The translations under genes were made by a program, and so were the position numbers. A DNA stretch of 64,000 nucleotides from Candidatus Angelobacter sp. Gp1-AA117 (GTDB lineage: Bacteria; Acidobacteriota; Terriglobia; Terriglobales; Acidobacteriaceae), in contig QHVI01000027.1 of the NCBI GenBank assembly GCA_003223515.1, positions 1-64,000 of the forward strand, read 5' to 3'. Below the pieces are notes generated by a model that searched no databases, was not told the DNA's origin, and worked only from the letters and a program-made list of their open reading frames with translations. The stretch's first letter is position 1. Each line of letters starts with the position of its first letter. Shown piece after piece: positions 1 to 64,000 of this stretch.

Positions 1-3000
1 GCCATGCGCCTGCGCCCGGCCGAGCACTATGCGGCGTTGGCGCGGACCATCCGGCGCGCTGACCTGCTCGACGTGGAAGAACTCATCCAGCACCTGAACA
101 CCATCGGCTACACCGCCGTGGATGTGGTGGAGATGCCCGGCCAGTACGCTGTGCGTGGCGCCCTGCTTGACGCTTATCCTCCTGAGGCTGACCGTCCATT
201 GCGCATTGAGTTGTTTGGCGATGAGGTTGAGTCCATCCGCAAGTTCGATCCCGGCACCCAGCGCTCCGCCGCTCCCGTGGATGAGGTTTTCCTGCTGCCG
301 CTCACTGAAACGCCCATACGCGAAGAGGTGCTGACGGAAGTGCATGCGCGCCTCTCCGGCTCGCGCGTGGAAGGCACAGGAGAGACGGTGCGCGAGGCGC
401 TGACCGCCACCGGCGTGACGGTGTTCCCTGGATGGGAGTTTTACGCCAACGCCGGCGCGCAGAACACGCTCTTTGATCTGCTGCCCAATGCACTGGTTTT
501 TGTGGACGAACCCACCGCCGTCACAGCCGAGCAGGAACGGTGGTGGGAGAAGGTCACCCGCCGCCATGAGATGAGCGGCGTTGGGCGCCTGGCTACTCCC
601 GAAGACATTTACCTGTCACCGGAAGACTGGACCGAGCGTCTGGCAAAAAGATCGGGCGGCGACCTGGAAGAACTAGGGTTGCATTGGTCGCCAACTAGTC
701 TCCTTGAGGAACAGGAGGTGGACGAAGCACTGTCCGCCGCGCCCCGATTACCGGATCACCGGATCACCCGATCACCCGATCTAGCTCACGCCCCGATCAC
801 CCGATTTCCCGATCTCATCGAGTTCCAATCCCAGCCCACCGCCCGCTTCCACGGTTCTGTGCCGGCGATGGTGGAAGAAGTGAAGAAGCTCACGGCAGAA
901 AACCGGCGTGTCATGTTCGCTGCTTCCAATACCGGCGAGATGGAGCGGCTTGCCGACATCTTTACCGAATACCAGGTGTCATTCCGCATGGGCAGCCGTA
1001 ATCCCCTCCCCGGCAGCGAGACCTATCTTGACGAGACCGCATACTTCACCGGCGACCTGACTACCACCACCATCGTCCGCGCTCCCGTGCCCGATGGCGT
1101 GGTGCTGCCTGATGCCCATCTGGTGCTCTTTGGCGCGTGTGACCTGTTTGATGATTCTGAAATCGTGGTGAAAGCGCCCCTGCGGCAGAAGTCCAAGACG
1201 GCCGCATTCATGTCTGACTTCCGCGACCTGACCATGGGCGATTACGTGGTACATGTGGAGCATGGCATTGGCATGTACCAGGGATTGAAAGAGCTTCAAC
1301 AGGGCGAGACCACCGGCGAGTTCATGCTGCTGGAGTTTGCCGAAAGCGCGAAGCTTTATGTGCCGCTCACGCGGCTTGACCTGATCCAGAAGTATCGTTC
1401 GAGTGAAGGCGTGCGCCCGCCGCTGAGCCGCCTGGGCGGCACTGCCTGGGCCAAGACCAAGGCCCGAGTAAAGAAGGCCATGAAAGACATGGCTGACGAA
1501 CTGCTCAAGCTCTATGCTGTGCGCAAGGCGGCCAAGGGCCATGCCTTCCCCGAGGACACCCAATGGCAGAAGGAATTTGAAGGCAGCTTCGAGTTCAATG
1601 AGACCGACGACCAGCTCACGGCCACCGCTGATATCAAGCGCGATATGGAATCAACGCTCCCCATGGACCGGTTGCTGTGCGGTGACGTGGGTTACGGCAA
1701 GACCGAAGTCGCCATGCGTGCGGCCTTCAAGGCCGTGCAGGACAACAAGCAGGTAGCGGTGCTTGCTCCCACCACTGTCCTGGTCTTCCAGCACTTTGAG
1801 AATTTCAAGCGCCGCTTTGCCGCCTTTCCCATCACCGTTGAGATGATGAGCCGCTTTCGCAACAGCAAGCAACTCAAAGAGACGGCGGAGAAGATCGAGC
1901 AGGGCAAGGTGGACATTGTGATCGGCACCCACCGCATTCTTTCTCAGGACATCAAGTTCCAGGACCTGGGACTGGTGGTTGTGGATGAGGAGCAGCGCTT
2001 CGGAGTCCGCCATAAAGAGCGCCTCAAGCAGCTTAAGAAAGAGGTGGACGTGCTCACCATGTCGGCCACGCCCATTCCGCGCACGCTGCACATGTCGATG
2101 GTGGGCCTGCGTGACATGAGCGTGATCGAGACACCGCCTAAGGACCGCATGGCCATCCAGACGGTGGTGGCCGCATTCGATGAAAAGCTGGTGCAATCGG
2201 CCATTGATCATGAACTGGAGCGCGGGGGGCAGGTCTATTTCGTCCATAACCGCGTGGAGAGCATCTACGAGCTCGCCGCCAAAATTCAGGAACTGGTTCC
2301 CAGGGCGCGGGTGCTGGTGGGCCACGGACAGATGTCAGAAGGCGAACTGGAGAAAGTGATGATGGCGTTTGTGCGTCATGAAGCGGATGTGCTGGTGTCC
2401 ACCACCATCATTGAAAACGGCCTCGACATACCGCTGTGCAATACCATTCTCATCAACCGCGCCGACCGCCACGGCCTCTCTGAGCTTTACCAGTTGCGCG
2501 GGCGCGTAGGACGCTCCAACCGCCGCGCCTATGCCTACCTGCTGGTGCCTGCCGACCAGGAACTCACGCCGCTGGCCCGCCGCCGTCTGGCTGCGTTGAA
2601 GGAATTCTCTGACTTGGGGGCAGGATTCAAGATCGCGGCGCTCGATCTCGAGTTGCGCGGGGCCGGCAATCTGCTGGGAGGCGAGCAGAGTGGCCATATC
2701 GATGCCGTGGGCTTCGAGATGTACACCTCCATGCTGGAGCGCACCATCCGTGAGCTGAAGGGCGAGGACATCGGCGAGAAGGTCAACACGCAACTCAACC
2801 TGGGCATTGACCTGCGCATTCCTACCCAGTACATCGGCGAGGAAAACCAGCGCCTGCGCATGTACAAGCGCGCCGCCGGAGTAGAGAGCGAGGCTGAACT
2901 GGAAGACGTTCGCAAGGAGTTGCAGGACCGCTACGGGCCGATACCGCCGCCGGTGCGTTATCTCCTGGGTGCCTCTGCCCTGAAGTTGCTATGTGAGCGT

Positions 3001-3231
3001 GTAGGCGTACTCACCGCCGACCGCAAGCGCGACTCCGTTACTCTCAAGTTCACCGAGCAGGCTACCGTGAATCCCGAAAGCCTGGCCCGCTTCGTGGCCC
3101 AGACCAAAGGCGCCCAATTCACCCCCGGCGGCGTGCTAAAGTTCACCCTGAAATCCACGCGGCCAGAAGAGATCATCGAGCAAATATCAGCATTGCTGCG
3201 GGAGTTAAGTCTCGAATGGGTTCTAAGTTAA
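1..3231 (+). CDS. mfd: Transcription-repair coupling factor Mfd, 5'-truncated by window edge
   Basis: Mfd is the ATP-dependent translocase that removes stalled RNA polymerase from DNA lesions and recruits UvrA. About 1076 residues are visible; the reading frame is open at base 1 and the first residues already lie inside the UvrB-like N-terminal module, so roughly the first 120-170 residues lie outside the window. In order one sees the UvrB-like domain, the RNA-polymerase-interaction domain (GDYVVHVEHGIGMYQG near residue 414), Walker A GDVGYGKTE near 560, the Walker B box DEEQ near 662, motif III SATPIPRT near 688, and the RecG-like GRVGR motif near 830. The C-terminal domain is complete and the stop is TAA. 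Oddity: a short tandem repeat in the N-terminal part adds a proline/arginine/aspartate-rich linker (separate entry). The identification is secure. Confidence 0.97.
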   Translation, partial: AMRLRPAEHYAALARTIRRADLLDVEELIQHLNTIGYTAVDVVEMPGQYAVRGALLDAYPPEADRPLRIELFGDEVESIRKFDPGTQRSAAPVDEVFLLPLTETPIREEVLTEVHARLSGSRVEGTGETVREALTATGVTVFPGWEFYANAGAQNTLFDLLPNALVFVDEPTAVTAEQERWWEKVTRRHEMSGVGRLATPEDIYLSPEDWTERLAKRSGGDLEELGLHWSPTSLLEEQEVDEALSAAPRLPDHRITRSPDLAHAPITRFPDLIEFQSQPTARFHGSVPAMVEEVKKLTAENRRVMFAASNTGEMERLADIFTEYQVSFRMGSRNPLPGSETYLDETAYFTGDLTTTTIVRAPVPDGVVLPDAHLVLFGACDLFDDSEIVVKAPLRQKSKTAAFMSDFRDLTMGDYVVHVEHGIGMYQGLKELQQGETTGEFMLLEFAESAKLYVPLTRLDLIQKYRSSEGVRPPLSRLGGTAWAKTKARVKKAMKDMADELLKLYAVRKAAKGHAFPEDTQWQKEFEGSFEFNETDDQLTATADIKRDMESTLPMDRLLCGDVGYGKTEVAMRAAFKAVQDNKQVAVLAPTTVLVFQHFENFKRRFAAFPITVEMMSRFRNSKQLKETAEKIEQGKVDIVIGTHRILSQDIKFQDLGLVVVDEEQRFGVRHKERLKQLKKEVDVLTMSATPIPRTLHMSMVGLRDMSVIETPPKDRMAIQTVVAAFDEKLVQSAIDHELERGGQVYFVHNRVESIYELAAKIQELVPRARVLVGHGQMSEGELEKVMMAFVRHEADVLVSTTIIENGLDIPLCNTILINRADRHGLSELYQLRGRVGRSNRRAYAYLLVPADQELTPLARRRLAALKEFSDLGAGFKIAALDLELRGAGNLLGGEQSGHIDAVGFEMYTSMLERTIRELKGEDIGEKVNTQLNLGIDLRIPTQYIGEENQRLRMYKRAAGVESEAELEDVRKELQDRYGPIPPPVRYLLGASALKLLCERVGVLTADRKRDSVTLKFTEQATVNPESLARFVAQTKGAQFTPGGVLKFTLKSTRPEEIIEQISALLRELSLEWVLS
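742..813 (+). repeat. Degenerate tandem repeat of a CCCGATCAC-like unit inside mfd
   Basis: Roughly 8-9-bp units of the form CCGATCACC recur with small variations across about 70 bases inside the mfd reading frame. They encode a linker (about residues 247-270) containing RITRSP and PITRFPD, between the N-terminal modules. The run stays in frame. It looks like a spacer-type simple repeat that expanded inside a tolerant interdomain linker. Confidence 0.6.
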
Positions 3232-3303
3232 TTACTTGAGAGTAATCGTCACGAGTTCAGGCAATCGGTTAAATGCGCTGCTACACGCCGCGAAAAAAAT
3301 CTC

Positions 3304-3351
3304 CGGGAATTCCTCTATTTTATAGCTGATTGGAAAATTTCGGGAATTTCC
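3304..3351 (+). promoter_or_regulatory. Direct repeat CGGGAATT upstream of the R-M operon
   Basis: The 134-bp spacer between mfd and the restriction-modification operon is AT-rich. It carries CGGGAATTCC at 3304-3313 and CGGGAATTTCC at 3341-3351, 15 bp before the GTG start of the methylase fusion. The second copy sits in an imperfect palindrome (GGAAA...TTTCC). This could be an operator or a methylation-sensitive control site. It is seen in sequence only; no regulator gene is present in this locus. Confidence 0.3.
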
Positions 3352-3365
3352 GCTAAATTCTTGCA

Positions 3366-4955
3366 GTGATAAGAACCAAGTCTGAGATATCGGACATCAT
3401 GCGAAAAGTCAAAGGACAGGGTACCAGTCCTGAGATTCTCTTTCGTAGAGCAGTTAGAAAGCTCGGTTTTCGTCCCACACTGAACCCCACCAATATTTAC
3501 GGAAAGCCAGACCTTGCTTTTCAAAAATATCGAGTTGCCATATTCATTGATGGCGATTTCTGGCATGGAAACCAGTGGATGCGTCGAAAGCTGCCGTCAT
3601 TAGATCATCAATTCTCTAAGTCAAACTTGCGAACAAGATGGGCCGCAAAGATCAGAAAAAACATGAGCCGCGATTCTGCAGTTAGCGCCAGGCTTTCAGA
3701 TGAAGGATGGAGTGTTTTACGCTTTTGGGAGAGTGACATAATGAACAATCTCAATTGGTGTGTTTCGACAACAGTAGATGCCGTCAACTCAGCACCTGCT
3801 CCCAAAGAGAACATCCTTGCCCAGAAGACATTTGCCGAGTTTTTCGCGGGAATCGGTTTAGTCCGTATGGGTCTTGAGCGGCAAGGCTGGAGAATTCGAT
3901 TTGCGAATGACTGTGACAGCAAGAAAAGAGAAATTTACAGCGGCCATTTTACAGATGCTCATCAACACTTCTTGCTCGGCGACATTCATCGAATTGATGC
4001 TGATCAAGTCCCCTCAGTAACGCTTGCTACAGCTTCTTTCCCGTGCAACGATCTCTCGCTTGCAGGAGCACGTGGCGGACTCCACGCAAAAAATTCATCG
4101 GCGTTTTGGGGATTTATACGTCTGATTGAGCAAATGCACGACAGAAAGCCACCGATGATCCTGCTGGAAAATGTTCCTGGCTTCATTACATCACATAAAG
4201 GCCAGGATTTTCGTCAGGCGCTGTCCGCGTTGAACGAATTAGGATATGTGGTTGATCCTTTCTTATTGGATGCTGTAAATTTCGTGCCCCAGAGTCGTCT
4301 GCGGCTTTTCGTCGTAGCGACTCACACGTCTTTGCCGCATAGCTTTCCCTCGCCTCCCCCCAACTTTCAATCCGAAAGCATTTTGCGTCCAAAGCTTCTG
4401 AGTTCTTTTATCAAACAAAATTCTGATCTTTTGTGGTACTTGCGCACGCTCCCGTGCCCTCCGGAGAAGCGCACGTTGTTAGCAGACATCATAGATGCTT
4501 TGCCTAACTCTGATGCTTCGTGGTGGAACCAGGAAAGAAAGGAATACCTGTTTGAGCAATTCAGCCCCAAACACCGGGAAATAGCTTTACAAATGATCAA
4601 TCGGAGGAGCTGGTCTTATGGCACTGTATTCCGCCGAATTAGAAATGCTCGATCGATGGCGGAACTCCGAACCGATGGAGTTGCCGGTTGCTTGCGAACC
4701 CCACGTGGCGGGAGTGGGCGACAGATTCTCTTTAAAGCTGGGTATGGAAAGTATTATGTTCGATTGCTTAATCCTTTGGAATGTGCTCGACTTATGGGTG
4801 CAGATCAATACAAATTAAGTCCTGATATCCAGATCAACTCAGCGTTATTTGGCTTTGGAGATGCGGTTTGTGTTCCTGCAATTGAATGGATTGCAACTTA
4901 TTATTTAAATCCATTGATTAATGAATTGATTCGTTCACGTCCAGCATGGCAATGA
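3366..4955 (+). CDS. Vsr-like endonuclease fused to DNA (cytosine-5) methyltransferase
   Basis: A two-domain protein of 529 residues. Residues 1-125 match the very-short-patch-repair (Vsr) fold: the RNMSRI-like start (SDIMRKVKGQGTSPE), GKPDLAF with the catalytic Asp, FIDGDFWHG, RDSAVSARLSDEGW and VLRFWE. The Cys zinc ligands found in E. coli Vsr (HGCFWH region) are absent. From about residue 157 a C5-methylase follows, with FAGIGL (motif I), the catalytic PCNDLS near 225, ENVPGF near 267 and a motif X-like DAVCVPAIEW near the end. The methylase would protect host DNA at a cytosine site and Vsr would nick T:G mismatches made by m5C deamination; both roles are from family knowledge. GTG start. 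It overlaps the downstream gene by 4-10 bp, so the two are coupled. Visibly AT-richer than mfd, suggesting transfer. Confidence 0.9.
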   Translation: MIRTKSEISDIMRKVKGQGTSPEILFRRAVRKLGFRPTLNPTNIYGKPDLAFQKYRVAIFIDGDFWHGNQWMRRKLPSLDHQFSKSNLRTRWAAKIRKNMSRDSAVSARLSDEGWSVLRFWESDIMNNLNWCVSTTVDAVNSAPAPKENILAQKTFAEFFAGIGLVRMGLERQGWRIRFANDCDSKKREIYSGHFTDAHQHFLLGDIHRIDADQVPSVTLATASFPCNDLSLAGARGGLHAKNSSAFWGFIRLIEQMHDRKPPMILLENVPGFITSHKGQDFRQALSALNELGYVVDPFLLDAVNFVPQSRLRLFVVATHTSLPHSFPSPPPNFQSESILRPKLLSSFIKQNSDLLWYLRTLPCPPEKRTLLADIIDALPNSDASWWNQERKEYLFEQFSPKHREIALQMINRRSWSYGTVFRRIRNARSMAELRTDGVAGCLRTPRGGSGRQILFKAGYGKYYVRLLNPLECARLMGADQYKLSPDIQINSALFGFGDAVCVPAIEWIATYYLNPLINELIRSRPAWQ

Positions 4956-5914
4956 ACGCCTCTACAGATAAAATACGCGATCATTTCGAGCGTTGGTATT
5001 CTGCCCTGCGTCGATATCATGGGATTCCAGCAAAGGGAACTCTAGCCGGAGCATTAGTCGTACTTAACCGGCTCAAAACGAAATGCGAATTGAATATCGA
5101 GGCGCATACGGCGAAAGGAAAATCTCAAATTGTGGGTGCTAGTGGGGCTGCAGTCCGAAAAATCCTCGTTGAATTTAATGAGACGAGGCCCTTGTTAGTA
5201 GAGGGTGGACGCACGAATCGAGGCCTCCGAGGTGACATTGCTTCTCTGCTGGCAGCCTTGAAGAAAGCTGAATTGTGCAAGGAGTTGCCCCAGAATCGAG
5301 TCCGAGCTATTGAACAGATGCAGGCCTTTTTAGTTAAGCAAATTCAGGACATCCATGCCCGTAGCCGCATTGAAATAGATTTTGATCCCTCGTCTACGAG
5401 TCAGCAGTTCGTCAAAACTGTCTTGAGCGCTGCTCACGAACTAGGGAAACATGGTCCAGTATCAGAATACCTCGTTGGAGCAAAACTGCAGCTCCGTTTC
5501 CCGATGCACACCATAGAAAACAAAATTAGCAGTGCAGCCGATCAGCCGAGGGGCAGATCAGGAGATTTCCAGATTGGTGATACTGTCTTTCATGTGACAG
5601 TGGCTCCCGGCCCTCTTGTATATGAAAAATGCCGGACAAATATCAGCAATGGATTAAGAGTGTATTTGCTGGTGCCTGAAGTGACTGCAGTGGGAGCAAA
5701 GCAGAATGCAGATCAGATAGCAGAGGGAAAAATCGCAGTCATCTCGATTGAGGCATTTGTGTCGCAGAACATAGATGAGCTTGGGCAATTTGACTCTAAG
5801 TTGGAGAAACACGAAATAGCACGTTTGTTGTTTCTTTACAACCAAAGAGTCGACCAAGTCGAGCACGATAAATCTTTGCTGATTAAGATTCCCGCAGTCT
5901 TAGACAACTCATAA
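4946..5914 (+). CDS. Probable type II restriction endonuclease, DUF4928-like
   Basis: A 322-residue protein whose start overlaps the end of the Vsr-methylase gene. Starts at ATG 4946 or ATG 4952 are possible; the latter gives a classic ATGA overlap. The family is recalled as DUF4928, proteins usually encoded beside C5-cytosine methylases and therefore probable cognate restriction enzymes. A possible active-site stretch is GDFQIGDTVFHVTVAP near residues 212-227, followed by YEKCRTNI, which resembles the acid-rich core of PD-(D/E)XK-type enzymes but is not canonical. The N-terminal half is helical (residues 1-110), suggesting DNA recognition. The cut site cannot be read from the sequence. The gene ends 61 bp before the next gene. 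Confidence 0.7.
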   Translation: MAMNASTDKIRDHFERWYSALRRYHGIPAKGTLAGALVVLNRLKTKCELNIEAHTAKGKSQIVGASGAAVRKILVEFNETRPLLVEGGRTNRGLRGDIASLLAALKKAELCKELPQNRVRAIEQMQAFLVKQIQDIHARSRIEIDFDPSSTSQQFVKTVLSAAHELGKHGPVSEYLVGAKLQLRFPMHTIENKISSAADQPRGRSGDFQIGDTVFHVTVAPGPLVYEKCRTNISNGLRVYLLVPEVTAVGAKQNADQIAEGKIAVISIEAFVSQNIDELGQFDSKLEKHEIARLLFLYNQRVDQVEHDKSLLIKIPAVLDNS

Positions 5915-5975
5915 GTTTACCGGCTCGGTTTTCTTATCCTGCTGCGATACCATTCAAAAAACAATGTGAATAATA

Positions 5976-7454
5976 GTGATGACTGTCCTTCGAGTGCTCC
6001 GTCTAATAGCTGTAGTTGCCCTTATTCATACGAAAACCATCAGACGCGTCCTATTGGCTTTGCCGGCACTGCTGATTTCACTGTCCGTTCTTGCCCAGCA
6101 GCCCCAGCTTCCTGACACTCCAGCCGCCCACCAGTTTTCCGCCTGGCTGCAGGCCTTTAACAGCGGTGACCGCGCCACGTTTCTTAAGTTCCTGGAAAGC
6201 AATAACCCGGAGCGTGCCGCCCATATTGACGATGACATGAACTTCCGGCAGAGCACCGGCGGTTTTGATTTTAAAAAATCTGAGGAATCCACTCCCACGC
6301 GTTTTTCCGCCCTTGTGCAGGAACGCAATTCTGACATTGTGGCAAGGCTGGTCATTGAAGTAGAACCAGAGGCGCCACACCGCATCACCTCAATGGACCT
6401 GAGGCGGATGCCGCGTCCAGCGGATTTGACCATCCAGCGGGTAAGTGAAGACCAGACACTTACGGCCCTGAAAGCCAAACTGCAAAAGGACGCAGCCGAA
6501 GACCGCTTCTCCGGCGCTGTCCTGGTGGCTAAAGATGGCAAGCCGGTATTCACCGGCGCTTATGGATTGGCAGACCGCGAGAAGAAAACGCCGAACAAGC
6601 TGAACACCCAGTTCCGGCTGGGCTCGATGAACAAGATGTTTACCGCCGTGGCCACCCTGCAACTGGTACAGGCAGGCAAGATCAAGCTCACCGATCCTGT
6701 AGGCAAGTACCTTGCGGACTATCCCAACAAGGACCTCGCAACCAAAGTTACCATCCATCACCTGCTCACCCATACCGGTGGCACTGGAGACTTCTTCGGC
6801 CCACAGTATGATGCCCATCGCCTGGAGTTGCGCACCCTGCAGGATTACGTGAAGCTCTACGGAGCGCGCGGGCTGCAATTCGAGCCGGGCAGCCGCTGGG
6901 AGTACAGCAATTACGGCTTCCTGCTGCTGGGGGTAATCATCGAGAAGGCCAGCGGACAGAGCTATTACGATTACGTGCACGAACATATCTTCAAACCCGC
7001 CGGAATGACCCTGACTGACTCACTGCCGGAAGAGCAGGCAGTGGCGGGACGCTCGATTGGCTACATGAAATCCGAGGATGGTAAAAACTGGGTCTCGAAT
7101 GCCAACACATTGCCATATCGCGGCACCTCTGCGGGCGGCGGCTATTCAACTGTGGAAGACCTGCTGCGCTTTGCCGTTGCTCTGCAGCGACACAAACTGC
7201 TGGACGCACAACACACCCAGCTGCTCACCACCGGCAAGGTAGAAGCCGGCCCTGGCGGAAAATACGCGTATGGGTTTATCGACCGTACCGAGAACGGACT
7301 GCGCTGCTTCGGCCACGGTGGCGGCGCTCCCGGCATGAATGGCGACCTGGAAATTTGCCAGAACGGCTATGTAGCCGTGGCGCTTGCCAATATGGACCCA
7401 CCCGCAGCTCAAAACGTGACGGGGTTTGTAACCACCCGCCTTCTGGAGAAATAA
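5976..7454 (+). CDS. Exported serine hydrolase, beta-lactamase class C family
   Basis: A 492-residue serine hydrolase of the beta-lactamase / penicillin-binding-protein-like group (PF00144 type). The catalytic Ser-Lys is in SMNK (LGSMNKMFTAVATLQL), the YxN motif is YSNYG and the third motif is HGGGAPG. A basic stretch and hydrophobic core near residues 22-40 end at VLAQQ, giving a signal peptide, so it acts outside the cytoplasm. Between the signal and the catalytic domain (about residues 48-140) lies an NTF2/SnoaL-like accessory region found in some members. GTG at 5976 and ATG at 5979 are both possible starts; the long N-region could also mean an internal start. The true substrate (esterase, D-aminopeptidase or other) cannot be told. 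Confidence 0.88.
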   Translation: MMTVLRVLRLIAVVALIHTKTIRRVLLALPALLISLSVLAQQPQLPDTPAAHQFSAWLQAFNSGDRATFLKFLESNNPERAAHIDDDMNFRQSTGGFDFKKSEESTPTRFSALVQERNSDIVARLVIEVEPEAPHRITSMDLRRMPRPADLTIQRVSEDQTLTALKAKLQKDAAEDRFSGAVLVAKDGKPVFTGAYGLADREKKTPNKLNTQFRLGSMNKMFTAVATLQLVQAGKIKLTDPVGKYLADYPNKDLATKVTIHHLLTHTGGTGDFFGPQYDAHRLELRTLQDYVKLYGARGLQFEPGSRWEYSNYGFLLLGVIIEKASGQSYYDYVHEHIFKPAGMTLTDSLPEEQAVAGRSIGYMKSEDGKNWVSNANTLPYRGTSAGGGYSTVEDLLRFAVALQRHKLLDAQHTQLLTTGKVEAGPGGKYAYGFIDRTENGLRCFGHGGGAPGMNGDLEICQNGYVAVALANMDPPAAQNVTGFVTTRLLEK

Positions 7455-7554
7455 GCGAACGAATTGAGCCGCTGATGAACGCTGCTACCGAACGCTGATT
7501 GAATCAGACAGATATGTAAGCTTTGGTCAGAGCTGCTTTTGCTCTTACTTCTTT

Positions 7555-7593
7555 GATCTGTGTCATCAGTGTTAATCAGTGGTAAAGCCTTTG
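7555..7593 (+). repeat. Dispersed intergenic repeat (ATCAGTGTTAATCAGTGG type)
   Basis: The 317-bp spacer between the serine hydrolase and the propeller gene holds no gene. It contains a motif of the form gatctgtgtcatcagtg...taatcagtgg followed by taaagcctttg. Related sequences lie at 22427-22457 (inverted) and, for the taaagcctttgg part, at 21913-21992. Such sequences occur in spacers of several bacterial phyla. No function is known to me. Confidence 0.5.
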
Positions 7594-7771
7594 AAGTTTC
7601 AGCGTCGTAAGCAGCGTTCATCAGCGGCAAATTCCGATCACGTGTTTCCCCTGACACGCGCGTCTAAATTCATACACACATCTTTGACACACTCGCTCAC
7701 ACAAAACTGATAATTTGGCCGGTTTTCGCGCTGGGTATACGCGTGCTTATATCCAGCGCGAGATCACTCCG

Positions 7772-9733
7772 ATGCTCCGGCGCAGCGCCACAATCCAGAC
7801 AACCCTCGGCTTCATCAGAAAACAATTCAGTAAAAGACACTGGTATTTAATTGTTTCCGCGGCTCTTATTCTTGTCATCAGCTTCACGGCGGCCATGGCT
7901 TACTGGAAGGCGCATCGCGCACTGGCTGCCGCCCGGTATGACATTGCTGCAGAGCGCAAGCATCATTTCGCCATTCTTCGTCTCGATCCGCCCGCCAGTA
8001 TTGCCTTTACTCCGCTGCCCGCGCCCGCTGCCTTCCTGAATGCCACCATCTTCCAGGAACATCTTTTTCTCTGCGGCTCAGCCGGTCTGTTCGAGTATGA
8101 CCAGTCTGGCAGATTGCTCAAGCAATACCGGGTCGGCGCGGAACTGCTGCCCTCTCCTCTATTGCGCATGACTACCGGCCTGCTGCCTGACAGCCGCGAC
8201 CCTGAACTCCTCATCGTCACCGCCTCCCAGGGCGTGCTGGCCTTTGATGGTCATGAGTTCCGCCAGATTCGCCCTAAAGATCCCGATGACCGCGCCATCA
8301 CCGCTATCCTGCCGCTGCACACAGGGCAACTGCTGATCGGTACTCAAAAACGAGGCGTGCTGATGTATGACGGCAAGTCGCTTCGCCAGTTCCATCCTGC
8401 GCTGGCGGACCTTCAGGTCACCGAACTGGCAGGGACCGGCACGGATTTGTGGGTAGGGACCATGGACGAAGGTGTAATCCACTGGAGCGCCGGGCGGGCG
8501 GAGAAATTCTCCGAGCCGGAAGGACTGCCGGACCGCCAGATCTTCTCCATCGCCCTTCAGGACAACAAGGCTTACGTTGGCACCGCCACTGGCGTTGCCG
8601 AATTCATCGCTGGACAGTTCAAGCGGGTGATCACCCCTGGCCTCTTCGCCCGCTCCTTATATATAAGTGGCGCCCGCTTGCTGATTGCAGGCATGGAAGC
8701 GGGCATCACCGAGGTGAATCTGGAAGCGGAGTCCCGTGGCCACCGGCCTGTGGTCCCGGCCAGCCTGAGCGGGGTTCAGCAGATTACCGCCAGCGGTGAC
8801 ACGTTGCTGGCCGTGACTTCAGCCAATCTCTATACCCGTAACGGCCAGCAGGGATGGAGGGCAATGCTCTCTCCCGCCGAAACTCTCCTGAGTGACCGCA
8901 ACATCTCCGCCCTCGCGGTTGATCCTCGTGGAAGGGTCTGGGTTGGATACTTCGATCACGGCCTTGATCTTCTCGACCGCAACCTCCACGAAGTCAGCCA
9001 CATTGAGGATGACCATGTCTTCTGCGTGAACCGCATTCTCATCTCCCAAAACAACATCGCAGTTGCCACTGCCAATGGGCTCGTCCTCTTCGATTCCTCA
9101 GGCAAACAGCTTCAGGTATTAGGACGCGCCCAGGGATTGATTGCCGACCACATCACCGATGTTGCTTCCTACCGTGACGGTCTTGTTCTGGCCACTCCTG
9201 CCGGACTGACCTTCCTTGATCATGGCGGGGCACGCAGCCTCTATGCCTTTCAGGGACTGGTTAACAACCACATCTACGCCGTAGCCACTGACGGCCAGCA
9301 GGTCGTAGCCGGAACGCTGGGCGGCGTCTCCGTTCTTCAGGACGAGCATGTCCTCTCCAACTTCACTATTTCCACGCCGGGGCTGAAGCACAACTGGATT
9401 TCCGCCATCACCCGAGCCGGAGATGACTGGATGATCGGCACCTACGGTGGCGGCGTTGTACGCCTTACCAGGGCCGGAAAATTCGAAGACTTCGAAGTTG
9501 GCACCGGAGACTTTGAGGTCTACCCCAACGCCATGCTCACTACCAGCGGCCACGTGCTGGCGGGTACGCTGGGCCAGGGCCTCTACAGCTTCAATCGCAA
9601 CACCAACCGCTGGTCCCTCATTACTGACGGCCTGCCTTCACTCACCGTAACCGCCCTGGCCGCTGCCGATGGAACCATCTACGTCGGCACTGACAACGGC
9701 CTGGTTTCCATCCCGGAGCAGAACCTGCCATGA
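7772..9733 (+). CDS. Membrane-anchored beta-propeller protein (two-component-regulator propeller repeats)
   Basis: About 653 residues from ATG 7772; a TTG at 7715 would add 19 residues. One transmembrane helix near residues 25-45 (WYLIVSAALILVISFTAAM) anchors the protein, leaving the rest outside the cytoplasm. The remainder consists of repeated blades of the Reg_prop type, with recurring phrases such as GLFEYDQSGR, GVLMYDGKSLRQF, IWVG-like DLWVGTMDEGV and GTYGGGVVRLTRAGKFEDF, probably two propellers. There is no kinase domain, unlike most hybrid sensors with these repeats. It overlaps the VIT/vWA gene by 4 bp (ATGA) and opens the four-gene run ending at 21673, so a joint function at the cell surface is likely. 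Ligand unknown. Confidence 0.8.
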   Translation: MLRRSATIQTTLGFIRKQFSKRHWYLIVSAALILVISFTAAMAYWKAHRALAAARYDIAAERKHHFAILRLDPPASIAFTPLPAPAAFLNATIFQEHLFLCGSAGLFEYDQSGRLLKQYRVGAELLPSPLLRMTTGLLPDSRDPELLIVTASQGVLAFDGHEFRQIRPKDPDDRAITAILPLHTGQLLIGTQKRGVLMYDGKSLRQFHPALADLQVTELAGTGTDLWVGTMDEGVIHWSAGRAEKFSEPEGLPDRQIFSIALQDNKAYVGTATGVAEFIAGQFKRVITPGLFARSLYISGARLLIAGMEAGITEVNLEAESRGHRPVVPASLSGVQQITASGDTLLAVTSANLYTRNGQQGWRAMLSPAETLLSDRNISALAVDPRGRVWVGYFDHGLDLLDRNLHEVSHIEDDHVFCVNRILISQNNIAVATANGLVLFDSSGKQLQVLGRAQGLIADHITDVASYRDGLVLATPAGLTFLDHGGARSLYAFQGLVNNHIYAVATDGQQVVAGTLGGVSVLQDEHVLSNFTISTPGLKHNWISAITRAGDDWMIGTYGGGVVRLTRAGKFEDFEVGTGDFEVYPNAMLTTSGHVLAGTLGQGLYSFNRNTNRWSLITDGLPSLTVTALAAADGTIYVGTDNGLVSIPEQNLP

Positions 9734-12279
9734 AACACCTGCTTAAGTTGTGGCACCCAAGAGACGACTCGCGCACAAGACAAGCACCATGGCATCACTT
9801 TCCGTCGTGCCGGAGCGGGCTTCAGTTCGCGACAGACAGCCGGAAGCAAGCCACTCTGCCGAAGGTTTGTGCGCAGCTCCTGGTGTTGGAGCGGAGCGCA
9901 TTCAAAAAACGAGCCACGCAGCTTGCTATTCTCACCTTTGCTCTTCTCCTTACTCCCCCCCGTCTGTGGGCCGATGCCGGTGTGCTGCTGCCGCGAAACT
10001 ACAAGCAGCCTGATCCGAAAATTCTCTCGCTGGAAGAGATGGAGATCACGGTCACCATCGATAACTCAGACGCACGTGTCTTTGTCCGCCAGATTTTTGC
10101 CAACCACACTTCAAATATCCAAGAAGGCAACTACGTCTTTGACTTGGGCAGTCGCGCTGTTGTATCCGACTTTGCCACCTGGGACGGCCCGGTGCGCATC
10201 CCGGCAGTAGTTCTGGAAAGAAAACGCACCGAAGAAATCTATGAGGGACTGAAGCAGCAGGCCATCGATCCGGGCCTCCTGCAGATGGGAGAGCGCACTG
10301 AAGGCCACAGCTCATCGTTTACCGCCAGGATCACTCCGATTCCCGCCTACGGAACCAAGCGCCTGGAATTCGAGTACCACGAGAGCATCCCGGTTGAAAA
10401 CTTCAAGTCGTTTTTCTCTATTGCGCTGAAGCCAGACGCCTTTCTCAAACAGTCTGCCACCCGCTTCGCCCTTCACTTCGAATTGCGTTCCGAGCACCCG
10501 ATTGCCGGCTTCAAGGCCCTCAGCAAGATCTTTCCATTGAAAATCGAGCAGCAAACTCCCAACCTGGTGCGCGCCAGCTTTCAGGCCGAGGACCTCGATT
10601 TGGCCGAGAATTTCGCCGTGCAGTATGAACTCCAGCCGGTGGGCGACCGGTTGCACGTTTTGACCCACCGTGACCCTGTATCCGGCCAGCCCGACCCTAC
10701 GGAAACATCGCCGATACGCAGCACTAACGAGCCGGGCTTCTTTGAAGTGCAGGCGGTGCTGGGCCGGCAGAATGTTTCCGCATCCGGCCAGAAAGACCAG
10801 AAACGGCCGCCACATAACGTGGTAGTCCTCTTTGACAACTCGCTTTCCATGCAGTGGGACAAGCTGGAGCGCAGCTATGCCGCCCTGCAGAAAATCATGC
10901 ATGTGCTCCAGGCGCAGGACCGCTTCAACCTGCTGCTCTTCAACAACCGGGTGACTCCTTTCGCGTCGCAGATGGGCGCAGCCACTCCCATAGCGTTGCG
11001 GCAGGCGGATGACTTCCTGCAACACAGCATGCTGCGCGGTGGCACCAACCTCCAGCAGGGTTTGGAGGCGGCGCTGCAGCAATGCCGTCAAAATCCACGT
11101 GACAACTACATCGTAGTATTGACGGATGGCGAGGCCACTCGCGGCACAATTCAATCCGGCAAGCTGGCCGCCTGGTACGCCGCGCAATGGAAAGCCATGG
11201 ACGGGGCGCAGCGCCCCCGACTCTTCATTTTTGCCGCCGGTGATGACGTCAACCTGCCGCTATTAAAGATGCTCAGCCGCAATGATGGCGTGCTGGAGAC
11301 CGTGCTCTCCACCGAGCCGGCGGATTTCAAGCTCGATGCTTTCGTTTCCAAAATGGAGTTGGCCCCGGTGCGCGGCCTGCGTCTGGAGGTTGGGCCTGCA
11401 TCCGCCGTAGACCTGGTCTATCCCTTGCAGGACGCAGTTTTTGCCGGGTCAGTCGCCTCCTGGGTCGGCCAGTACAAAGCGCCGCACACTGCCCTGATCT
11501 TTCATGCGTGTGGCGAGCGCGAGAATGGGCCCTTTGATATCTCGAATACTGCCGATCTGCCTCAGAAATCACTCGCCCACCCACAACTGCCGCGCCTGTG
11601 GGCCCGGGCCCGCGTGGATGCGCTGCTCGAAAAGATTGAGCGTGACGGTGAAGACCCTGCCACGATTGATGAAATCATTCGCCTAGCGCGCAAGTACAAG
11701 TTTGTCACTCCTTACACATCATTCCTTGCTGTCCCACGCGCCTTGCTGCGGCCCCGCGTCATCCGCCCCGGAGATCCGGTGCTGCGCGTACACACTGACG
11801 CGGCGATTGTTTCGGTTGTGGCGCTGTTCCCGTTCGGCCTGACCAAGCCTCTGCGCTACCTCAACAAAGAAGACGTGTGGCAGACGCGCTTTCTGGCCCC
11901 GCCTGACATGACGGACGGCACTTACAACGTCAGGCTGGTGCTGCGCGACCGCAGCGGCAACATCTACCGCGAAAACAAAAGCTTCGTAATCGCCAGCAAA
12001 CCGCCCACATTGAAAGTAACTCTCGATAGCCGGCGTTTCCGCCGGGGCAGCGCCATTCATCTGAAGGTCAGTGCCTCATCCAGCACGCGAAACCTGATCG
12101 CGAATCTTCACGGCGCTCCGCGTGTCCGGCTGCTCTGGGATGCTGCTGCCCGCACCAACATCGGCGAACTGCAGTTACCGGCAGACTTCTCTCCCGGTAA
12201 CTACACTCTGGTCGTAACCGCCGAAGACATCGCCCACAACATTGGCAGCCAGGAGGTGCAAATTGAAGTGCTTCCCTAG
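9730..12279 (+). CDS. VIT and von Willebrand factor A domain protein
   Basis: An 849-residue exported protein related to the inter-alpha-trypsin-inhibitor heavy-chain architecture. After an unusual 57-residue leader a signal-like hydrophobic stretch (QLAILTFALLLTPP, about 64-77) precedes the VIT domain (about residues 80-215). The vWA domain (about 360-545) carries the metal-site motif DNSLS with a following TDGEA. The C-terminal third looks like a beta-rich domain. The leader is low-complexity and basic and may not be translated: GTG 9883 or TTG 9886 would place the signal peptide at the N-terminus. ATG 9730 overlaps the upstream stop, favouring coupling. Probably a periplasmic or surface protein-protein interaction module acting with its neighbours. 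Confidence 0.85.
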   Translation: MKHLLKLWHPRDDSRTRQAPWHHFPSCRSGLQFATDSRKQATLPKVCAQLLVLERSAFKKRATQLAILTFALLLTPPRLWADAGVLLPRNYKQPDPKILSLEEMEITVTIDNSDARVFVRQIFANHTSNIQEGNYVFDLGSRAVVSDFATWDGPVRIPAVVLERKRTEEIYEGLKQQAIDPGLLQMGERTEGHSSSFTARITPIPAYGTKRLEFEYHESIPVENFKSFFSIALKPDAFLKQSATRFALHFELRSEHPIAGFKALSKIFPLKIEQQTPNLVRASFQAEDLDLAENFAVQYELQPVGDRLHVLTHRDPVSGQPDPTETSPIRSTNEPGFFEVQAVLGRQNVSASGQKDQKRPPHNVVVLFDNSLSMQWDKLERSYAALQKIMHVLQAQDRFNLLLFNNRVTPFASQMGAATPIALRQADDFLQHSMLRGGTNLQQGLEAALQQCRQNPRDNYIVVLTDGEATRGTIQSGKLAAWYAAQWKAMDGAQRPRLFIFAAGDDVNLPLLKMLSRNDGVLETVLSTEPADFKLDAFVSKMELAPVRGLRLEVGPASAVDLVYPLQDAVFAGSVASWVGQYKAPHTALIFHACGERENGPFDISNTADLPQKSLAHPQLPRLWARARVDALLEKIERDGEDPATIDEIIRLARKYKFVTPYTSFLAVPRALLRPRVIRPGDPVLRVHTDAAIVSVVALFPFGLTKPLRYLNKEDVWQTRFLAPPDMTDGTYNVRLVLRDRSGNIYRENKSFVIASKPPTLKVTLDSRRFRRGSAIHLKVSASSSTRNLIANLHGAPRVRLLWDAAARTNIGELQLPADFSPGNYTLVVTAEDIAHNIGSQEVQIEVLP

Positions 12280-15200
12280 ACACTTAGCGCCGTCAGGCGC
12301 GCAAGAAGTTAGCCCGGCCCGTAAGGGCCGGGAACTATGTGAAAAATGCAGCACCAAACGCCGTAGGCGCGGCACAAAACTGGCGTTCGTTTCATTTGCC
12401 GTCCTGTCTCTCGCCCTCGCTGTCTTCGCGAAGATGCCCGAATGGATCAAAAACATCCGCGCCCACTCTCCGGTGGATTCCGCCATCTTCCGCAGTGTGC
12501 CACTTCCCGGAGGCGAGATCACCATCCGGCGTCCTCCTTCAGAAGCTATTCCTGCTCTAACCGAATTAATCAAAACCCAGCCTCACCCCGAAGACCTTTA
12601 CTCTTTGCGTGCGCTGGAAGAAGAGCAGGCCCTGGACTTCACCGCCGCCGAAGCCGACTGGAAGCTCTATCTGGAACACTCTTCGTCCAGGGCTCAGGCT
12701 CAACTCGCATTGGCTGACTTCTACCACCGCCGTCATCGTCCGCTCGATGAGGTAAGCGCTCTTTCTTCATTGGCCCAAATGCCTGCGCCTCTCAGAGAAA
12801 AGCTTCTGGCTTATAACCAGCAGCAATCATGGAAGACCTTTGAACGCATCTCTCGAGTCATTCAGGAGCAGGGACTCGGCCCGGCCATCTCCATGGCGCA
12901 ATACAAAACCTGGATCGAACGTTATCCCAGCGCAGAAGCGGTATATGAACGCTATTTTGAATTCCTGCTGGCTGATAAAAATTTTCAGGCTGCGCAGGAT
13001 ATCATCAGCAATTACCAGTCACGTTTTCCCAAGGACGAGATCTTCCTGACCAGGGGCCGTGCTGAGCTTGCTTATAAACAGGGAAATGTCGAGCAGGGTT
13101 TGGTTGTCTACGACCGCAACTTTCAGCCGCTGTGGCCTGCCGAACTGGTGGACAACTACTTTGCGCTGCTGGGTGAGACAGATAACCTGCGCCATTTTCT
13201 TGAACGTGCCCGCAAGGCGCTCGGTCGGAATCCTGATGACCTTAACGCTGTCTCGCGCATCTTTTATTATTACAAGCACAGCGGCAACCTCGATGCAGCC
13301 CAGCAGGCGCTCACTGGCTATCGCCTGAAAAAAGAATCGCGCAACGCGGTCTGGACTTCGCAGGAACTCTATACCTTCGCTCGCCTGCTCGAAAACGTGC
13401 AGCGCTATCCGGAAGCAGCCCGTTATTACTTTGCGCTTTATAACAGCGGAGATCGGGATGGCGCGGAGCAGGCGCTGGCCGGGCTGGCAAACATACTTCT
13501 CAGCGTCCCGGAACAGCCCGTTCGCCTCGGTTCCGGCGACCTCTCTATGTACAGCAACATCGCCACCATGGATACCGGGCCGGGGTATTTGAATGGCATC
13601 CTTTCACTCATCCTGAATGACACACAGCCAGATGAGCAGTACTCGCAGGAAAAGCAGAAATCCATTGCGTACTTTCACCGCTCCCGCGCTGCCGGGTTGA
13701 TTACATTGCTGGACCAGCGCTTTCCCAAATCTGAGGAGCGTCCTTCTTTGCACGCCCGCCTGATCTCCACCTATGCCTCCTATGGCGAGTATGAAGCCGT
13801 GATCCGGATGGGCCGCGAGTTTCTCGCCGAATTTCCCAAAGCTAATGACCGCACCAGGATTGCGTTGCAGATGGCCGATATTTACGACACTCGCGACAAC
13901 ACCAGAGAAGAATTTGCCCTCTATGACATGCTATTGAAGGAGTTGGCCGAAAAAGCCGACGGCATTCCTCTGGGTGAGAACGTTGCCGGAACCGGCAAAG
14001 TGGAAATCTCCTCATGGATTGATGAGTATCATGATCCGGATTCGGCAGAAACAACCGGCTTGGCTGAGCGCCAGGATTCCGGCGGTGAAAGCGATTCTCA
14101 GCCTGCAAAGGCTGCTCTCTCCGTTCAGACTCGCGCCCCGGTCGCAAAGACGGGCGCGCGCTTTCCTGATTACGAACTGGTTTTGAATCAGTATCTCTCC
14201 CGTCTTGCGCGCCAGAATGCTGTGCCTCAAGCGCTGCTGGTATTGCGCCATGAACTCGACCGCAATCCCAATGATCCCGGCCTGTATGAAAAATTCGCGC
14301 AGTTCCTGGAGCAGAATTCGCTGGGCACCGAGCAGGAAGCTGTCTATAAGCGCGCCATCCAGAAGTTTCCGGGAACAAGCTGGTACGAGAAGCTGGCGCG
14401 CTGGTATCTGCGCCGTGACCGTGAACAGGAGTTCGAAGCTCTCTCCCGTCGCGTGGCCGACATCTTTTCCGGTACGGAATTGCAAGCCTACTTTGCCCAG
14501 GTCACCATGCCCTCCTCGGCTTCGCTGGCCGTCTACCTTTACGCTCACCAGCTTTTCCCCCACAACCTGGGTTTTGTGCGTGCGTTGCTCAATGAGTACG
14601 GCGTTCGCAAGAACTGGGACGCGCAGGAGGCTCTGCTGCGCCAGTACTGGATTGAAGATTCAGGAATGCGCAATATGCTTTTCGAGCATCTCTCACGTAC
14701 CGGGAAGTTGCAGGCGGAATTAAGTCAATTAAAAGCAGAGCAGTCTTCTTCTGCCGCGCAATGGCCAGACATTGCCTCGAAAAATCCTGCTGCCGCGCGC
14801 TTTATGGCCGAAGCCGCCTTGTGGCAATCGCATTTTGAAGAAGCTGCGCCGGCCCTGGGCGCAATGGCCGCTCTGTATCCCGCTGAAAAAGAGATTGGCC
14901 GTGAAGCATCTTCCGTCTATCGCTCACTCGCTTATTTCAATTCCCGGAACACTGGCCGGGCAGTTGCCATCGAACTCAACCTGCTCAAAGCCAATCCTTT
15001 GAATCGTGACACGCTGGCCCGCATCGGTGACATCTATGCCGATCGCGGGCAGTTCCTGCAAGCTGCGCCCTATTGGGAGCGCATGCCCCAGACTGAACCC
15101 GGCACGCCCGATAGTTATGAGGAAGCTGCCACCGTCTTCTGGGATTACTACATGTTCGACGATGCCTTGCGCCTGCTGCACCAGGGACGCGCCCAGTTCC

Positions 15201-18200
15201 ATGACGATGCTCTCTACAGCTATGAGGCTGGGGCCATTTATGAAAACCAGCGTAACTATGCCCTGGCCGCCGCTGAGTACACCAGGGGAGCGGTAGAAAA
15301 AGGAACCGAGTCACCTTCCTTTGCGCGTCTTACTCAACTCGCGTCACGTCCCGCCAGTGCCGCCGCGGTAACTGCTGCCAGCGCTCATGCAGTTGTCGCC
15401 AGCGGATACTCCATCAATGCAGTGCGCCTGCGCGTAGATGTGCTGCGGGCACAATCAAAATCGCAGGAACTTCAGACTTTCCTCAATTCGGTGGTGGAGA
15501 AAGTCAACTCCACTGAAGCATTGGAACAACTAGATGCCCTGATTCAGGAGCAGGCTCTCGACCAGGTTCATGCCCGCGCTCTGCAGCGGGAAGCCGCTCT
15601 AACCGGCGATCCTGTGCATAAGATCCAATTGCAGTATGCGCTGGCCGGCTTCTATGAAGGCCGTAAGAATCTGGCAGCCGCACAACCGGTCATCGAATCC
15701 ATCTACCGCGAAAATCCAGGAATTCTGGGAGTGATGCGCGCTACCGTGGATTTCTACTGGCGCAACCAGCAACCAGAGCGCGCGCTCGCCGTCCTCCGGC
15801 GCTCTGCTCAGAATGCCTATCCGGAACTGCGCACCAGCCTGAACTATGAAGCAGCGCGCAAGATGACTGAAGCGAAAGAGTACGGTCCGGCGCGCGCAAT
15901 TCTCTCTCATCTCCTGGAGCAATCTCCCTATAATGGTGAATATCTTGCCGCCATGGCGGATACCTGGGCGCGTGCCGGTGATAATGCCGGGCTGCGCGAT
16001 TTTTACCAGGAACGCATTGCCTCCTTTCGCCATGCGAACTTTCCTTCCGCTGAACGCAAGTCACGCATGGCCACATTGCGGCGCGGCCTGATTCCTGCGC
16101 TTACCGCGCTCAAAGATTATGCTGGCGCGGTAGATCAATATATCGAGTTGATCAATGCCTATCCGGAGGATCAGTTTGTGGTTTCCGAAGGCGCTCTCTA
16201 TGCGCTGCGCCACGACCGCAGTGCACAGATCGTCAGCTTCTATCAGAAGACCGTTGCGGCTTCACCTCGTGATCCCCGCTGGATGATCGTGCTTGCGCGG
16301 CTTTATGGCGCCAATGAAGATTATCCTGCCGCGATACAGGCGTGGTCGCAGGCCATCGATCTGCGTCCTGAACGCAGTGATCTGTTCACGGAGCGGGCCG
16401 GCCTGGAAGAGCGGCTGCTCCGCTTTGATGAAGCTGCCGCCGATTACGCAACGCTTTACGAACGGACCTTCCACGACCCTCAGTGGATGTCGAAAGTCGC
16501 TGAAATACGGGCGCGGCAGAACAAGCCTGATCTCGCCGTTCAAGCGCTTGAGACCGCATTTGTGGCAGGGAATCTCCGTTCGTCGGATGCCTGGCTCAAG
16601 GTGGCAGAGCGGCTGGAAAGCTGGGGCATGCTGAACCAGGCACGCTCAGCCGCAGAGAAAGGAATCGATCAAGCCGGCAACGATCTGCTGGCAGGATGGA
16701 GCAATCACCAGCTCGCTAGAACTTATACCCGGATCATGACCCGGCTGCGTAGGACAGATGTTGCCTTCCAGAAACTGCAAACCGCCATTGCTGATGCTGA
16801 CCGCCTTCCCGCATTGCAGGTTGCTGACGAAACCACTGACCGCGAATGGAAGCAGGGCATGCTGGATCGCCGCCGCAGCACTGCGCGTTCCGGCATGGTG
16901 GACTGCATGGATGAAATGGGCTCCGCTGTGGCCCAGTACTTTACCCCGGAAGAAAAGCAGGCCTTCCAGCGCTTCGCCGAAAAACAGAACGCAGCGATGT
17001 CGCGCGGCGATGCTTACAGCTATCTCGTGGCTCTCTCGCAGCATGCGGGACTTTCGGAATTCCAGGCAAAGCTCATGTATAAAGCGTTACAGCAGCCTCC
17101 TCAGCCCACAGTGCGATATACCAATCAGATCTCCCACACCAATCTCGAGCAATACGAGAGCCTCCAGGTGCGCCGTCTGCGGCTTGCCGAACTCGGTCAG
17201 CACTTCGAACATCTGGCTGCGGCCAAAAACACCGCCGCGGGATGCCATGAAGATCCGGAATGGTGCGAAAAAGCAGCCGCCAATGCCTACCACCTCTCCG
17301 GCATGCTTGATGATGAATTGCGCGTGGTTACACCGGCACGCGACTGGAACAATTTAAGCAGTAAGCAGCGCAGGCATTATTTCGAACTCCTGCTGGCACG
17401 CAGTCCGCAGACCCTGGTGCAGTGGGCAGGACGCAATGATGCTCTTGGCGATGAAGGCCTCCAGTTTATTCTGGACCGCTCCGGCATCAAGCTCACCCGC
17501 CAGGTGATCAATGCACGTGGAAGCTCGGAGACGCCGGTATGGCGCGCCGCCTATGATGCGCTCGCAGGGCTGTACTTCCACGACTCTTCTCAGCAAACGC
17601 ATGCCTCTTTCCAGAAGGCGCTGGCTGATCAAACCATCGGGCAAAGGCTGAAACACCGGGGTAGCCGCGATAGCCAGCTCGCCGGAGACGAATGGTTCTA
17701 CTATGCTGCCCGCTACGGCGAGTACCTTGAGACCACCGGAGAGCGCGGCGCAGAAGATTTCCTTCCCGCCGAACTCGAAAGTGCTCCCCAGTCGCCTGCA
17801 GCTTATGTCGATATTGCCCTTGCATTCGAGCAGTACGGCGACCTCGGCCATGCGACCGAAGACTATCGCCATGCGCTGGAACTGGCTCCCAAACGTTCAG
17901 ATGCGCATCTGCACCTGGCTTCCATCTACCTGCGCCAGAAACAGAATGATGCCGCCCGTGAGCAGCTAAGTCTGGCGCTCCACATCTTGCAGGAGCAGGC
18001 CGGTGTGGATCATCCCCATGGATCAAGCCAGCAGGATATACGTTCTTTTGCGGATGACTACATCAGTGTTGCCTCGCAGCTCAAAAAGCTGGGCATGCTG
18101 CCGGAGTATCGCCCCAGTCTTATCAATATTCTGCATAATTATGTGAAACACTTCGGCGGATACCTGCACTTGGGCGAGATGATCGCCGCCACCGTGGCAG

Positions 18201-19837
18201 ACAGCCGCGGTACGCAGCCCGCGACCAGTCTCCTGCTGGAGTTATCGCGCAGCTACAACGAACCTCTGGAGTTGCTCGAATACTTCGCCGATTCCAAATC
18301 GTCGCTTAAGTTTCAACACGAGCCGGTGCTCTATCGCATTATTGCTTTGCTGAAGGATCGTGTAAGAGACGCACAAGGCTGGCAGCAGGATTATGCCAAA
18401 TCCAGGCTGCACAACCGGCAGGTGGAATGGCTGGAATCATTGCTGGAAAATAAACAGTATGACCGTCTTCGTGGCGAACTGCAGTCGCTCCTCCAGTCAG
18501 ACCGGGACGATAACCGGGACGCGCTGCTTTCTATTCAGGTGCGTCTCGCGGCCGCAACCGGCCGGCTTGATGCAATGCTGCACGCCTGGCGCACAGATGA
18601 TACCCATGCTCCTTCCGGGGAGAGCCTTCGCCCAATCGCGCAAACAATGGAAAAAGCTGGCGATAAGAAATCTGCAAAGAGGGTGCTGGAATTTGTCTAC
18701 CAAAGCGCCATCGATAAACATGAACTGAGCCAGGCTTATATGCTGGGCCTCGCCGAAATTCGTATCGAGGAAGGGGATGTCTCCGTGGGCGTGCAATTGC
18801 TGCGCCGCATGACCCTGGTGGTAAACGATGGTTTTGCAGCTCAGGATGCAGCCGCCAATCTTCTTGTTCGCACTGAACATCCGGATCAGGCGATTCCATT
18901 TCTCCAGGAAATGGCTATCGCTGAACCATGGAATGCCGAATATCACCTCCGCCTCGATCAGGCATGCCTCGCGGCCAAAAAAGAAGTGGAAATCGCGCGC
19001 CGTGACCTGATGGCTGTAGCGCGCAATAGCAGCGTAGCTTACGAGACACGCGCTGAAGCAGCCGCAGTCCTGGCCGGATCACATGGGGCGGATCTAGGCA
19101 GCCGCGAACTCGACCTGCTGGCCTCTGGGACGGCAATTACGTTTGCAGACGCCAACCAGCCATTCTTCCTGCCGGCGCGTTTGCAGGCAGCAGAGCATCT
19201 GCAGGGTTCTGAGCGTTTGGGTCTTCTGCGCGCTGCCCTCCAGGACTCCATAGAAAATGAGGACGCGCGGCTGCCTCTGTTCAATGCCGCCATGCAGCAG
19301 CATGATTACTACCTCGCCCTGGCAGCCATGAAGCCGTTCCTTCGTAATTCGTGGCTGCACATCAATTCGGCTTCCGGCTATGAATGGGATCAGTATGGGT
19401 ACGATTCTGAGACCGACGAGGATGATCAGGATGAGGACAACGATGAGAATCAACTTCAGGAGGAAGATTCGACAACCGGCAAGCCATCTTCTGAAATGAC
19501 CGCACGCGATGGGCTGGGATCGCTGGATGTCACAGACAAACCGGTAATCCTGGAGCAAGCCGGGATTGCTTTCGAAAAATTGGGAGCGTTGGAGGATGCA
19601 CTCTCATCGTTTGGCGATACCATCGCAGCGCGGCCCGCTCCTGAAGTGCGCAAGCGGATTAATGGCGAAATGCGTGAGGTACGCCGCATCCTGCAGCAGA
19701 GACGCGCTGACCGTAGCCGACAGCCCGATATTCACGAAAGTCTTGAGCAGGACCACGCAGTCCACCCGCGACTCGCTTCTGTGAACCAGAAGCATCGATC
19801 TACAGCATCCGGTACCGCAAACGCAGGAGAACCATGA
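12242..19837 (+). CDS. Giant TPR-repeat protein with N-terminal membrane anchor
   Basis: About 2531 residues, among the largest proteins here, made almost entirely of helical TPR-like repeats (phrases such as DALRLLHQGRAQFHDDALYSYEAGAIYENQRNYALAAAEY split across many units, and FEQYGDLGHATEDYRHALEL). A hydrophobic segment near residues 47-63 (AFVSFAVLSLALAVFA) forms a signal or anchor, so the repeats lie outside the cytoplasm. Near residues 2390-2420 there is an acidic run (SETDEDDQDEDNDENQ). The only in-frame starts are TTG codons at 12242 and slightly downstream; the gene overlaps the VIT/vWA gene by 38 bp, and its first 45 codons run through a hairpin repeat (separate entry). Such proteins usually scaffold large complexes. 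Function unknown. Confidence 0.85.
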   Translation: MAARRCKLKCFPRHLAPSGAQEVSPARKGRELCEKCSTKRRRRGTKLAFVSFAVLSLALAVFAKMPEWIKNIRAHSPVDSAIFRSVPLPGGEITIRRPPSEAIPALTELIKTQPHPEDLYSLRALEEEQALDFTAAEADWKLYLEHSSSRAQAQLALADFYHRRHRPLDEVSALSSLAQMPAPLREKLLAYNQQQSWKTFERISRVIQEQGLGPAISMAQYKTWIERYPSAEAVYERYFEFLLADKNFQAAQDIISNYQSRFPKDEIFLTRGRAELAYKQGNVEQGLVVYDRNFQPLWPAELVDNYFALLGETDNLRHFLERARKALGRNPDDLNAVSRIFYYYKHSGNLDAAQQALTGYRLKKESRNAVWTSQELYTFARLLENVQRYPEAARYYFALYNSGDRDGAEQALAGLANILLSVPEQPVRLGSGDLSMYSNIATMDTGPGYLNGILSLILNDTQPDEQYSQEKQKSIAYFHRSRAAGLITLLDQRFPKSEERPSLHARLISTYASYGEYEAVIRMGREFLAEFPKANDRTRIALQMADIYDTRDNTREEFALYDMLLKELAEKADGIPLGENVAGTGKVEISSWIDEYHDPDSAETTGLAERQDSGGESDSQPAKAALSVQTRAPVAKTGARFPDYELVLNQYLSRLARQNAVPQALLVLRHELDRNPNDPGLYEKFAQFLEQNSLGTEQEAVYKRAIQKFPGTSWYEKLARWYLRRDREQEFEALSRRVADIFSGTELQAYFAQVTMPSSASLAVYLYAHQLFPHNLGFVRALLNEYGVRKNWDAQEALLRQYWIEDSGMRNMLFEHLSRTGKLQAELSQLKAEQSSSAAQWPDIASKNPAAARFMAEAALWQSHFEEAAPALGAMAALYPAEKEIGREASSVYRSLAYFNSRNTGRAVAIELNLLKANPLNRDTLARIGDIYADRGQFLQAAPYWERMPQTEPGTPDSYEEAATVFWDYYMFDDALRLLHQGRAQFHDDALYSYEAGAIYENQRNYALAAAEYTRGAVEKGTESPSFARLTQLASRPASAAAVTAASAHAVVASGYSINAVRLRVDVLRAQSKSQELQTFLNSVVEKVNSTEALEQLDALIQEQALDQVHARALQREAALTGDPVHKIQLQYALAGFYEGRKNLAAAQPVIESIYRENPGILGVMRATVDFYWRNQQPERALAVLRRSAQNAYPELRTSLNYEAARKMTEAKEYGPARAILSHLLEQSPYNGEYLAAMADTWARAGDNAGLRDFYQERIASFRHANFPSAERKSRMATLRRGLIPALTALKDYAGAVDQYIELINAYPEDQFVVSEGALYALRHDRSAQIVSFYQKTVAASPRDPRWMIVLARLYGANEDYPAAIQAWSQAIDLRPERSDLFTERAGLEERLLRFDEAAADYATLYERTFHDPQWMSKVAEIRARQNKPDLAVQALETAFVAGNLRSSDAWLKVAERLESWGMLNQARSAAEKGIDQAGNDLLAGWSNHQLARTYTRIMTRLRRTDVAFQKLQTAIADADRLPALQVADETTDREWKQGMLDRRRSTARSGMVDCMDEMGSAVAQYFTPEEKQAFQRFAEKQNAAMSRGDAYSYLVALSQHAGLSEFQAKLMYKALQQPPQPTVRYTNQISHTNLEQYESLQVRRLRLAELGQHFEHLAAAKNTAAGCHEDPEWCEKAAANAYHLSGMLDDELRVVTPARDWNNLSSKQRRHYFELLLARSPQTLVQWAGRNDALGDEGLQFILDRSGIKLTRQVINARGSSETPVWRAAYDALAGLYFHDSSQQTHASFQKALADQTIGQRLKHRGSRDSQLAGDEWFYYAARYGEYLETTGERGAEDFLPAELESAPQSPAAYVDIALAFEQYGDLGHATEDYRHALELAPKRSDAHLHLASIYLRQKQNDAAREQLSLALHILQEQAGVDHPHGSSQQDIRSFADDYISVASQLKKLGMLPEYRPSLINILHNYVKHFGGYLHLGEMIAATVADSRGTQPATSLLLELSRSYNEPLELLEYFADSKSSLKFQHEPVLYRIIALLKDRVRDAQGWQQDYAKSRLHNRQVEWLESLLENKQYDRLRGELQSLLQSDRDDNRDALLSIQVRLAAATGRLDAMLHAWRTDDTHAPSGESLRPIAQTMEKAGDKKSAKRVLEFVYQSAIDKHELSQAYMLGLAEIRIEEGDVSVGVQLLRRMTLVVNDGFAAQDAAANLLVRTEHPDQAIPFLQEMAIAEPWNAEYHLRLDQACLAAKKEVEIARRDLMAVARNSSVAYETRAEAAAVLAGSHGADLGSRELDLLASGTAITFADANQPFFLPARLQAAEHLQGSERLGLLRAALQDSIENEDARLPLFNAAMQQHDYYLALAAMKPFLRNSWLHINSASGYEWDQYGYDSETDEDDQDEDNDENQLQEEDSTTGKPSSEMTARDGLGSLDVTDKPVILEQAGIAFEKLGALEDALSSFGDTIAARPAPEVRKRINGEMREVRRILQQRRADRSRQPDIHESLEQDHAVHPRLASVNQKHRSTASGTANAGEP
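12287..12332 (+). repeat. Hairpin repeat element, copy 1
   Basis: A dispersed element made of GCGCC-N4-AGGCGCGC, a short A-rich link, and a perfect 8-bp hairpin (CCCGGCCC, loop GTAA, GGGCCGGG at 12313-12332). It lies within the first codons of the TPR gene, just after the stop of the VIT/vWA gene. A related copy is at 19846-19892. The layout suggests a mobile non-coding repeat of REP type, or an RNA processing/termination element between operon genes. Confidence 0.6.
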
Positions 19838-19845
19838 TAAGCCGA

Positions 19846-19892
19846 GCGCCAGAGGCGCGCAATTTTGAGCCCAGCACGGAAATGCTGGGTAG
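19846..19892 (+). repeat. Hairpin repeat element, copy 2
   Basis: Same layout as copy 1: GCGCC-N-GAGGCGCGC followed by a hairpin (CCCAGCA at 19870-19876, loop of six, TGCTGGG at 19883-19889). The stem bases differ from copy 1 but remain paired (compensatory change), so secondary structure is what is conserved. It lies in the 111-bp spacer between the TPR gene and the DUF3352-like gene. Confidence 0.6.
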
Positions 19893-19948
19893 GATCTGTA
19901 TAGAAGTTGTGCCCTGATACAAACTGTTGTGAATCGCGAGTGAACACC

Positions 19949-21673
19949 ATGAACCGTTCTATATGTATTGCTCTTAGCTTGATTTTGTCTGTCGTCGCTG
20001 CTGCCTGCCTGTATGAAATTCAGTCAGTACATTCTCCGGCTGTTGCTTCACCAGGACTTGATGCATTCGTGCCTGAAGGTGCGCTCCTCTATATAGAAGC
20101 AAAGGACTTTGCCGGGCTTCTGCGCGACTGGAACAACTCTCCTGAAAAGGCCACATGGCTGGAAAGTGATGACCACACCGTCTTCTCTCAATCAAGGCTC
20201 TTCCTGCGTCTCCATCGTTTTTTCGAGCGTTTTGAGAAAGCCGCCGGAGTACCTGCCAATACCAGCTTTGCCGTGCAGGCCGCCGGCGAAGAGAGCGCGC
20301 TGGCCCTCTATGACATCGGCAAGCTCGAATTCGTCTATGTGAGCAGGCTGCACTCCACCGGCTTTGTGCATTCTGATCTCTGGAAATCGCGCAACAAACT
20401 CCAGCCGCGCTCCGCCGCCGGAACCCCGTTTTACCTGGGCAGAGATGATGAGTCCGGCCATGTGGTGGGCTTTGCTGTTGCCGGTGATTACCTTGTGCTC
20501 TCCACTCGTGAAGACCTCATCGTCCGCACTCTTCAGCTCATCAACAAACAGCCGGAGCGCAGCCTGCATCAGGAAGCCTGGTTCACGACTGCGTGGGCGG
20601 CCGCGCCGCAATCCCCCGGCGACCTGCGCATGGTGCTCGACTTGAAAAGGATCTCCATGGAGCGGCATTTCACCAGCTACTGGATCCAGCAGAACATTTC
20701 GGAGATGGAAGGCTACACCGCGGCCATCTGCGATCTCTACCGGGAGGGAAGCACTTATCGGGAGGAACGTGTTCTGTTGCGCAAGGCCATGGATCAGGAA
20801 AGCACGCAGAGCGAGCACCCGGAGACCATCAGCACCCTGCTGGCCGCGCTTCCTGAAGATCACGGCTTCTATCGAGTACGGATTGCTGCCCCGGATGCGG
20901 TACTGTCAACTCTGCAGGAAAGCATAATGGCTCCCTTGGACAGGTCTCCCGGGGTGCAGCACCAGGCTCCTCAGGTAGTGCTGACCAGCGGTGAGGTCGG
21001 CAGTGCCTCCGATCTGGAGACCCGGCTGGATGTTCCTCTGGTGCGGGGCGATGGTGCAGATTCCAACTCCCCTGCCCTGCGCCGATTGCTGGAGAATACA
21101 GGCACTTTTGCTTTTCTTGAAGTGCAGGGAACGCACCCCAATGTTGATGGCGTGCTGCTCACTACACCCACCCTGCTGGTAATGGCCGCATCTCAGCCAT
21201 GGGATAGAAATGCTGTGCAGCAGGCCATCCGTGCGCAGCTAGCCCCCCATCTGAGCACCTCTGGCCTGGGTTTGCAGTGGAAGCAGGTAAACGAAGCCGA
21301 AGGCTGGTTTGAATTAGACGGGCTGCATCCGCTGCAGATCGCTGTACGTGACAAGTTGCTCTATGTAAGCACCCAGCCTGAAATGCTCCAGGCAGCACTG
21401 CAATCGCATGCCACTCCCAGGCAGCAGCCGAATGTCACCTATATCGCTGGATTCAATCACACACGTGAACGCGAGAATTTTTACAAACTGTCAAAGACGA
21501 TCGACTCCACTCCTGAATCCACCTCAACCTGGGGAACACCTACGCCGAAATTCTTCTCCCGCAACATAGCGGGCCTCAGCCAGACTCTCGCCCGCCTGGA
21601 TTCCGAAGAAATAGTCGAACGCGAAGAAAGCGGCAGGGTGCTCCAGACAGTCACCTTCAGGTGGTCACAGTGA
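19949..21673 (+). CDS. Exported DUF3352-like protein
   Basis: About 574 residues from ATG 19949; an upstream in-frame TTG at 19907 would add 14 residues. A signal peptide or anchor is clear (MNRSICIALSLILSVVAAACLYEI); the Cys could in principle mark a lipoprotein. The mature part starts with the pattern PEGALLYIEAKDFAGLLRDWNNS, typical of DUF3352 proteins. These are large exported proteins of unknown function in which the start of the fold resembles this line and a second similar half follows (here near residue 365, NTGTFAFLEVQGTHP). It is the last gene of the run begun at 7772, so it may be a partner of the propeller, vWA and TPR proteins. Family assignment is moderate; function unknown. Confidence 0.7.
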   Translation: MNRSICIALSLILSVVAAACLYEIQSVHSPAVASPGLDAFVPEGALLYIEAKDFAGLLRDWNNSPEKATWLESDDHTVFSQSRLFLRLHRFFERFEKAAGVPANTSFAVQAAGEESALALYDIGKLEFVYVSRLHSTGFVHSDLWKSRNKLQPRSAAGTPFYLGRDDESGHVVGFAVAGDYLVLSTREDLIVRTLQLINKQPERSLHQEAWFTTAWAAAPQSPGDLRMVLDLKRISMERHFTSYWIQQNISEMEGYTAAICDLYREGSTYREERVLLRKAMDQESTQSEHPETISTLLAALPEDHGFYRVRIAAPDAVLSTLQESIMAPLDRSPGVQHQAPQVVLTSGEVGSASDLETRLDVPLVRGDGADSNSPALRRLLENTGTFAFLEVQGTHPNVDGVLLTTPTLLVMAASQPWDRNAVQQAIRAQLAPHLSTSGLGLQWKQVNEAEGWFELDGLHPLQIAVRDKLLYVSTQPEMLQAALQSHATPRQQPNVTYIAGFNHTRERENFYKLSKTIDSTPESTSTWGTPTPKFFSRNIAGLSQTLARLDSEEIVEREESGRVLQTVTFRWSQ

Positions 21674-21912
21674 ACAGACAAGATCTTTATAGAGCGCAGC
21701 CGCCCGCGGCTGCGCGGAAAGTTCTGAAGAGCGCATACCAAGCCTCTCTGCACACTCGGTACTGTGTTCCTTTGCGAAACTTTGTGCCCTCTGTATTAAT
21801 AACGTTCGGATTCTTCTCTGCTTGCGACGAATTCTCCCGCGCAACGAATGATGGGTGCGGTTCATAGGGAGCAACACACCGCCAAATTCAATACACATCA
21901 ACTACTTTTGTT

Positions 21913-21992
21913 ACCTCTGCGTCCTCTGCGCGCTCTGCGGTAAAGCCTTTGGTTGTGGCTCCGCTACGCTGTGCTGAAGGTTTGTTTTTGGT
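21913..21992 (+). repeat. Dispersed intergenic repeat (CCTCTGCGTCCTCTGCG type)
   Basis: The 350-bp spacer 21674-22023 contains no convincing gene. It includes cctctgcgtcctctgcg, ctctgcggtaaagcctttgg and a ggttgtggctccgct segment. A related arrangement lies at 63211-63381 upstream of the molybdate operon. This type of CTCTGCG-rich spacer repeat is widespread in bacteria; its role is not known to me. Confidence 0.45.
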
Positions 21993-22023
21993 TGCAGCTC
22001 TGTCCTTCTGCTATGCTTCCCGC

Positions 22024-22434
22024 ATGGACAACAACCGCTCTCTATCCGATGTAGGCGGCACCCCTGGCGGACTGGGTGAATTCCTCGTCGGCTTTATCAT
22101 GGTGTGCGTCGGCGGATATCTCATTTCCAACCAGGTGACGGTCATGGGCTCCTACTGGAGTTTCTGGGGCGCCAACAGCTTCGGTGTCACGCTCATTCCG
22201 CTGTTGTTCGGTGTAGCTATTCTGTTCTTCAATGGCCGCAGCACCATCGGATGGCTACTCACCATTGCCGGCTCTCTCTTCATTCTGGCCGGCGTAATCG
22301 CCAACATGCATATTTACTTCCAGCCCACCACGCTCTTTCATACGCTGGTCATGCTGGTGCTGCTGGTCGGCGGCCTGGGCCTGATTCGACGCAAATCAAC
22401 GCTGATGACGCCGAAAGATAAGATTCACCACTGA
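22024..22434 (+). CDS. Small integral membrane protein, four helices
   Basis: A 136-residue protein from ATG 22024. The N-terminal 20 residues are polar and glycine-rich. Four hydrophobic segments follow: FLVGFIMVCVGGYLIS, FGVTLIPLLFGVAILFF, IGWLLTIAGSLFILAGVI and TLVMLVLLVGGLGLI. The C-terminus is basic (RRKSTLMTPKDKIHH). No enzyme motif is visible. I do not recognise the family beyond a generic small membrane protein. It converges on the PhoU-like gene with only 38 bp between stops, and that gap contains a dispersed repeat. Confidence 0.7.
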   Translation: MDNNRSLSDVGGTPGGLGEFLVGFIMVCVGGYLISNQVTVMGSYWSFWGANSFGVTLIPLLFGVAILFFNGRSTIGWLLTIAGSLFILAGVIANMHIYFQPTTLFHTLVMLVLLVGGLGLIRRKSTLMTPKDKIHH

Positions 22435-22457
22435 TGCACACAGATCAACACTGATTG
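22427..22457 (+). repeat. Dispersed intergenic repeat, inverted copy
   Basis: The end of the small membrane protein gene and the following spacer read cactgatgcacacagatc...aacactgatt, the reverse complement in style of the atcagtgtt...atcagtgg motif at 7555-7593. The repeat overlaps the last codons of the gene, suggesting it supplied the present C-terminus. Confidence 0.4.
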
Positions 22458-22472
22458 GGCGCGTTCTCACAA

Positions 22473-23207
22473 CTACATTATTTTGGCCTGTGTAGGAATT
22501 TCTTTGGCCAGCCAATCCAGAAACAACTGTTCGAAGCATTTATCTTTGGTCCTTCTGAGATGGCGGACAGTGTGACCGGTGGCCAGATGGCAGATTTCTT
22601 CTGCAATGTTCTTGGAGTGGTCGCCGGCGCGCTCCAGCGCGGTGGCCATAAAGAGCACATGCAGGCTCTCTTGCCTGAGGCCGTTGGCATTGTCGGTATG
22701 GCGCATCAGCAGCAGGTTGCGCAGGCGGTCCAGTTCGGAGTCGGCACGATATACCTTCAGCGCCTGGTCTACATTCTGCTCAATGAAGGCCCGCGCTACC
22801 TGTTCCAGCATGTTCTCCAGCAGGCAAGCCATCTTGGTAAGGTGGCCAATGTCTTCCATGTCAATGCGCTCTCTTACAATGGCGGCGCGTTCCGCAAAGC
22901 TGGCCACAAGGTCGCCAATGCGCTCCAGATCGAGCATCAGTTTCATGCAGGCCAGCAATTCCTGCGCCTGCGGAGGAGTCACGTGGGTGATGGTCGGGGC
23001 CAGGCGCTGGTCAAGTTCGCGGTCAAAGTCATCCAGCATCTCTTCGCATTTGCGCACCGATTGCAGGGCCGCTGCGGTGCCATGCACCAGTCCGTCAATG
23101 GCGTGCGACACGGATGCGCGCGCCACCTCACAGGCCTGCATCGTAAGCCGGACCAGGCCAAGCACCTCGCCGTCTTCCCGGAGAATTGGAGTTGCAGGCA
23201 AGCTCAT
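22473..23207 (-). CDS. phoU: PhoU-like phosphate-signalling regulator
   Basis: A 244-residue cytoplasmic protein starting at ATG 23207 with a good ribosome site (AGAGGA, 7 bases upstream). It shows the two three-helix PhoU repeats with the metal-binding motifs E/DxxxD: DLERIGDLVASFAERA in the first and ALERAGDHSKNIAEEICHLATG in the second, the latter being the textbook PhoU signature. PhoU modulates the PhoR kinase and the Pst phosphate transporter in most bacteria. No pst or phoBR genes lie nearby, so the partner is elsewhere. A second, more divergent PhoU-like protein is at 58640-59275. Confidence 0.88.
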   Translation of the reverse strand: MSLPATPILREDGEVLGLVRLTMQACEVARASVSHAIDGLVHGTAAALQSVRKCEEMLDDFDRELDQRLAPTITHVTPPQAQELLACMKLMLDLERIGDLVASFAERAAIVRERIDMEDIGHLTKMACLLENMLEQVARAFIEQNVDQALKVYRADSELDRLRNLLLMRHTDNANGLRQESLHVLFMATALERAGDHSKNIAEEICHLATGHTVRHLRRTKDKCFEQLFLDWLAKEIPTQAKIM

Positions 23208-23624
23208 GGAATCCTCTTGGACGAAGAGCAGAAACACGGTCTCTTGATTGTCCAAAGTTGTCTGTGGGATATTCTGGCCTACATTGCGTGAAGATCAGGT
23301 TAAAGGACTGTGAAGACTATGAAAAAAGGGCTTTCCTGCTCCTGTGCTCCAGTTTCCATTTCAGCGTCTGTTCCATGATTGCCGGGCGAGTCATTTCCCG
23401 TTTCCCATGCGAAAGCCTCATTGTTCGGCAGAGGAGCAAGCACCGATTCGCTGTTATCTGCGTGCTGATGATGTGCGCGGCGATCAGGTTTGCCGGGTTT
23501 CGCAATCAGCGCCTTGCTTAAAAGAATGACTCACCCGTTTTTTTCATGTAGGATTCCCCGCACTGTTCCAAAAGATATAAACAACACTCATTTCGCAGTG
23601 GCACTTGTACCAAAAGGAGGCGCC
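23208..23624. other. Divergent spacer between phoU and the lectin-hydrolase gene
   Basis: About 417 bp separate two divergently transcribed genes and should hold both promoters. An open frame continues upstream of ATG 23625 back to 23490, but it lacks a start with a ribosome site. I see no strong promoter consensus or hairpin. Confidence 0.4.
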
Positions 23625-26198
23625 ATGAAATGCAGTTTGTCTTTTGTCAGAACCATTGCAGTTTTTGCCCTGTTCCTCATCACGGGTATTGCTGAAGCGC
23701 AAATCAAAGTGGACAAGGCCCGCATCGGGTGCCTGGACATCCAGCCTGACGGCAATCTTACAGCCGTGGTGGCCAGCGCCTGTAATGGCAAGGGAAGCTG
23801 CTCATTCAAAGCCCCAACCCCGGACCAGTACAAGCGAGAAGGAGTGCAGGCGCACACCAGGCTTTTCTGCACTCAGGCCATGGAGATCATCTATCACTGC
23901 GGCAGCGGGCCAACTACCGCGATCACGGTGCCGGGAGACGCATGGGACAAACCGCCGGCACAGTTGGTCTGCGCTCCTCCGCCCACTTCAGGCGGCACGC
24001 CATCTTCAGGTGGCGTTGACGCAATCGAGGTGACCAGGGCACGCATTGGGTGTCTCGACATACAGCCCAATCCGAACCTCACAGCCCTGGTGGCCAACGC
24101 CTGCAATGGCAAGGGACACTGCTCCTTCAAAGCGCCAACGCCGGATGAGTACAGGCGGGCGGGAGTGCAGGCGCATACCAGAGATTTATGCACCCAGGCC
24201 ATGGAGATTACGTTCCGCTGCGGCTGGAATGACGAGCAGACCTTGCAGGTGCCAGGGGACGCGTGGAACCATCCGCCCGCGCAGATGGTTTGCGACGGTG
24301 GCACCATTGCCACGAACCAGCAGTACGTCACGCCTCCTCCCAGCGAGTCCTGCGGTCCAGTGGTGCTGGGCCGGCCAGCTTATTTCATTGCTCCGCGTGA
24401 CATGCTCGACTGGACGCCGAACGGTTCGCACGGTGATTACACTTTTCAAGGCTTCAGCCCACCACAGCCCACCTTGACTCCCAGTTTGTACAACTCACCA
24501 GCCGGCACGCTTTGGCCGCCTGACACTCGCAGCGGTGTTCACCTGCGCACAAATAAAGGACCGATTGCTGGAGCGCCAGTCAGCACTCTGGGCGCGAACG
24601 AAGGACGGCTGCGCGCCGAGCTCCGTGCCGCTGCTGCCACGGCCAGGACCAATCCACTGGCTACGCTTTGCCAGGCCGCTCAGAGCTTCACGCGCAACCG
24701 CCCTGCAACCGCCGACACGCCGTCTGATCAGGCGTTCGGCAATGCACTTGCCGACCTGAGCGTAACCGGCAGGAATGCCTTTGCTAATTTCGTTCGATTG
24801 GCCCCCAGGGAGAGCATCCTTGACACGCAGCCTGGGTGCAGAGGAGCATCGCCCGCTGCCATGACTGCCGCGCTCAATCGCGCCTATAACGTGGCCAGGG
24901 CGTTGCGGCTTCCCCATACCTCAACTGAAAGACAATCGCTGGGGTGGATTGCTGTTTCCGGCGAAGATGATCAACCATATCGTCCAGTGAACGTGCCTTC
25001 CAACCAGGGTGGCTTCCCTGAATTTCAAACCAGAGTGGACGTTCCCAAATTCCACATCGCCGTGAACACCCGCTACATGATTGCCCACGATCCACATCAT
25101 CCCCCTGTGGCTTTCACCCGGCCTGCTACGCCGCTGGTGAACGGAGGCCCGGGACGCGTGGTGCCTGCGGACCCATTGCCCGCACTGGCCAATGATGCGG
25201 AAGTAATTCTCTTCATCCACGGCATGGATTCACGCCTTGAAGAAGCCAACGACTTAACCGAGGCGCTCCACAAGATCAGCGGACACAACTTCACCGTGAT
25301 TTCCATGGACCTGCCCACCAGCGGCTACGCTGACAATCTCAGCCATGAAAGACAAATCGCACCCATTGCGGATGTGAGATGCCACAACACTCCACTGGTG
25401 GATTTTGTAGAAGAGTTCATCGTGGATTTCGTGAACACGTTGGACGGCCAGTTAGGCGGGCGACTCAAGCCAAGAATCAAAGCCGTGGTCGGCGGAAGCC
25501 TGGGTGGAAACATGGCGATGCGCCTTGGGCGGCGGACGGATACTCCGTGGATTACCACGGTGGTGCCCTGGTCGCCGGCGGCAATCTGGCCTTCAATGAT
25601 TGCGCGCGGTGCCACCGATGGATGCGATACCAGTTGGAACGCAGGCGGGAACCTCGGCGTTCAGCAGGCGCTGAAATGGGGCGGCTTGGAGGAGAGGTTC
25701 CGTGCCGACCATGAAACTCCTGAACTGCGCCGGGAGCTTTTTTATGGTGGCTTCGACTTTGATGGTGGCGATATGGTGGCCATCTTTTCAGGAAATAATC
25801 ACAAGCCGCAGGCCGCCTGCTGGTTTTCAGATGGATGGCGATGCAAACCTGATTCGATTCTGGCCGCCCGGTTGGACCGGCAGGAGACTTACGATGCCAA
25901 TTTCCGTGTCTGGCACTGGAGGCTCGGCGCCGAACAACTGGTTTTCAGCCAGCAGCAGTTTTCTCCCGGCACAAACCAGCCTTTATACTTGCGCAATACC
26001 AAGCGAATGCTGTTGTTCTGCGGTGTAGATGACGTTTGTGCAGACCTCTGCAAGGACACGCGGGACGTGGCCCCCAAAATGGTGAACACTCCGGGCTGTG
26101 CGCGATTCTTACGTCATACAGGACATTCGCTGGACAACGAGCATCCCGACTACATTGCGCGGGAGATCGCCGATTTTGTCGGCGGCTCCTGCCGCTAA
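23625..26198 (+). CDS. Secreted alpha/beta-hydrolase with two SUEL-like lectin repeats
   Basis: 857 residues from ATG 23625, preceded by a near-perfect ribosome site (AAAGGAGG). The signal peptide ends at IAEA. Two tandem repeats of about 90 residues follow, each with ARIGCLDIQP, ACNGKG.CSFKAPTPD and a C-terminal Y/FxC, close to the galactose/rhamnose-binding lectin (SUEL, PF02140) pattern; each carries a paired-Cys layout. A middle region (about 225-500) is not recognised. The C-terminal part is an alpha/beta-hydrolase with VILFIHGMDS (oxyanion strand), nucleophile elbow GGSLGG and a late His in RHTGHSLDNEH. It probably binds a carbohydrate and hydrolyses an ester or lipid outside the cell. 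The next gene follows after 33 bp, suggesting one operon. The lectin call is by pattern only. Confidence 0.75.
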   Translation: MKCSLSFVRTIAVFALFLITGIAEAQIKVDKARIGCLDIQPDGNLTAVVASACNGKGSCSFKAPTPDQYKREGVQAHTRLFCTQAMEIIYHCGSGPTTAITVPGDAWDKPPAQLVCAPPPTSGGTPSSGGVDAIEVTRARIGCLDIQPNPNLTALVANACNGKGHCSFKAPTPDEYRRAGVQAHTRDLCTQAMEITFRCGWNDEQTLQVPGDAWNHPPAQMVCDGGTIATNQQYVTPPPSESCGPVVLGRPAYFIAPRDMLDWTPNGSHGDYTFQGFSPPQPTLTPSLYNSPAGTLWPPDTRSGVHLRTNKGPIAGAPVSTLGANEGRLRAELRAAAATARTNPLATLCQAAQSFTRNRPATADTPSDQAFGNALADLSVTGRNAFANFVRLAPRESILDTQPGCRGASPAAMTAALNRAYNVARALRLPHTSTERQSLGWIAVSGEDDQPYRPVNVPSNQGGFPEFQTRVDVPKFHIAVNTRYMIAHDPHHPPVAFTRPATPLVNGGPGRVVPADPLPALANDAEVILFIHGMDSRLEEANDLTEALHKISGHNFTVISMDLPTSGYADNLSHERQIAPIADVRCHNTPLVDFVEEFIVDFVNTLDGQLGGRLKPRIKAVVGGSLGGNMAMRLGRRTDTPWITTVVPWSPAAIWPSMIARGATDGCDTSWNAGGNLGVQQALKWGGLEERFRADHETPELRRELFYGGFDFDGGDMVAIFSGNNHKPQAACWFSDGWRCKPDSILAARLDRQETYDANFRVWHWRLGAEQLVFSQQQFSPGTNQPLYLRNTKRMLLFCGVDDVCADLCKDTRDVAPKMVNTPGCARFLRHTGHSLDNEHPDYIAREIADFVGGSCR

Positions 26199-26231
26199 CC
26201 AACAGGCAGTTCATCACATTCAGGAGTTGCC

Positions 26232-28913
26232 ATGCCCCAAGCACGCACATTCGTTGACCGCAGCAAGATCATCCGCATCACTGAGAATCTTCATCCCGTG
26301 CAGACGCTGCAGCGGACTGCGCAGGTTGATTCACGGCTGCTGCACGTTAAATCCATTCTCGCCTCGGCCGGTATCTCTGACCTCAAGTCTCTGGGCAAAA
26401 TGTCGCTTTCCGGAAATCTGTTGCCGCGCCATGGAATAGCCAAACCATCCGCCAGTGTAATCTCAACTGAAACGCGTCCGTTCCAATCTGCCTACAAGGT
26501 AGATTCCGGGACCCGCACACTGGTGCGGGCAGGAGGAACGGCCCATGATGTGATTGCTTCTCCTCTTGCTCCTGTTCATGGGGCGCAACCGGCAGCTTCT
26601 ACTGCGAGGGCACTCATCATCAGCCCCATCAATACCGCATACTGGGCAGCTTCATGGATTGAGCTGGCTGATGACACTCTGGTGGTGCTGCAACAGCCCG
26701 TCACGTCGCTGGTCATGATTGCTGAAAAGATCACGATTGGCCACAATGTCACTTTCACATGGGAGCGCCCGCTTCCTGTCAATGTGCCGGGCAAACCGGC
26801 GAAGCCTCCAAAGCCGGGCCGGGCGCCTACTGCCACGTCCATTGATAAACCGCCAGCGGGAACGCCCGGAACAGCCGGCATCCCTGGCGATGCTCAGGGG
26901 ACCCACTTCAAAGGACTGGATGCTCCGGAGTTGGAAATATGGACGCTGGATTTGTCCGGCAATCCAACCATTGATCTGCGCGGGCAGGATGGCGTTGAAG
27001 GCGCTGCCGGAGGAGACGGCGGCGACGGTGGTGACGGTGCTCCCGGCAAGGCCGATGCGACTGATTTCTGGGGGTTCTGCAAGAGTGGTCCGGGCAACGG
27101 CGGAGATGGCGGACCCGGAGGCCGCGCCGGAAATGGCGGGCAGGGCGGCGATGGAGGCAATGGGGGACAGTTCTCCCTCTTTGCTCCTCAAGCAACACTG
27201 ACCAGTTTTGCCTCGAATATTTCCATCTCCATTGATGGAGGCTCGGGAGGTCCGGGGGGCATACCCGGAGTGCCGGGTGCAGGCGGCGCAGGTGGCCCGC
27301 GCGGAGACAATTCACACGGCTGTAAGCCGGCCAGTCCGCGCAATGCGGGTTCAGCGGGTGCGCAGGGAGCCGCTGGAAACCGGGGAGCAGCTGGTAATCC
27401 GGGGGCCAGGCGCGATCAACCTGCCTCCCTGGTCCTCATCAGCGCAGACGATTTCCGCGCCCAGCTTGAGAAACCTGCGATTGCCACTGTTGCGCCCACG
27501 CACGCAAAATCCGGCGACCGCATTCAGATCACCGGAGCGAACTTCAGCCGGAGTGACACGGTGCTGGTGCATGGCATGGTGTGTGCAACAACGATAGAGA
27601 GTGATACCCTCGCTCACTTTACTTTGCCGAATGTTGCGGGAGGCACACAAGGAATCCAAATCCGGCGGACAGACGGGACTCTTTCCAATCAGGCTGCCCT
27701 TTACGTGCAGCCCACGCTGGATGGCAGCAGAATTCCCGCGCGCAATATTCCTGGCACTCGGGTCAAATTATTCGGGACTGGATTTGGTCCGGGAATTCAC
27801 GTCCAACTCAATGGACAGGACATGCCCGGAGCAACATTCATTGACGCCGGCACCGTGGAATTCCAGGTGGCGCGGCCTGCAACTGTGGCGCCCATGGCCG
27901 CCGGCGAGGTGGTGGCCGCAACCGTGGTGCTGCCCGATGCAGGCCCATGGAGCGCATCCAACAGCGTCCCCTTTGTGCTGGAGACTTTCCGCATTCTGGT
28001 CTTTGGCGACTCCGTGGCCTGGGGACAGGGATTGCAGGACGCGAATAAGTTTCACAGCCTGGTGGAACAGGAACTGCGGCGGCGGCATGGAAATATTGGA
28101 GTCTACAAGGACGTGCGTGCGCACTCCGGCGCGACCGTTTCTCCGGTGCGTAGCCCTACCGCCTTTCAAAGCCGCCTCAACGGAGAAATTCCCACATCAT
28201 TTCCAACTATTTCCGAGCAGGTGATGGAATTTGAAGGCGCGCCGGACGCCCCTGACGTCGATTTAGTCTTGCTGGATGGGGGCATCAATGACGTCAACGT
28301 CAGGACCATTCTGTGGCCGCTTACTTCTTCCACGACTATTAAGAATGCCGTGCAGGTAAGCTGCCACGATGCCATGCTCGCGCTGCTGGGCGAGTTGCTC
28401 ATGAAATTCAGCATGTCCAGGATCATTGTGACCGGTTATTTCCAGATCATCAGTGAGCAGAGTGATTTGCTCCTGCTGGATGCGGTGCTGATAGCGCTGG
28501 GGCTTGACCTGGGCAGCCTTCCCGGAGCAATTGTCGGCGGCGTGATTGGTGAAGCTACGCGCCGTCAGATTGCCGCTAACTGCGCCACCTTTGTCACGGA
28601 AGCTAACCGGCAACTCAAGCTGGCCGTGGATACAGCCAATAGCCAGCTTCCTGCCGGCAGCGCTGCGCGGGTCTTTTTTGCCGATCCGAAGTTTGGGCCG
28701 CAGAACTCGGTGCTGGCTCCGCAGGCATTTCTCTACGCCATCCATGCTGACTTGAGCCCGGAAGATCCGGCGGACATCGCCGGTCCGCGTGGCACAGCCT
28801 GCGCCGCTGCATCCGCCCAAACCGATGTGAACACCTGCAAACGCGCCTCTGTAGGCCACCCCAATTCCAAAGGAGCGCAAGCTTACGCAAACGCAATCAT
28901 TCCGCTGCTGTAA
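26232..28913 (+). CDS. Collagen-like, double-IPT, GDSL/SGNH hydrolase
   Basis: 893 residues in three visible parts. Residues 1-210 are unrecognised, then a glycine-rich collagen-like stretch (about 195-400) with GDGGDGGDGAPG, NGGDGGPGG and GGPGGIPGVPG is interrupted by a short beta region. Two IPT/TIG-like domains follow (about 415-575; AKSGDRIQITGANFS and IPGTRVKLFGTGF). The C-terminal part is an SGNH/GDSL esterase: block I FGDSVAWGQG, block III GGINDVN and the catalytic GHPN near the end. There is no clear signal peptide, which is odd for a collagen-like protein; it may be exported by another route. It is 33 bp behind the lectin-hydrolase gene, so the two large esterase-like proteins probably act together. 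A strong terminator follows. Confidence 0.8.
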   Translation: MPQARTFVDRSKIIRITENLHPVQTLQRTAQVDSRLLHVKSILASAGISDLKSLGKMSLSGNLLPRHGIAKPSASVISTETRPFQSAYKVDSGTRTLVRAGGTAHDVIASPLAPVHGAQPAASTARALIISPINTAYWAASWIELADDTLVVLQQPVTSLVMIAEKITIGHNVTFTWERPLPVNVPGKPAKPPKPGRAPTATSIDKPPAGTPGTAGIPGDAQGTHFKGLDAPELEIWTLDLSGNPTIDLRGQDGVEGAAGGDGGDGGDGAPGKADATDFWGFCKSGPGNGGDGGPGGRAGNGGQGGDGGNGGQFSLFAPQATLTSFASNISISIDGGSGGPGGIPGVPGAGGAGGPRGDNSHGCKPASPRNAGSAGAQGAAGNRGAAGNPGARRDQPASLVLISADDFRAQLEKPAIATVAPTHAKSGDRIQITGANFSRSDTVLVHGMVCATTIESDTLAHFTLPNVAGGTQGIQIRRTDGTLSNQAALYVQPTLDGSRIPARNIPGTRVKLFGTGFGPGIHVQLNGQDMPGATFIDAGTVEFQVARPATVAPMAAGEVVAATVVLPDAGPWSASNSVPFVLETFRILVFGDSVAWGQGLQDANKFHSLVEQELRRRHGNIGVYKDVRAHSGATVSPVRSPTAFQSRLNGEIPTSFPTISEQVMEFEGAPDAPDVDLVLLDGGINDVNVRTILWPLTSSTTIKNAVQVSCHDAMLALLGELLMKFSMSRIIVTGYFQIISEQSDLLLLDAVLIALGLDLGSLPGAIVGGVIGEATRRQIAANCATFVTEANRQLKLAVDTANSQLPAGSAARVFFADPKFGPQNSVLAPQAFLYAIHADLSPEDPADIAGPRGTACAAASAQTDVNTCKRASVGHPNSKGAQAYANAIIPLL

Positions 28914-28942
28914 GCGGCGCAAATAGCCCAAACTGGCATAAA

Positions 28943-28992
28943 GGATGCTGTTCCGCCTGGCACGTTCCATGCGGTTGCAGCATTCTTTTTTT
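28943..28992 (+). terminator. Rho-independent terminator after the GDSL hydrolase gene
   Basis: Stem GGATGCTG (28943-28950) pairs with CAGCATTC (28978-28985, one G-U pair), with a further small inner pairing. It is followed directly by seven T residues. It lies 30 bp after the stop codon and ends the 23625-28913 transcription unit. Confidence 0.75.
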
Positions 28993-29039
28993 GTTCTGCT
29001 TCTTCCTGGCATAGACGTTAGAAAATAGAATTAAGGGGC

Positions 29040-29408
29040 TCACAGTTTTTTCTTGCCAGTCGTCACGTATGCAACCTGGGCCTCAACCTTGGCAAGATTT
29101 TCCTGCGCAATCCTCAGATGCTCGTGTGTGATGGGTTGAGCGTAGTAGCGAGCTTGTCGGCTCACACGTTCCAAAGCCAGATATTCCTTAATGACAGTTC
29201 GAAGCTGAGGAATTCTGTTTATGTAATCTCGTCGCTGATCATGGTCAGTCGAATGATAAACGTGGATGGCGAGATAAGACTCAATGACGTGTACGGCTAC
29301 ATAGAAATAGATCGTGACTGCCCAATCGAGAAACTCAGTCTTTGCGAGAGTTTCTGCCAATTTGCGGTTCTTGGCAGCTTGGGCCAGATGTTCGTCGCGA
29401 CTCGGCAA
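29040..29408 (-). CDS. HEPN-like protein
   Basis: A 122-residue, all-helical protein. The pattern HLAQAAKNRKLAETL...DWAVTIYFYVAVHVIESYLA resembles HEPN-type small proteins, which often act as RNase toxins or nucleotide-binding partners. A canonical RxxxxH motif is not obvious, so it may be a non-catalytic member. It starts at a TTG codon immediately after the TAA of the upstream gene (TAATTG), so the two are translated together. The pairing with a small MNT-like protein gives the layout of a HEPN/MNT toxin-antitoxin pair. It lies just outside the left island boundary. Confidence 0.5.
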   Translation of the reverse strand: MPSRDEHLAQAAKNRKLAETLAKTEFLDWAVTIYFYVAVHVIESYLAIHVYHSTDHDQRRDYINRIPQLRTVIKEYLALERVSRQARYYAQPITHEHLRIAQENLAKVEAQVAYVTTGKKKL

Positions 29409-29705
29409 TTAAGCCGCTCGACCGAGTATTAACTGCCCGCTGGGTGTAACGACGTCAGTTGTTTTCCTTCCATTAAGCGGAACCACGTTGAAGTCAAAAG
29501 AGCAACTTGTAAATCGGTCCATGAGTCGTAATTGCACGTCACAGATACGATCTTCAACATCATAATCCTTGGTCGGCACTGTTATCGTGATGAGAAACTT
29601 ACTGGCCCGCCTGAGCAGAAAGGCCGATTCGACCTCCTGAATTTCGGAGAGCATTGCACGAATCGTTTCAGTTTCCACTCCTTGGGATGCAGCGGTGGAA
29701 GCCAT
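29409..29705 (-). CDS. Small alpha/beta protein paired with HEPN-like gene (MNT-like?)
   Basis: 98 residues from ATG 29705, chosen because a clear ribosome site (AGGAGA) lies 5-10 bases upstream; longer in-frame starts exist at 29732 and 29753. The predicted order is helix, strand (FLITITVPTKDYD), helix (EDRICDVQLRLMDRF) and strand (CSFDFNVVPLNGR), compatible with a small ferredoxin-like or minimal-nucleotidyltransferase-like fold, but GSxxxDxD is missing. Directly coupled to the HEPN-like gene. Its role as antitoxin or partner is inferred from context only. Confidence 0.5.
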   Translation of the reverse strand: MASTAASQGVETETIRAMLSEIQEVESAFLLRRASKFLITITVPTKDYDVEDRICDVQLRLMDRFTSCSFDFNVVPLNGRKTTDVVTPSGQLILGRAA

Positions 29706-29840
29706 CTTGTCTCCTGATGTTTGTTGGTTCATGATTTTAACCCGAAAGCCCAAATTGTTGAAACGATACGTGCAGTGTGCCTTTTCAATAACTTAGAAGA
29801 TGGGTTCCGTGTAGCTGTTGGCTCGTTACGGGAATTTTGA

Positions 29841-29889
29841 TGGAGGCGCGGGTCGGAATCGAACCGACGCATAAAGGTTTTGCAGACCT
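29841..29889 (-). repeat. attL: 49-bp copy of the tRNA-Cys 3' half
   Basis: These 49 bases are identical to 57296-57344, the 3' half (T-arm, variable region, anticodon arm part and CCA end) of the intact tRNA-Cys gene. Identity ends abruptly at 29890 versus 57345. This is the direct repeat expected when an element integrates into the 3' end of a tRNA gene. It marks the left boundary of the island; the original host tRNA 3' half remains here as a fragment. Confidence 0.93.
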
Positions 29890-29945
29890 TCAAGAGTCCT
29901 CCGCAACTGCTTTGTTTTCATTGTGTCCAGTTATTCAATGGGCTA

Positions 29946-29967
29946 TTTTGTCCGGTTTTTGTCCGGT
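29946..29967 (+). repeat. Tandem 11-bp motif near attL (candidate integrase arm sites)
   Basis: Two perfect head-to-tail copies of TTTTGTCCGGT lie 57 bp inside the left attachment site. A matching tandem pair (TTGTCCGAC core) lies 100 bp inside the right attachment site at 57174-57195. The symmetric position near both ends fits arm-type binding sites of the tyrosine integrase. Confidence 0.6.
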
Positions 29968-29998
29968 TCCAAAAATCTGTAGCTGCCGAGGGCCGGGT

Positions 29999-30325
29999 AT
30001 GATCACCTACTGCGTTATGTGCGGGAAGCCATTAGACGAACGGGACGCAGCGAACAAGGCCATTACTCACCGTGATCCGCAATCGTATCGGAGGGAATGG
30101 CGTAACCGCTGGAAGCGGGTCAAAAAGTCCTACCGGGTGACACCTGAAGAATTCCGCCAGGTGCTCAAGCTGAGAAGGGCCGCGAAGCGGAAGCCAGCAA
30201 TTTTGTCCCAGACCGTCCAGCAAGGCGTAGGGCACTGCCCTACACACCAAGAACGGAGTATGCAATCGTCCCATAAAGCCAATTTTTCAAGAACTGAGAT
30301 TTCAGCGCACGGAGGGCTGCCCTGA
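29999..30325 (+). CDS. Small hypothetical protein with CxxC motif
   Basis: 108 residues from ATG 29999; the longer open frame upstream runs across attL and is not used here. The N-terminus MITYCVMCGKPL has a CxxC pair of rubredoxin-knuckle style, followed by a basic region (QSYRREWRNRWKRVKKSYRVTPEEF and LKLRRAAKRKP) suggesting nucleic-acid binding. Gene family not recognised. It is the first gene of the island's left end, and its stop overlaps the next small frame (TGATG). Confidence 0.45.
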   Translation: MITYCVMCGKPLDERDAANKAITHRDPQSYRREWRNRWKRVKKSYRVTPEEFRQVLKLRRAAKRKPAILSQTVQQGVGHCPTHQERSMQSSHKANFSRTEISAHGGLP

Positions 30326-30531
30326 TGGTGCGCTTCTATGATCTACCGATGTATAACGCCTTAGTGCCTCAAGAAATCACCGATCAAATGTTGTTAGCTA
30401 TGGTGAGCCATACCACCGCGGCCAGTGTGATGATGATCCCTGCAGGACGTGGCTTCTTTCGCCTTTATCTGCCGCTGCCATCATCAGCCACGGCCGGCGC
30501 CAGCCCAGCTGTGCCCCGTAGGCGCGCCTGA
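30325..30531 (+). CDS. Small hypothetical protein, doubtful
   Basis: 68 codons starting inside the stop of the previous gene (TGATG overlap), which supports translational coupling. The sequence (MVRFYDLPMYNALVPQEITDQML...) has no recognised domain and the C-terminus is alanine/proline/arginine-rich and may be non-functional. From 30532 to 30822 I see no further gene. Confidence 0.25.
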   Translation: MVRFYDLPMYNALVPQEITDQMLLAMVSHTTAASVMMIPAGRGFFRLYLPLPSSATAGASPAVPRRRA

Positions 30532-30825
30532 ATACGCCGTATCTTTCCTGCCACCCTAATCGGGCGGAAAAGTAGTGTGGCAATTCTCGCCTTACCCCGT
30601 TCGTAAAGGCGTTGGGCGAACTGCAATCCTTGATACAACACGGGGCGAGTTATCCCACTTCTCTTCACGTGCCAAGCGAACGGCAGCTATTAAGCATGCG
30701 CCCAAGAAGATGAGCTTTCTATCGCTACTGGGTTGGTCCGGCGGCATGGTTCGCAGTGGAGGGGAATATATAGCGAAAGTCCATTTGTTTGAGCTGATTT
30801 CATTTGCTTGTTAGTCTCAGGCATG

Positions 30826-31254
30826 ATGAATGCGGAAAATGAGTTGTGCGGCATCTGCGGCTGCGTCCTTCACCGTTCGGGTGAGTACGCAACGCCGACA
30901 CTTCAAGGCCGGTCACACGCCACAAGACACCATTTCGTACCTGAACGCTTCTTTGGCCGTTCGGCGAATCGGAAAGGTCCAAAGCGCGAAGGGATTTTTG
31001 CCGAATGTCCTTGGGCTCACGAGGGAGAGACAGCCGTGTATTGCTACGAGTGTCATGAAGAATTACTCCACAATCCGGTATTGCTGCCGGGAGACATTGC
31101 AACATTCGCCGCTCTGGTCAAGGCATGGGGCTTCGCAGAAGACAAGAAGCCTGCAGATAGAGAAAAGATCGCTGGCAGGATCAGGCTCCTCCATGAAGTC
31201 ATTGTTGCGGGATTGCAAGTCTTGTCGGAGCGAAGCAAAGGCGGATTGCAATGA
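30826..31254 (+). CDS. HNH-type nuclease-like protein
   Basis: About 142 residues; ATG 30826 (or 30823) is chosen. It carries two zinc knuckles, CGICG at the start and CYEC near residue 72, around RHHFVPERFF and CHEELLHNPVLLP. This fits the beta-beta-alpha-metal HNH layout (His of RHHF, later His-Asn of LLHN). HNH domains cut DNA in restriction, phage defence and homing systems. It overlaps the following GIY-YIG gene by 4 bp (ATGA), so it is the first member of a three-gene cassette with tight coupling. Assignment is by motif; specificity unknown. Confidence 0.6.
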   Translation: MNAENELCGICGCVLHRSGEYATPTLQGRSHATRHHFVPERFFGRSANRKGPKREGIFAECPWAHEGETAVYCYECHEELLHNPVLLPGDIATFAALVKAWGFAEDKKPADREKIAGRIRLLHEVIVAGLQVLSERSKGGLQ

Positions 31255-31916
31255 CCGCAGAAGAACTGTGTAGTAGCCTACACACACTGCTGTTGCAACT
31301 GCCGGTGTACACCAGTCCAAGCGATGTGCCCTTCAGCAACGGGTTGTATTTTTTCTATGAGACGGGGGAGACAAGTCAGCATGCACCGGCTGGCCGTATC
31401 GTGCGGATAGGCAATCATCCTCGGAGCGACGGCACATTGGTACGTCGCCTGAAACAGCATTATGGCGGAAGAAAAAATGGAAGTGTCTTTAGACGATATC
31501 TAGGCGGTGCTTTGATTCGGTGTAGCACTACGCAAAGTCCATGCCTGATGCCTGGCCCTGGGCTCGGGCATTGGGAGAGGCAGCACGCGAATACCTGTTC
31601 GGCATGCGATGTCATCGAGAAGCAAGTTTCGGCAGTGTTGTATTCATCATTCAGCTTTAGGTGTGTTGAAATTTCGGCCCGGCAGGTACGGAATCGTTTA
31701 GAAGGTTTGCTCATCGCAACACTCGCAAATTGCGGCACGTGTGGCCCCTCAGCAGAGTGGTTGGGCCGCAATGCCTATTCAACTGTCGTTCAAACAACCG
31801 GCCTGTGGAACAGCGATTTTGTTACTGGCCCTTTGCTCCAAGAAGCTGATTTCAAAGACTTCGATTTCGTTGTGAGTGAAACTGTGAACAAGTGGGTATG
31901 TACACGAAACTGCTGA
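31251..31916 (+). CDS. GIY-YIG-like nuclease domain protein
   Basis: 221 residues. The core NGLYFFYE...GRIVRIG...LVRRLKQHYGG...SVFRRYLGGAL follows the GIY-YIG plan: the first tyrosine strand, the second strand here VRIG instead of YIG, then conserved Arg and His. The C-terminal half contains several Cys (CSACD, NCGTCG) and is not recognised. GIY-YIG enzymes make metal-dependent DNA nicks in repair, restriction and mobile elements. It is sandwiched between the HNH gene (4-bp overlap) and the YaaA-like gene (about 19-bp overlap), which implies a joint protein module. Confidence 0.6.
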   Translation: MTAEELCSSLHTLLLQLPVYTSPSDVPFSNGLYFFYETGETSQHAPAGRIVRIGNHPRSDGTLVRRLKQHYGGRKNGSVFRRYLGGALIRCSTTQSPCLMPGPGLGHWERQHANTCSACDVIEKQVSAVLYSSFSFRCVEISARQVRNRLEGLLIATLANCGTCGPSAEWLGRNAYSTVVQTTGLWNSDFVTGPLLQEADFKDFDFVVSETVNKWVCTRNC

Positions 31917-32515
31917 TAATTCCATGCTCACAGTCGAAGAAGGGCGGTAACAGCGCAATAGCAGCCCGCTCTATTGACGAGTTCATCTCTCCCGAAAGCT
32001 CAGAACTGCTTCGTTCAGCGCGGCGAAGCGCATTTCAGAGATCACAAACAAGATTGGATATGGACTCAGACGCCATCCCCGCGCTTTTTCGATATTCGGG
32101 CAATATGTGGTCAGTGGAAGGCTTCCGGGAGGCGATTCAAGGCGCTTTGTCAGATGGCTTACATGTGCTAGTCGAAAGTGGCGGTTATGGCCTTATCAGA
32201 GTGGAGGAAGGAATTCACGAATACGAAGCTTCGATCAACAGAACCGCGCCAATATGGCGCCACGTTTTCCCGTTAGTGTTGACTGACTACATTTCGCGGA
32301 ATGGCATTAACTCAATTTTTGTCGCGGGATCTGGACAGTATTTGCAGATCCTGCGCAAGAAGAACTGGTGGGGCGGTAGAGAATGCAGATGGTTTGTTGC
32401 TCGAATGTCAGGCGATGGAAACCGGTATCGAGTCGTACCTCGCGCTATCGGGTGCGCCGTTCGTGATCTCATTCTATCCAGGTTTAGCACGGCGTCTTCC
32501 TGGCTTACGAATTGA
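31898..32515 (+). CDS. YaaA/DUF6884-like protein
   Basis: About 205 residues from ATG 31898 (GTG 31892 is also possible). The N-terminus LLIIPCSQSKKGG and the later LVESGGYGLIRVEEGIHEYE match the pattern of YaaA and DUF6884-type proteins: a Cys-Ser near a first strand, then a glycine-rich SxxYGL motif. YaaA protects DNA from oxidative damage and binds DNA; DUF6884 proteins occur in modification or defence loci. Here the gene overlaps the GIY-YIG gene, so it is likely the third subunit of a candidate defence cassette. The family link is moderate. Confidence 0.55.
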   Translation: MYTKLLIIPCSQSKKGGNSAIAARSIDEFISPESSELLRSARRSAFQRSQTRLDMDSDAIPALFRYSGNMWSVEGFREAIQGALSDGLHVLVESGGYGLIRVEEGIHEYEASINRTAPIWRHVFPLVLTDYISRNGINSIFVAGSGQYLQILRKKNWWGGRECRWFVARMSGDGNRYRVVPRAIGCAVRDLILSRFSTASSWLTN

Positions 32516-32587
32516 CTCTTACATCTTGCAGTCATCAAGCAGCAGAACGTGTGAATGCGGCAGAACTTTCGCGACGCATTCTTGCTG

Positions 32588-33001
32588 TTATCCATCCATA
32601 TCGAATGAAAACCCTTTGACTGCGGGCACGTGAGTGAATCCTGCAGCTATCGATAGATAGAAGCGGTGTGCTCCATGAGTCAACCTGTAGGCGTGTGAAT
32701 TTACTACCGACACCTTTACGATCTCGACTGGCGGAAGCGCAGATGCGTTCACGAATCCAAGAAGGATGTTGATGACTCGTTCCTTTGCGGTCAGACCTGT
32801 CTCTTGATCATCGTTGAAAATGCCATGGCTTAGTTGTCGTTTAACAGGCTCAACCTCGTCAATTGGCACGCAGGAGCAGTCTGGAAACTTTTGCAAGTCA
32901 ACACGATATGACCGAGAGCTGGGCACGAATGAAGACATTCCAGCCTCGGCCCACCATTCGTCACTTAGCTCAAACGAAAAGTCATGATGTACAAATCGCA
33001 T
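32588..33001 (-). CDS. ParB/sulfiredoxin-like domain protein
   Basis: 137 residues. The C-terminal half (LPPVEIVKVSVVNSHAYRLTHGAHRFYLSIAAGFTHVPAV) matches the ParB-N / sulfiredoxin-type core, with GxHR as the nucleotide-binding-like motif (GAHR). No HTH segment follows, so it is a solitary ParB-like domain; such domains include DNA-binding CTPases and nucleases. It converges on the YaaA-like gene with 72 bp between stops and is transcribed opposite to the cassette, so it could be an antagonist or an unrelated gene. Confidence 0.5.
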   Translation of the reverse strand: MRFVHHDFSFELSDEWWAEAGMSSFVPSSRSYRVDLQKFPDCSCVPIDEVEPVKRQLSHGIFNDDQETGLTAKERVINILLGFVNASALPPVEIVKVSVVNSHAYRLTHGAHRFYLSIAAGFTHVPAVKGFSFDMDG

Positions 33002-33525
33002 ACTTTGTTTGAAGGTGACTTCACATTATCATGCCCGGATAGTTCGGGGGCAACCAAGATAGGCGAACTTCCCCGCAGACGCTTTCCAAGTTTTCCATCT
33101 TTTTCCATAGCGTTCTAAAAACCGCATTTCCGCCTTCAATGAAGAACTCTGGTCAGCTCTGCTGCGTCTGAGTATTTAACACCCAGAAAAAATACGGGTG
33201 TCACGGATGTGCAACATGAACATGATGCTCACACTCATCTTGCTGCAAATGGGGCGGAAGCCCTTGGGAAAACGCGGTGCGGCAGCTACAGAACGCCTTC
33301 AGAGGGTCCGATGCCAAAGCTTGGTTTCGGAACCGATATCGGCTGTCGACTCAGAACGGTGGCCGCAATGCCCAGCGCAACGTCTCACCATGACGAAATT
33401 ATATTCCTACCCACACCGTGTCATCGACGTCGCACCAAGATAACGGCAGCTTGGTCGTGGTTTCTGATGACGGCCAAACTGCCCATCAGTCTGTTCGGGT
33501 TCGGTTATAGAATCAGAGCTGCTCC
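33002..33525. other. Gene-free stretch upstream of the AlbA_2 gene
   Basis: 524 bp without a convincing gene. Small overlapping frames at 33198-33535 have no recognisable content. One hairpin is visible (ACACCC 33179-33184 with GGGTGT 33196-33201 around an A-rich loop). It probably holds promoters for the divergent ParB-like and AlbA_2 genes. Confidence 0.35.
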
Positions 33526-33546
33526 ATGCGACTGATGGGGGCAAAA

Positions 33547-34797
33547 ATGTTGAAACCGACCAAATTAGAGCTAGAGAACAGGGTCCGCCAATGGATAAAG
33601 AAAAACAGGAAGGAAAACATCCGCCTCGAATTTAAGCTGAAAGTTGATCTGAGCACTATCGGGGCAAAGGCTGAATTCATCCGTGATGTCATTGCCTTGG
33701 CGAACTCGGAAGGGGAGATTCCGCGCAGTGAGGGTCATCTCGTTATAGGTTTCAGAAACGGCGAGCTCTTCGACATCGAAAGCGAGCGCTATGATGGTGC
33801 CAAGTTCGGACAGCTCCTCGACTCATACATTTCGCCGCATGTTAGTGTCTCTTACGAGGAGTTCGAGAACGGGAAGCGAGGACGTGTCGGCGTTCTGGTC
33901 GTGAAGCCCGATGTTCATGTCCTTTACATTGCCGCCAAGGAACTTCGCGATGAGAAAGGAAAGCTTGAACTCTTGCCTGGACAAAGCTGGGGACGGAAGT
34001 CTGACAGAAAGATGGCTCTTCAGGGCGAAGCAATTCAGCACAGGCTTTCCAATATCACCAAGCAAAAGATTGATGCTGCGATATCTCCACTAGAAGAAAG
34101 GATCATTGAACTGCAGCGAGCAGCAGGCCCTGCGCTCGAGGTTAAGAAGATCCGCTATGAAATTGAGGCAACCCGAGAATGGCCCGAGATCGAACGACAC
34201 TTGGAACGGCTAGTGCCATATGCAAGGGAGTACGAGCATCATGTAAAAGAAGAAGTTCTTGACGCTCTTGGGGCAGTGACGGGAAGGACGCGGGACGAAA
34301 TGCCGCTTCAGGTACTACAAGGGGTGGATAGTGTTTTGGCGGAAATAATGTTTATAGGCTGGGGCGGGTTGCAACGGCGTTCCAACAAAGAGATTTCAGT
34401 TGAGGATCAAAAGGTGTTGAAACGAGTGGGGCACGCCACGTATGAGCTGACCTGGGATTCCTGCCGTTACTTGCGAAACCTGGAGATGGTAAGGACCTGC
34501 GCGCATCGATATTGGGCTCTGATTAGGTTCGCCGCTCTGAACAGTCTACCGAGCCTGCAAGAGTCCTTGCTGGAGGACATACGCTATTGCCAGCAAATCT
34601 GTCTGGAGGAACGAAACGGCGCAGCTTTTCCCGAAGCTTACGATCTGATTGAATGGCAGATTAAGGATGCATTAGACTTGCCACAGAAGCCACAGCGTTC
34701 TGAAACAATCGAACGCTCCCTCCCCAGAGGTTCTCCGCTGAACTACGCCAGATCAATATCTATGAGAAAGTTCTCGCCTTTGGGGACTGAAGAGTAG
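33547..34797 (+). CDS. AlbA_2 (Schlafen-type) ATP-binding domain protein
   Basis: About 416 residues from ATG 33547, preceded by GGGGGC; an upstream ATG at 33526 would add 7 residues. Residues 20-110 match the AlbA_2 domain (ENIRLEFKLKVDL...KAEFIRDVIALANSEG...GHLVIGFRNGELFDIE...SYISPHV), the bacterial relative of the Schlafen core, which has RNase or ATP-binding activity. The remaining 300 residues are helical (a likely coiled coil ITKQKIDAAISPLEERIIELQRAAG near 170-195) and unrecognised. In islands such proteins appear as defence or regulatory components. Confidence 0.65.
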   Translation: MLKPTKLELENRVRQWIKKNRKENIRLEFKLKVDLSTIGAKAEFIRDVIALANSEGEIPRSEGHLVIGFRNGELFDIESERYDGAKFGQLLDSYISPHVSVSYEEFENGKRGRVGVLVVKPDVHVLYIAAKELRDEKGKLELLPGQSWGRKSDRKMALQGEAIQHRLSNITKQKIDAAISPLEERIIELQRAAGPALEVKKIRYEIEATREWPEIERHLERLVPYAREYEHHVKEEVLDALGAVTGRTRDEMPLQVLQGVDSVLAEIMFIGWGGLQRRSNKEISVEDQKVLKRVGHATYELTWDSCRYLRNLEMVRTCAHRYWALIRFAALNSLPSLQESLLEDIRYCQQICLEERNGAAFPEAYDLIEWQIKDALDLPQKPQRSETIERSLPRGSPLNYARSISMRKFSPLGTEE

Positions 34798-34899
34798 AAA
34801 CTGCTCAAAGAGCCGCCGAGTCAGGAGCTAAGTTTCCGCTAAGGTTTCACTAACCTTAAGCAAGATTGCAGCAGCCCGGTAGTGGGTGATCAGGCAGGT

Positions 34900-34994
34900 T
34901 CACTGTACCAACTCGCTCAGTTTGGGCTTGCACTCGTGCCATTTGTCTGTGCAGGCCATACACACGGGCTCTTCGCACAGGGCGCAGATGGAAA
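34900..34994 (-). pseudogene. 3' fragment of a B-box-like zinc-finger gene split by ISL3
   Basis: On the minus strand this piece encodes LSICALCEEPVCMACTDKWHECKPKLSELVQ plus the stop. Joined to the 5' fragment at 36349-36709 through one copy of the 8-bp duplication, it restores one open frame of 152 codons (456 bp) with no shift. Together the joined end reads C-x2-H-x7-C-x2-C-x4-C-x2-C-x4-H, the spacing of a B-box zinc finger. The insertion lies exactly between the first CxxH and the first CxxC pair. Confidence 0.8.
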
Positions 34995-35002
34995 GTTTTT
35001 TG
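34995..35002 (+). repeat. Target site duplication, left copy
   Basis: GTTTTTTG directly abuts the left inverted repeat of the insertion sequence and is repeated exactly at 36349-36356 after the right one. Eight bases is the usual duplication length of ISL3 elements. Confidence 0.93.
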
Positions 35003-36348
35003 GGCTCTGGGCAAGAATCTGAAAAACTCGTGGATTTACAGGATTTCCGAGTAGCAGTTGTTTGGCTACACTTGGCGGCATGAGAGACAGCGAGTGGAGC
35101 AAGATTCTGGGGTGGCCGGGCTACCGGGTATATCAAAGCGAGATCAATGAGTCAGCCCAGACGTTGCATTTATGGGTACGGCGCAAGCGCGGGAACCACA
35201 AGCTGGTGTGCTCCGGCTGCGGAAAGCGGGTCCATGAAATAGTCGAGACCTATGAGCGGGAGGTGCGGGATCTGCCCTGGTCGCAGTACCGGGCGACAGT
35301 GGTGATAGAGCTGTATCGGGTGCGCTGCCCGGATTGTGGGATCAAGGTGGAAAAGGTGGAGCAACTGCCCAGCAAGGCACCCTTCAGCAAGCGCTTTGAG
35401 GAGGCCGTGGGAAGGGCCTGCGAGAGTGCGGCGGTGAGGCGAGTGGCGCGCCAGTTTGGGATGGCGGCGAGCACAGTGCGGGCCATCGATTTGCGCTATC
35501 TGAAGCGCTGGTCGGCGGGGCGCAGAAAGCCGGCTTTGCGGCAGATGGGGGTAGATGAGATTCATCTGGGTAAGAAGCAAAAGTTCCTCACCGTGGTGAG
35601 CAATCTGGAGACGGGTGAGCCTTGGTGGTTTGGCCGGGAGCGGAAGAAAGAGACGCTGGATGAGTTCTTCACCCAGCAGTTGAGCGCTTTCCAACGGAGC
35701 GCGATCCGGGCAGCTTGCGTGGACATGTGGGAGCCCTTCCGGCAAAGCCTGGGGCAGTGGGCACCGAAGTGCCGGATTGTCTATGACAAGTTCCACATTA
35801 TGCAGCATGCGGGACGGGCGGTGGATGAAGTACGGCGTGCGGAGTTCTTTCGTAAAGGTGGGGCGGCGCGGGAGGTGGTGAAGGGAAAGCGCTGGCTGTT
35901 GCTGGCGCGCTGGGTGCATCTGCATACGGACAAGAAACGGCAGCTCAATCAACTGTTCGCGCTGAACCGGCGGATCATGAAAGCCTATCTGCTGAAAGAG
36001 AGCCTGGGACGGCTGTGGAGCTATACCTACGAGGGAGCCATGCTGCGTTATCTGAAGAGCTGGATTGACCAGTTGCGCTGGCAGCGGCTGAAGCCCATGG
36101 AAAAGCTGGCACGGACGTTGTTGGATCACCTTGAGGGAATCTTGAACTACTGCCGGATCAAGGTGCCGCTGGGTGTGGTGGAAGCCGTCAACGGGAACAT
36201 CAAAGCGCTGTTGCGTCGGGGCCGTGGCTACAGTGACTTGGACTATCTGCTGCTTAAGGCGCAACGGCTGGCGGCCACCAAGACCCAATTCCTCGTTTTA
36301 CAGAAAGCCGCTTAAAATGCATACTTCGTCAGATTCTCGTGCAGAGCC
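35003..36348 (+). mobile_element. Complete ISL3-family insertion sequence, 1346 bp
   Basis: The boundaries come from an imperfect 20-bp inverted repeat: left 35003-35022 starts GGCTCTG and ends AGAATCTGA, right 36329-36348 is its complement with 3 mismatches. Exact 8-bp direct repeats GTTTTTTG flank both ends. It encodes one intact transposase and interrupts a small minus-strand gene. Clean ends, intact transposase and precise target duplication suggest recent insertion. Confidence 0.95.
35080..36315 (+). CDS. ISL3 family transposase
   Basis: 411 residues from ATG 35080 (TTG 35062 would add 6). The order is typical: zinc-ribbon CSGCGKRV...VRCPDCG (about residues 40-85), a helix-turn-helix (VRRVARQFGMAASTVRAIDLRYLKRW), then the DDE catalytic core with Asp in MGVDEIHLGKK, Asp in CRIVYDKFHIMQH and Glu in GVVEAVNGNIKALLRRGRGY. 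It cuts and moves the element by binding the 20-bp terminal repeats. No frameshift. Nothing else is encoded in the element on either strand; a long antisense frame is a shadow. Confidence 0.97.
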   Translation: MRDSEWSKILGWPGYRVYQSEINESAQTLHLWVRRKRGNHKLVCSGCGKRVHEIVETYEREVRDLPWSQYRATVVIELYRVRCPDCGIKVEKVEQLPSKAPFSKRFEEAVGRACESAAVRRVARQFGMAASTVRAIDLRYLKRWSAGRRKPALRQMGVDEIHLGKKQKFLTVVSNLETGEPWWFGRERKKETLDEFFTQQLSAFQRSAIRAACVDMWEPFRQSLGQWAPKCRIVYDKFHIMQHAGRAVDEVRRAEFFRKGGAAREVVKGKRWLLLARWVHLHTDKKRQLNQLFALNRRIMKAYLLKESLGRLWSYTYEGAMLRYLKSWIDQLRWQRLKPMEKLARTLLDHLEGILNYCRIKVPLGVVEAVNGNIKALLRRGRGYSDLDYLLLKAQRLAATKTQFLVLQKAA

Positions 36349-36356
36349 GTTTTTTG
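36349..36356 (+). repeat. Target site duplication, right copy
   Basis: GTTTTTTG, identical to 34995-35002, directly after the right inverted repeat of the insertion sequence. Confidence 0.93.
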
Positions 36357-36709
36357 TGGCCGTGCTTCTCACAGGGCTGCGCTTCTTCAAGTTGTACCCG
36401 CAACGAGGCAAGCTGATCCAGGCTTAGAAATGGAGGTACGTGTTCGCTGCGAGGCACTTTGATCAGCTGCGTATCGGCGTAGCGGTGCAGGTTTGCTAGA
36501 GCGGCCCTCGTGTCGTTTTCTTGCAGGCGCATTAGCAGCGACAGCAGATTGAAGCCGATTCTATCGAACAGCGGTTCGTATTCCGGTTTGCTCTCGGCGT
36601 ACTGCTTCAGCAGTTTGTCTACGCCTGTATAGCCGGCCTGATAGCTCAGAAGGGCGCACATCAGGCGCTTTCCAAGTTGCGGGAAGCGTTTTGGGGTGGG
36701 TCGGGACAT
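36349..36709 (-). pseudogene. 5' fragment of the B-box-like gene split by ISL3
   Basis: Starts at ATG 36709 with a good ribosome site (AAGGAG, 8 bases upstream). It encodes about 120 residues: a basic start MSRPTPKRFPQLGKR, then helical segments (LMCALLSYQAGYTGVDKLLKQYAE, FDRIGFNLLSLLMRLQENDTRAALANLHRYADTQL) and QPCEKHGHKK, where the insertion occurs. The intact gene would have encoded a 151-residue protein with a C-terminal B-box-like zinc finger, a module rare in bacteria as far as I know. The current frame runs on into IS DNA. A 50-codon gene lies 5 bp upstream. Confidence 0.8.
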
Positions 36710-36714
36710 TTGGT

Positions 36715-36867
36715 TTACTCCTTGTTCTCGCGCCATTCCAGCAAGCCCAGGTTGTCGTCGTGCCTCTCGTAGAAGATTAGGCTGTAAGCGAGTTTCTTCT
36801 TGGTCTTCTTCGGATTGGCAAGGCTGGCGCTTCCCGAGGCCGGAGCGATGTTCAGCCACGGCATCAT
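36715..36867 (-). CDS. 50-residue hypothetical protein upstream of the split gene
   Basis: Starts at ATG 36867 (MMPWLNIAPASGS...) and ends 5 bp before the ATG of the interrupted gene, so both were in one operon. The sequence contains a lysine-rich turn (NPKKTKKKLAYSLIFYERHDDNLGLLEWRENKE); the amphipathic, charged C-terminal half looks like a genuine small protein. The family is not recognised. A shift in reading frame in the overlapping longer frame argues that this one is real. Confidence 0.5.
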   Translation of the reverse strand: MMPWLNIAPASGSASLANPKKTKKKLAYSLIFYERHDDNLGLLEWRENKE

Positions 36868-37012
36868 ACACCTGTTGCTTTGGGGTGTCCTGCCGTTTTT
36901 CTCTGTGGATATATTCAGCTACCTGCGATGGCTGGAGCCTTTTACTTCAGCTCGGCACCGCCAATCACGTAAATAGCTGAGAGCCTTCTAGCGCTGCAGG
37001 CAAGGAACAGAT

Positions 37013-37052
37013 GGTTGGAAATGGGTTAGTTTCGGTGACCTCTGAAAATCGC
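37013..37052 (+). repeat. 40-bp repeat, copy B
   Basis: The segment ggttggaaatgggtt...ttcggtgacctctgaaaatcgc resembles 52023-52064 with a few substitutions and a 2-bp length difference. Both copies lie in a gene-free stretch (here 36872-37217) and upstream of a small HTH gene or DNA-binding protein gene. Candidate regulatory or replication site of the island. Confidence 0.5.
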
Positions 37053-37217
37053 CTTGCGCGGTCTAGATCTTGAGCTCGTGGATCAGTCCATTTGGCAAAT
37101 TACAGAGAAGCATTGTAAGGCACGCAACCAATCCAGGATCACTAGAGCGGATTTGGCGTACCCGCAACTGCAATTTAAAGTTGACAGGACGAGAGCTATC
37201 TGAAAGACTTTTTCAGA

Positions 37218-37466
37218 ATGACTTTCTTCTCCACGGAAGCCGCTGCAAAGAAGCTTGGCATATCAGTCGCAAGCTTGAACCGCTACATAGAGGCCCAGAA
37301 GGTTCCTGCACCGAATGCGACTAGGATCGGGAAATGGAAGGTTCGCGCCTGGACGGAGGAGGATATAGAACGAGTCCGGGCCTTGCTGCCGAATATTGCT
37401 AACGGTCGCAAAACCCGGTACTCAAAACTTAAGAAAAAATCAGCACCCAAAAGGTCAAAACGATAA
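37218..37466 (+). CDS. Excisionase-like HTH protein (MerR-type)
   Basis: 82 residues: MTFFSTEAAAKKLGISVASLNRYIEAQKVPAPNATRIGKWKVRAWTEEDIERVRALL, the winged helix-turn-helix shape of small excisionases and HTH_17 proteins (helix 2-3 LGISVASLNRYI, wing KWKVRAWT). The basic tail (SKLKKKSAPKRSKR) should contact DNA. Such proteins control excision or transcription of integrated elements. It is one of four of this type in the island; which of them is the true Xis is open. Confidence 0.75.
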   Translation: MTFFSTEAAAKKLGISVASLNRYIEAQKVPAPNATRIGKWKVRAWTEEDIERVRALLPNIANGRKTRYSKLKKKSAPKRSKR

Positions 37467-37534
37467 CCAGCGGGTAACGCCCGGTGCTGGTACACCGAGC
37501 GCACCCTAACCAAAGCACCCCCAAGGAGGGCGCA

Positions 37535-37813
37535 ATGGCTGAAAGTAAGGGTACACACCCATCGAAGAAACGCACAAGCCGCAAAGAAGTCTTAGAGTTT
37601 CCCGAAGTCAACGGTAAGACCGTGGAAGCCGTGGAACTCTTTTCTGACCACGAGTATTATGCAATCACCGTCCGGTTTCAGGACAAGACCGCGCTCCACT
37701 TCGCTCTTGAAACGGCCGTGTTCTCATTCCCCACTCTCTCAAATTGGAAAAGCGGAAACGACAGAATCCTAAAGAAGTACAAATCGGTCGGCAGTAACAT
37801 TCAAAGATTGTAA
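37535..37813 (+). CDS. Small hypothetical protein (92 residues)
   Basis: ATG 37535 is preceded by a strong ribosome site (CAAGGAGG). After a basic start (KGTHPSKKRTSRKEVLEF) the sequence predicts a small beta-rich domain: GKTVEAVELFSDHEYYAITVRFQDKTALHFALETAVFSFPTLSNWKSGND. No catalytic residues are recognisable. It is followed by a strong terminator and is likely a stand-alone gene. I do not recognise the family. Confidence 0.6.
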   Translation: MAESKGTHPSKKRTSRKEVLEFPEVNGKTVEAVELFSDHEYYAITVRFQDKTALHFALETAVFSFPTLSNWKSGNDRILKKYKSVGSNIQRL

Positions 37814-37833
37814 GCGCATATTGGCAGCACTCG

Positions 37834-37856
37834 GGCCCGCCTTTTTCTGGCGGGCC
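37834..37856 (+). terminator. Hairpin terminator
   Basis: Perfect 8-bp GC-rich stem GGCCCGCC (37834-37841) and GGCGGGCC (37849-37856) with a T-rich 7-base loop, 20 bp after the stop at 37813. The T-tract after the stem is weak. It separates the small gene from the opposite-strand methylase region. Confidence 0.5.
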
Positions 37857-38077
37857 TTCCAGCACATCTTCTCGTAAAATCCAGCATCTTAAGCACAGCC
37901 ACACACCCCAATCTCCGCCTCGGTCTGTGAAGAATTGACGAGCATTGCTTTTAGCGCTACGAGACCGAGTAGATGCAGATCCCCAGCAACTCTTGCGGCT
38001 AGTTGATGTTGGTTTGAGCAACTTATGGCTGCATGGGTTCTTGAGAGGCTTTCGTTGGAAGAGTAAGTAGTACGAGA

Positions 38078-39898
38078 TCACGCAAGCTCGGTTTGCGGCT
38101 CCTTGTGCTTTTCTGCTGAGAGCAGGCCGGTCTTGGGATTGATCGTATAACCGGCGCGCCGCAACGCGAGGAGCACATCGCTGAGATGAAGCTCATCTAG
38201 CGTGCAATGCTCCTGGATAGCCCTGCGAAGAATGCTGGCGTACACATGACTTGCGTTGCGCACCTCGTCCGAAGAAAGCTCCCGAACCGCCTCTGCTATG
38301 AGTCGCTGTGTGTCTCCGCTCTGTAATCGATGCCCATCATCCGCGCGTTCAGCCTGGGAAGGCGAAGGCTTCTGCAGCGTCAGAATCAGATCCACCGTCA
38401 CCACGCTTTCCGAACCGGAATTCAGTCCCTTGACTGAGCGCTGCCCCTTGTCGAGTATTGCCACATGGACAGGTGCCGACTTGAATCCCGCATCGCGAAC
38501 CGCCCGCTGTACAAGACCCCATATCCGCCCGCTGCTGTTTCCAAACACCACCGACATATACCGGCCCGGTTTCAGGATGCGAAAGGCCTCCGCAAATGAG
38601 GAGCGCAGTAATGCCTCGTAACGCTCTGCCGCGCCGTTCTTGCGCTTGCCCGTCGTGTAAACCACCGCTTCGGAGACATAGTTCGTCACTTCGCCCAGCC
38701 AGGCTTCATGAAAGAGATTCATGTCGCTGTAAAAGATGTTGCTGCCGAACGGCGGGTCGGTGAACACATAATCCACCGATTCCGAGTCGAGGTGCGCCAA
38801 GAGGTTGGCGGAGGCAAGGCAATAGTCCAGTTTGCCTTCCGGCCGGCCACACAACAGCGATGCGTTATCGAACAGGATTTCGTCGGAGCGAAGCACCGCA
38901 TCCACCTTGCGACCGAACAACTCGAACACGTTCCATTCGTAGTACACGGGAGCAATGTAATAGGTCTGGTTTTGCGCATTCAGCGGACGCTGCGCGCTCC
39001 ACTGATAACGGCGGGAGGCGCGCGGCAGTATGGCCGTGAACGCAAAGCTCAGCTTCTGCCGCAGTCCTGGATCGCCGACCTTGTTGATCGCCCGCCAGAG
39101 TTCGAGCAGGGCGATGGCATTGCGCGGCGAGAAAAAATCCGATGTCCGGATAAGGCCAGCTTTCCTGAGTCCCGAGCGGCTGAACATTTCCCGGTCCTCG
39201 GTGATGGGCAGCGACGGCACCTCTGACTGCCGTGCATCCTGTGCTGCCTCCTCAATCATGTGCAGATCGAAACCGGAAACCGGCTGCTCCGTCAAACGCC
39301 CCTCCGTGTTCCGCGCCACGACTTCCACGGGAGTGTCCGCACTTCGTTTCCATCTGCGACGCGCAAACGGGTGCTTGCAGCCCGGACAGGCCTTCGGAGC
39401 CTCTCCTTTTGACGAGAGATGGCGGTAATAGATAAGGGGAGCCTCGCAGGACGGGCAGAGATAGGTGAACGACCAGACGGTGCGCACCATCTCCACTTCT
39501 GCTCCGTCGCTCACCCGGCGAGTGGCGTAGAGACTCCCGATGGCCTTGCGGGCCTGGCTGACTACTTCCTCCGCTCTCTCCGTGAAGTCCTCCGGACTGA
39601 CCCTGGTGGCGTATCCGCGCGCGATATGGCGTCCCAGTGCCGAAATATCGCTCAGCTTCGCCTTGCGCCCGAGACGCACGGAGGCTAAGCCGGTCATGCC
39701 GGAGCCGCCGAAGAAGTCGGCGACGACTTCGCCCGGTCTCGTGAAGGTCTCGATGAAGGGCTCGATTGCCGCGACGGGCACCTTGGTAAGGTAGCTGTGG
39801 CAGTTGTAAATGGGGTCCGTTCGTGGTGCGGTGATGATCGCGGGCAGCTCGGTTAACTTGGAGGGTACAATCACCGTTTTTCCTTTGAAATCCAGCAA
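38078..39898 (-). CDS. DNA methylase with zinc-ribbon insert
   Basis: 606 residues. An AdoMet-binding motif DFFGGSGMTG (near 61-70) precedes a zinc ribbon (CPSCEAPLIYY...CPGCKHPF near 147-175) and a catalytic DPPFGSN (near 382). The order of motif I before motif IV fits the alpha-type arrangement of amino-methyltransferases (N6-adenine or N4-cytosine). The long inserted region 180-370 is probably the target-recognition domain. It is transcribed divergently from an XRE regulator and a nuclease-like gene (40219), so it may be the modification half of a restriction system. The C-terminal 90 residues are helical and may add a second DNA contact. It does not resemble the methylase at 47193. Confidence 0.85.
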   Translation of the reverse strand: MLDFKGKTVIVPSKLTELPAIITAPRTDPIYNCHSYLTKVPVAAIEPFIETFTRPGEVVADFFGGSGMTGLASVRLGRKAKLSDISALGRHIARGYATRVSPEDFTERAEEVVSQARKAIGSLYATRRVSDGAEVEMVRTVWSFTYLCPSCEAPLIYYRHLSSKGEAPKACPGCKHPFARRRWKRSADTPVEVVARNTEGRLTEQPVSGFDLHMIEEAAQDARQSEVPSLPITEDREMFSRSGLRKAGLIRTSDFFSPRNAIALLELWRAINKVGDPGLRQKLSFAFTAILPRASRRYQWSAQRPLNAQNQTYYIAPVYYEWNVFELFGRKVDAVLRSDEILFDNASLLCGRPEGKLDYCLASANLLAHLDSESVDYVFTDPPFGSNIFYSDMNLFHEAWLGEVTNYVSEAVVYTTGKRKNGAAERYEALLRSSFAEAFRILKPGRYMSVVFGNSSGRIWGLVQRAVRDAGFKSAPVHVAILDKGQRSVKGLNSGSESVVTVDLILTLQKPSPSQAERADDGHRLQSGDTQRLIAEAVRELSSDEVRNASHVYASILRRAIQEHCTLDELHLSDVLLALRRAGYTINPKTGLLSAEKHKEPQTELA

Positions 39899-39987
39899 CT
39901 AAATGCCAGATGTGTGACGTTAAGTCTGTAGACTCATTGTTTACACATTTCTAGCCTTAATCGCAAGTAGAAAACCACGGCGGAAGT

Positions 39988-40215
39988 GTGAAACGCAACC
40001 CTAAAGAAATATTCGGCCAAAACGTCCGGCGCGTCCGTCAGCAGATAGGGTTGTCCCAGGAAGAGCTCGCCTTCCGCGCCAAGCTGCACCGCACCTACAT
40101 TAGTTCAATAGAGCGTGGTGTCCGCAACGTCTCGCTGGAAAACATCTTTGCCATCGCCAAAGCCCTGGAAGTGCCGCCCGGCGAGCTGCTGAAGCCTGTC
40201 GATTCCGGGGGATAG
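39988..40215 (+). CDS. XRE-family HTH regulator (controller-like)
   Basis: 75 residues from GTG 39988: GQNVRRVRQQIGLSQEELAFRAKLHRTYISSIERGVRNVSLENIFAIAKALEVPPGEL is the standard XRE helix-turn-helix. Small XRE proteins between divergent modification and restriction genes act as controller (C) proteins that time nuclease production. Its position in the 90-bp gap side between the methylase (minus) and nuclease-like gene (plus) is that layout. The next gene starts 3 bp after its stop. The controller role is inferred. Confidence 0.85.
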   Translation: MKRNPKEIFGQNVRRVRQQIGLSQEELAFRAKLHRTYISSIERGVRNVSLENIFAIAKALEVPPGELLKPVDSGG

Positions 40216-40218
40216 CTG

Positions 40219-41682
40219 ATGGGCTTTAAGACTGACAGTAGCTTCCTCCGGTTCCTGAGCATGGGCGCCATCGGTGTGCGCCAGACCATGAAGCAGCTCA
40301 GCGGCATGGGATTCAAGCCCATCGAGCTGGAGCGCTATTGCGCATCGAACAAGCTCTGGACAACCAAGGTAAAACGCCTTCGCCTGCCGGATGTACTCTG
40401 CGTCAAGACGGGACTTAGGTTGGAGGTGCGTGCGAAATCGGACCTCAAGATAAGGATGAGTGACGCGCCGAATAATCCGGATCGTCGCTGGGATTCCGGG
40501 TTGCGGGATGATGATGTCGCCGCCTTTATCGCCGTCGCCGAAGGGGAGGGTGGTCCGGTGCCTGCTGACGAAGCTGTATTCTTCTCGGTAAGCGCCTTAC
40601 GTGCGTCGGTTGGGCAGTCCCAGCTTGGTCCTCCTAAATCCGCATCCGAGGGTGCCGAGCGCGACAGAACGTGGCCCTCCACCGTGCCCTCATGCGACGG
40701 TACGGTCGAGTCCGTCAGCAAGGAAAAGCTCGTCGTGATGATGCAGGTAGGGGAGGGGGCTACCCGGAAGCAGACCTATACGTTGAACGGAAAGCACGTC
40801 TACGTACAGCCCGGCGCGCAATTCAAGGCGGAGGTTTCCATCCTTGCCGGGGCACCGGAAAAGCAGGCGGATCTCGCCGCCTTCCTGAATAAAAACTATG
40901 ACCCTCTCGCCGGATTGCAGGAAGCCAATGCCGTGGATCGTTATGCCGCAGTGAAATCGCTTCCCTACCGCGACGACCTACGCGCGAGAGCGGTTCCTGC
41001 GCTTGAAGCGTTGCTCAACAACGAGCAAGAGGAGCGGGTGGCGCTAGAGGCTGCAGGAGCATCGGCCGTGCTGGGATCCGCCCTCGGCCAGGATCGCATT
41101 ACGAAAATTTTGTGGGGGGACGGGCGCGAGGACCTGCGGATGGAATCGGTGCTCATCCTCACGGAGCTTGCCAGCCCATTTGCGCGCGACGAGCTGGTGC
41201 GCGTGGCCGGCGATAAGAAATTTGCAGGAAACGAAATACGCCAGGCCGCAGTCTGGGGACTAGGAAAAGCGGGTCTGAAAGCCTACGACCAGATACTGCC
41301 TTACATCGCCGATGAAGATGAAAACGTCGCGCTGCATGCGATAGTAGCTTTTGGAGTCGACACGCCGGACGTCGTCATCGTGCGACTCGTGGACGAGCTG
41401 ACGAAAAATGACCAGAGAAGGGCGGCAGCAGCCTCCGAGACATTGCGACTCATTGGCAACGAAACCGTGCTCAAATTCCTGATTGAAGCCGCTGCCGGCG
41501 GGCACGACTGGGTATTAGCGACGCTGGGCAGATTGCCGGCGGCCCTCGTCCGGCCTGCTCTTACCGGCTCTGATCTTTTGAAAAAGGTTGCACCGCTGCT
41601 GCTATTGAGCGAGGGTTCCAACTGGCTGGCCCCGGAGGATCGCCTGATGGACATTGGTTTCCTGGTGAAGCAGAATCTATAG
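40219..41682 (+). CDS. Nuclease-like domain fused to HEAT repeats
   Basis: 487 residues. The N-terminal part (1-110) has LPDVLCVKTGLRLEVRAKSDLKI, which looks like the D...ExR/K core of a PD-(D/E)XK-like nuclease with Arg in place of the usual Lys, followed by RRWDSGLRDDDVAAFIAV. A beta stretch (180-230) comes next. From about 235 to the end the sequence is a run of HEAT-like helical repeats (LRARAVPALEALLNNEQEERVALEAAGASAVLGS; EIRQAAVWGLGKAGLKAYDQILPYI). Fused nuclease and HEAT repeats suit a large sensing or scaffold protein of a defence system. It sits 3 bp after the XRE gene and 29 bp before the RecB-like gene. Not a family I know by name. Confidence 0.6.
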   Translation: MGFKTDSSFLRFLSMGAIGVRQTMKQLSGMGFKPIELERYCASNKLWTTKVKRLRLPDVLCVKTGLRLEVRAKSDLKIRMSDAPNNPDRRWDSGLRDDDVAAFIAVAEGEGGPVPADEAVFFSVSALRASVGQSQLGPPKSASEGAERDRTWPSTVPSCDGTVESVSKEKLVVMMQVGEGATRKQTYTLNGKHVYVQPGAQFKAEVSILAGAPEKQADLAAFLNKNYDPLAGLQEANAVDRYAAVKSLPYRDDLRARAVPALEALLNNEQEERVALEAAGASAVLGSALGQDRITKILWGDGREDLRMESVLILTELASPFARDELVRVAGDKKFAGNEIRQAAVWGLGKAGLKAYDQILPYIADEDENVALHAIVAFGVDTPDVVIVRLVDELTKNDQRRAAAASETLRLIGNETVLKFLIEAAAGGHDWVLATLGRLPAALVRPALTGSDLLKKVAPLLLLSEGSNWLAPEDRLMDIGFLVKQNL

Positions 41683-41711
41683 CAACCGCAACAATAGTTT
41701 TCTAGGTCAAT

Positions 41712-43358
41712 ATGGCGCAGTTCCGAAAGAACGTCCTCTCACAATACTTGCGGACCAAGTGTGACAAGCAGCTCCGCCTATCACTGTATTCCCCTCCAGA
41801 ATTGCAGGCGATGGACTGGCCTGTGCCCTTGGAGGCACGCCCAGCAGTCCAGATCCTGCGTGATCGTGGCAAGGAGTGGGAGCAGGCCAAGATGCAGGAT
41901 CTGGAAACCGCCTTCGGAAACCATCTTATCGGTGTAAAGGAGAACGGCAAATTCAAGAGAATTGAGCTCGCGGCCGTCCTCGCGGTGAATCCGCCTAGTC
42001 CTACAGTCATCGTCCAGGCACGATTCTCTCACCCCGATCTGCGACAGACATTTCTGACCAGCATCGGGTTGACCCCGCAGCGCATTGAGCAGATCCCTGC
42101 TTTCGGCGCGTTCGAGCCCGATATTGTTCTAGTCAAAACTCCGGCCGATGGCGAAGTGGAGATACTCCCCACGGGGGACACGACTCCGATTCCGCCAGGA
42201 ACCCAGCGCAAGGCGCTCCTCGTTTCAGACATAAAGCACGCGGGAGAAGCCAATTCCAGCTACAGCTCGGAAGTAGCTCTTTACGCGGTGCTCCTTGCCA
42301 ACTGGCTGCGATTGAATGAACTGGAAAGCAACTTTTTTGTGGCGGATCGCCTCGGCCTCTGGACACGCGCCAAGGAGACATCGGCTCTTGCCGAGTTGGT
42401 GACACGGAATCCCGGTGCCAGTATTAGCGACAGGCTGCAGGCTTTTATCGGTGACTTGGAAAAGGTAGATTTCCAGATTTTCTTCCAGACCGTCAGCCAT
42501 TTCTTCAGCCAGGACCTTCCAAGGGTTCTCGCAATCACGGACTGGGCCGCACTGGACTGGCACGTGGATTCACGGTGCTCTACATGTGACTTCCTTGGGC
42601 ATCGCAACTGGCTGCGCGCCTCCGACCGCGGGACTCTCGACGCGAACCGGTCACACTATTGCGTCACCGCTGCCGAAGACAGCGGTCATCTCAGCAGGCT
42701 TTCGACTATCACGCGCGGCGGTCGCAAGACATTGCACCATGCAGGACACATTAATGTCACTGCCGTTTCAACCGTCACCACCGCCGATCCGGTATTCGAT
42801 CTTCACAACGCCCTGAAAGCCGACAGGAACCATCTTCCGCACCGGGCCACCGCACTTCTTACAGGGGCTGTCAGCGTCGCGGACAACACCACCACGATCG
42901 ATTTTCCACGATACGCAGACCTGCAGATATTCGTTTCCGTCAACTTTGATCCCGGAACTGGGCTTTTGTGCGCCCTTGGTTCCGAGGCTCGCTTCAGGCA
43001 GCGCGTTCCTTTCGGGCAAACGTCAACAGTTCAGCGTACCTGGAACGCAGAAGCTCAGACCTTACTCGCATCGACTGCAGAAGAAGAGCGCAGCGTTGTA
43101 ATGTCGTTCCTTTCCCGGCTTGCCGATGTGTTTGACTTTGTCCATAACACGGCCGCTGACGGTGGAAGATCAGGACAAACGCTGAGTACCAGCGTTTTAG
43201 TTGTTCGATTGGAGATTCGGCGATCTCTTCAAGTTTTAGTCGGAACTGAGAACGTTCCACGAGGCTATCGTGGAGTATCCATAAAATTGGTAAATAGACG
43301 ATTGCACTCGCTTTTACGGAATAGCGGTAGAACAGCGCAGGACCAAAGAACAGTATGA
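41712..43358 (+). CDS. RecB-like nuclease, C-terminally truncated
   Basis: About 548 codons. The first 500 residues resemble the N-terminal nuclease half of Dna2/AddB/RecB-type proteins: YLRTKCDKQLRLSLY near the start (a Cys in the position of an Fe-S ligand), DIVLVKTPADGEVEIL, the D-x-K core VSDIKHAGEANSSYSSEVALYAVLLANWL (near 170-195) and a later C-S-T-C pair with HYC (near 290-320). In such proteins a helicase domain follows. Here the recognisable sequence ends near 43190 with a sudden change in composition, and the frame continues antisense to another gene, so the helicase is lost at a junction. It was probably part of the XRE/nuclease cassette; now likely inactive. Confidence 0.65.
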   Translation: MAQFRKNVLSQYLRTKCDKQLRLSLYSPPELQAMDWPVPLEARPAVQILRDRGKEWEQAKMQDLETAFGNHLIGVKENGKFKRIELAAVLAVNPPSPTVIVQARFSHPDLRQTFLTSIGLTPQRIEQIPAFGAFEPDIVLVKTPADGEVEILPTGDTTPIPPGTQRKALLVSDIKHAGEANSSYSSEVALYAVLLANWLRLNELESNFFVADRLGLWTRAKETSALAELVTRNPGASISDRLQAFIGDLEKVDFQIFFQTVSHFFSQDLPRVLAITDWAALDWHVDSRCSTCDFLGHRNWLRASDRGTLDANRSHYCVTAAEDSGHLSRLSTITRGGRKTLHHAGHINVTAVSTVTTADPVFDLHNALKADRNHLPHRATALLTGAVSVADNTTTIDFPRYADLQIFVSVNFDPGTGLLCALGSEARFRQRVPFGQTSTVQRTWNAEAQTLLASTAEEERSVVMSFLSRLADVFDFVHNTAADGGRSGQTLSTSVLVVRLEIRRSLQVLVGTENVPRGYRGVSIKLVNRRLHSLLRNSGRTAQDQRTV

Positions 43359-43806
43359 AGACCATAACTACGGCCACTGGTATAAGTATACGGTAAAAAA
43401 ATGAGTCTTCTTTCCATGAGTGAATCGCAACCGAGAGCATCTGATCTGACCAAGTGGACCACTTAAATGCATAACTGCCTTCCATGCTCTCGCAATCAGG
43501 AATGAACTCCGGCGGATGATGAGCATCGCTCGCCAATACAATCCTCGCCCAATTCTGAGGAATGCTCCGAATACTTTGCAGGGGGTGCCTCATAACATTC
43601 AACAGGATGCACACGGGTCGAGCGAGGAACAGGGTTGCGAAGAAAAATGCGCCTTCGATAAATTCATGTGATCCCAGGTCTTCAAGGTTATTACTCGCCC
43701 ATACTGCCCAATCTTGCGCACGTTTCGTAGATTCATCCGTTCTTAGCAGAAGAAACGGTGCAACGCATGCCCCGATAAACACATGTCTTAGTGTTCCCCA
43801 ATGCAC
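42994..43806 (-). CDS. Multi-helix membrane protein, C-terminally disrupted
   Basis: 270 codons from GTG 43806 to a stop at 42994. Hydrophobic segments include VFIGACVAPFLLL, FIEGAFFFATLFLARPVCILL, ILIPVAVVMVFILFFGPALFY and ASAIVYLPILWIL; the rest is typical cytoplasmic loop sequence (KWSTWSDQMLSVAIHSWKEDSFF). Real-looking protein sequence ends near 43190 (EEIAESPIEQLKRWYSA); beyond that it runs antisense through the RecB-like gene and is composition shadow. The frame also extends upstream to a stop at 43867-43869 without another start, so the N-terminus may be incomplete. Function unknown; it is a leftover of a gene cut at the same breakpoint as the RecB-like gene. Confidence 0.45.
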   Translation of the reverse strand: MHWGTLRHVFIGACVAPFLLLRTDESTKRAQDWAVWASNNLEDLGSHEFIEGAFFFATLFLARPVCILLNVMRHPLQSIRSIPQNWARIVLASDAHHPPEFIPDCESMEGSYAFKWSTWSDQMLSVAIHSWKEDSFFYRILIPVAVVMVFILFFGPALFYRYSVKASAIVYLPILWILHDSLVERSQFRLKLEEIAESPIEQLKRWYSAFVLIFHRQRPCYGQSQTHRQAGKGTTLQRCALLLQSMRVRSELLRSRYAELLTFARKERAA

Positions 43807-44051
43807 ACAGCCCAGATCGAAAATGCTGTTGCTGCGACGGTTTCGATGATCGCGAGCAGCGTCGGTTCATTGGCTAAGGCTGATTGTGGCGTGGAGTAGA
43901 TCCGCACGTTATTTGAGCCATCCAGTTACGGTCCCGGAGCGCTGGATCGATAATTTGATTCGAAGGTCATCGGAGTGAAGGCACGCGATGTATTTCTTGT
44001 AATAAGCAGTACGGCGCCCCCAAAGAGGAATAAAACCAATTACCCGAGCTC

Positions 44052-44309
44052 CTACACAGCGCTCGACGTGTTTCTCGTCTGATTGACTCGCCATTGTGGT
44101 GAACTGAGTCTGCCACGGTCGTTAACTGTCAACTCGGAGGGCCGAAACTCCATCTCCATTATCACATTTTCAGTATCGGCCTTCACGGCATATTTGCCCG
44201 ATTCAAACGAAAACCGGAAATGGCAGTTGCGCAAGACAGCAGACGTAAGGTGGGCCGTACTGTTCAATCTGATCGGCTGCGTAGCAAAGAACGTCGGGAG
44301 TGGCAGCAC
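44052..44309 (-). CDS. Possible beta-rich protein remnant, uncertain
   Basis: An 85-codon frame from GTG 44309: after a short lead, ATQPIRLNSTAHLTSAVLRNCHFRFSFESGKYAVKADTENVIMEMEFRPSELTVNDRGRLS reads like a genuine alternating beta protein. A second small frame (43909-44094, MASQSDEKHVERC...) overlaps its end. Both are in a disturbed stretch between the truncated genes and the radical SAM cassette. They may be fragments of one decayed gene. The stretch 44310-44570 shows no gene. Confidence 0.25.
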   Translation of the reverse strand: MLPLPTFFATQPIRLNSTAHLTSAVLRNCHFRFSFESGKYAVKADTENVIMEMEFRPSELTVNDRGRLSSPQWRVNQTRNTSSAV

Positions 44310-44570
44310 TTATATTGAGGATGAATGATAGTGTTGAATTACGTTGCCCCGGACCAGGGGCATTTGTGGTCTGAATCTCATCAAAAGTCCACATAGAATG
44401 TTAGCTATTTGCCAGGAGGCGGCTGGCGGCTGTCCATTGTATTCGGAACCCTCGTAAACGCATATTCCTGGCATGTTAACTTCTAAACGACTAGCCCCAA
44501 ACTACGCTGTTTGCGATGCTAGGAAGACGATTCAACCAAGTCGCTTGCTTTAGATGAAGTAACGGATAGT

Positions 44571-44762
44571 ATGCGAAAACAACTACCGCTTGACTGGCCT
44601 AGTAGCTGGCATGAAGGCGCACTCGGCCACCAGGTAACATGCTTGTGCTTCGGTGGGATGCAAACTGTTATCGTCAACAACCGGACAGAGTCACTTCTAT
44701 CGGCAATCCAAAAAGAGACAGGCCACTCGCGACCGATTGACGCGATTCTAGCTGCAAGCTAG
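44571..44762 (+). CDS. 63-residue protein upstream of radical SAM gene
   Basis: ATG 44571; the sequence MRKQLPLDWPSSWHEGALGHQVTCLCFGGMQTVIVNNRTESLLSAIQKETGHSRPIDAILAAS, described here only in parts, has a tryptophan-rich start and one CLC pair. No domain is recognised. It ends 13 bp before the radical SAM gene, so co-transcription is likely. It may be an accessory or substrate peptide of that enzyme: peptides that radical SAM enzymes modify are often encoded directly upstream in this way, but a leader/core pattern is not clear. Confidence 0.45.
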   Translation: MRKQLPLDWPSSWHEGALGHQVTCLCFGGMQTVIVNNRTESLLSAIQKETGHSRPIDAILAAS

Positions 44763-44775
44763 GATTTATCAAAAT

Positions 44776-46044
44776 ATGCTGGCACCCTTTTTCACTACTC
44801 CACTGACTATTACGAGTCAATTCAGCTTCTGCGGATTGCCGCTGCGGTTGGATTCTTATGCCGGGTGCGCGTTTTCTTGTACGTTTTGCTTTGCCCGTGT
44901 CAGGGGAGGCAATTCCTTCGGGGACGTTGTGCGAGCTGCCGATAGTGCAAAGTTGGACCGCATCTTTCGATCCGTGTTCGAGGAAGATGATACGAGCGGT
45001 GGCATGGTCCGCCAATTTTTGCGACGACGCGTGCCGATTCATTTTGGCGGTATGAGTGACCCATTTCAACCAGCGGAATTGCGCTATCGTGTCACTGAGT
45101 CGTTTCTACAAGCGCTCGCGAGATATCGATATCCAACTGTCCTAAGCACGAGAAGTAAAATGGTAGCGTGTGAGCCGTACATCAATCTGCTTAAGCAACT
45201 TGGGAATGTCGTAGTTCAGTTTTCATTCTGTAGTTCACGAGACGAGGTTGCGGCCCTATTCGAACCGTATTCCACCTCGCCAAGCAACCTTCTCGGTGTT
45301 ATGTCCACTTTGGCGAGGGAAGGAATAGCAGTTACCTGCAGATGGCAGCCCTATATCCCAGGAGTGAGTGAGCCTGCTGAGGAATTCGTTTCGAGAATGT
45401 CCTCAGTCGGCTGCCGGCACGTGGCGCTGGAACATCTAAAAATTCCAATCGAGCGGAGCCATCCTTTGTGGGGAAAGTTAACGAAATCCGCTGGGCGGGA
45501 CTTTTACTCTGAATATAAATCCTTGAACGCACTGCGTGATGGGCGAGAATATGTCCTCCCGCCGCAGGCAAAGCTTCCGACGATTCGGGAGGTGGCACGG
45601 GCGGTTCGCACCCGGGGAATGACTTTTGGCGCTGCTGATAACGAATTTCAATATCTCTCTGATACAGGCTGCTGCTGCAGTGGCGTGGACCAGTTTCCTG
45701 GTTTTGAGAACTGGTTCAGATGCCAGATCGGCTGCGCTGTCCGCGAGGGCTTTGGCAAACGAATCACTTACGGTTCGGTATCTCGTCACTGGGCGCCAAT
45801 TGGATCATTAGATCGTTTTCTGAATTCTCGCTCCCGTTTGTCTGGACGCACTGAACTTTCTGGTTCATTGCACGATCATCTGAGGGCTCGTTGGAACAGC
45901 CCTAAAGCGCCAGGCTCGCCGGCCTCATTCTACGGAGTCGTTCCAACCGCTGAAATCACTTCCGCAGGGAACAAAGTCTATGTCTGGGATAGTAAGATTT
46001 TGACAGCGCTAGGAGACCTGAAGGTTTCGGCTGGAGGCCTATAA
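44776..46044 (+). CDS. Radical SAM enzyme, spore-photoproduct-lyase-like
   Basis: 422 residues. The CX3CX2C motif binding the catalytic 4Fe-4S cluster is at C31, C35 and C38 (GCAFSCTFCFAR). The flow resembles spore-photoproduct lyase/Rv2578c-like proteins: the GGMSDPFQPAE loop, then LSTRSKMV and a barrel (LEREGIAVTCRWQPYIPGVSEPAEEF). A C-terminal Cys group (DTGCCCSGVDQF...CQIGCAV, near 295-325) could hold a second cluster. Such enzymes make a 5'-deoxyadenosyl radical to modify nucleic acid, lipid or protein; the substrate here is unknown. It is the core of a cassette with two lipocalin-like membrane proteins and a methylase, which is unusual. Confidence 0.85.
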   Translation: MLAPFFTTPLTITSQFSFCGLPLRLDSYAGCAFSCTFCFARVRGGNSFGDVVRAADSAKLDRIFRSVFEEDDTSGGMVRQFLRRRVPIHFGGMSDPFQPAELRYRVTESFLQALARYRYPTVLSTRSKMVACEPYINLLKQLGNVVVQFSFCSSRDEVAALFEPYSTSPSNLLGVMSTLAREGIAVTCRWQPYIPGVSEPAEEFVSRMSSVGCRHVALEHLKIPIERSHPLWGKLTKSAGRDFYSEYKSLNALRDGREYVLPPQAKLPTIREVARAVRTRGMTFGAADNEFQYLSDTGCCCSGVDQFPGFENWFRCQIGCAVREGFGKRITYGSVSRHWAPIGSLDRFLNSRSRLSGRTELSGSLHDHLRARWNSPKAPGSPASFYGVVPTAEITSAGNKVYVWDSKILTALGDLKVSAGGL

Positions 46045-46154
46045 AACTGGAGCCATAGGCTCATCAAACTCGGTCAGTATTGCAGTTGGTCCGGTGCTCG
46101 TTCAAATATCGCGAATGTCCATCTATAATAGCTGCTAATGAGTTGAGGTGACTG

Positions 46155-46631
46155 ATGCAAAACCAAATGGTTCTTGCAGGCCTGCTTTTATCGAGTGTGC
46201 TTGTAGGTGTTACGATCGGAATTGTGATCTCTGTACTTTGGCAGCGCGAGCGTGCAAAGCGGTTTCGAGTTTACCATGGCATTCCGAATGTCATCGGGAG
46301 GTGGCGATGCACGTGGTTCGATGACGCGCAAGGTCAGGAGCAGCCCAAGGTGGAAGATACTGTAGAGATTCAGAAGTGGACGACCGAGGGTCAGTTCCTT
46401 GCGGTCGGACACCAACCGCAGTTTCATCTCTCTTACCCGATTATGGGAGAAATTGACGCTTCGCGCGTGGTGACTCTCGTCTACAAAGCCGCACGCTATC
46501 CGTTTGAGCCAAACCGCGGAGTCGCTGTCTTGGAGATGTCAAGAGACGGCAAGACGATGGATGGGCGCTGGTACGGACGGCGCTCATCAACCCAGTTGGG
46601 TGGCGGACTAGTCAGATGTGTACGACTCTAA
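46155..46631 (+). CDS. Membrane-anchored lipocalin-like protein, paralogue 1
   Basis: 158 residues from ATG 46155 (ribosome site GAGGTGA). One transmembrane helix at residues 5-28 (MVLAGLLLSSVLVGVTIGIVISVLW, shown in part) is followed by a charged link and a beta-rich domain: IGRWRCTWFDD, EDTVEIQKWTTEGQF, YPIMGEIDASRVVTLVYKA, GVAVLEMSRDGKTMDGRWYG, GGLVRCVRL. The G-x-W opening and 8 or so strands suggest a lipocalin/FABP-like barrel that binds a small ligand. It aligns with the next gene over the whole soluble part. In bacterial anti-phage systems, membrane-anchored beta-barrel effectors (Cap15) have a related design, but sequence identity is not claimed. Confidence 0.65.
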   Translation: MQNQMVLAGLLLSSVLVGVTIGIVISVLWQRERAKRFRVYHGIPNVIGRWRCTWFDDAQGQEQPKVEDTVEIQKWTTEGQFLAVGHQPQFHLSYPIMGEIDASRVVTLVYKAARYPFEPNRGVAVLEMSRDGKTMDGRWYGRRSSTQLGGGLVRCVRL

Positions 46632-46662
46632 GTCTGAAAGCGTCGGACTGGAGGTGGTCTCG

Positions 46663-47172
46663 ATGAGCGACAATGGCGCAAAGATTCTGATTGCCGTATT
46701 AGGATTACTAGGCATCATTATCACCTACATCGTCGCGCCAATTGTGAAGGCCTGGATAGAGAACAAAAAGTCCGCCAAGAAACGCGCGGCCAATGCATTA
46801 CCTGACATCATGGGAACAACGTGGGAAGCCGAATGGGACTTCCAGGATGGCACCCCGTACACCAAAGAGTCTGTAACGCTCGAAAAGTGGACCAAAGACT
46901 TTGAATTTCAGGGCTACGGATTTGTTGTCCATGCCGGTAAACAATACAAGTACTCCATTACCGGCGTAGTTTCTCCGGCCCGAGTGGTCGCGTTGACGTG
47001 GACCGCCGAAGGATTCCCTACGAAGGGAGCCAACCTTGGCACGGCATGCCTCCAGCTCTCGCCGGGCTCGAACAGATTGGACGGCAGTTGGGTGGGCCTT
47101 GCTCAAGCGGATGACAAGTTTGGGTTGTACACTGGTTCTGTTAGGATGAAAAAGATTAGAGACTCGCTCTAA
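46663..47172 (+). CDS. Membrane-anchored lipocalin-like protein, paralogue 2
   Basis: 169 residues from ATG 46663, chosen for its ribosome site (GGAGGT) and because it gives an N-terminal anchor; a longer frame starts at 46618. The helix (AKILIAVLGLLGIIITYIVAPIV, near 5-27) is followed by IMGTTWEAEWDF, ESVTLEKWTKDFEFQGYG, YKYSITGVVSPARVVALTW, GTACLQLSPGSNRLDGSWVGLAQ and GSVRMKKI, matching paralogue 1 strand by strand. The duplication is tandem, with a 32-bp spacer. Its domain may sense a ligand made or changed by the radical SAM enzyme; this is an inference from position. Confidence 0.65.
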   Translation: MSDNGAKILIAVLGLLGIIITYIVAPIVKAWIENKKSAKKRAANALPDIMGTTWEAEWDFQDGTPYTKESVTLEKWTKDFEFQGYGFVVHAGKQYKYSITGVVSPARVVALTWTAEGFPTKGANLGTACLQLSPGSNRLDGSWVGLAQADDKFGLYTGSVRMKKIRDSL

Positions 47173-47192
47173 TCTCGCATCAAGTCCCTAAA

Positions 47193-47939
47193 ATGATCGA
47201 TGTTTTCTACCATACCTCGGTGAGTATGTCTGAACTCTCCGACGACAACGCTCAGCTTGTAATCGGTAGCCCTCCTTTCACCAATCATCCCGACGGTAAG
47301 AGCCTAGAAAAGAAAAGTTACTTGCGGTTTATCAGATCAGTTTTCTCTGAAATCTGGCGTGTCCTGGAGCCGGGACGGCTATGGGTTTGTATCAATACCG
47401 ATTTGCGCGATCATGCTCGATATAATCGTCGTGATGGACGATTCAACGGCCTCCTCTGGCAGAAACACACCTCCCTCCGATATATTGCCGAGAGCATAGG
47501 CTTTCGGTGTATAGACATGAAGATATGGGCAAAGTCCCTCAATCCGAACGTCTATCGTTACGGATTTGCCTACGTTCAATTTTTCAAGAAATCCGCCGGC
47601 AGTAGAACACAGACCCGCACGGGAGTCTCCGCCACGTTTTCTCCAGACGTGTGGTTACTAGAAGGTGGCACTTATCGTAAAGATTCACGTGGGTATGTTT
47701 TCCGGGACGCCTTTCATCCCGAAATTGTGAGTCGCTGCTTGGAGCAGTTTACTAATGCGGGTGACCTCGTGGTATCGCCCTTTGCTGGCTCAGGTACAGT
47801 TCCAGCGGTCGCCAAGCTTCTAGGGCGACGCTGCATTGCTTATGAAATAGATCGTAACCTCAAGCCACTGATTGAGGAGACGATCGCGAATCCAGAGCGT
47901 TATCCCGCGTTTCTTTCATTAATGAAAATGAAGAGCTGA
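47193..47939 (+). CDS. DNA methyltransferase, SPPF type (N4-cytosine or N6-adenine)
   Basis: 248 residues from ATG 47193, 20 bp after the preceding stop. The catalytic motif IV is GSPPFTN (26-29 SPPF) and the AdoMet motif I is VSPFAGSGT (near 195), the order of beta-class amino-methylases. SPP[FY] is the motif commonly found in N4-cytosine methylases. The TRD region between is short, so this is a compact member. No nuclease directly follows, so it may be an orphan protecting methylase or the self-marking member of the radical SAM/lipocalin cassette. Not similar to the zinc-ribbon methylase at 38078. Confidence 0.9.
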   Translation: MIDVFYHTSVSMSELSDDNAQLVIGSPPFTNHPDGKSLEKKSYLRFIRSVFSEIWRVLEPGRLWVCINTDLRDHARYNRRDGRFNGLLWQKHTSLRYIAESIGFRCIDMKIWAKSLNPNVYRYGFAYVQFFKKSAGSRTQTRTGVSATFSPDVWLLEGGTYRKDSRGYVFRDAFHPEIVSRCLEQFTNAGDLVVSPFAGSGTVPAVAKLLGRRCIAYEIDRNLKPLIEETIANPERYPAFLSLMKMKS

Positions 47940-48277
47940 TTTGCGTCATTTGCCCTAACTTCCGTGCGGCTGTTGATTGTCCAATGATGTGGACGTTCAT
48001 TGCGGCAGAATGCGTGTGGGTGGCCGGAGCAGAGAGCGGATCTTGAGTTCGTAAACAGAACATCGTTTGGGCGGCTGAGACACCCCATCTTCACAGGTTG
48101 GTGGTGACTGGCTGAGACTCAGACACGGCTCGTATAGATTACTGGTATATCCTGAGTTAATCCCTAACAATATAAACCATTAATACGATTGTGTACGCTT
48201 GACCATGCCGTGAGAAAGGAGGGGCGAATCACCGGACGAATCACCATGTGATCCGCCCTAAAGGGAGTCTGGAGGGG

Positions 48278-48379
48278 TTAATCTGCATCTGATTTATCCT
48301 GCTGGTCTTCCTCTGCTGCTCGCTCCTGTTCCGCAGCCAATTCCTGCTTCCGATGTTCGGCCTCAATGAGATAGGCAAT
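48278..48379 (-). pseudogene. C-terminal fragment of an acidic protein
   Basis: On the minus strand 33 codons read AYLIEAEHRKQELAAEQERAAEEDQQDKSDAD before the stop: a charged, helix-forming tail with biased codon use typical of real coding sequence. The frame is closed by a stop immediately upstream (48380-48382), exactly where a short tandem repeat starts, so the rest of the gene was deleted. Parent gene unknown. Confidence 0.35.
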
Positions 48380-48391
48380 TCAGATTAGTTC

Positions 48392-48420
48392 AGGGTAGTT
48401 TGAGGGTAGTTTGAAGGTAG
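48392..48420 (+). repeat. Tandem 11-bp repeat AGGGTAGTTTG, 2.6 copies
   Basis: Units AGGGTAGTTTG at 48392-48402 and 48403-48413 and a partial AAGGTAG at 48414-48420. An 11-bp period means one turn of DNA, as seen for protein-binding iterons. A looser cousin (ggtttgaagttggttagaagttgg) lies at 51959-51983. Confidence 0.5.
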
Positions 48421-48799
48421 CCCTGAAACAGGAGCTTTTTGCCAAGGTCGGCTGAGTACAATGCGCTTTTAGATGGCAACTAGCACCCATCCAGCGAGTT
48501 CATTAAAGCCTGAAGCGGGTTCCACTGATCGAGCCGGAGTCGTTCTAAGTGTCGTGTTTTCCCGTACTTCCTGCCCCGCCCGGGTCACGAAGGGATTTCT
48601 TAAGCAGACTCCTGAGCCGCCCCGTAGCCCATCCCGCGCGTACAGGCCGGTTTCTGAAATGCCGTTCTCACCTGCGGACACTGATGTTCCAGGTCCGTGG
48701 AACATTTCCGGACACAATTCGCCCCTCCGTGAATACCCTGGCCCACTTCGAAGCACGGCTTAACTGAAGCACCCTGCTACAGCCCACAATGGAAGTGAT

Positions 48800-51286
48800 T
48801 TATGGGTTGCTTTTCACGTTCTGCTTGGAAGGGTCACGGTGCCGCCGTGATAGTGCCTTATCATTTTGCGCCCTGATCGCCTTCACGAGCTCCGGCGCCG
48901 GAGGCGCGCCCGGGGCCGACCTCACCCCGTCGCTTGTGTCGGCGCGATTGTCGTCGGCTGGAGCAGCCACGAAGATGGCGTTATGCAAAAAAAGGCTGGA
49001 GAGGAGATTGCCGTCAATGTGGTGATTGCCGTCAAGAATGCTAGCCGTGAATCCGACATGCCCATTGTCGTTGATGACTGGCAGGTCTACAAAACTGAGT
49101 CTACTGCCGTTCACAAAATCGCCGGCAATTGCCACCTGGGTGATCTTGCCCTTGGAATAGACAAACGCTCCAAAGCTAAAAGCGCTGGTTTCACCAAAGA
49201 ATGCCACATCGCCGGATGAGTTGATGGAAGGCGAATCGGCGAAGACGAAAACCCCTCCATCGGGAGAAGGATCGTCCGGCCCCGCGATTCTGGAGACAAC
49301 GCCATCCTTATAGAGAAAGATCCCGCCAAATCCCAAGATCCCGCCGACGGGTACACTGCTGAGCCGGCTGCCAAAAGCAACATCACCGTGATCGTTGATT
49401 ACCGGCCCGCCCCGGAGGGGATCGAAGTTGGGGCCGAAGAAGAGATTAAAATTGCCGCCGCCGGGCGCGGGCGCGCCATCGATAGCCAAAGGAGTGATGG
49501 CCCCATTGGCAGCAACAAAAGTGCCTACCGGGCCGGAAGATGGCTGCGCCATGAAAGCGATCTGGTCCAGGCTGTTGAGAGAAAGATTCGCGATATTGCC
49601 GCTGATGGTGCCTCCGCCCGGCAGGGGTGTCGCTGCATCCAGCAACAACCTTGTTTGACCGCCGGAACTAAGAAACACCCCGGCCGTCTGTGTGGCCGGC
49701 GCAAAGCCGGTAAACGCGATCTCTCCCAGATTGTTGATGGCCTGCGTATTATCGGTGGGCTCAACAGCGCTCCCGGCAGCGCCATCCGCCACCACCTGCA
49801 ATGAAGTCTTGTCGTCCGAAAGCACCGCCGCCAGCGCGTTCGAAGTCCCCACACCCGCGATGGCCTCACCGGATTGGTTCATCGAGGACCCCGACAGGAA
49901 ATCGATGACGCCATCCGCCCCGATGGACTCTCCTTCATGAACCACCAGCCTGGTGCGGCCCCGAGGGTTGCCGCGCGCAGTCGCGGTATATGCGCTCGCA
50001 CCACCCGGGAAGGTAGTGTCGGAGATCAGCAGCACGTCTCCCGCGGCAATGGCTGTGGTTGTGGGAAACACAAAGGCGGGTTGCCGGGCGATGGGATCGC
50101 CCTGGCCAATTACGCGGCTGAGCTGGTTAGCTGAAGATAGATACAGCGCAATGCCATGCTGGCTTCCAGCACCAGTGAAGAGTACTTGTCCGGACGAGTT
50201 AATGGCGCCGCCAGCCTCCACTCCCTGCCTGAAAATACCGCCATCCGGCGCGGCTTGGCCCCCGACCGCCACGTTGGTGATCTGGCCATTCGCGAACAGG
50301 AAAACTCCATTGTTGTTGGTGGCAGCGGTAGTCAGGGCCGAGAAAGCAATTTGTCCAGCATTATTTACTGAAGTCGTAAAAGCAGTCTCAAGCCCGCTGC
50401 CATCTGGAAGCGCTGTGAACTTGGGGACCAGGAGGGAAAGTTGTCCATTGGAAAAAGTGTAGATACCAGAGTCAGCTGATGAATCGGAAATGACGGAGAA
50501 AACCACCTGCCCAAAATCATTGATGGAAGGATTTTCCAAAAGGCTAGGCCGCACTCCATCCGCCATGAAGGTAGAGGTGTCGATTATCTTGGTAACAGTT
50601 CCCGCCGACCACAGGAACATGGCTTGCGAGGCACCAAACGTTTCAGCGGTAATCACCACCTGCCTCGAACTATTCAGCGTGGCTCCAAGAATAACGGCGA
50701 TGACGTCACCAAATTCCGTAACCTCATCTCCGGGGCCGATGACCCGCGTCAGTGTGTTGTTGGAAAGAAGGTAAATGGCGAACACCTGGGGCGTTGAATC
50801 GGCAATCAGCATTTCACCATTGCGCGCGAACGTGGCCGAAGATGGAAACACCAGTTCTCCAGTATCGGCCACCATGCCCTTCGGCAGGAGCTGGCTGATT
50901 CTGCCGTTCGAGTACAGGAAAGCTCTGGACGCAACAGTGCCGTCGGAAAAGCCGACTAGCGCGGTGAAAAGGATCTGGCCCTGCGGTCCGAGAGAGGGCG
51001 TTGTCAAAGACAAAAACGTGCCGCCGCCCGGTGCGGAATCACCGGGGCCTGCCACGGGGATGATGTGGTCACCGGACTTCAGGATCAGCCCTCCATCCGC
51101 AATCAGGGCCACTCGTCCGTCGTCGTCGAAGTTAGATTCGAGCACCGAGCCCAATTGTTGGGGAACAGGGGCGGCATCGCCGGTCTCGAATACCTTCTTG
51201 AACTTGTATGCCGGCTGAGCAAAACCAGTTTGAGCGGCAAATAGAGCCGCCAGGAACATCAAGATTACGATCCTTCTCGATTGCAT
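48800..51286 (-). CDS. Secreted repeat protein, DUF7453-like
   Basis: 828 residues with a clear signal peptide (MQSRRIVILMFLAALFAAQTGFAQ). The mature protein consists of about a dozen beta-rich repeats of roughly 60 residues, with recurring phrases such as INSSGQVLFTGAG, INDFGQVVFSVIS, GIFLYKDGVVSRIAGPDD and VAVGGQAAPDGG; a block of the form (I/V)N..G.(V/I).F... + ..(G)(V/I)F.(Y/F).(N/D)G..(T/S).(V/I)....GD..P.GG. This fits the DUF7453-type repeat, probably a propeller. The tail (ADTSDGVRSAPGAPPAPELVKAIRAQNDKALSRRHRDP) is proline-rich and may be a linker or sorting region. It is a passenger gene in the island with backbone-like codon use, hence possibly acquired from a related acidobacterium. 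Function unknown. Confidence 0.7.
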   Translation of the reverse strand: MQSRRIVILMFLAALFAAQTGFAQPAYKFKKVFETGDAAPVPQQLGSVLESNFDDDGRVALIADGGLILKSGDHIIPVAGPGDSAPGGGTFLSLTTPSLGPQGQILFTALVGFSDGTVASRAFLYSNGRISQLLPKGMVADTGELVFPSSATFARNGEMLIADSTPQVFAIYLLSNNTLTRVIGPGDEVTEFGDVIAVILGATLNSSRQVVITAETFGASQAMFLWSAGTVTKIIDTSTFMADGVRPSLLENPSINDFGQVVFSVISDSSADSGIYTFSNGQLSLLVPKFTALPDGSGLETAFTTSVNNAGQIAFSALTTAATNNNGVFLFANGQITNVAVGGQAAPDGGIFRQGVEAGGAINSSGQVLFTGAGSQHGIALYLSSANQLSRVIGQGDPIARQPAFVFPTTTAIAAGDVLLISDTTFPGGASAYTATARGNPRGRTRLVVHEGESIGADGVIDFLSGSSMNQSGEAIAGVGTSNALAAVLSDDKTSLQVVADGAAGSAVEPTDNTQAINNLGEIAFTGFAPATQTAGVFLSSGGQTRLLLDAATPLPGGGTISGNIANLSLNSLDQIAFMAQPSSGPVGTFVAANGAITPLAIDGAPAPGGGNFNLFFGPNFDPLRGGPVINDHGDVAFGSRLSSVPVGGILGFGGIFLYKDGVVSRIAGPDDPSPDGGVFVFADSPSINSSGDVAFFGETSAFSFGAFVYSKGKITQVAIAGDFVNGSRLSFVDLPVINDNGHVGFTASILDGNHHIDGNLLSSLFLHNAIFVAAPADDNRADTSDGVRSAPGAPPAPELVKAIRAQNDKALSRRHRDPSKQNVKSNP

Positions 51287-52217
51287 AATAGTCCTCTGCG
51301 CCCAAGTTTGATAAAGCCTCAGACTGGTTTCGGGAAGATATCCAGTTTGTTTTTGAGAGCGGCAATACTACATCAGGATGGATGGCGTACAACAAGGTAT
51401 TTTCGGCATGCTGGAATCCGTAATTCCACCATAGCTAATATCCGTAGGACCTGCGGAAAAGCTAGCTTCGGGAGCCGTGGCCCTTTGATTTCTTCCTGTA
51501 GTTTTGAGCTAGTTTCTAGCTAAGTGGTCAAAGATGGTGCATTGCGCGTCTTTCCCGATGCTGGTAACATCCGTGGTATTCCCTTCAGAAAGGTGGCTGG
51601 TTGCGTTCATCCCGCGTCCGGACTGGCTCCTGAAGCAGCAACACTGCTTCCAGATGAAGGCTTGCAGGTCTCTTTCACCTGCCGCGATTGTCTGGTTCGC
51701 CTCTCTAAACTTTTCTTGGAAAGACGCCCGATCCGTCCGCAAGCCCATCGGCTGATTACGTGCCTGCCTCCCAACTTCCGATGCTCATTTGTGGACATTG
51801 AAACACCTGCCGAATCGACCGGGGGCGGGACTCAAACGCCGTCCCGCGCCCTGCTTTTGCTCCGCTTATTTCCGTCCCGCCAGTGTCCCAAAATCGTTGC
51901 TAGAACTGTAGAACCTATACAGGGTACTAGCATGAAAAATGGGACACCCTGAAATGTTGGTTTGAAGTTGGTTAGAAGTTGGAGTTTTCAGGATGTGACA
52001 GGGGCGAAGGGGCAGCGAGGCAGGTTGGAAATCGGTTGACTTTCGGTTGACCTCCGAAAATCGCTAAAAGGTCAACCTGTGGTCATTGGACATGGTGATA
52101 AAGTGTCTGAGAACGGGCTCAGGTTCCCGCTGATCACGGGACTGAAAAGCGTGGTGCTCACCCGCCGCGCTTGCCCGGCTCAGCAAAAAGGGTGAACCGT
52201 CACGGTGAGGTGACACG
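51287..52217. other. Gene-free stretch with regulatory-looking repeats
   Basis: About 930 bp between the divergent DUF7453-like gene and the 52218 gene. Candidate frames (for example 51524-51952) have no recognised content. Visible structure includes a perfect 7-bp hairpin GCGGGAC/GTCCCGC (51825-51847), the direct and inverted repeats at 52034-52077, and GTTGG-rich runs at 51957-51983. It probably holds control regions of the island core. Confidence 0.4.
52023..52077 (+). repeat. 40-bp repeat copy A with GGTTGAC direct and inverted sites
   Basis: Bases 52023-52064 resemble 37013-37052. Inside lie GGTTGAC at 52034-52040 and again at 52045-52051 (11 bp apart, same face of the helix), and the inverted GTCAACC at 52071-52077. 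This is the layout of an operator or iteron array. It is about 140 bp upstream of the HTH-containing protein gene at 52218. Candidate binding site for one of the island's HTH proteins or the replication protein. Confidence 0.5.
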
Positions 52218-53435
52218 ATGGAAACCACTGACGAGCGCGATCATCCCGACAACCCTGATTCATTGTGCGACCACTACTACGAATACGACTACACGTGTGA
52301 GAACTGTGGACAGCCGATCAAGATAAAGGTCCACCAGCACAGAGAAGGGCCAATCAAGCCTGATACACACGAATGGCATGATTTCCCTGGCTGCCCGGGG
52401 TCCAAATGGGCGAGGCACAGCCCTGATATGGATGTAGATGTAGAGTGGACGAGGAGCGAATCACGGTTCAACCCTGAACCTGATGGCCAGGGCAACTGGA
52501 TCAAGCACGTATGCAGGCCTTCCGATCTGGCCGCACACAAAGCCAAGCAGGAACTTGAGTGGCTGTTTAAAAAAAAGCATGAGCATTTCCGTGGGCTCGG
52601 GTGGAAGGCATTGACTGATTCTGACTCCAGCGCCTACGAGAGTACACAGGGTTTGCCGGAGGATGAAAGGCGCGAAGCGATAAACCACGCTTTCTGGGAC
52701 TACATCAACAACAGACTGGCGCCACTTGTGCGAGAGGCGGTCCCTGTGGCTCTGAATCTGGCGAAACTGGCTAACGTCACGGGAGTGATACAGCGCGAAA
52801 AATACATCGCAAAGCTGGTTACGGAATGGATCATCGATCCAGCCGCTAGAAGCGTGGAATCGTGGTTTGAGACTGCCGTTGATGGACCGCTCCGCGAGAC
52901 ACCCGGGCAAGACCGAGTTTTAGAGCCGTGGATGCCTCCGCTCTGGCTTCATCCAGAGCGCGAATCGATTTCATGTAAAGGCGATAAATACATCTACAGG
53001 TGTGGGAAGAAATCACTTGAGGTAACGCCAGAACATGCGGCGGAACTTCAACAGAGGATCGACGCGGACAGGCCAAGGCAACGACTTGAGTACCTCGATG
53101 ACCACGCGTACACCCTGCGGCTTCGCTTGGAGAACGGTGTGTTGGGTGACGAAGTGAAAGCTCGCGCTGAGGAACTACTGTTACCCCCGGACACAACCCT
53201 ATACAAGCACCAAGAAGAACCAGAGGCCGAACACAAACAGCAGCCACGCGAGAAGAGGAAGCCCGGACGGCCTACAAATGACCCTGCCCATATCGCTCGG
53301 GCAATTGCCTTACACAGGGAAGGCAAAACGCATGACGAGATTTCCGCGATCCTGACTAATGAGACTGGAAGAAACTACAGCACACCATCAATTTCAGGAA
53401 TGCTCAAGCGGGAAAAATCAAAATTGTCAAAATAG
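52218..53435 (+). CDS. Hypothetical protein with N-terminal zinc motif and C-terminal HTH
   Basis: 405 residues, ribosome site GAGGTGA. The N-terminus shows YTCENCGQPI and later HDFPGCPG, a likely zinc site (about residues 24-60). A helical middle follows (LAPLVREAVPVALNLAKLANVTGVIQREKYIAKLVTEWII). The last 50 residues are HIARAIALHREGKTHDEISAILTNETGRNYSTPSISGMLKREKS, a resolvase-like/Sigma70-r4-like helix-turn-helix after a basic proline linker (REKRKPGRPTNDP). It probably binds DNA, perhaps near the repeats 140 bp upstream. Family not recognised. Confidence 0.55.
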   Translation: METTDERDHPDNPDSLCDHYYEYDYTCENCGQPIKIKVHQHREGPIKPDTHEWHDFPGCPGSKWARHSPDMDVDVEWTRSESRFNPEPDGQGNWIKHVCRPSDLAAHKAKQELEWLFKKKHEHFRGLGWKALTDSDSSAYESTQGLPEDERREAINHAFWDYINNRLAPLVREAVPVALNLAKLANVTGVIQREKYIAKLVTEWIIDPAARSVESWFETAVDGPLRETPGQDRVLEPWMPPLWLHPERESISCKGDKYIYRCGKKSLEVTPEHAAELQQRIDADRPRQRLEYLDDHAYTLRLRLENGVLGDEVKARAEELLLPPDTTLYKHQEEPEAEHKQQPREKRKPGRPTNDPAHIARAIALHREGKTHDEISAILTNETGRNYSTPSISGMLKREKSKLSK

Positions 53436-53490
53436 ATTTTGGCTATTTTGATTTCTTGAGCAAACACGCACTTAGCTGCATCCTCCTACA

Positions 53491-53727
53491 ATGCAGCAGA
53501 CACACCAACCACAGAATAAATCCCAACACATTCAAAAGCTGCTTTACAGCCGTGAGCAGGCAGCCGATACACTCGGCATCAGTTTACGAAAATTTGATTA
53601 CCTGATCTCGCGCGGCGAAATCGCGGTAACGCGGATTGATAGGCGTGTGCTTCTTTCGCATGGTGAACTGCTGCGCTTTATTGATTCGAAAACTGTGCGG
53701 GAGGAGGTCCCGGTATCAGCGACTTAA
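53491..53727 (+). CDS. Excisionase-like HTH protein
   Basis: 78 residues: LLYSREQAADTLGISLRKFDYLISRGEIAVTRIDRRVLLSHGELLRFIDSK is the HTH_17/Xis-like winged helix pattern. It lies 55 bp after the HTH-tailed protein gene. The next 250 bp (53728-53979) contain no gene. Possibly controls the primase/integrase region. Confidence 0.75.
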   Translation: MQQTHQPQNKSQHIQKLLYSREQAADTLGISLRKFDYLISRGEIAVTRIDRRVLLSHGELLRFIDSKTVREEVPVSAT

Positions 53728-53979
53728 CCCCGAGAGGAACGCGTTCCAAGGCAAAAAGGAAACGGCGCTGGATCTGATATCAGGAAGAGCGTACATGCAC
53801 ACATTCCAATACTCAATCCCACTTAACGTCCACGCTAATTATAGGGTGTTTTCGATCCATTTAACCCTTTGCGGAAGCTACATGACACCGCCCAAGTTCA
53901 TCGCTTCGAAAGGTGTCCTTTCAATGCTGGTTAAAGTAGATAGCAAATCGCCTACCGTTTTGTTGTTTTGAGCATAGAT

Positions 53980-54228
53980 ATGCAGAACAGTGCAGTGATT
54001 CACGAACAAAACGCAACGCTATCGGTATTCGTTCCTTTGCTCTTAAATATTCCAGATTCAGCAACAGCCCTGAGCATCAGCGTCCGACACCTTCATTACC
54101 TCGTTGCGAAAGGCGACATAGCTACGGTGAAGATTGGGCGCAGCACCCGCATCACGATGACTGAGTTGATCAGATTCACTGAACACCTGGAGAGTGACGG
54201 AGCAAAAGGACGTGTGCAAGTGGCGTGA
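53980..54228 (+). CDS. Excisionase-like HTH protein
   Basis: 82 residues from ATG 53980 (TTG 53968 is possible). The core NIPDSATALSISVRHLHYLVAKGDIATVKIGRSTRITMTELIRFTEHL is a winged HTH related to the proteins at 53491 and 55844. Its stop overlaps the GTG start of the primase gene (GTGA), so the two are coupled. This suggests a role in replication or excision control. Confidence 0.7.
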   Translation: MQNSAVIHEQNATLSVFVPLLLNIPDSATALSISVRHLHYLVAKGDIATVKIGRSTRITMTELIRFTEHLESDGAKGRVQVA

Positions 54229-55802
54229 AAAGCCCAGAAAGACCAACGCCCCGGCTGCAACCGAGGCGATTGGAAAGTCTATTGGAGACCGACGAAATGA
54301 ATACTAAATCCGAGCAGCCTCTTCATTCAAGCGAAAATTTGCTGTGCTCTGAAGCACAGATCGCCGACATAGATGAACGCCTCAAGGCGCTGCACGGGAA
54401 ATGCTTGGGAGGGGGCAGCATGACCCTCACCAGTCAGCTTCTCCCGGTGGCAGTGAGGCCGAATAGTGTCCCAGTAACTGCTGGGCCCGGTCTCGCTCAA
54501 TCTCCCTTGTCACCATCCGAAGCTATCAACGCGATTCACCGGGGTGGCAACGCTCTGGTGTCGATCGAGAGCAAGACGGAATCAGGCGCATGGGTGCGAC
54601 TGGCTACCGGCACTACCATTGAGTTGTTCAGCAGCGAACTCCTGCAGCCTCATCTCTCTGATGCTGATGTGTACTTCGGCTTGAACAGCGTCTATGCCTC
54701 ATACCGATCACGCCGGAAATCAAAGATCACAGGCATGACGGTTTACTCCCGCAAGCACCTTCAGCACCTCAACGCCGTGGCCGTCGATCTCGACCAGGCC
54801 CACCAGCCAGGGCAGCAGTTCCACTTCCGTAGTTTCCTGGAGCGTGTTTTGAGATACAGCCAGCAGGAAGGAATACCATTGCCATCCATCGCTATCAACA
54901 GCGGGCGCGGTTGCTGGCTGCTGTGGCTGCTGGCGGATCGACGTGACCAGAGCCAGCCGGTCCCGGCGCATCCTGACTGCTGCAACATCGTGAAGCGCAT
55001 TGGCAGGGCCGCAATCAGGAAGTTTGAATCTTTTGGCGCCGACCGCCACTGCTATGACCCAGAGCGCGTTTGCCGCATTCCCGGCAGCATCAACTCAGCC
55101 AGTAATAGCCGGGTGCAGTTCTACCGTATCAGCGATCGTTACTTCACAACGGCAGAGCTGGGCACCGCCTTCGATGTTCACGCACACCGGACACAGATCA
55201 CGCCCAGGCGTACTGGAGAAAAAGGCGCACGGCAGATACCTGGAGGGCTGGAGAGATGGCGCGTCCCGTTGCGCGGAATTAGGGCGCTAGCCGAGATGCG
55301 CCGGAAATTCCCGCAGGGCACACGGCGCTATGCGACGTACTACTACGCTGTGCTTTGCCGGCGCGCCCGCGTCGACAACGTCGAGCAGGCGGTAATGCAG
55401 TTCGCCGAGAAGTACTGCCCAACACTTACTCTCGCGCAAGTAAAGAAGTGCCTGCATAGTAGCCAGCAGTCCCACTTCCATATCAGGCATGACACCCTGA
55501 TGCGTGACCTGAAAATTACCACGAAGGAGCAGGAGGTGCTTTCCTTGTGGTTCAAGAAGCCGCAGCCGTCGTGCGCTACCAAAATCAGCCACCGCCACAA
55601 GATGATTCGCGCCGAGATGGAACTGGCGGTAGGCGCGGTATCCGTCCGGCGCATGGTGGACATTTTGAAGATCAAGCACGGTCTCACGGTTGGACGCACA
55701 ACGGTGGCGCGGGACATGCAAAAGATCACCAGAAACAGGCCGGCGCTGGGTGTGATGTCGATGGTGGTCAGCCAAGGAATGCAGACGATGGTCCATGCGT
55801 AA
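54225..55802 (+). CDS. AEP-type primase / replication protein
   Basis: 525 residues from GTG 54225. The N-terminal 85 residues are variable. The core shows features of archaeo-eukaryotic-type primases: VAVDLDQAH (hDhD metal motif), AINSGRGCWLLWLLAD (the conserved S/G-x-G-x-h-W strand), and DPERVCRIPGSIN (R-h-P-G-x-x-N). The C-terminal 130 residues include a likely helix-turn-helix (SVRRMVDILKIKHGLTVGRTTVARDMQKI). In plasmids and integrative elements these proteins prime DNA synthesis after excision. This implies the island can or could replicate outside the chromosome. No helicase domain is present, which is typical for small elements. Confidence 0.7.
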   Translation: MKSPERPTPRLQPRRLESLLETDEMNTKSEQPLHSSENLLCSEAQIADIDERLKALHGKCLGGGSMTLTSQLLPVAVRPNSVPVTAGPGLAQSPLSPSEAINAIHRGGNALVSIESKTESGAWVRLATGTTIELFSSELLQPHLSDADVYFGLNSVYASYRSRRKSKITGMTVYSRKHLQHLNAVAVDLDQAHQPGQQFHFRSFLERVLRYSQQEGIPLPSIAINSGRGCWLLWLLADRRDQSQPVPAHPDCCNIVKRIGRAAIRKFESFGADRHCYDPERVCRIPGSINSASNSRVQFYRISDRYFTTAELGTAFDVHAHRTQITPRRTGEKGARQIPGGLERWRVPLRGIRALAEMRRKFPQGTRRYATYYYAVLCRRARVDNVEQAVMQFAEKYCPTLTLAQVKKCLHSSQQSHFHIRHDTLMRDLKITTKEQEVLSLWFKKPQPSCATKISHRHKMIRAEMELAVGAVSVRRMVDILKIKHGLTVGRTTVARDMQKITRNRPALGVMSMVVSQGMQTMVHA

Positions 55803-55843
55803 CCGTGAATAGTTAGATACATGACCTCAGACGTTAGGAGCTG

Positions 55844-56257
55844 ATGAGCAATACCACGCAAGCCGGGGAATGCATGGATGTGAGGAACTCCATGTTCTCT
55901 GACGTTGAACTCTCAGAGAATCTGTGTTTGTCCCTTGCGACCCTGGCGAAGTGGCGTAGCGCCAAAAAAGGCCCTTCATATATCAAAATAGGGCGTAGAA
56001 TCTTTTACCCTAAGATGGCTGTATCGAAGTGGCTTCAAGATCAGACGATGGAGATAGAAACACATGAGCATCAGGAATCGCGGCGGGAAGTGGCATTACC
56101 GATTTCAGTTCGACGGGAAAGAGTACGCAGCCAGCACCGGCTTGGCCGCCACCGTGTCAAACGAGAGACGAGCCCGGCAGATCGAGGCCGAGGCACTGAA
56201 GGAGCTACAGGAGGGACGGCAGCCGCAGCCCAAGATCAAAGTCACTCGGTTCATTGA
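55844..56257 (+). CDS. Excisionase-like HTH protein overlapping integrase start
   Basis: Starts at ATG 55844 (or 55874). SDVELSENLCLSLATLAKWRSAKKGPSYIKIGRRIFYPKMAVSKWLQDQTM is a winged HTH of the excisionase/AlpA type, ending near residue 72. The frame then runs 194 bp into the integrase gene in another frame, with an arginine-rich unlikely C-terminus (RRERVRSQHRLGRHRVKRE). The probable functional protein is the first 75-80 residues; the original stop seems lost. It is the nearest regulator to the integrase and the best candidate for Xis. Confidence 0.6.
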   Translation: MSNTTQAGECMDVRNSMFSDVELSENLCLSLATLAKWRSAKKGPSYIKIGRRIFYPKMAVSKWLQDQTMEIETHEHQESRREVALPISVRRERVRSQHRLGRHRVKRETSPADRGRGTEGATGGTAAAAQDQSHSVH

Positions 56258-57164
56258 TGCCGCGGAGGATTTTCTGAAGTGGGCCGTGGGAGAGTACAGG
56301 CCGCACCCGAACAGTTATCGTCGCATCAGCACCAGCATGACCAGTGCAAAGGAGTTTTTTGGGAACAAACCAGTCTCCATGATCCACGAAGCAGAGATTG
56401 AGCAGTACAAGACTATGCGGATCACTCAGCACGAGGTGAGGGACATCACCTTACGTCACGACCTACACGCCCTTTCTGTCTTCTTCCACTATGCCATCAT
56501 TCAGCGCTGGACCACGCGTAACCCAATTGCGAACACTGCGATTCCGTCCGACAAAGATGCGATCCGCATGCACATACTGACGCCAGCGGAAGAGGCCGCT
56601 TACTTCGTCAGGGCAGCAAAGTATCCAGACCTGCATGATGTCGGGCGCTTGATGATCCTGCAAGGCCCGCGTCCGGAGGAGCTGACCAACCTCCAGAAGC
56701 CGGATGTAGACCTTGAGCGGGGAGAGCTTCACATTCGTAGAGGCAAGTCAGAAGCTGCGCGCAGGACCTTGCATCTGACCAGCGAAGCCCGAAGCATCCT
56801 TGCCCGCAGACTGGCCGATGAAAAGAATAAAACACCGTGGGTATTCCCATCGAGGAAGAGGCGCGGCCAGCCCGTTAAGAGAGTCAACAACGCGCATGAT
56901 TCAGTATGTGCGGACGCCCGGAAAGATGGTCTCAGTTTTGATTTTGTCATCTATGATTTTCGACACACTTGGGCTACTCGCGCAGCGCAGCGCGGAATAG
57001 ACCTTGCAACACTCGCCGCAATCCTGGGACACAGTTCAATCCGCATCGTTCAGAAATATGTCCACGTACAAGCTGAGCACCAGAAGGCAGCGATGGCTCT
57101 CTACGATCAGGCACTACAGGCAGAGCAGAAGAGACAGGAACAACACTCAGGGAGGGTGAACTAG
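56064..57164 (+). CDS. int: Tyrosine recombinase (integrase)
   Basis: 366 residues. The N-terminal part (GGKWHYRFQFDGKEYAASTGLAATVSNERRARQ) is the arm-binding domain, followed by a SAM-like core-binding domain (ITLRHDLHALSVFFHYAI). The catalytic domain shows the first Arg in ILQGPRPEELTNL, the box YDFRHTWATR (Tyr in place of the usual first His), LGHSSIRIVQ and the nucleophile Tyr in KYVHV. It inserts the island into tRNA-Cys and, with an excisionase, reverses it. The gene ends 132 bp before the tRNA 3' end, with tandem 11-bp arm-like sites starting only 10 bp after its stop. Confidence 0.95.
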   Translation: MSIRNRGGKWHYRFQFDGKEYAASTGLAATVSNERRARQIEAEALKELQEGRQPQPKIKVTRFIDAAEDFLKWAVGEYRPHPNSYRRISTSMTSAKEFFGNKPVSMIHEAEIEQYKTMRITQHEVRDITLRHDLHALSVFFHYAIIQRWTTRNPIANTAIPSDKDAIRMHILTPAEEAAYFVRAAKYPDLHDVGRLMILQGPRPEELTNLQKPDVDLERGELHIRRGKSEAARRTLHLTSEARSILARRLADEKNKTPWVFPSRKRRGQPVKRVNNAHDSVCADARKDGLSFDFVIYDFRHTWATRAAQRGIDLATLAAILGHSSIRIVQKYVHVQAEHQKAAMALYDQALQAEQKRQEQHSGRVN

Positions 57165-57173
57165 TGGCAAAAA

Positions 57174-57195
57174 CCTTGTCCGACTTTTGTCCGAC
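57174..57195 (+). repeat. Tandem 11-bp motif near attR (candidate integrase arm sites)
   Basis: Two head-to-tail units with TTGTCCGAC cores at 57174-57184 and 57185-57195, ten bases after the integrase stop. They match the TTTTGTCCGGT tandem pair near attL at 29946-29967. After circularisation the pairs would flank the core attP site at unequal distances, as arm sites do. Confidence 0.6.
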
Positions 57196-57295
57196 TTCGC
57201 GGGGAAATGATGGCAATTTTCCGCTATTGAGAGGACTGAACAGCGGTACCGTTCAAGAGGTAAAACTAATGGAATCAATAAGCTCACTTAGGGGC

Positions 57296-57344
57296 TGGAG
57301 GCGCGGGTCGGAATCGAACCGACGCATAAAGGTTTTGCAGACCT
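57296..57344 (-). repeat. attR: 3' half of tRNA-Cys
   Basis: The 49 bases identical to attL at 29841-29889. Here they are the functional 3' half of the tRNA gene, brought in by the island and joined to the host 5' half, so the tRNA stays intact. Confidence 0.93.
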
Positions 57345-57370
57345 CTCCCTTACCACTTGGGTACCGCGCC
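57296..57370 (-). tRNA. tRNA-Cys (anticodon GCA)
   Basis: 75 nt with encoded CCA (TGG at 57296-57298 on the plus strand). The acceptor stem GGCGCGG pairs with CCGCGCC, the anticodon loop reads TCTGCAAAA and the T-loop GTTCGAATC is standard. It is the second tRNA of a Gly-Cys pair read leftwards. Its 3' half is the island integration site. Confidence 0.97.
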
Positions 57371-57401
57371 CCGAGTTTGGAAAGCCTCTAAGAGCATAAA
57401 C

Positions 57402-57419
57402 CCTCGCAACCGCGAGGGC
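57402..57419 (-). other. Hairpin between tRNA-Gly and tRNA-Cys
   Basis: Perfect 7-bp stem CCCTCGC/GCGAGGG with a 4-base loop in the 72-bp spacer. It could be an RNA processing site in the joint tRNA precursor or a weak attenuator; the T-run after it on the minus strand is short. Confidence 0.45.
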
Positions 57420-57442
57420 TAGGTATAAAAACAAAGGATTTA

Positions 57443-57517
<75 letters not shown>

Positions 57518-57532
57518 TCAGAGGCTATTCTC

Positions 57533-57538
57533 ATTATA
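57533..57538 (-). promoter_or_regulatory. Extended -10 promoter of the tRNA pair
   Basis: On the minus strand the sequence reads TGCTATAAT, an extended -10 with perfect TATAAT, ending 15 bp upstream of the tRNA-Gly 5' end. A TTGACG is visible but only 8 bp upstream of the -10, too close to be the -35. Confidence 0.65.
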
Positions 57539-57730
57539 GCAAAACACGTCAAAAATAAGACCATCCGGCTTAATCCGGCTGGCGGTCGGCTCAGATTTGG
57601 TTGTCCAGATGTACCGTCAGCACAGTATGACAAGGTGCGCCTTTAAGGTGATTTTCGTAGCCGGGTGTGATCTGTTCAGAGGTAAAATTCAGACCCATCC
57701 CCGGAATTTTTTCTTCGATGGAGTGACCCT

Positions 57731-57989
57731 TTGTTCTGTGTAAATTGTGGGACGTCCCATGATCCTGCCGCACGTTTCTGCGTGAAGTGCGGCTCTGCTT
57801 TTTCAAACGACCGCTGAACCAGCCAACGCTACTCCTGCCCCGATTGCGCCGCCAGTTGCGGCTGAAATCCATGCGCAACATCGCCACAGCATGATTGAAA
57901 GCTTTACCACCCGGCTGAACCGCATTGCCGGAACCGAGAAACTCGAAGGTTTCAGCCTGAAGGATATGTTCTCTGATTGCACCAGGTGA
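57731..57989 (+). pseudogene. Frameshifted zinc-ribbon protein remnant (PrsW-like family?)
   Basis: Two real-looking pieces in different frames. The first (57731-57817) encodes FCVNCGTSHDPAARFCVKCGSAFSND, a double CxxC zinc ribbon. The second (57813-57989) encodes AEPANATPAP...IESFTTRLNRIAGTEKLEGFSLKDMFSD and ends at TGA. Together they match, from memory, the start of acidobacterial zinc-ribbon membrane proteins. A +1/-1 shift near 57813 separates them and the rest of the gene is missing. It lies just outside the island at its right side. Confidence 0.5.
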
Positions 57990-58081
57990 GGGATGAGCAA
58001 AAGCTGCGCCTCAAGCAGGCCCTCGATCAGTTGCAGGCCTCCAGCCCGGAACTGGCAGCACAAGCTGCGTCAGCACACTAA
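57986..58081 (+). pseudogene. Second gene fragment after the zinc-ribbon remnant
   Basis: 31 codons reading RDEQKLRLKQALDQLQASSPELAAQAASAH with a stop at 58079-58081: a helical, alanine-rich tail with good coding character but no start with a ribosome site (GTG at 57986 only). Either the end of the same decayed gene or of a neighbour. From 58082 to 58271 I see nothing else. Confidence 0.35.
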
Positions 58082-58271
58082 CCTGAAAGAAGACAGGGGC
58101 ACCGAACCGGCAGGCAAAGCTGCCGGAAAGCGCCACTATCCAGCCTTAGATGACCTTGGTTATGTGAGCCCACCATGTCCTGCTTGCCCCCGCACTCGTC
58201 TTCCATAATAATTTGTTCACAGTTTTCCCCTTTGCCCGAATCGTCAAAAAAATGTGCAAGTGGAGCGAGCG

Positions 58272-58643
58272 ATGAAAACCGAAGTCGCGCCTGAACGCCA
58301 GATCCTGGGAATACCTTTCGCCGGCAATGTCCACGCAATGTGGGTGTTCGATCGCGAGACCCTGGTATTTCTGGATGTCAATGATGCAGCGGTACAGACG
58401 TACGGATATTCCCGTGAAGAATTTCTGCGCATGAGAATCGTGGACATTCGTCCACCTGAGGACGTTCCGGAACTGCTCAGGGAAACGAAGTCCCCGCGCC
58501 CCAAAGGGCCCAGCACCGGGGATGGCTGGCGCCACTGGAATAAGAGCCGCAAGATATTCCCCGTGGCCGTCACCAGTTGGGAGCTGACTTTCCGGGGCAG
58601 GCCCGCCGAACTTGTGCTCGCCCGCGGAGACTCCAGGCTTTAA
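58272..58643 (+). CDS. Single PAS-domain protein
   Basis: 123 residues from ATG 58272 (GGAG 6-9 bases upstream). It is almost entirely one PAS domain: HAMWVFDRETLVFLDVNDAAVQTYGYSREEFLRMRIVDIRPPEDVPELL and a C-terminal sheet PVAVTSWELTFRGRPAELVLA. In full sensors a kinase or GGDEF domain would follow; none does here, so it is either a stand-alone sensor module or the remaining part of a shortened gene. Its stop overlaps the stop of the convergent PhoU-like gene by 3-4 bp. Confidence 0.8.
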   Translation: MKTEVAPERQILGIPFAGNVHAMWVFDRETLVFLDVNDAAVQTYGYSREEFLRMRIVDIRPPEDVPELLRETKSPRPKGPSTGDGWRHWNKSRKIFPVAVTSWELTFRGRPAELVLARGDSRL

Positions 58644-59275
58644 GCTGCGTGGCCGCAGGCGTTTGGCCTGTCGAGCCAGCAGATCAGGTTTTTAGCTACG
58701 GTGGTGGAGTAATCGGCGATGTGCTCGAGGGATTGCGAGGCGGTCAGCACATATACGGCTTCATTTTCACTTTTCCAGCCATCATACTGTTCGCGCAAGC
58801 GGTCGAATGCATAGCTGCGATAGCTATCCACCAGATTTCCTGATACGAGCACATTGCGGGCCAGCAGCAGATCCTGCCGGATGAGCGCACGCAAGGTCTG
58901 CCGTGAAACATGAGCCACGGCAATGGCCAGAGGCTGCAACTGCGCCAGTTCCTGAATCCCCTGGGCATCATGGACCAGCAGAATACGGCGTGCAATGCTG
59001 CCGGCAAGACCTGACAGATGCTCGAGATCTTTGCTGATTTTGAGCATGGCTGCGGCCTCGCGCACATCCTGGTCTTGCAATTCGCTGCTGATGAGCGCTG
59101 TTTGCTGATTTACTTCCTTTTCCTGTCTGGTTACCGTTTGGGCCAGCGCCTGGTTGAAACTCAGGAGCGCCTGGATCGCTGAGTCGATCATCTTTTCGAC
59201 TTGTTCTGCCGTAGAGATAATGCGGGATACAACTTTGGACTGATTTTCAGAAGAAGCTTGAAGGATTGCGTTCAT
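58640..59275 (-). CDS. PhoU-like protein
   Basis: 211 residues from ATG 59275. All-helical with two PhoU-like halves (ISKDLEHLSGLAGSIARRI and SQSLEHIADYSTTVAKNLICWL), the second keeping the E-h-x-D metal-type spacing. Less typical than the PhoU at 22473; it may regulate phosphate uptake or serve a stress role. No transporter genes lie nearby. Upstream (59276-59554) there is no convincing gene. Confidence 0.75.
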   Translation of the reverse strand: MNAILQASSENQSKVVSRIISTAEQVEKMIDSAIQALLSFNQALAQTVTRQEKEVNQQTALISSELQDQDVREAAAMLKISKDLEHLSGLAGSIARRILLVHDAQGIQELAQLQPLAIAVAHVSRQTLRALIRQDLLLARNVLVSGNLVDSYRSYAFDRLREQYDGWKSENEAVYVLTASQSLEHIADYSTTVAKNLICWLDRPNACGHAA

Positions 59276-59554
59276 AGATTTTCCTTATCACGAAGCATAG
59301 ACCGGCAGTAATGAAGAGCGTATGAGGCAAAGATCAAAATTCAAAGAATCGGCACACAAATGCTGCTGGAGCTTTCATATGGATAGACGAAATTCAGCCG
59401 GGAATGTTTCAAAAAATTTATGTAAATTGCTGCCAGATCAGGATTTTTACAGGAATTTAATATTCAGGAATCAGGGTGATCCACCGGTCCGGGCCAGGGC
59501 TGTGGAAGATAATGATAGGTGAAGAGGGCAGGAAGTCTGCCCTCTTCGCCTTAA

Positions 59555-59881
59555 TCAATTTGCTTTCAGCGGGACCAATACAAGTTTAGGCGCTTTGCGT
59601 TTCGCCTGCTCCCTGCGCAGCACGTTGGCTGGAGTGCATGTGGAGGTGCCTGCCAACGCCGGCGCGTTTCCATCCTGTCTTTTGAAGTAGTAGGTGCGCA
59701 TTGTGAAGCAGGTATGGTCGTCGTAAGTGCCGTCCTGCAGCATGCTGGTTTCCGGAAATCTTTCCAATTGGTGGCGATCACGCTGGTTTTCAGCCCTGGC
59801 CTGGTCATGGGAAGAATGTTGAGCTGCATTCTGCTGGGGAGTGGCCAGCATGAACAGGAAAATCAAGCCGAGAGAAGACAT
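59555..59881 (-). CDS. Small exported protein, acidobacterial type
   Basis: 108 residues from ATG 59881 with a strong ribosome site (AGGAGG). A short signal peptide (MSSLGLIFLFMLATPQQNA) is followed by a charged linker and a conserved-looking end: CFTMRTYYFKRQDG...STCTPANVLRREQAKRKAPKLVLVPL. The two Cys could form a disulphide. I recognise the style (C-x-T-M-R-x-Y near a later Cys) from many acidobacterial small secreted proteins of unknown function. Confidence 0.65.
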   Translation of the reverse strand: MSSLGLIFLFMLATPQQNAAQHSSHDQARAENQRDRHQLERFPETSMLQDGTYDDHTCFTMRTYYFKRQDGNAPALAGTSTCTPANVLRREQAKRKAPKLVLVPLKAN

Positions 59882-60184
59882 ATAGAAGTCCTCCTACAGG
59901 CAGATTATAGACCACAAGCAGAATCGGCTGGAACGGCAAGAATCAGCCAACAGGCATTCTGGCTTACATGAGAGCTTTCTTAGCTGCCATGCAGACCTAT
60001 AATCGCCCGGTTCAGAGTCTCTGAATTTTCATCTTCTGCAAGTTGCATATAGCAGCCCGCAGGCGTAGGCTTAATATGTTCGAAACCTCGAACGACAAGG
60101 CCCCCATCTCGAAACTCTTCCGCTTATTGCCCGGCTGGTTTTTTCCGTCAGTATTGCGGCAACTGTTTCCGTAAAGAAGGAACT
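59882..60184 (+). promoter_or_regulatory. Divergent spacer and long 5' leader of the RRM gene
   Basis: About 303 bp between the small exported protein gene and the RRM gene. The last 100 bp contain inverted GC segments (GCCCGGCTGG... and GCGGCAACTG) and a T6 run before the ribosome site AAGAAGGAA. Genes for small RRM proteins in bacteria often have long cold-responsive leaders; this is an inference. No ORF is seen. Confidence 0.35.
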
Positions 60185-60595
60185 ATGAAGAATATCTATG
60201 TAGGCAATCTCGATTACAACGTTAACGAAGACGAACTGCGGACAACTTTTGAAACATACGGGCAAGTGGACAATGTAACCATTATGCGCGACCGCGATAC
60301 CGGCCAGCCGCGTGGCTTTGCTTTCGTGGAAATGGCCAACGATGAGGAGGCAGCCAAGGCAATTGCCGGAACCAACGGAACTCAACTTGGAAACCGCAGC
60401 CTCAACGTAAATGAGGCTCGCCCCAAGACTGAACGCGCTGGTGGCGGCGGAGGCTTCCGTAGCGGCGGAGGCGGCGGTGGAGGCCGCGGCGGTTACGGCG
60501 GAGGCGGCGGTGGAGGTGGCAATCGCCGTGGGGGCGGCGGTGGAGGCGGCGGCCGCGGTGGTTACGGTGGTGGCGGCAGAGGGAATAGATACTAA
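60185..60595 (+). CDS. Glycine-rich RNA-binding protein (RRM)
   Basis: 136 residues: one RRM (residues 1-80) with RNP2 NIYVGNL and RNP1 RGFAFVEM, and a glycine/arginine tail (RGGYGGGG repeats, about 45 residues). Such proteins are cold-shock-linked RNA chaperones in cyanobacteria and other bacteria. The glycine tail is coded by a GGC/GGT-rich run that repeats a GGCGGTGGAGG unit. Ends at a strong terminator. A confident call. Confidence 0.95.
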   Translation: MKNIYVGNLDYNVNEDELRTTFETYGQVDNVTIMRDRDTGQPRGFAFVEMANDEEAAKAIAGTNGTQLGNRSLNVNEARPKTERAGGGGGFRSGGGGGGGRGGYGGGGGGGGNRRGGGGGGGGRGGYGGGGRGNRY

Positions 60596-60633
60596 AGAGC
60601 AAATAGCAGTTGGCTTTTTAGCTCATGTATCCG

Positions 60634-60668
60634 AAGAATGCGACGGAGATTGCTTCCGTCGCATTCTT
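60634..60668 (+). terminator. Rho-independent terminator of the RRM gene
   Basis: A perfect 14-bp stem (AAGAATGCGACGGA, 60634-60647, with its complement 60655-60668) and a 7-base loop lies 38 bp after the stop. The right arm ends in TT and is followed by ACTTTCC. The A/T-rich foot makes it workable in both directions. Confidence 0.8.
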
Positions 60669-60713
60669 ACTTTCCTGCCATCGCAGTTCTACTTTTCCCT
60701 TTCCACTCCTTGA

Positions 60714-60947
60714 GTGGGCAAAATAATACTGTCCTCTCTTTCGGCAGATACTTCGAAACGCATGCAACCAGGCGAAACGGGCCTGCCGGAAGTTTCCTTT
60801 CTAAAAGCACACTTCATCCAAACGATCGAAAAAAGTTGCCTCTTGGAACGGCTCCCGCGTATTTTGTCAGGAAGATATATGCGAGAAGTCGTTGCCATGG
60901 TGAATCGTGCGATTGACCCCGATGCTCTCTATCCGGTATCCGAATGA
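60714..60947 (+). CDS. Possible small protein, doubtful
   Basis: 77 codons from GTG 60714 (GKIILSSLSADTSKRMQPGETGLPEVSFLKAHFIQTIEKSCLLERLPRIL...). No ribosome site is obvious and no domain is recognised. It fills the gap between the RRM terminator and the convergent modC gene. Confidence 0.2.
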   Translation: MGKIILSSLSADTSKRMQPGETGLPEVSFLKAHFIQTIEKSCLLERLPRILSGRYMREVVAMVNRAIDPDALYPVSE

Positions 60948-60971
60948 AAACCATTTTTCAATAGTTCTTTA

Positions 60972-61700
60972 TCAAATCACTGCTTTCTTGAACTCCTCAA
61001 ACGCCTTCTCCGGAGGGCCTGTGACCAGGACTTTGCCGGCTGAAAGGACGATCATCTGTTTCCCCATGGCGAAGGCCTCGTGATAGGAATGTGTCACATA
61101 GATGATTGGGATCGGATGCGATACATTCCAGCGCAGCAGGTCGTCCATAATGCCCTGTTTGGTGGCTTCATCCAGCGCAGAGAGCGGTTCGTCCAGCAGA
61201 AGAAGGCTGGGTTTGATGACCAGGGAGCGCGCGAAAGCAGTACGTTGGCGTTCACCGCCGGAAATGCGGTCGGGAGTCCTGCGTGCCAGGTGTTCAATGC
61301 GAAATGATTTCAGCACCTGGTAAACGAGTTCTGTCTGTTCCGGCTTTTTCAAATGATGCAAGCCATAACTCAAGTTCTGCTCCACGCTGAGATGAGGAAA
61401 AAGCGCGAGTGACTGAAAGACATAACCAATGCGGCGATCCTGAGGCGCAATATGGATGGCCCGCGCCGAGTCAAACAGGACTCGCTCACCCAGAGTGATG
61501 CGGCCTGCATCGGGCGCTGATAAACCCGCAATGCATTCCAGAAGAGTGGTCTTGCCTGCGCCGGATTGTCCAAAAAGAATAGAGATGCCGGGCGGCACAA
61601 CGGCTTTCACGTCGAGTGCGAAGCCGCCGTCATTCCTGAAGGATTTCTGAATTTCTGCGTTCAGCGAATTGTAATTCGTGGGATCAGTGCCATTGTTCAT
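60972..61700 (-). CDS. modC: Molybdate ABC transporter ATP-binding protein
   Basis: 242 residues. Walker A GQSGAGKTT (near 44), Q-loop FQSLALFPHLSVEQNL, signature SGGERQRTAFARSL and Walker B LLLLDEPLSALDE. It powers import of molybdate through ModB. It lacks the C-terminal TOBE (mop) domain found in E. coli ModC, so regulation by bound oxyanion must be elsewhere. The start overlaps modB by 4 bp (ATGA). Confidence 0.9.
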   Translation of the reverse strand: MNNGTDPTNYNSLNAEIQKSFRNDGGFALDVKAVVPPGISILFGQSGAGKTTLLECIAGLSAPDAGRITLGERVLFDSARAIHIAPQDRRIGYVFQSLALFPHLSVEQNLSYGLHHLKKPEQTELVYQVLKSFRIEHLARRTPDRISGGERQRTAFARSLVIKPSLLLLDEPLSALDEATKQGIMDDLLRWNVSHPIPIIYVTHSYHEAFAMGKQMIVLSAGKVLVTGPPEKAFEEFKKAVI

Positions 61701-62374
61701 TTTGCAGGGAGCAGCGTCCAGGCGCGGCGGTTCAAAGCATAAACCATTGACAGCACCACAAAGGAAAATACCAGCAGCAGCAGGGCGGTGTGGTTGGCGG
61801 CCGCGTTGTTAAAAGATTGCACGTCATCGTAGATGGCGATGGAGACCGTCCGGGTCACGCCGGGAATGTTGCCGCCCACCATCAGCACCACGCCGAATTC
61901 CCCCACCGTGTGCGCAAAGCTCAAGATGATTCCGGTCAGCAGTCCGTTGATGGAGAGAGGCATAACAACACGGCAGAAGGTGCGCAGGCGCGAGGCTCCC
62001 AGCATGGAGGAGGCATCCATGAGCCGCCGGTCCACTGAAGCGAAGGCAGAAGAAATGGGCTGCACCGTAAACGGAAGGCTGTAAAGGACAGAAGCGAAGA
62101 CCAGCCCGCCAAAGGTGAACGGCAGCGAATGCCCGAAGATTCCCGTGTAGAGACGACCGAGAGGGCTGCTCGGCCCCATTCCTACCAGAAGATAGAAGCC
62201 GAGCACCGTAGGCGGCAATACCAATGGAAGAGCGACAACGGCTTGCGCCAGGAATTTCCAGCGCCAGCGGGTGAAGGTAAGCCAGTACGCAATCGGTATG
62301 CCCACCGCGGCGAGAATGGCACAGCTAAGCAGCGCCAGGCGGATGGTCAGCGAGATTGCGCCCCACTCGATCAT
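61697..62374 (-). CDS. modB: Molybdate ABC transporter permease
   Basis: 225 residues with five or six membrane helices (IRLALLSCAILAAVGIPIAYWL, FLAQAVVALPLVLPPTVLGFYLLV, GLVFASVLYSLPFTVQPI, LSINGLLTGIILSFAHTVGEFGVVLMVGG, LLLLVFSFVVLSMVYAL). The E-F-G-V-V-L-M-V-G segment is the conserved loop that contacts the ATPase in ModB-type permeases. ATGA overlaps on both sides tie it to modA and modC. Confidence 0.92.
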   Translation of the reverse strand: MIEWGAISLTIRLALLSCAILAAVGIPIAYWLTFTRWRWKFLAQAVVALPLVLPPTVLGFYLLVGMGPSSPLGRLYTGIFGHSLPFTFGGLVFASVLYSLPFTVQPISSAFASVDRRLMDASSMLGASRLRTFCRVVMPLSINGLLTGIILSFAHTVGEFGVVLMVGGNIPGVTRTVSIAIYDDVQSFNNAAANHTALLLLVFSFVVLSMVYALNRRAWTLLPAK

Positions 62375-63150
62375 TTCTGCTTGCCCGGTTGGCTGAAGCC
62401 ATAAGAGTGCATCACTTCTACGATCTCAGGCTTGCGGAGGTAGTTGAGAAAGGCGCGGGCCGCCTCCTTATTGGCTGAGGATTTCAATAGGATCGCGCCC
62501 TGGTCAATGGGGGGATAGTCGCTCGTCGCGATCACTGAATAGCGGCCACGCTCGCGGAATGTCGGAGCAATGGCAAGCGAGAGGGCGATGATTCCGGCAT
62601 CGGCACTGCCGCTGTCGACAAACTGCGCGGTCTGCGAGATGTTTTCACCCAGCACCAGCTTGCTCGAGATCTTGTCGTAGATGCTTTCGTGCTTCATTGC
62701 GGCAACCGCCGCTTTTCCGTAAGGTGCGTGTTCGGGGTTGGCAATGGCGATGCGCGATACCGCCGGATCCAGAAGCGCATTCAGCCCTTTCTGAAGATCA
62801 AGCCTGGAATCATTACGAACCCATACGACGATCTGGCCCACGGCGTACGGGTACAAAGTATTCGGCTCGACAAGACCGGCGGCCGCAAGTTTGCGCGGGT
62901 ATTCGAGATCGGCAGAGAAGAAAAGATCAAACGGTGCACCATTGCTGATCTGGGAATAAAAATTGCCTGACGAACCGAAAGACAGTTTGATCTTCTGTCC
63001 GGTTTCTTTTTCATAGCGGGCGGCGACGTCTTTGAGTGCAAAGTTGAGATCGGCGGCGGCAGCAATGGTGATTTCGGTGGGCGCGGGTTGGGCCAGAGCC
63101 GGAAGAACCAGGAGGCAGACGAGGAAGAACTGCAGTGCTTTGCTATGCAT
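62371..63150 (-). CDS. modA: Molybdate-binding periplasmic protein
   Basis: 259 residues with a signal peptide (FFLVCLLVLPALAQ). The mature part has the ModA pattern: ITIAAAADLNFALKDVAARYEKETGQKIKLSFGSSGNFYSQISNGAPFDLFFSADLEYP, with SSGN oxyanion contacts, and ANPEHAPYGKAAVAAM and DSGSADAGIIALSLA later. It captures molybdate (or tungstate) for ModBC. First gene of the minus-strand operon; the HTH-TOBE regulator gene lies upstream in the same direction. Confidence 0.95.
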   Translation of the reverse strand: MHSKALQFFLVCLLVLPALAQPAPTEITIAAAADLNFALKDVAARYEKETGQKIKLSFGSSGNFYSQISNGAPFDLFFSADLEYPRKLAAAGLVEPNTLYPYAVGQIVVWVRNDSRLDLQKGLNALLDPAVSRIAIANPEHAPYGKAAVAAMKHESIYDKISSKLVLGENISQTAQFVDSGSADAGIIALSLAIAPTFRERGRYSVIATSDYPPIDQGAILLKSSANKEAARAFLNYLRKPEIVEVMHSYGFSQPGKQK

Positions 63151-63210
63151 AGTCGAATCAATACGGATTGAAACGAATTTAGAATATGAATTTTAGCAGA
63201 TGTGTCAACT

Positions 63211-63381
63211 TATCGCAGAGGACGCGAAGAACGGAGAGGAGTCGCGCTAACTTTCCGGGTACCCTGAATTGGGTTCTTCAAACTTTGGCAATTACAATTT
63301 TGCTATTCTGCGGAGCTGCTTTGGTTGCAGCTCGGCTGCGTTGTCCTCTGTGGTTAGTTTGGGTTGCCGCTGGTTGCGCTG
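63211..63381 (-). repeat. Dispersed intergenic repeat upstream of modA
   Basis: The 234-bp spacer between the regulator gene and modA contains tcgcagaggacgcgaag, ctttggttgcagctcggctgcg and cctctgtggttagtttggg, related to 21913-21992. No gene. It separates the regulator from the operon, so the regulator and modABC may have separate promoters. Confidence 0.4.
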
Positions 63382-63384
63382 TGC

Positions 63385-63807
63385 TTACTCGGGCCGCACG
63401 ATCATCACTTCGGTTGACTTGATGAGGGCGGCGGCGGTCTGGCCTTTCTCCAGACGCATTTCCCGGGCCGCATCGGCGGTGATCAATGCGGTGATGTGCT
63501 GCCCGGCAATAGAAAGCGTCACCTGCGCCAGCAGTCCTTCGACTTTCAGATCAATAATGCGGCCTACAAGCTGGTTACGTCCGCTGATACGGCGGAAATT
63601 GCCGCGTCGCTTCTCTAGCGGCCCTTTTCCGATTTTGCGCGGCAGCAGCCGGTCTATCTCGGATTCAGGAATACGATGATGCCCGCCCGGAGTCTTGACT
63701 GTGCGAATCCTGCCTTTGTAGATCCACTGCTTCAGCGCCGAGTAGCTCACGCCCAGCACCTTGCATGCATCGCGAACACTCAACAGCTTTACCTGAGATC
63801 GAGGCAT
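63385..63807 (-). CDS. HTH and TOBE domain molybdate-responsive regulator
   Basis: 140 residues. The N-terminal part is a MerR/excisionase-like HTH (LLSVRDACKVLGVSYSALKQWIYKGRIRTVKTPGGHHRIPESEIDRLL, about 1-55). A TOBE/mop domain follows (SGRNQLVGRIIDLKVEGLLAQVTLSIAGQHITALITADAAREMRLEKGQTAAALIKSTEVMIV, about 75-138) that binds molybdate. This layout replaces ModE in many bacteria. It is expected to adjust modABC expression to oxyanion level, and sits right upstream of it. Confidence 0.88.
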   Translation of the reverse strand: MPRSQVKLLSVRDACKVLGVSYSALKQWIYKGRIRTVKTPGGHHRIPESEIDRLLPRKIGKGPLEKRRGNFRRISGRNQLVGRIIDLKVEGLLAQVTLSIAGQHITALITADAAREMRLEKGQTAAALIKSTEVMIVRPE

Positions 63808-63855
63808 TCATGCAATTTGTACGCCGTTTTTAACGTGATGGCAATGCGATTGCGG

Positions 63856-64000
63856 TTAGTCCGTCGACCCCAGCACCACGTCTCCTCCAGGTACGGTCTC
63901 TTTCACCTTCATCGGCAGCAGGGCACGTACGATTACGTACAGCACCGGAATGATGAAGAGGTTCAGGAAGGTGGAAACAATCATTCCGCCGAAAACCGTA
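63856..64000 (-). CDS. RND efflux transporter, C-terminal end, cut by window edge
   Basis: The last 47 codons on the minus strand read TVFGGMIVSTFLNLFIIPVLYVIVRALLPMK...VLGSTD and a TAA stop. The FGGMIVST...F.IPVLY sequence is the final membrane helix of AcrB/MexB-type RND pumps (hydrophobe/amphiphile efflux). The rest lies beyond base 64000. Confidence 0.85.
   Translation of the reverse strand, partial: TVFGGMIVSTFLNLFIIPVLYVIVRALLPMKVKETVPGGDVVLGSTD

Follow-up and report, generated by a model that had tools for sequence, protein, structure and literature searches.

A GIY-YIG and YaaA/DUF6884-like gene pair with an HNH-like neighbour on a tRNA-Cys island of Candidatus Angelobacter: a possible variant of the defence candidate PDC-M57

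The window analysed here, a stretch of 64,000 nucleotides of contig QHVI01000027.1 from Candidatus Angelobacter sp. Gp1-AA117, contains a 27.5-kb island bounded by two exactly matching copies of a 49-bp direct repeat. The left copy (29841–29889) is an attL-like fragment of tRNA-Cys, and the right copy (57296–57344) lies within the tRNA-Cys gene itself (57296–57370, − strand), adjoining the tyrosine integrase gene of the island (56064–57164, + strand; PF00589, 6.1e-24). Three + strand genes lie close to its left end, some 0.95 kb into the island and far from the integrase, where the earlier note had placed them. The first encodes an HNH-like protein of 142–143 amino acids (from an ATG at 30823 or 30826 to 31254), the second a GIY-YIG-like nuclease of 221 amino acids (31251–31916, hereafter gene 2), and the third a YaaA/DUF6884-like protein (from GTG 31892 or ATG 31898 to the stop at 32515, 207 amino acids from the GTG, hereafter gene 3). 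All three frames are open, and the overlaps of 4 bp and about 19 bp that had been reported for them are present: the first two genes share 4 bp (ATGA), and genes 2 and 3 share 25 bp or 19 bp, depending on whether the GTG or the ATG is taken as the start. The observation is more than chance: a PADLOC family matches gene 2 at 7.1e-32, genes 2 and 3 have relatives fused in one frame in other genomes, and the HNH-like protein has a relative that is 55% identical. A ParB-like open reading frame of 137 amino acids (32588–33001, − strand) is the convergent neighbour of the triple. Also on the island are a Schlafen/AlbA_2-domain protein (33526–34797, + strand; PF04326 1.4e-7, PDC-S50 1.8e-4), a DNA methyltransferase (38078–39898, − strand; PF01555 2.1e-15, MTase_II 9.2e-95, PglXI 1.5e-82) and a DNA methylase of the N6_N4_Mtase type (47193–47939, + strand; PF01555 2.4e-20). 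Proteins of the island flanks, compared with the stretches around relatives, gave paralogue-level ABC matches only.

The catalytic residues of GIY-YIG nucleases are a tyrosine (from the GIY motif), an arginine, a histidine or tyrosine and a glutamate, and members of the superfamily vary in the literal GIY and YIG motifs. Gene 2 has GLY in place of GIY, and VRIG at the second motif, with an arginine at the position of the ‘YIG’ tyrosine; no Pfam family, the GIY-YIG profile included, matches it at E ≤ 1. Residues G31, Y33, R52, G54, R66, H70 and E151 are conserved in its family, and across 20 aligned rows Y33 is kept in 19, R66 in 18, H70 in all 20 and E151 in 19, with all four present in the window protein. 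The two rows that lack R66, L030 and L032, come from loci at which the search found no YaaA gene. Among PADLOC profiles, gene 2 is matched along nearly its full length by PDC-M57B (PDLC04713, 7.1e-32), and also by PDLC04714 (1.1e-18), while a profile search with the GIY alignment against PDB sequences returned nothing relevant. Its motif, together with the fold predicted for a close relative and described below, supports gene 2 as a GIY-YIG protein. The distribution through the phylum is patchy, with 5/396 genomes, this one included. Three GIY queries retrieved 2, 9 and 0 plasmid records, two GIY queries gave no phage match, and two gave no relative on viral contigs; on these results, a phage-borne or plasmid-borne family was rejected.

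I know of no agreed activity for either YaaA or DUF6884. Gene 3 falls below the cut-off of both families, with 17.2 bits against 29.6 for PF03883 (E = 0.0038) and 15.7 bits against 30 for DUF6884 (PF21818, E = 0.017). Its CxxxK and SxxxG motifs are nonetheless intact, as they are in 15/15 sequences counted (8 long and 7 short, window included; the partners at L008, L009, L027 and L035 were left out). Five of the seven long-type relatives pass the PF03883 cut-off (L020, L021, L023, L033 and L034), and those of L019 and L013 fall under it. The PDC-M57A profile (PDLC04712) does not match gene 3 at E ≤ 1, nor its own genome (0/1) at E ≤ 0.001. It matches several relatives, though weakly (L013 2.8e-7, L021 6.6e-5, L023 9.4e-4, L033 0.0011, L020 0.0031 and L034 0.022, with none for L019), as well as the DUF6884-type partners at L008, L009, L013 and L007 (2.5e-33 to 1.4e-4). 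The short partners at L006, L023 and L025 gave no PDC-M57A match, and are called DUF6884 from their motifs, from where they lie and from weak matches (for L006, DUF6884 at 0.0016, below the cut-off). A phmmer search with the YaaA part of L020 against PDB sequences found YaaA only, at 0.69. Taken together, the assignment of gene 3 as YaaA/DUF6884-like is supported. PMC11701544, from which the CxxxK and (L)SAxxG motif definition is taken, describes DUF6884 as YaaA-like.

A structure model was obtained for the fusion protein L019 (557 residues), which matches both window genes directly (51% identity to gene 2 in its GIY domain, 36% to gene 3) and stands in here for the window proteins. In the alignment used for this model (A4), the YaaA-only rows have N-termini that are in part wrongly placed against the GIY part. 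The GIY domain is predicted with elements E166–172, E185–190, H198–206, H217–230, H255–271, E272–278 and H282–298, and includes the GIY-YIG core sheet in the order strand-strand-helix-helix-strand-helix. The YaaA part adopts the YaaA (‘cantaloupe’) fold in the model. In structure comparison (VIA), the GIY part is closest to T4 endonuclease II (Z 5.9) and UvrC (Z 5.2–5.3), and the YaaA part to E. coli YaaA (5caj, Z 7.5 over 155 residues) and AF0587 (Z 7.2), with the next chain at Z 5.1; a Z of 5–8 is middling by the tool's own note. Foldseek with the whole 557-residue model against the PDB gave nothing at E ≤ 0.001. Among viral models, three of the six top matches are named YaaA or DUF6884 (2.0e-3 to 5.5e-3), and no GIY-YIG was seen, for a query that was not the GIY part alone.

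Genes 2 and 3 recur together. Relatives of gene 2 from both bacteria and archaea were compared at 17 loci taken from genome contigs: three have a YaaA/DUF6884-type gene fused to it, and ten have one adjacent on the same strand, adjacent meaning that the stop-to-stop frames overlap or lie ≤80 bp apart. At one more locus it lies on the opposite strand at a distance of 622 bp, and in three none was found. Part of this count holds by construction, because the profiles were built from ORFs picked by eye beside gene 2; four of the loci have broken or cut genes as read (L031, L033, L034 and L035), and L024 and L031 are, judged by length, the same contigs as G022:C28 and G224:C11. The GIY-YIG relatives with no YaaA neighbour found are those of L026, L030, L032, three Haloarcula plasmid loci and Salinibaculum, and no intact YaaA neighbour was seen for that of G054. 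The GIY gene precedes the YaaA gene in the window, in the three fusions and in L013. From these sequence comparisons, the conserved unit is the pair of genes 2 and 3.

The HNH-like gene stands apart from this pair. Its protein (numbered from the ATG at 30826) has CGIC near the N-terminus, HHF at 35–37 and CYECH..LLHN at 73–83, so that the CxxC pairs, the HH and the Cx2CHx4H motif of HNH (His-Me finger) proteins are all there; a relative, L046, keeps the HH and H77/H82, with W in place of C76. No HNH profile of Pfam, NCBIfam, PADLOC or PHROGs matches it, the only Pfam match being a zinc finger below its cut-off (PF25512, 0.015). PDB sequences gave no match, and a model of the protein alone is uninformative (pLDDT 42.5). 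Of the two nuclease folds expected beside a YaaA-like protein, the GIY-YIG fold is supported and the HNH fold is unproven.

Nor was the HNH-like protein found with genes 2 and 3 elsewhere. By phmmer at E ≤ 1 against the ORFs of 35 loci, some of them duplicates, it matches only the window copies L001, L002 and L018, and the triple as a conserved unit, which had been proposed earlier, was rejected; the neighbourhood survey found it in this genome only. The one convincing relative (55% identity) adjoins genes of the Hma system, with no GIY-YIG or YaaA match in the surrounding 11 kb. No relative was found in the plasmids, phages or viral contigs searched, and among genomes of the phylum only its own matched at E ≤ 0.001 (1/297). 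Two further searches, covering 12 genomes that carry GIY relatives (E ≤ 1) and 199 genomes of the phylum of G402 (E ≤ 0.001), were empty and had no known positive, an outcome that shows nothing. In its own order, 10/249 genomes match at E ≤ 0.01: its own, one strong match in G1051 (6.6e-48) and eight others between 1.3e-4 and 0.0096. One of the eight was read (L047, from G1093), with 28.6% identity over 70 residues in a frame on the opposite strand to a hemB-like gene, as read. Three matches in the phylum of G396 (3/296, E 0.004–0.009; L036, L037 and L038) were taken as chance; the first two read as ORFs, and the third is interrupted by four stops. By these sequence searches, the gene is most likely a locally acquired accessory.

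The ParB-like protein, which had also been suggested as a possible part of the unit, has no Pfam match. Against the same 35 loci it matches window copies only, and its single plasmid relative is sited behind ABC-transporter genes; it was rejected as a component for lack of linkage.

What might genes 2 and 3 do? I put at about even the chance that they form a two-part DNA nuclease related to PDC-M57, acting in restriction-type defence, with a YaaA-like protein that reads bases, a GIY-YIG protein that cuts, and the HNH-like protein as an accessory. In such a nuclease, the YaaA-like protein would bind double-stranded DNA, as YaaA itself is reported to co-purify with it (PMC4834066), and would read, and probably flip out, an unusual base or a lesion through the CxxxK/SxxxG pocket. 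The GIY-YIG protein would then cut nearby, and the HNH-like protein could perhaps serve as a nuclease for the second strand. On a mobile island, the most likely target would be foreign DNA with base modifications or unusual replication intermediates. Because YaaA-like folds occur in a stress protein as well as in DpdC, base reading by gene 3 is something I infer, by analogy with the DUF6884 and DpdC literature: its YaaA part may bind modified bases. The suggestion of a restriction or modification-dependent defence stays plausible for the pair, given a PADLOC candidate family, a mobile island and methyltransferase neighbours; a conserved unit of three genes is not supported.

A different possibility, which I consider unlikely though not negligible, is DNA repair: genes 2 and 3 would be a lesion-specific incision pair travelling on mobile DNA by chance, the YaaA-like protein finding abasic, oxidised or ribo-substituted sites and the GIY-YIG protein nicking there as UvrC does. 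E. coli YaaA is described as part of the peroxide response, its loss raising the mutation rate (PMC4834066), and B. subtilis YfjM, a DUF6884 protein for which a base flip is predicted, is one of those that PMC11701544 reports to interact with abasic and RNA-base lesions. The UvrC GIY-YIG domains among the fold matches point the same way, as do several relatives in neighbourhoods that look ordinary, as the ORFs read. Against repair stand the patchy spread through the phylum noted above, the location close to one end of an island that carries an integrase, and the listing of both families as PADLOC defence candidates. L025, moreover, has next to it a gene with weak similarity to a restriction enzyme (0.0017) and methyltransferase-like ORFs, as read from their sequence.

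Those same ORFs, and the two methyltransferase genes of the island, would also suit a restriction pair whose host DNA is protected by one of these enzymes (38078–39898 or 47193–47939). However, distances of 5.5 and 15 kb, which take in an ISL3 transposase and further genes, separate them from the pair, and no methyltransferase was noticed in passing beside the other relatives; I regard such protection as improbable. The poorest candidate is a Dpd-type system, in which gene 3 would supply a base-modifying enzyme, as DpdC is, and the nucleases would cut unmodified DNA: gene 3 and its relatives match DpdC weakly (1.1e-4 for gene 3), and PMC12839542 describes DpdC as DUF328/PF03883 and DpdB as ParB-like, recalling the ORF opposite, but that ORF is only 137 amino acids long and is not found beside genes 2 and 3 elsewhere, and the only TGT of the genome (PF01702, 5.7e-155) is on contig C10 whereas the window's contig is C148, so that no DpdA-like base-exchange enzyme is seen near the island by that model, and base exchange of this type was rejected.

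Returning to the two-part nuclease, a bolder version, to which I would give little credence, makes the YaaA-like protein an active base-flipping enzyme (a UDG-like glycosylase or a base modifier) that creates the site for GIY-YIG incision, with the HNH protein cutting the opposite strand. If true, this defence would be base-excision repair turned into a weapon, triggered by an odd or hypermodified base of the invading DNA, and would give the YaaA/DUF6884 superfamily its first partner-defined role. The recurrent pairing and fusion with one GIY-YIG family in bacteria and archaea ties YaaA/DUF6884 to DNA incision and makes the question of their activity testable. YaaA, to which DUF6884 is related, is already known for its solved fold, for binding DNA and for a stress phenotype. 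A two-part nuclease would also supply a mechanism for PDC-M57.

Several known systems resemble parts of this locus. The HNH-like gene recalls the Hma system (HmaA helicase, HmaB methylase) through its sole convincing relative; however, the top PADLOC matches listed for the scanned proteins of the window include no Hma protein. T4 endonuclease II and the UvrC GIY-YIG domain are the best fold matches of the GIY part, from which the window protein differs by its VRIG and the missing Pfam match. Dpd systems share the DpdC likeness of gene 3, but no DpdA-type TGT was seen here near the island. YaaA (DUF328, PF03883) has the closest fold to the YaaA part; the window protein, by contrast, is under the family cut-off and coupled to a nuclease gene. 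The nearest of all is PDC-M57, a two-gene (M57A and M57B) defence candidate of PADLOC-DB 2.0.0; the literature searched yielded no experiment that links it to phage resistance, and the term ‘PDC’ is absent from the PADLOC server paper (PMC9252829). Gene 2 belongs with M57B, M57A matches DUF6884 proteins, the wider YaaA/DUF6884 group to which these belong also takes in gene 3, and the two genes are adjacent. The locus differs in three respects: gene 3 is a longer, PF03883-like form that falls short of the M57A model, an HNH-like gene is coupled in front, and the order is GIY then YaaA, whereas the YaaA/DUF6884-type gene comes first in the ten adjacent loci. The best reading is that the cassette is not wholly new, and represents a diverged, HNH-bearing variant of this listed defence candidate.

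Three overlapping open reading frames were confirmed on the forward strand, where the earlier note had placed a nuclease cassette: gene 1 (HNH-like, from ATG 30823 or 30826 to 31254), gene 2 (GIY-YIG-like, 31251–31916) and gene 3 (YaaA-like, from GTG 31892 or ATG 31898 to 32515). Genes 1 and 2 overlap by 4 bp, genes 2 and 3 by 25 bp (GTG start) or 19 bp (ATG start), and a ParB-like ORF (32588–33001) is convergent to all three. Their location at the left end of an island was also borne out. A DNA search of the window identified a 49-bp exact direct repeat (29841–29889 and 57296–57344), the right copy of which is the end of a tRNA-Cys gene (57296–57370, reverse strand) and adjoins a tyrosine integrase (56064–57164; PF00589, 6.1e-24). 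The two copies are the ends of a 27.5-kb integrative tRNA-Cys island, and the cassette is thus its first identified cargo, ∼0.95 kb inside the left copy. In base composition the three genes (GC 0.51–0.54) differ little from the island (0.54) and the remainder of the window (0.56). In four related genomes the 49-mer is found once per fetched stretch, within a tRNA-Cys gene next to tRNA-Gly; no empty island site was matched there, because the flanking genes aligned unclearly.

Other genes of the island encode two DNA methyltransferases, an ISL3 transposase and a Schlafen/AlbA_2 protein. One further product weakly resembles radical-SAM proteins (below cut-off), and a small one (46155–46631) weakly resembles Cap15 (PF18153, 3.3e-4, below cut-off) and 2TM effectors. 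An ORF at 29837–30325 has its N-terminus read through the left tRNA-Cys repeat and is probably no real gene. Just outside this repeat, two small abutting ORFs (29040–29753, reverse strand) are a possible toxin-antitoxin pair, the first being only weakly HEPN-like (PF05168, 0.18).

In order to identify relatives of gene 2, GTDB genomes were scanned once with a three-row alignment, and 173 candidate stretches yielded 17 loci from bacteria and archaea, two of them (L024, L031) on contigs already present among earlier-found relatives, and four (L031, L033, L034, L035) containing broken or cut genes. YaaA/DUF6884-type ORFs were counted around the gene 2 relative in all 17, using profiles for the long and short types built from ORFs chosen by eye. 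Three loci encode GIY-YIG and YaaA in a single open frame (L019, Acidimicrobiaceae; L020, Euryarchaeota; L021, Thermoprotei). In ten (L022–L025, L028, L029, L031, L033–L035) the partner lies upstream on the same strand, overlapping the GIY-YIG frame or at most 80 bp from it, and in L027 it is 622 bp off on the opposite strand; the partners in L035, missed by eye, and L027 were picked up by profile. No such partner was found by the two profiles in L026, L030 and L032. The 17 loci span 203 kb, and in them the two profiles matched (E < 0.001) nothing else but a second L023 gene, 423 bp off and itself a member of the long profile, and a second, distant YaaA-like ORF in L025 (4122–4589), where the pair lies among methyltransferase-like ORFs and a gene with a weak resemblance to restriction enzymes (REase_II of PADLOC, 0.0017) (4122–10301).

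Beyond the 17 loci, the pair recurs with a 4-bp overlap in L013, immediately preceded by a PDC-S19 defence-candidate gene (327–1391, genome G322; 4.2e-55). A DUF6884 gene (Pfam, 8.4e-41) lies immediately upstream of the gene 2 relative on a Deinococcus plasmid (L008), and another ∼2.3 kb downstream of it in Halorientalis (L009). No partner was seen within the fetched stretches of Haloarcula (L014, L015, L017) and Salinibaculum (L016), and no intact one was visible in genome G054.

For the window pair the fusions are the most important. The L019 fusion, one protein, aligns to both genes (51% identity to gene 2, 36% to gene 3), which makes these a coupled pair by descent. In L019 (1881–2285) and L021 (from 4339) an extra N-terminal domain precedes the GIY-YIG-YaaA region; it matches DUF7664 in L019 (6.1e-10), and a two-row profile found it neither in the other loci of the 35 nor in the window. 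It is a third component of the system in some lineages.

An AlphaFold2 model was generated for the L019 fusion, a relative of the window proteins, from a 17-row alignment (mean pLDDT 76, above 90 across much of the GIY part). In a second look with VIA, the middle part matched T4 endonuclease II best (Z 5.9), with UvrC GIY-YIG domains at Z 5.2–5.3, and the C-terminal part matched E. coli YaaA (5caj, Z 7.5, 155 residues), then AF0587 (Z 7.2). Several uracil-DNA-glycosylase-type chains among the lower matches (Z ∼3.6–4.1) scored at the level of unrelated folds, cutinases among them. Since Z values below 8 may reflect a common arrangement, fold assignment rested on agreement with the sequence evidence. 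The PF03883 cut-off was passed by five of seven long-type relatives tested, and the CxxxK and SxxxG motifs are kept in all 15 sequences counted; for the short-type partners, the label DUF6884-like rests on their motifs, their position and some weak matches (0.0016 to DUF6884 in L006, below cut-off; 1.4e-4 to PDC-M57A in L007). The GIY-YIG residues are likewise kept (Y33 19/20, R66 18/20, H70 20/20, E151 19/20). Two Micrarchaeota relatives, L030 (7989–8582) and L032 (7995–8588), have lost R66, G54 and R52, and L032 also E151; both are possibly regulatory or decaying. They are two of the three loci where no YaaA partner was found, and loss of residues where no partner was found fits a joint function, but in a single clade.

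Of the two nuclease folds proposed earlier, GIY-YIG is therefore upheld by residues and by the model of a relative, while the HNH fold of gene 1, suggested by CGIC, HHF and CYECH..LLHN, found no support from HNH profile, PDB sequence or structure model. Among the searched genomes gene 1 has one strong relative, in G1051 (L059, ∼9499–9903; 55% identity, E 6.6e-48), which keeps the HH and later His and has W for one Cys. It adjoins, on the opposite strand, the genes of an Hma system (2690–9021; HmaA 3.6e-188, HmaB 7.5e-102), with no GIY-YIG or YaaA match within the fetched 11 kb. The gene 1 family is therefore real and was seen twice in defence company, but gene 1 is no fixed member of the pair, and the three genes find no support as one conserved unit. 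On the Haloarcula plasmids, a gene annotated as HNH endonuclease lies directly against the GIY relative in convergent orientation (L014, 6738–7604; L015 and L017, 5718–6605), followed in L014 and L017 by a gene annotated as DUF6610. The L014 gene has Pfam HNH matches below cut-off, and phmmer found no resemblance between the Haloarcula gene and gene 1 at E ≤ 1, from which I infer that HNH genes have become neighbours of this GIY-YIG family on at least two occasions.

Gene 2 matched no Pfam family, but matches PADLOC PDC-M57B (7.1e-32), a model that carries no description; PDC denotes a phage-defence candidate. PDC-M57A (PDLC04712) in turn matches DUF6884-type neighbours of gene 2 relatives (L008 2.5e-33, L009 3.1e-15, L013 2.8e-7, L007 1.4e-4), and not the short partners in L006, L023 and L025. 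The gene 2 and gene 3 pair is a listed defence candidate; since gene 3 does not match M57A, the locus was not classed as PDC-M57 proper: it is taken for a diverged variant to which an HNH gene has been added. The name PDC-M57 was not found in the literature searched, nor, among the papers listed, one on a GIY-YIG and YaaA/DUF328 pair. Few genomes of the phylum carry gene 2, which was found in 4 of 247 genomes by single-sequence search and 5 of 396 by alignment search, its own included in both.

In the Pfam paper (PMC11701544), DUF6884 is likened to YaaA: its cleft is positive, and the motifs CxxxK and LSAxxG are conserved in it. A predicted base flip is shown there, and B. subtilis YfjM is cited as one of the interactors of abasic and RNA-base lesions. 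Double-stranded DNA is reported to co-purify with YaaA, the loss of which raises the mutation rate (CASP11 paper, PMC4834066). Given the GIY-YIG partner, the simplest mechanism would be to read and cut: the YaaA part would read an unusual base, and the GIY-YIG part would incise the DNA. The defence role suggested in the earlier note is favoured, because the genes lie on a mobile island, occur patchily and are listed by PADLOC; DNA repair by genes 2 and 3, against which these same points speak, is still a live competitor. Dpd-type base exchange is disfavoured: DpdC, the base-modifying enzyme of Dpd systems, also belongs to PF03883 (PMC12839542) and is termed an amidohydrolase (PMC6884629), but the sole TGT of this genome is on a contig other than the window's.

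Among known systems, Dpd weakly resembles the locus in its YaaA-like part, and Hma adjoins a gene 1 relative that had no match to the pair within the fetched 11 kb. PDC-M57 differs in its M57A component, which gene 3 does not match, and in the HNH add-on present here, and shares with this locus the M57B match of gene 2.
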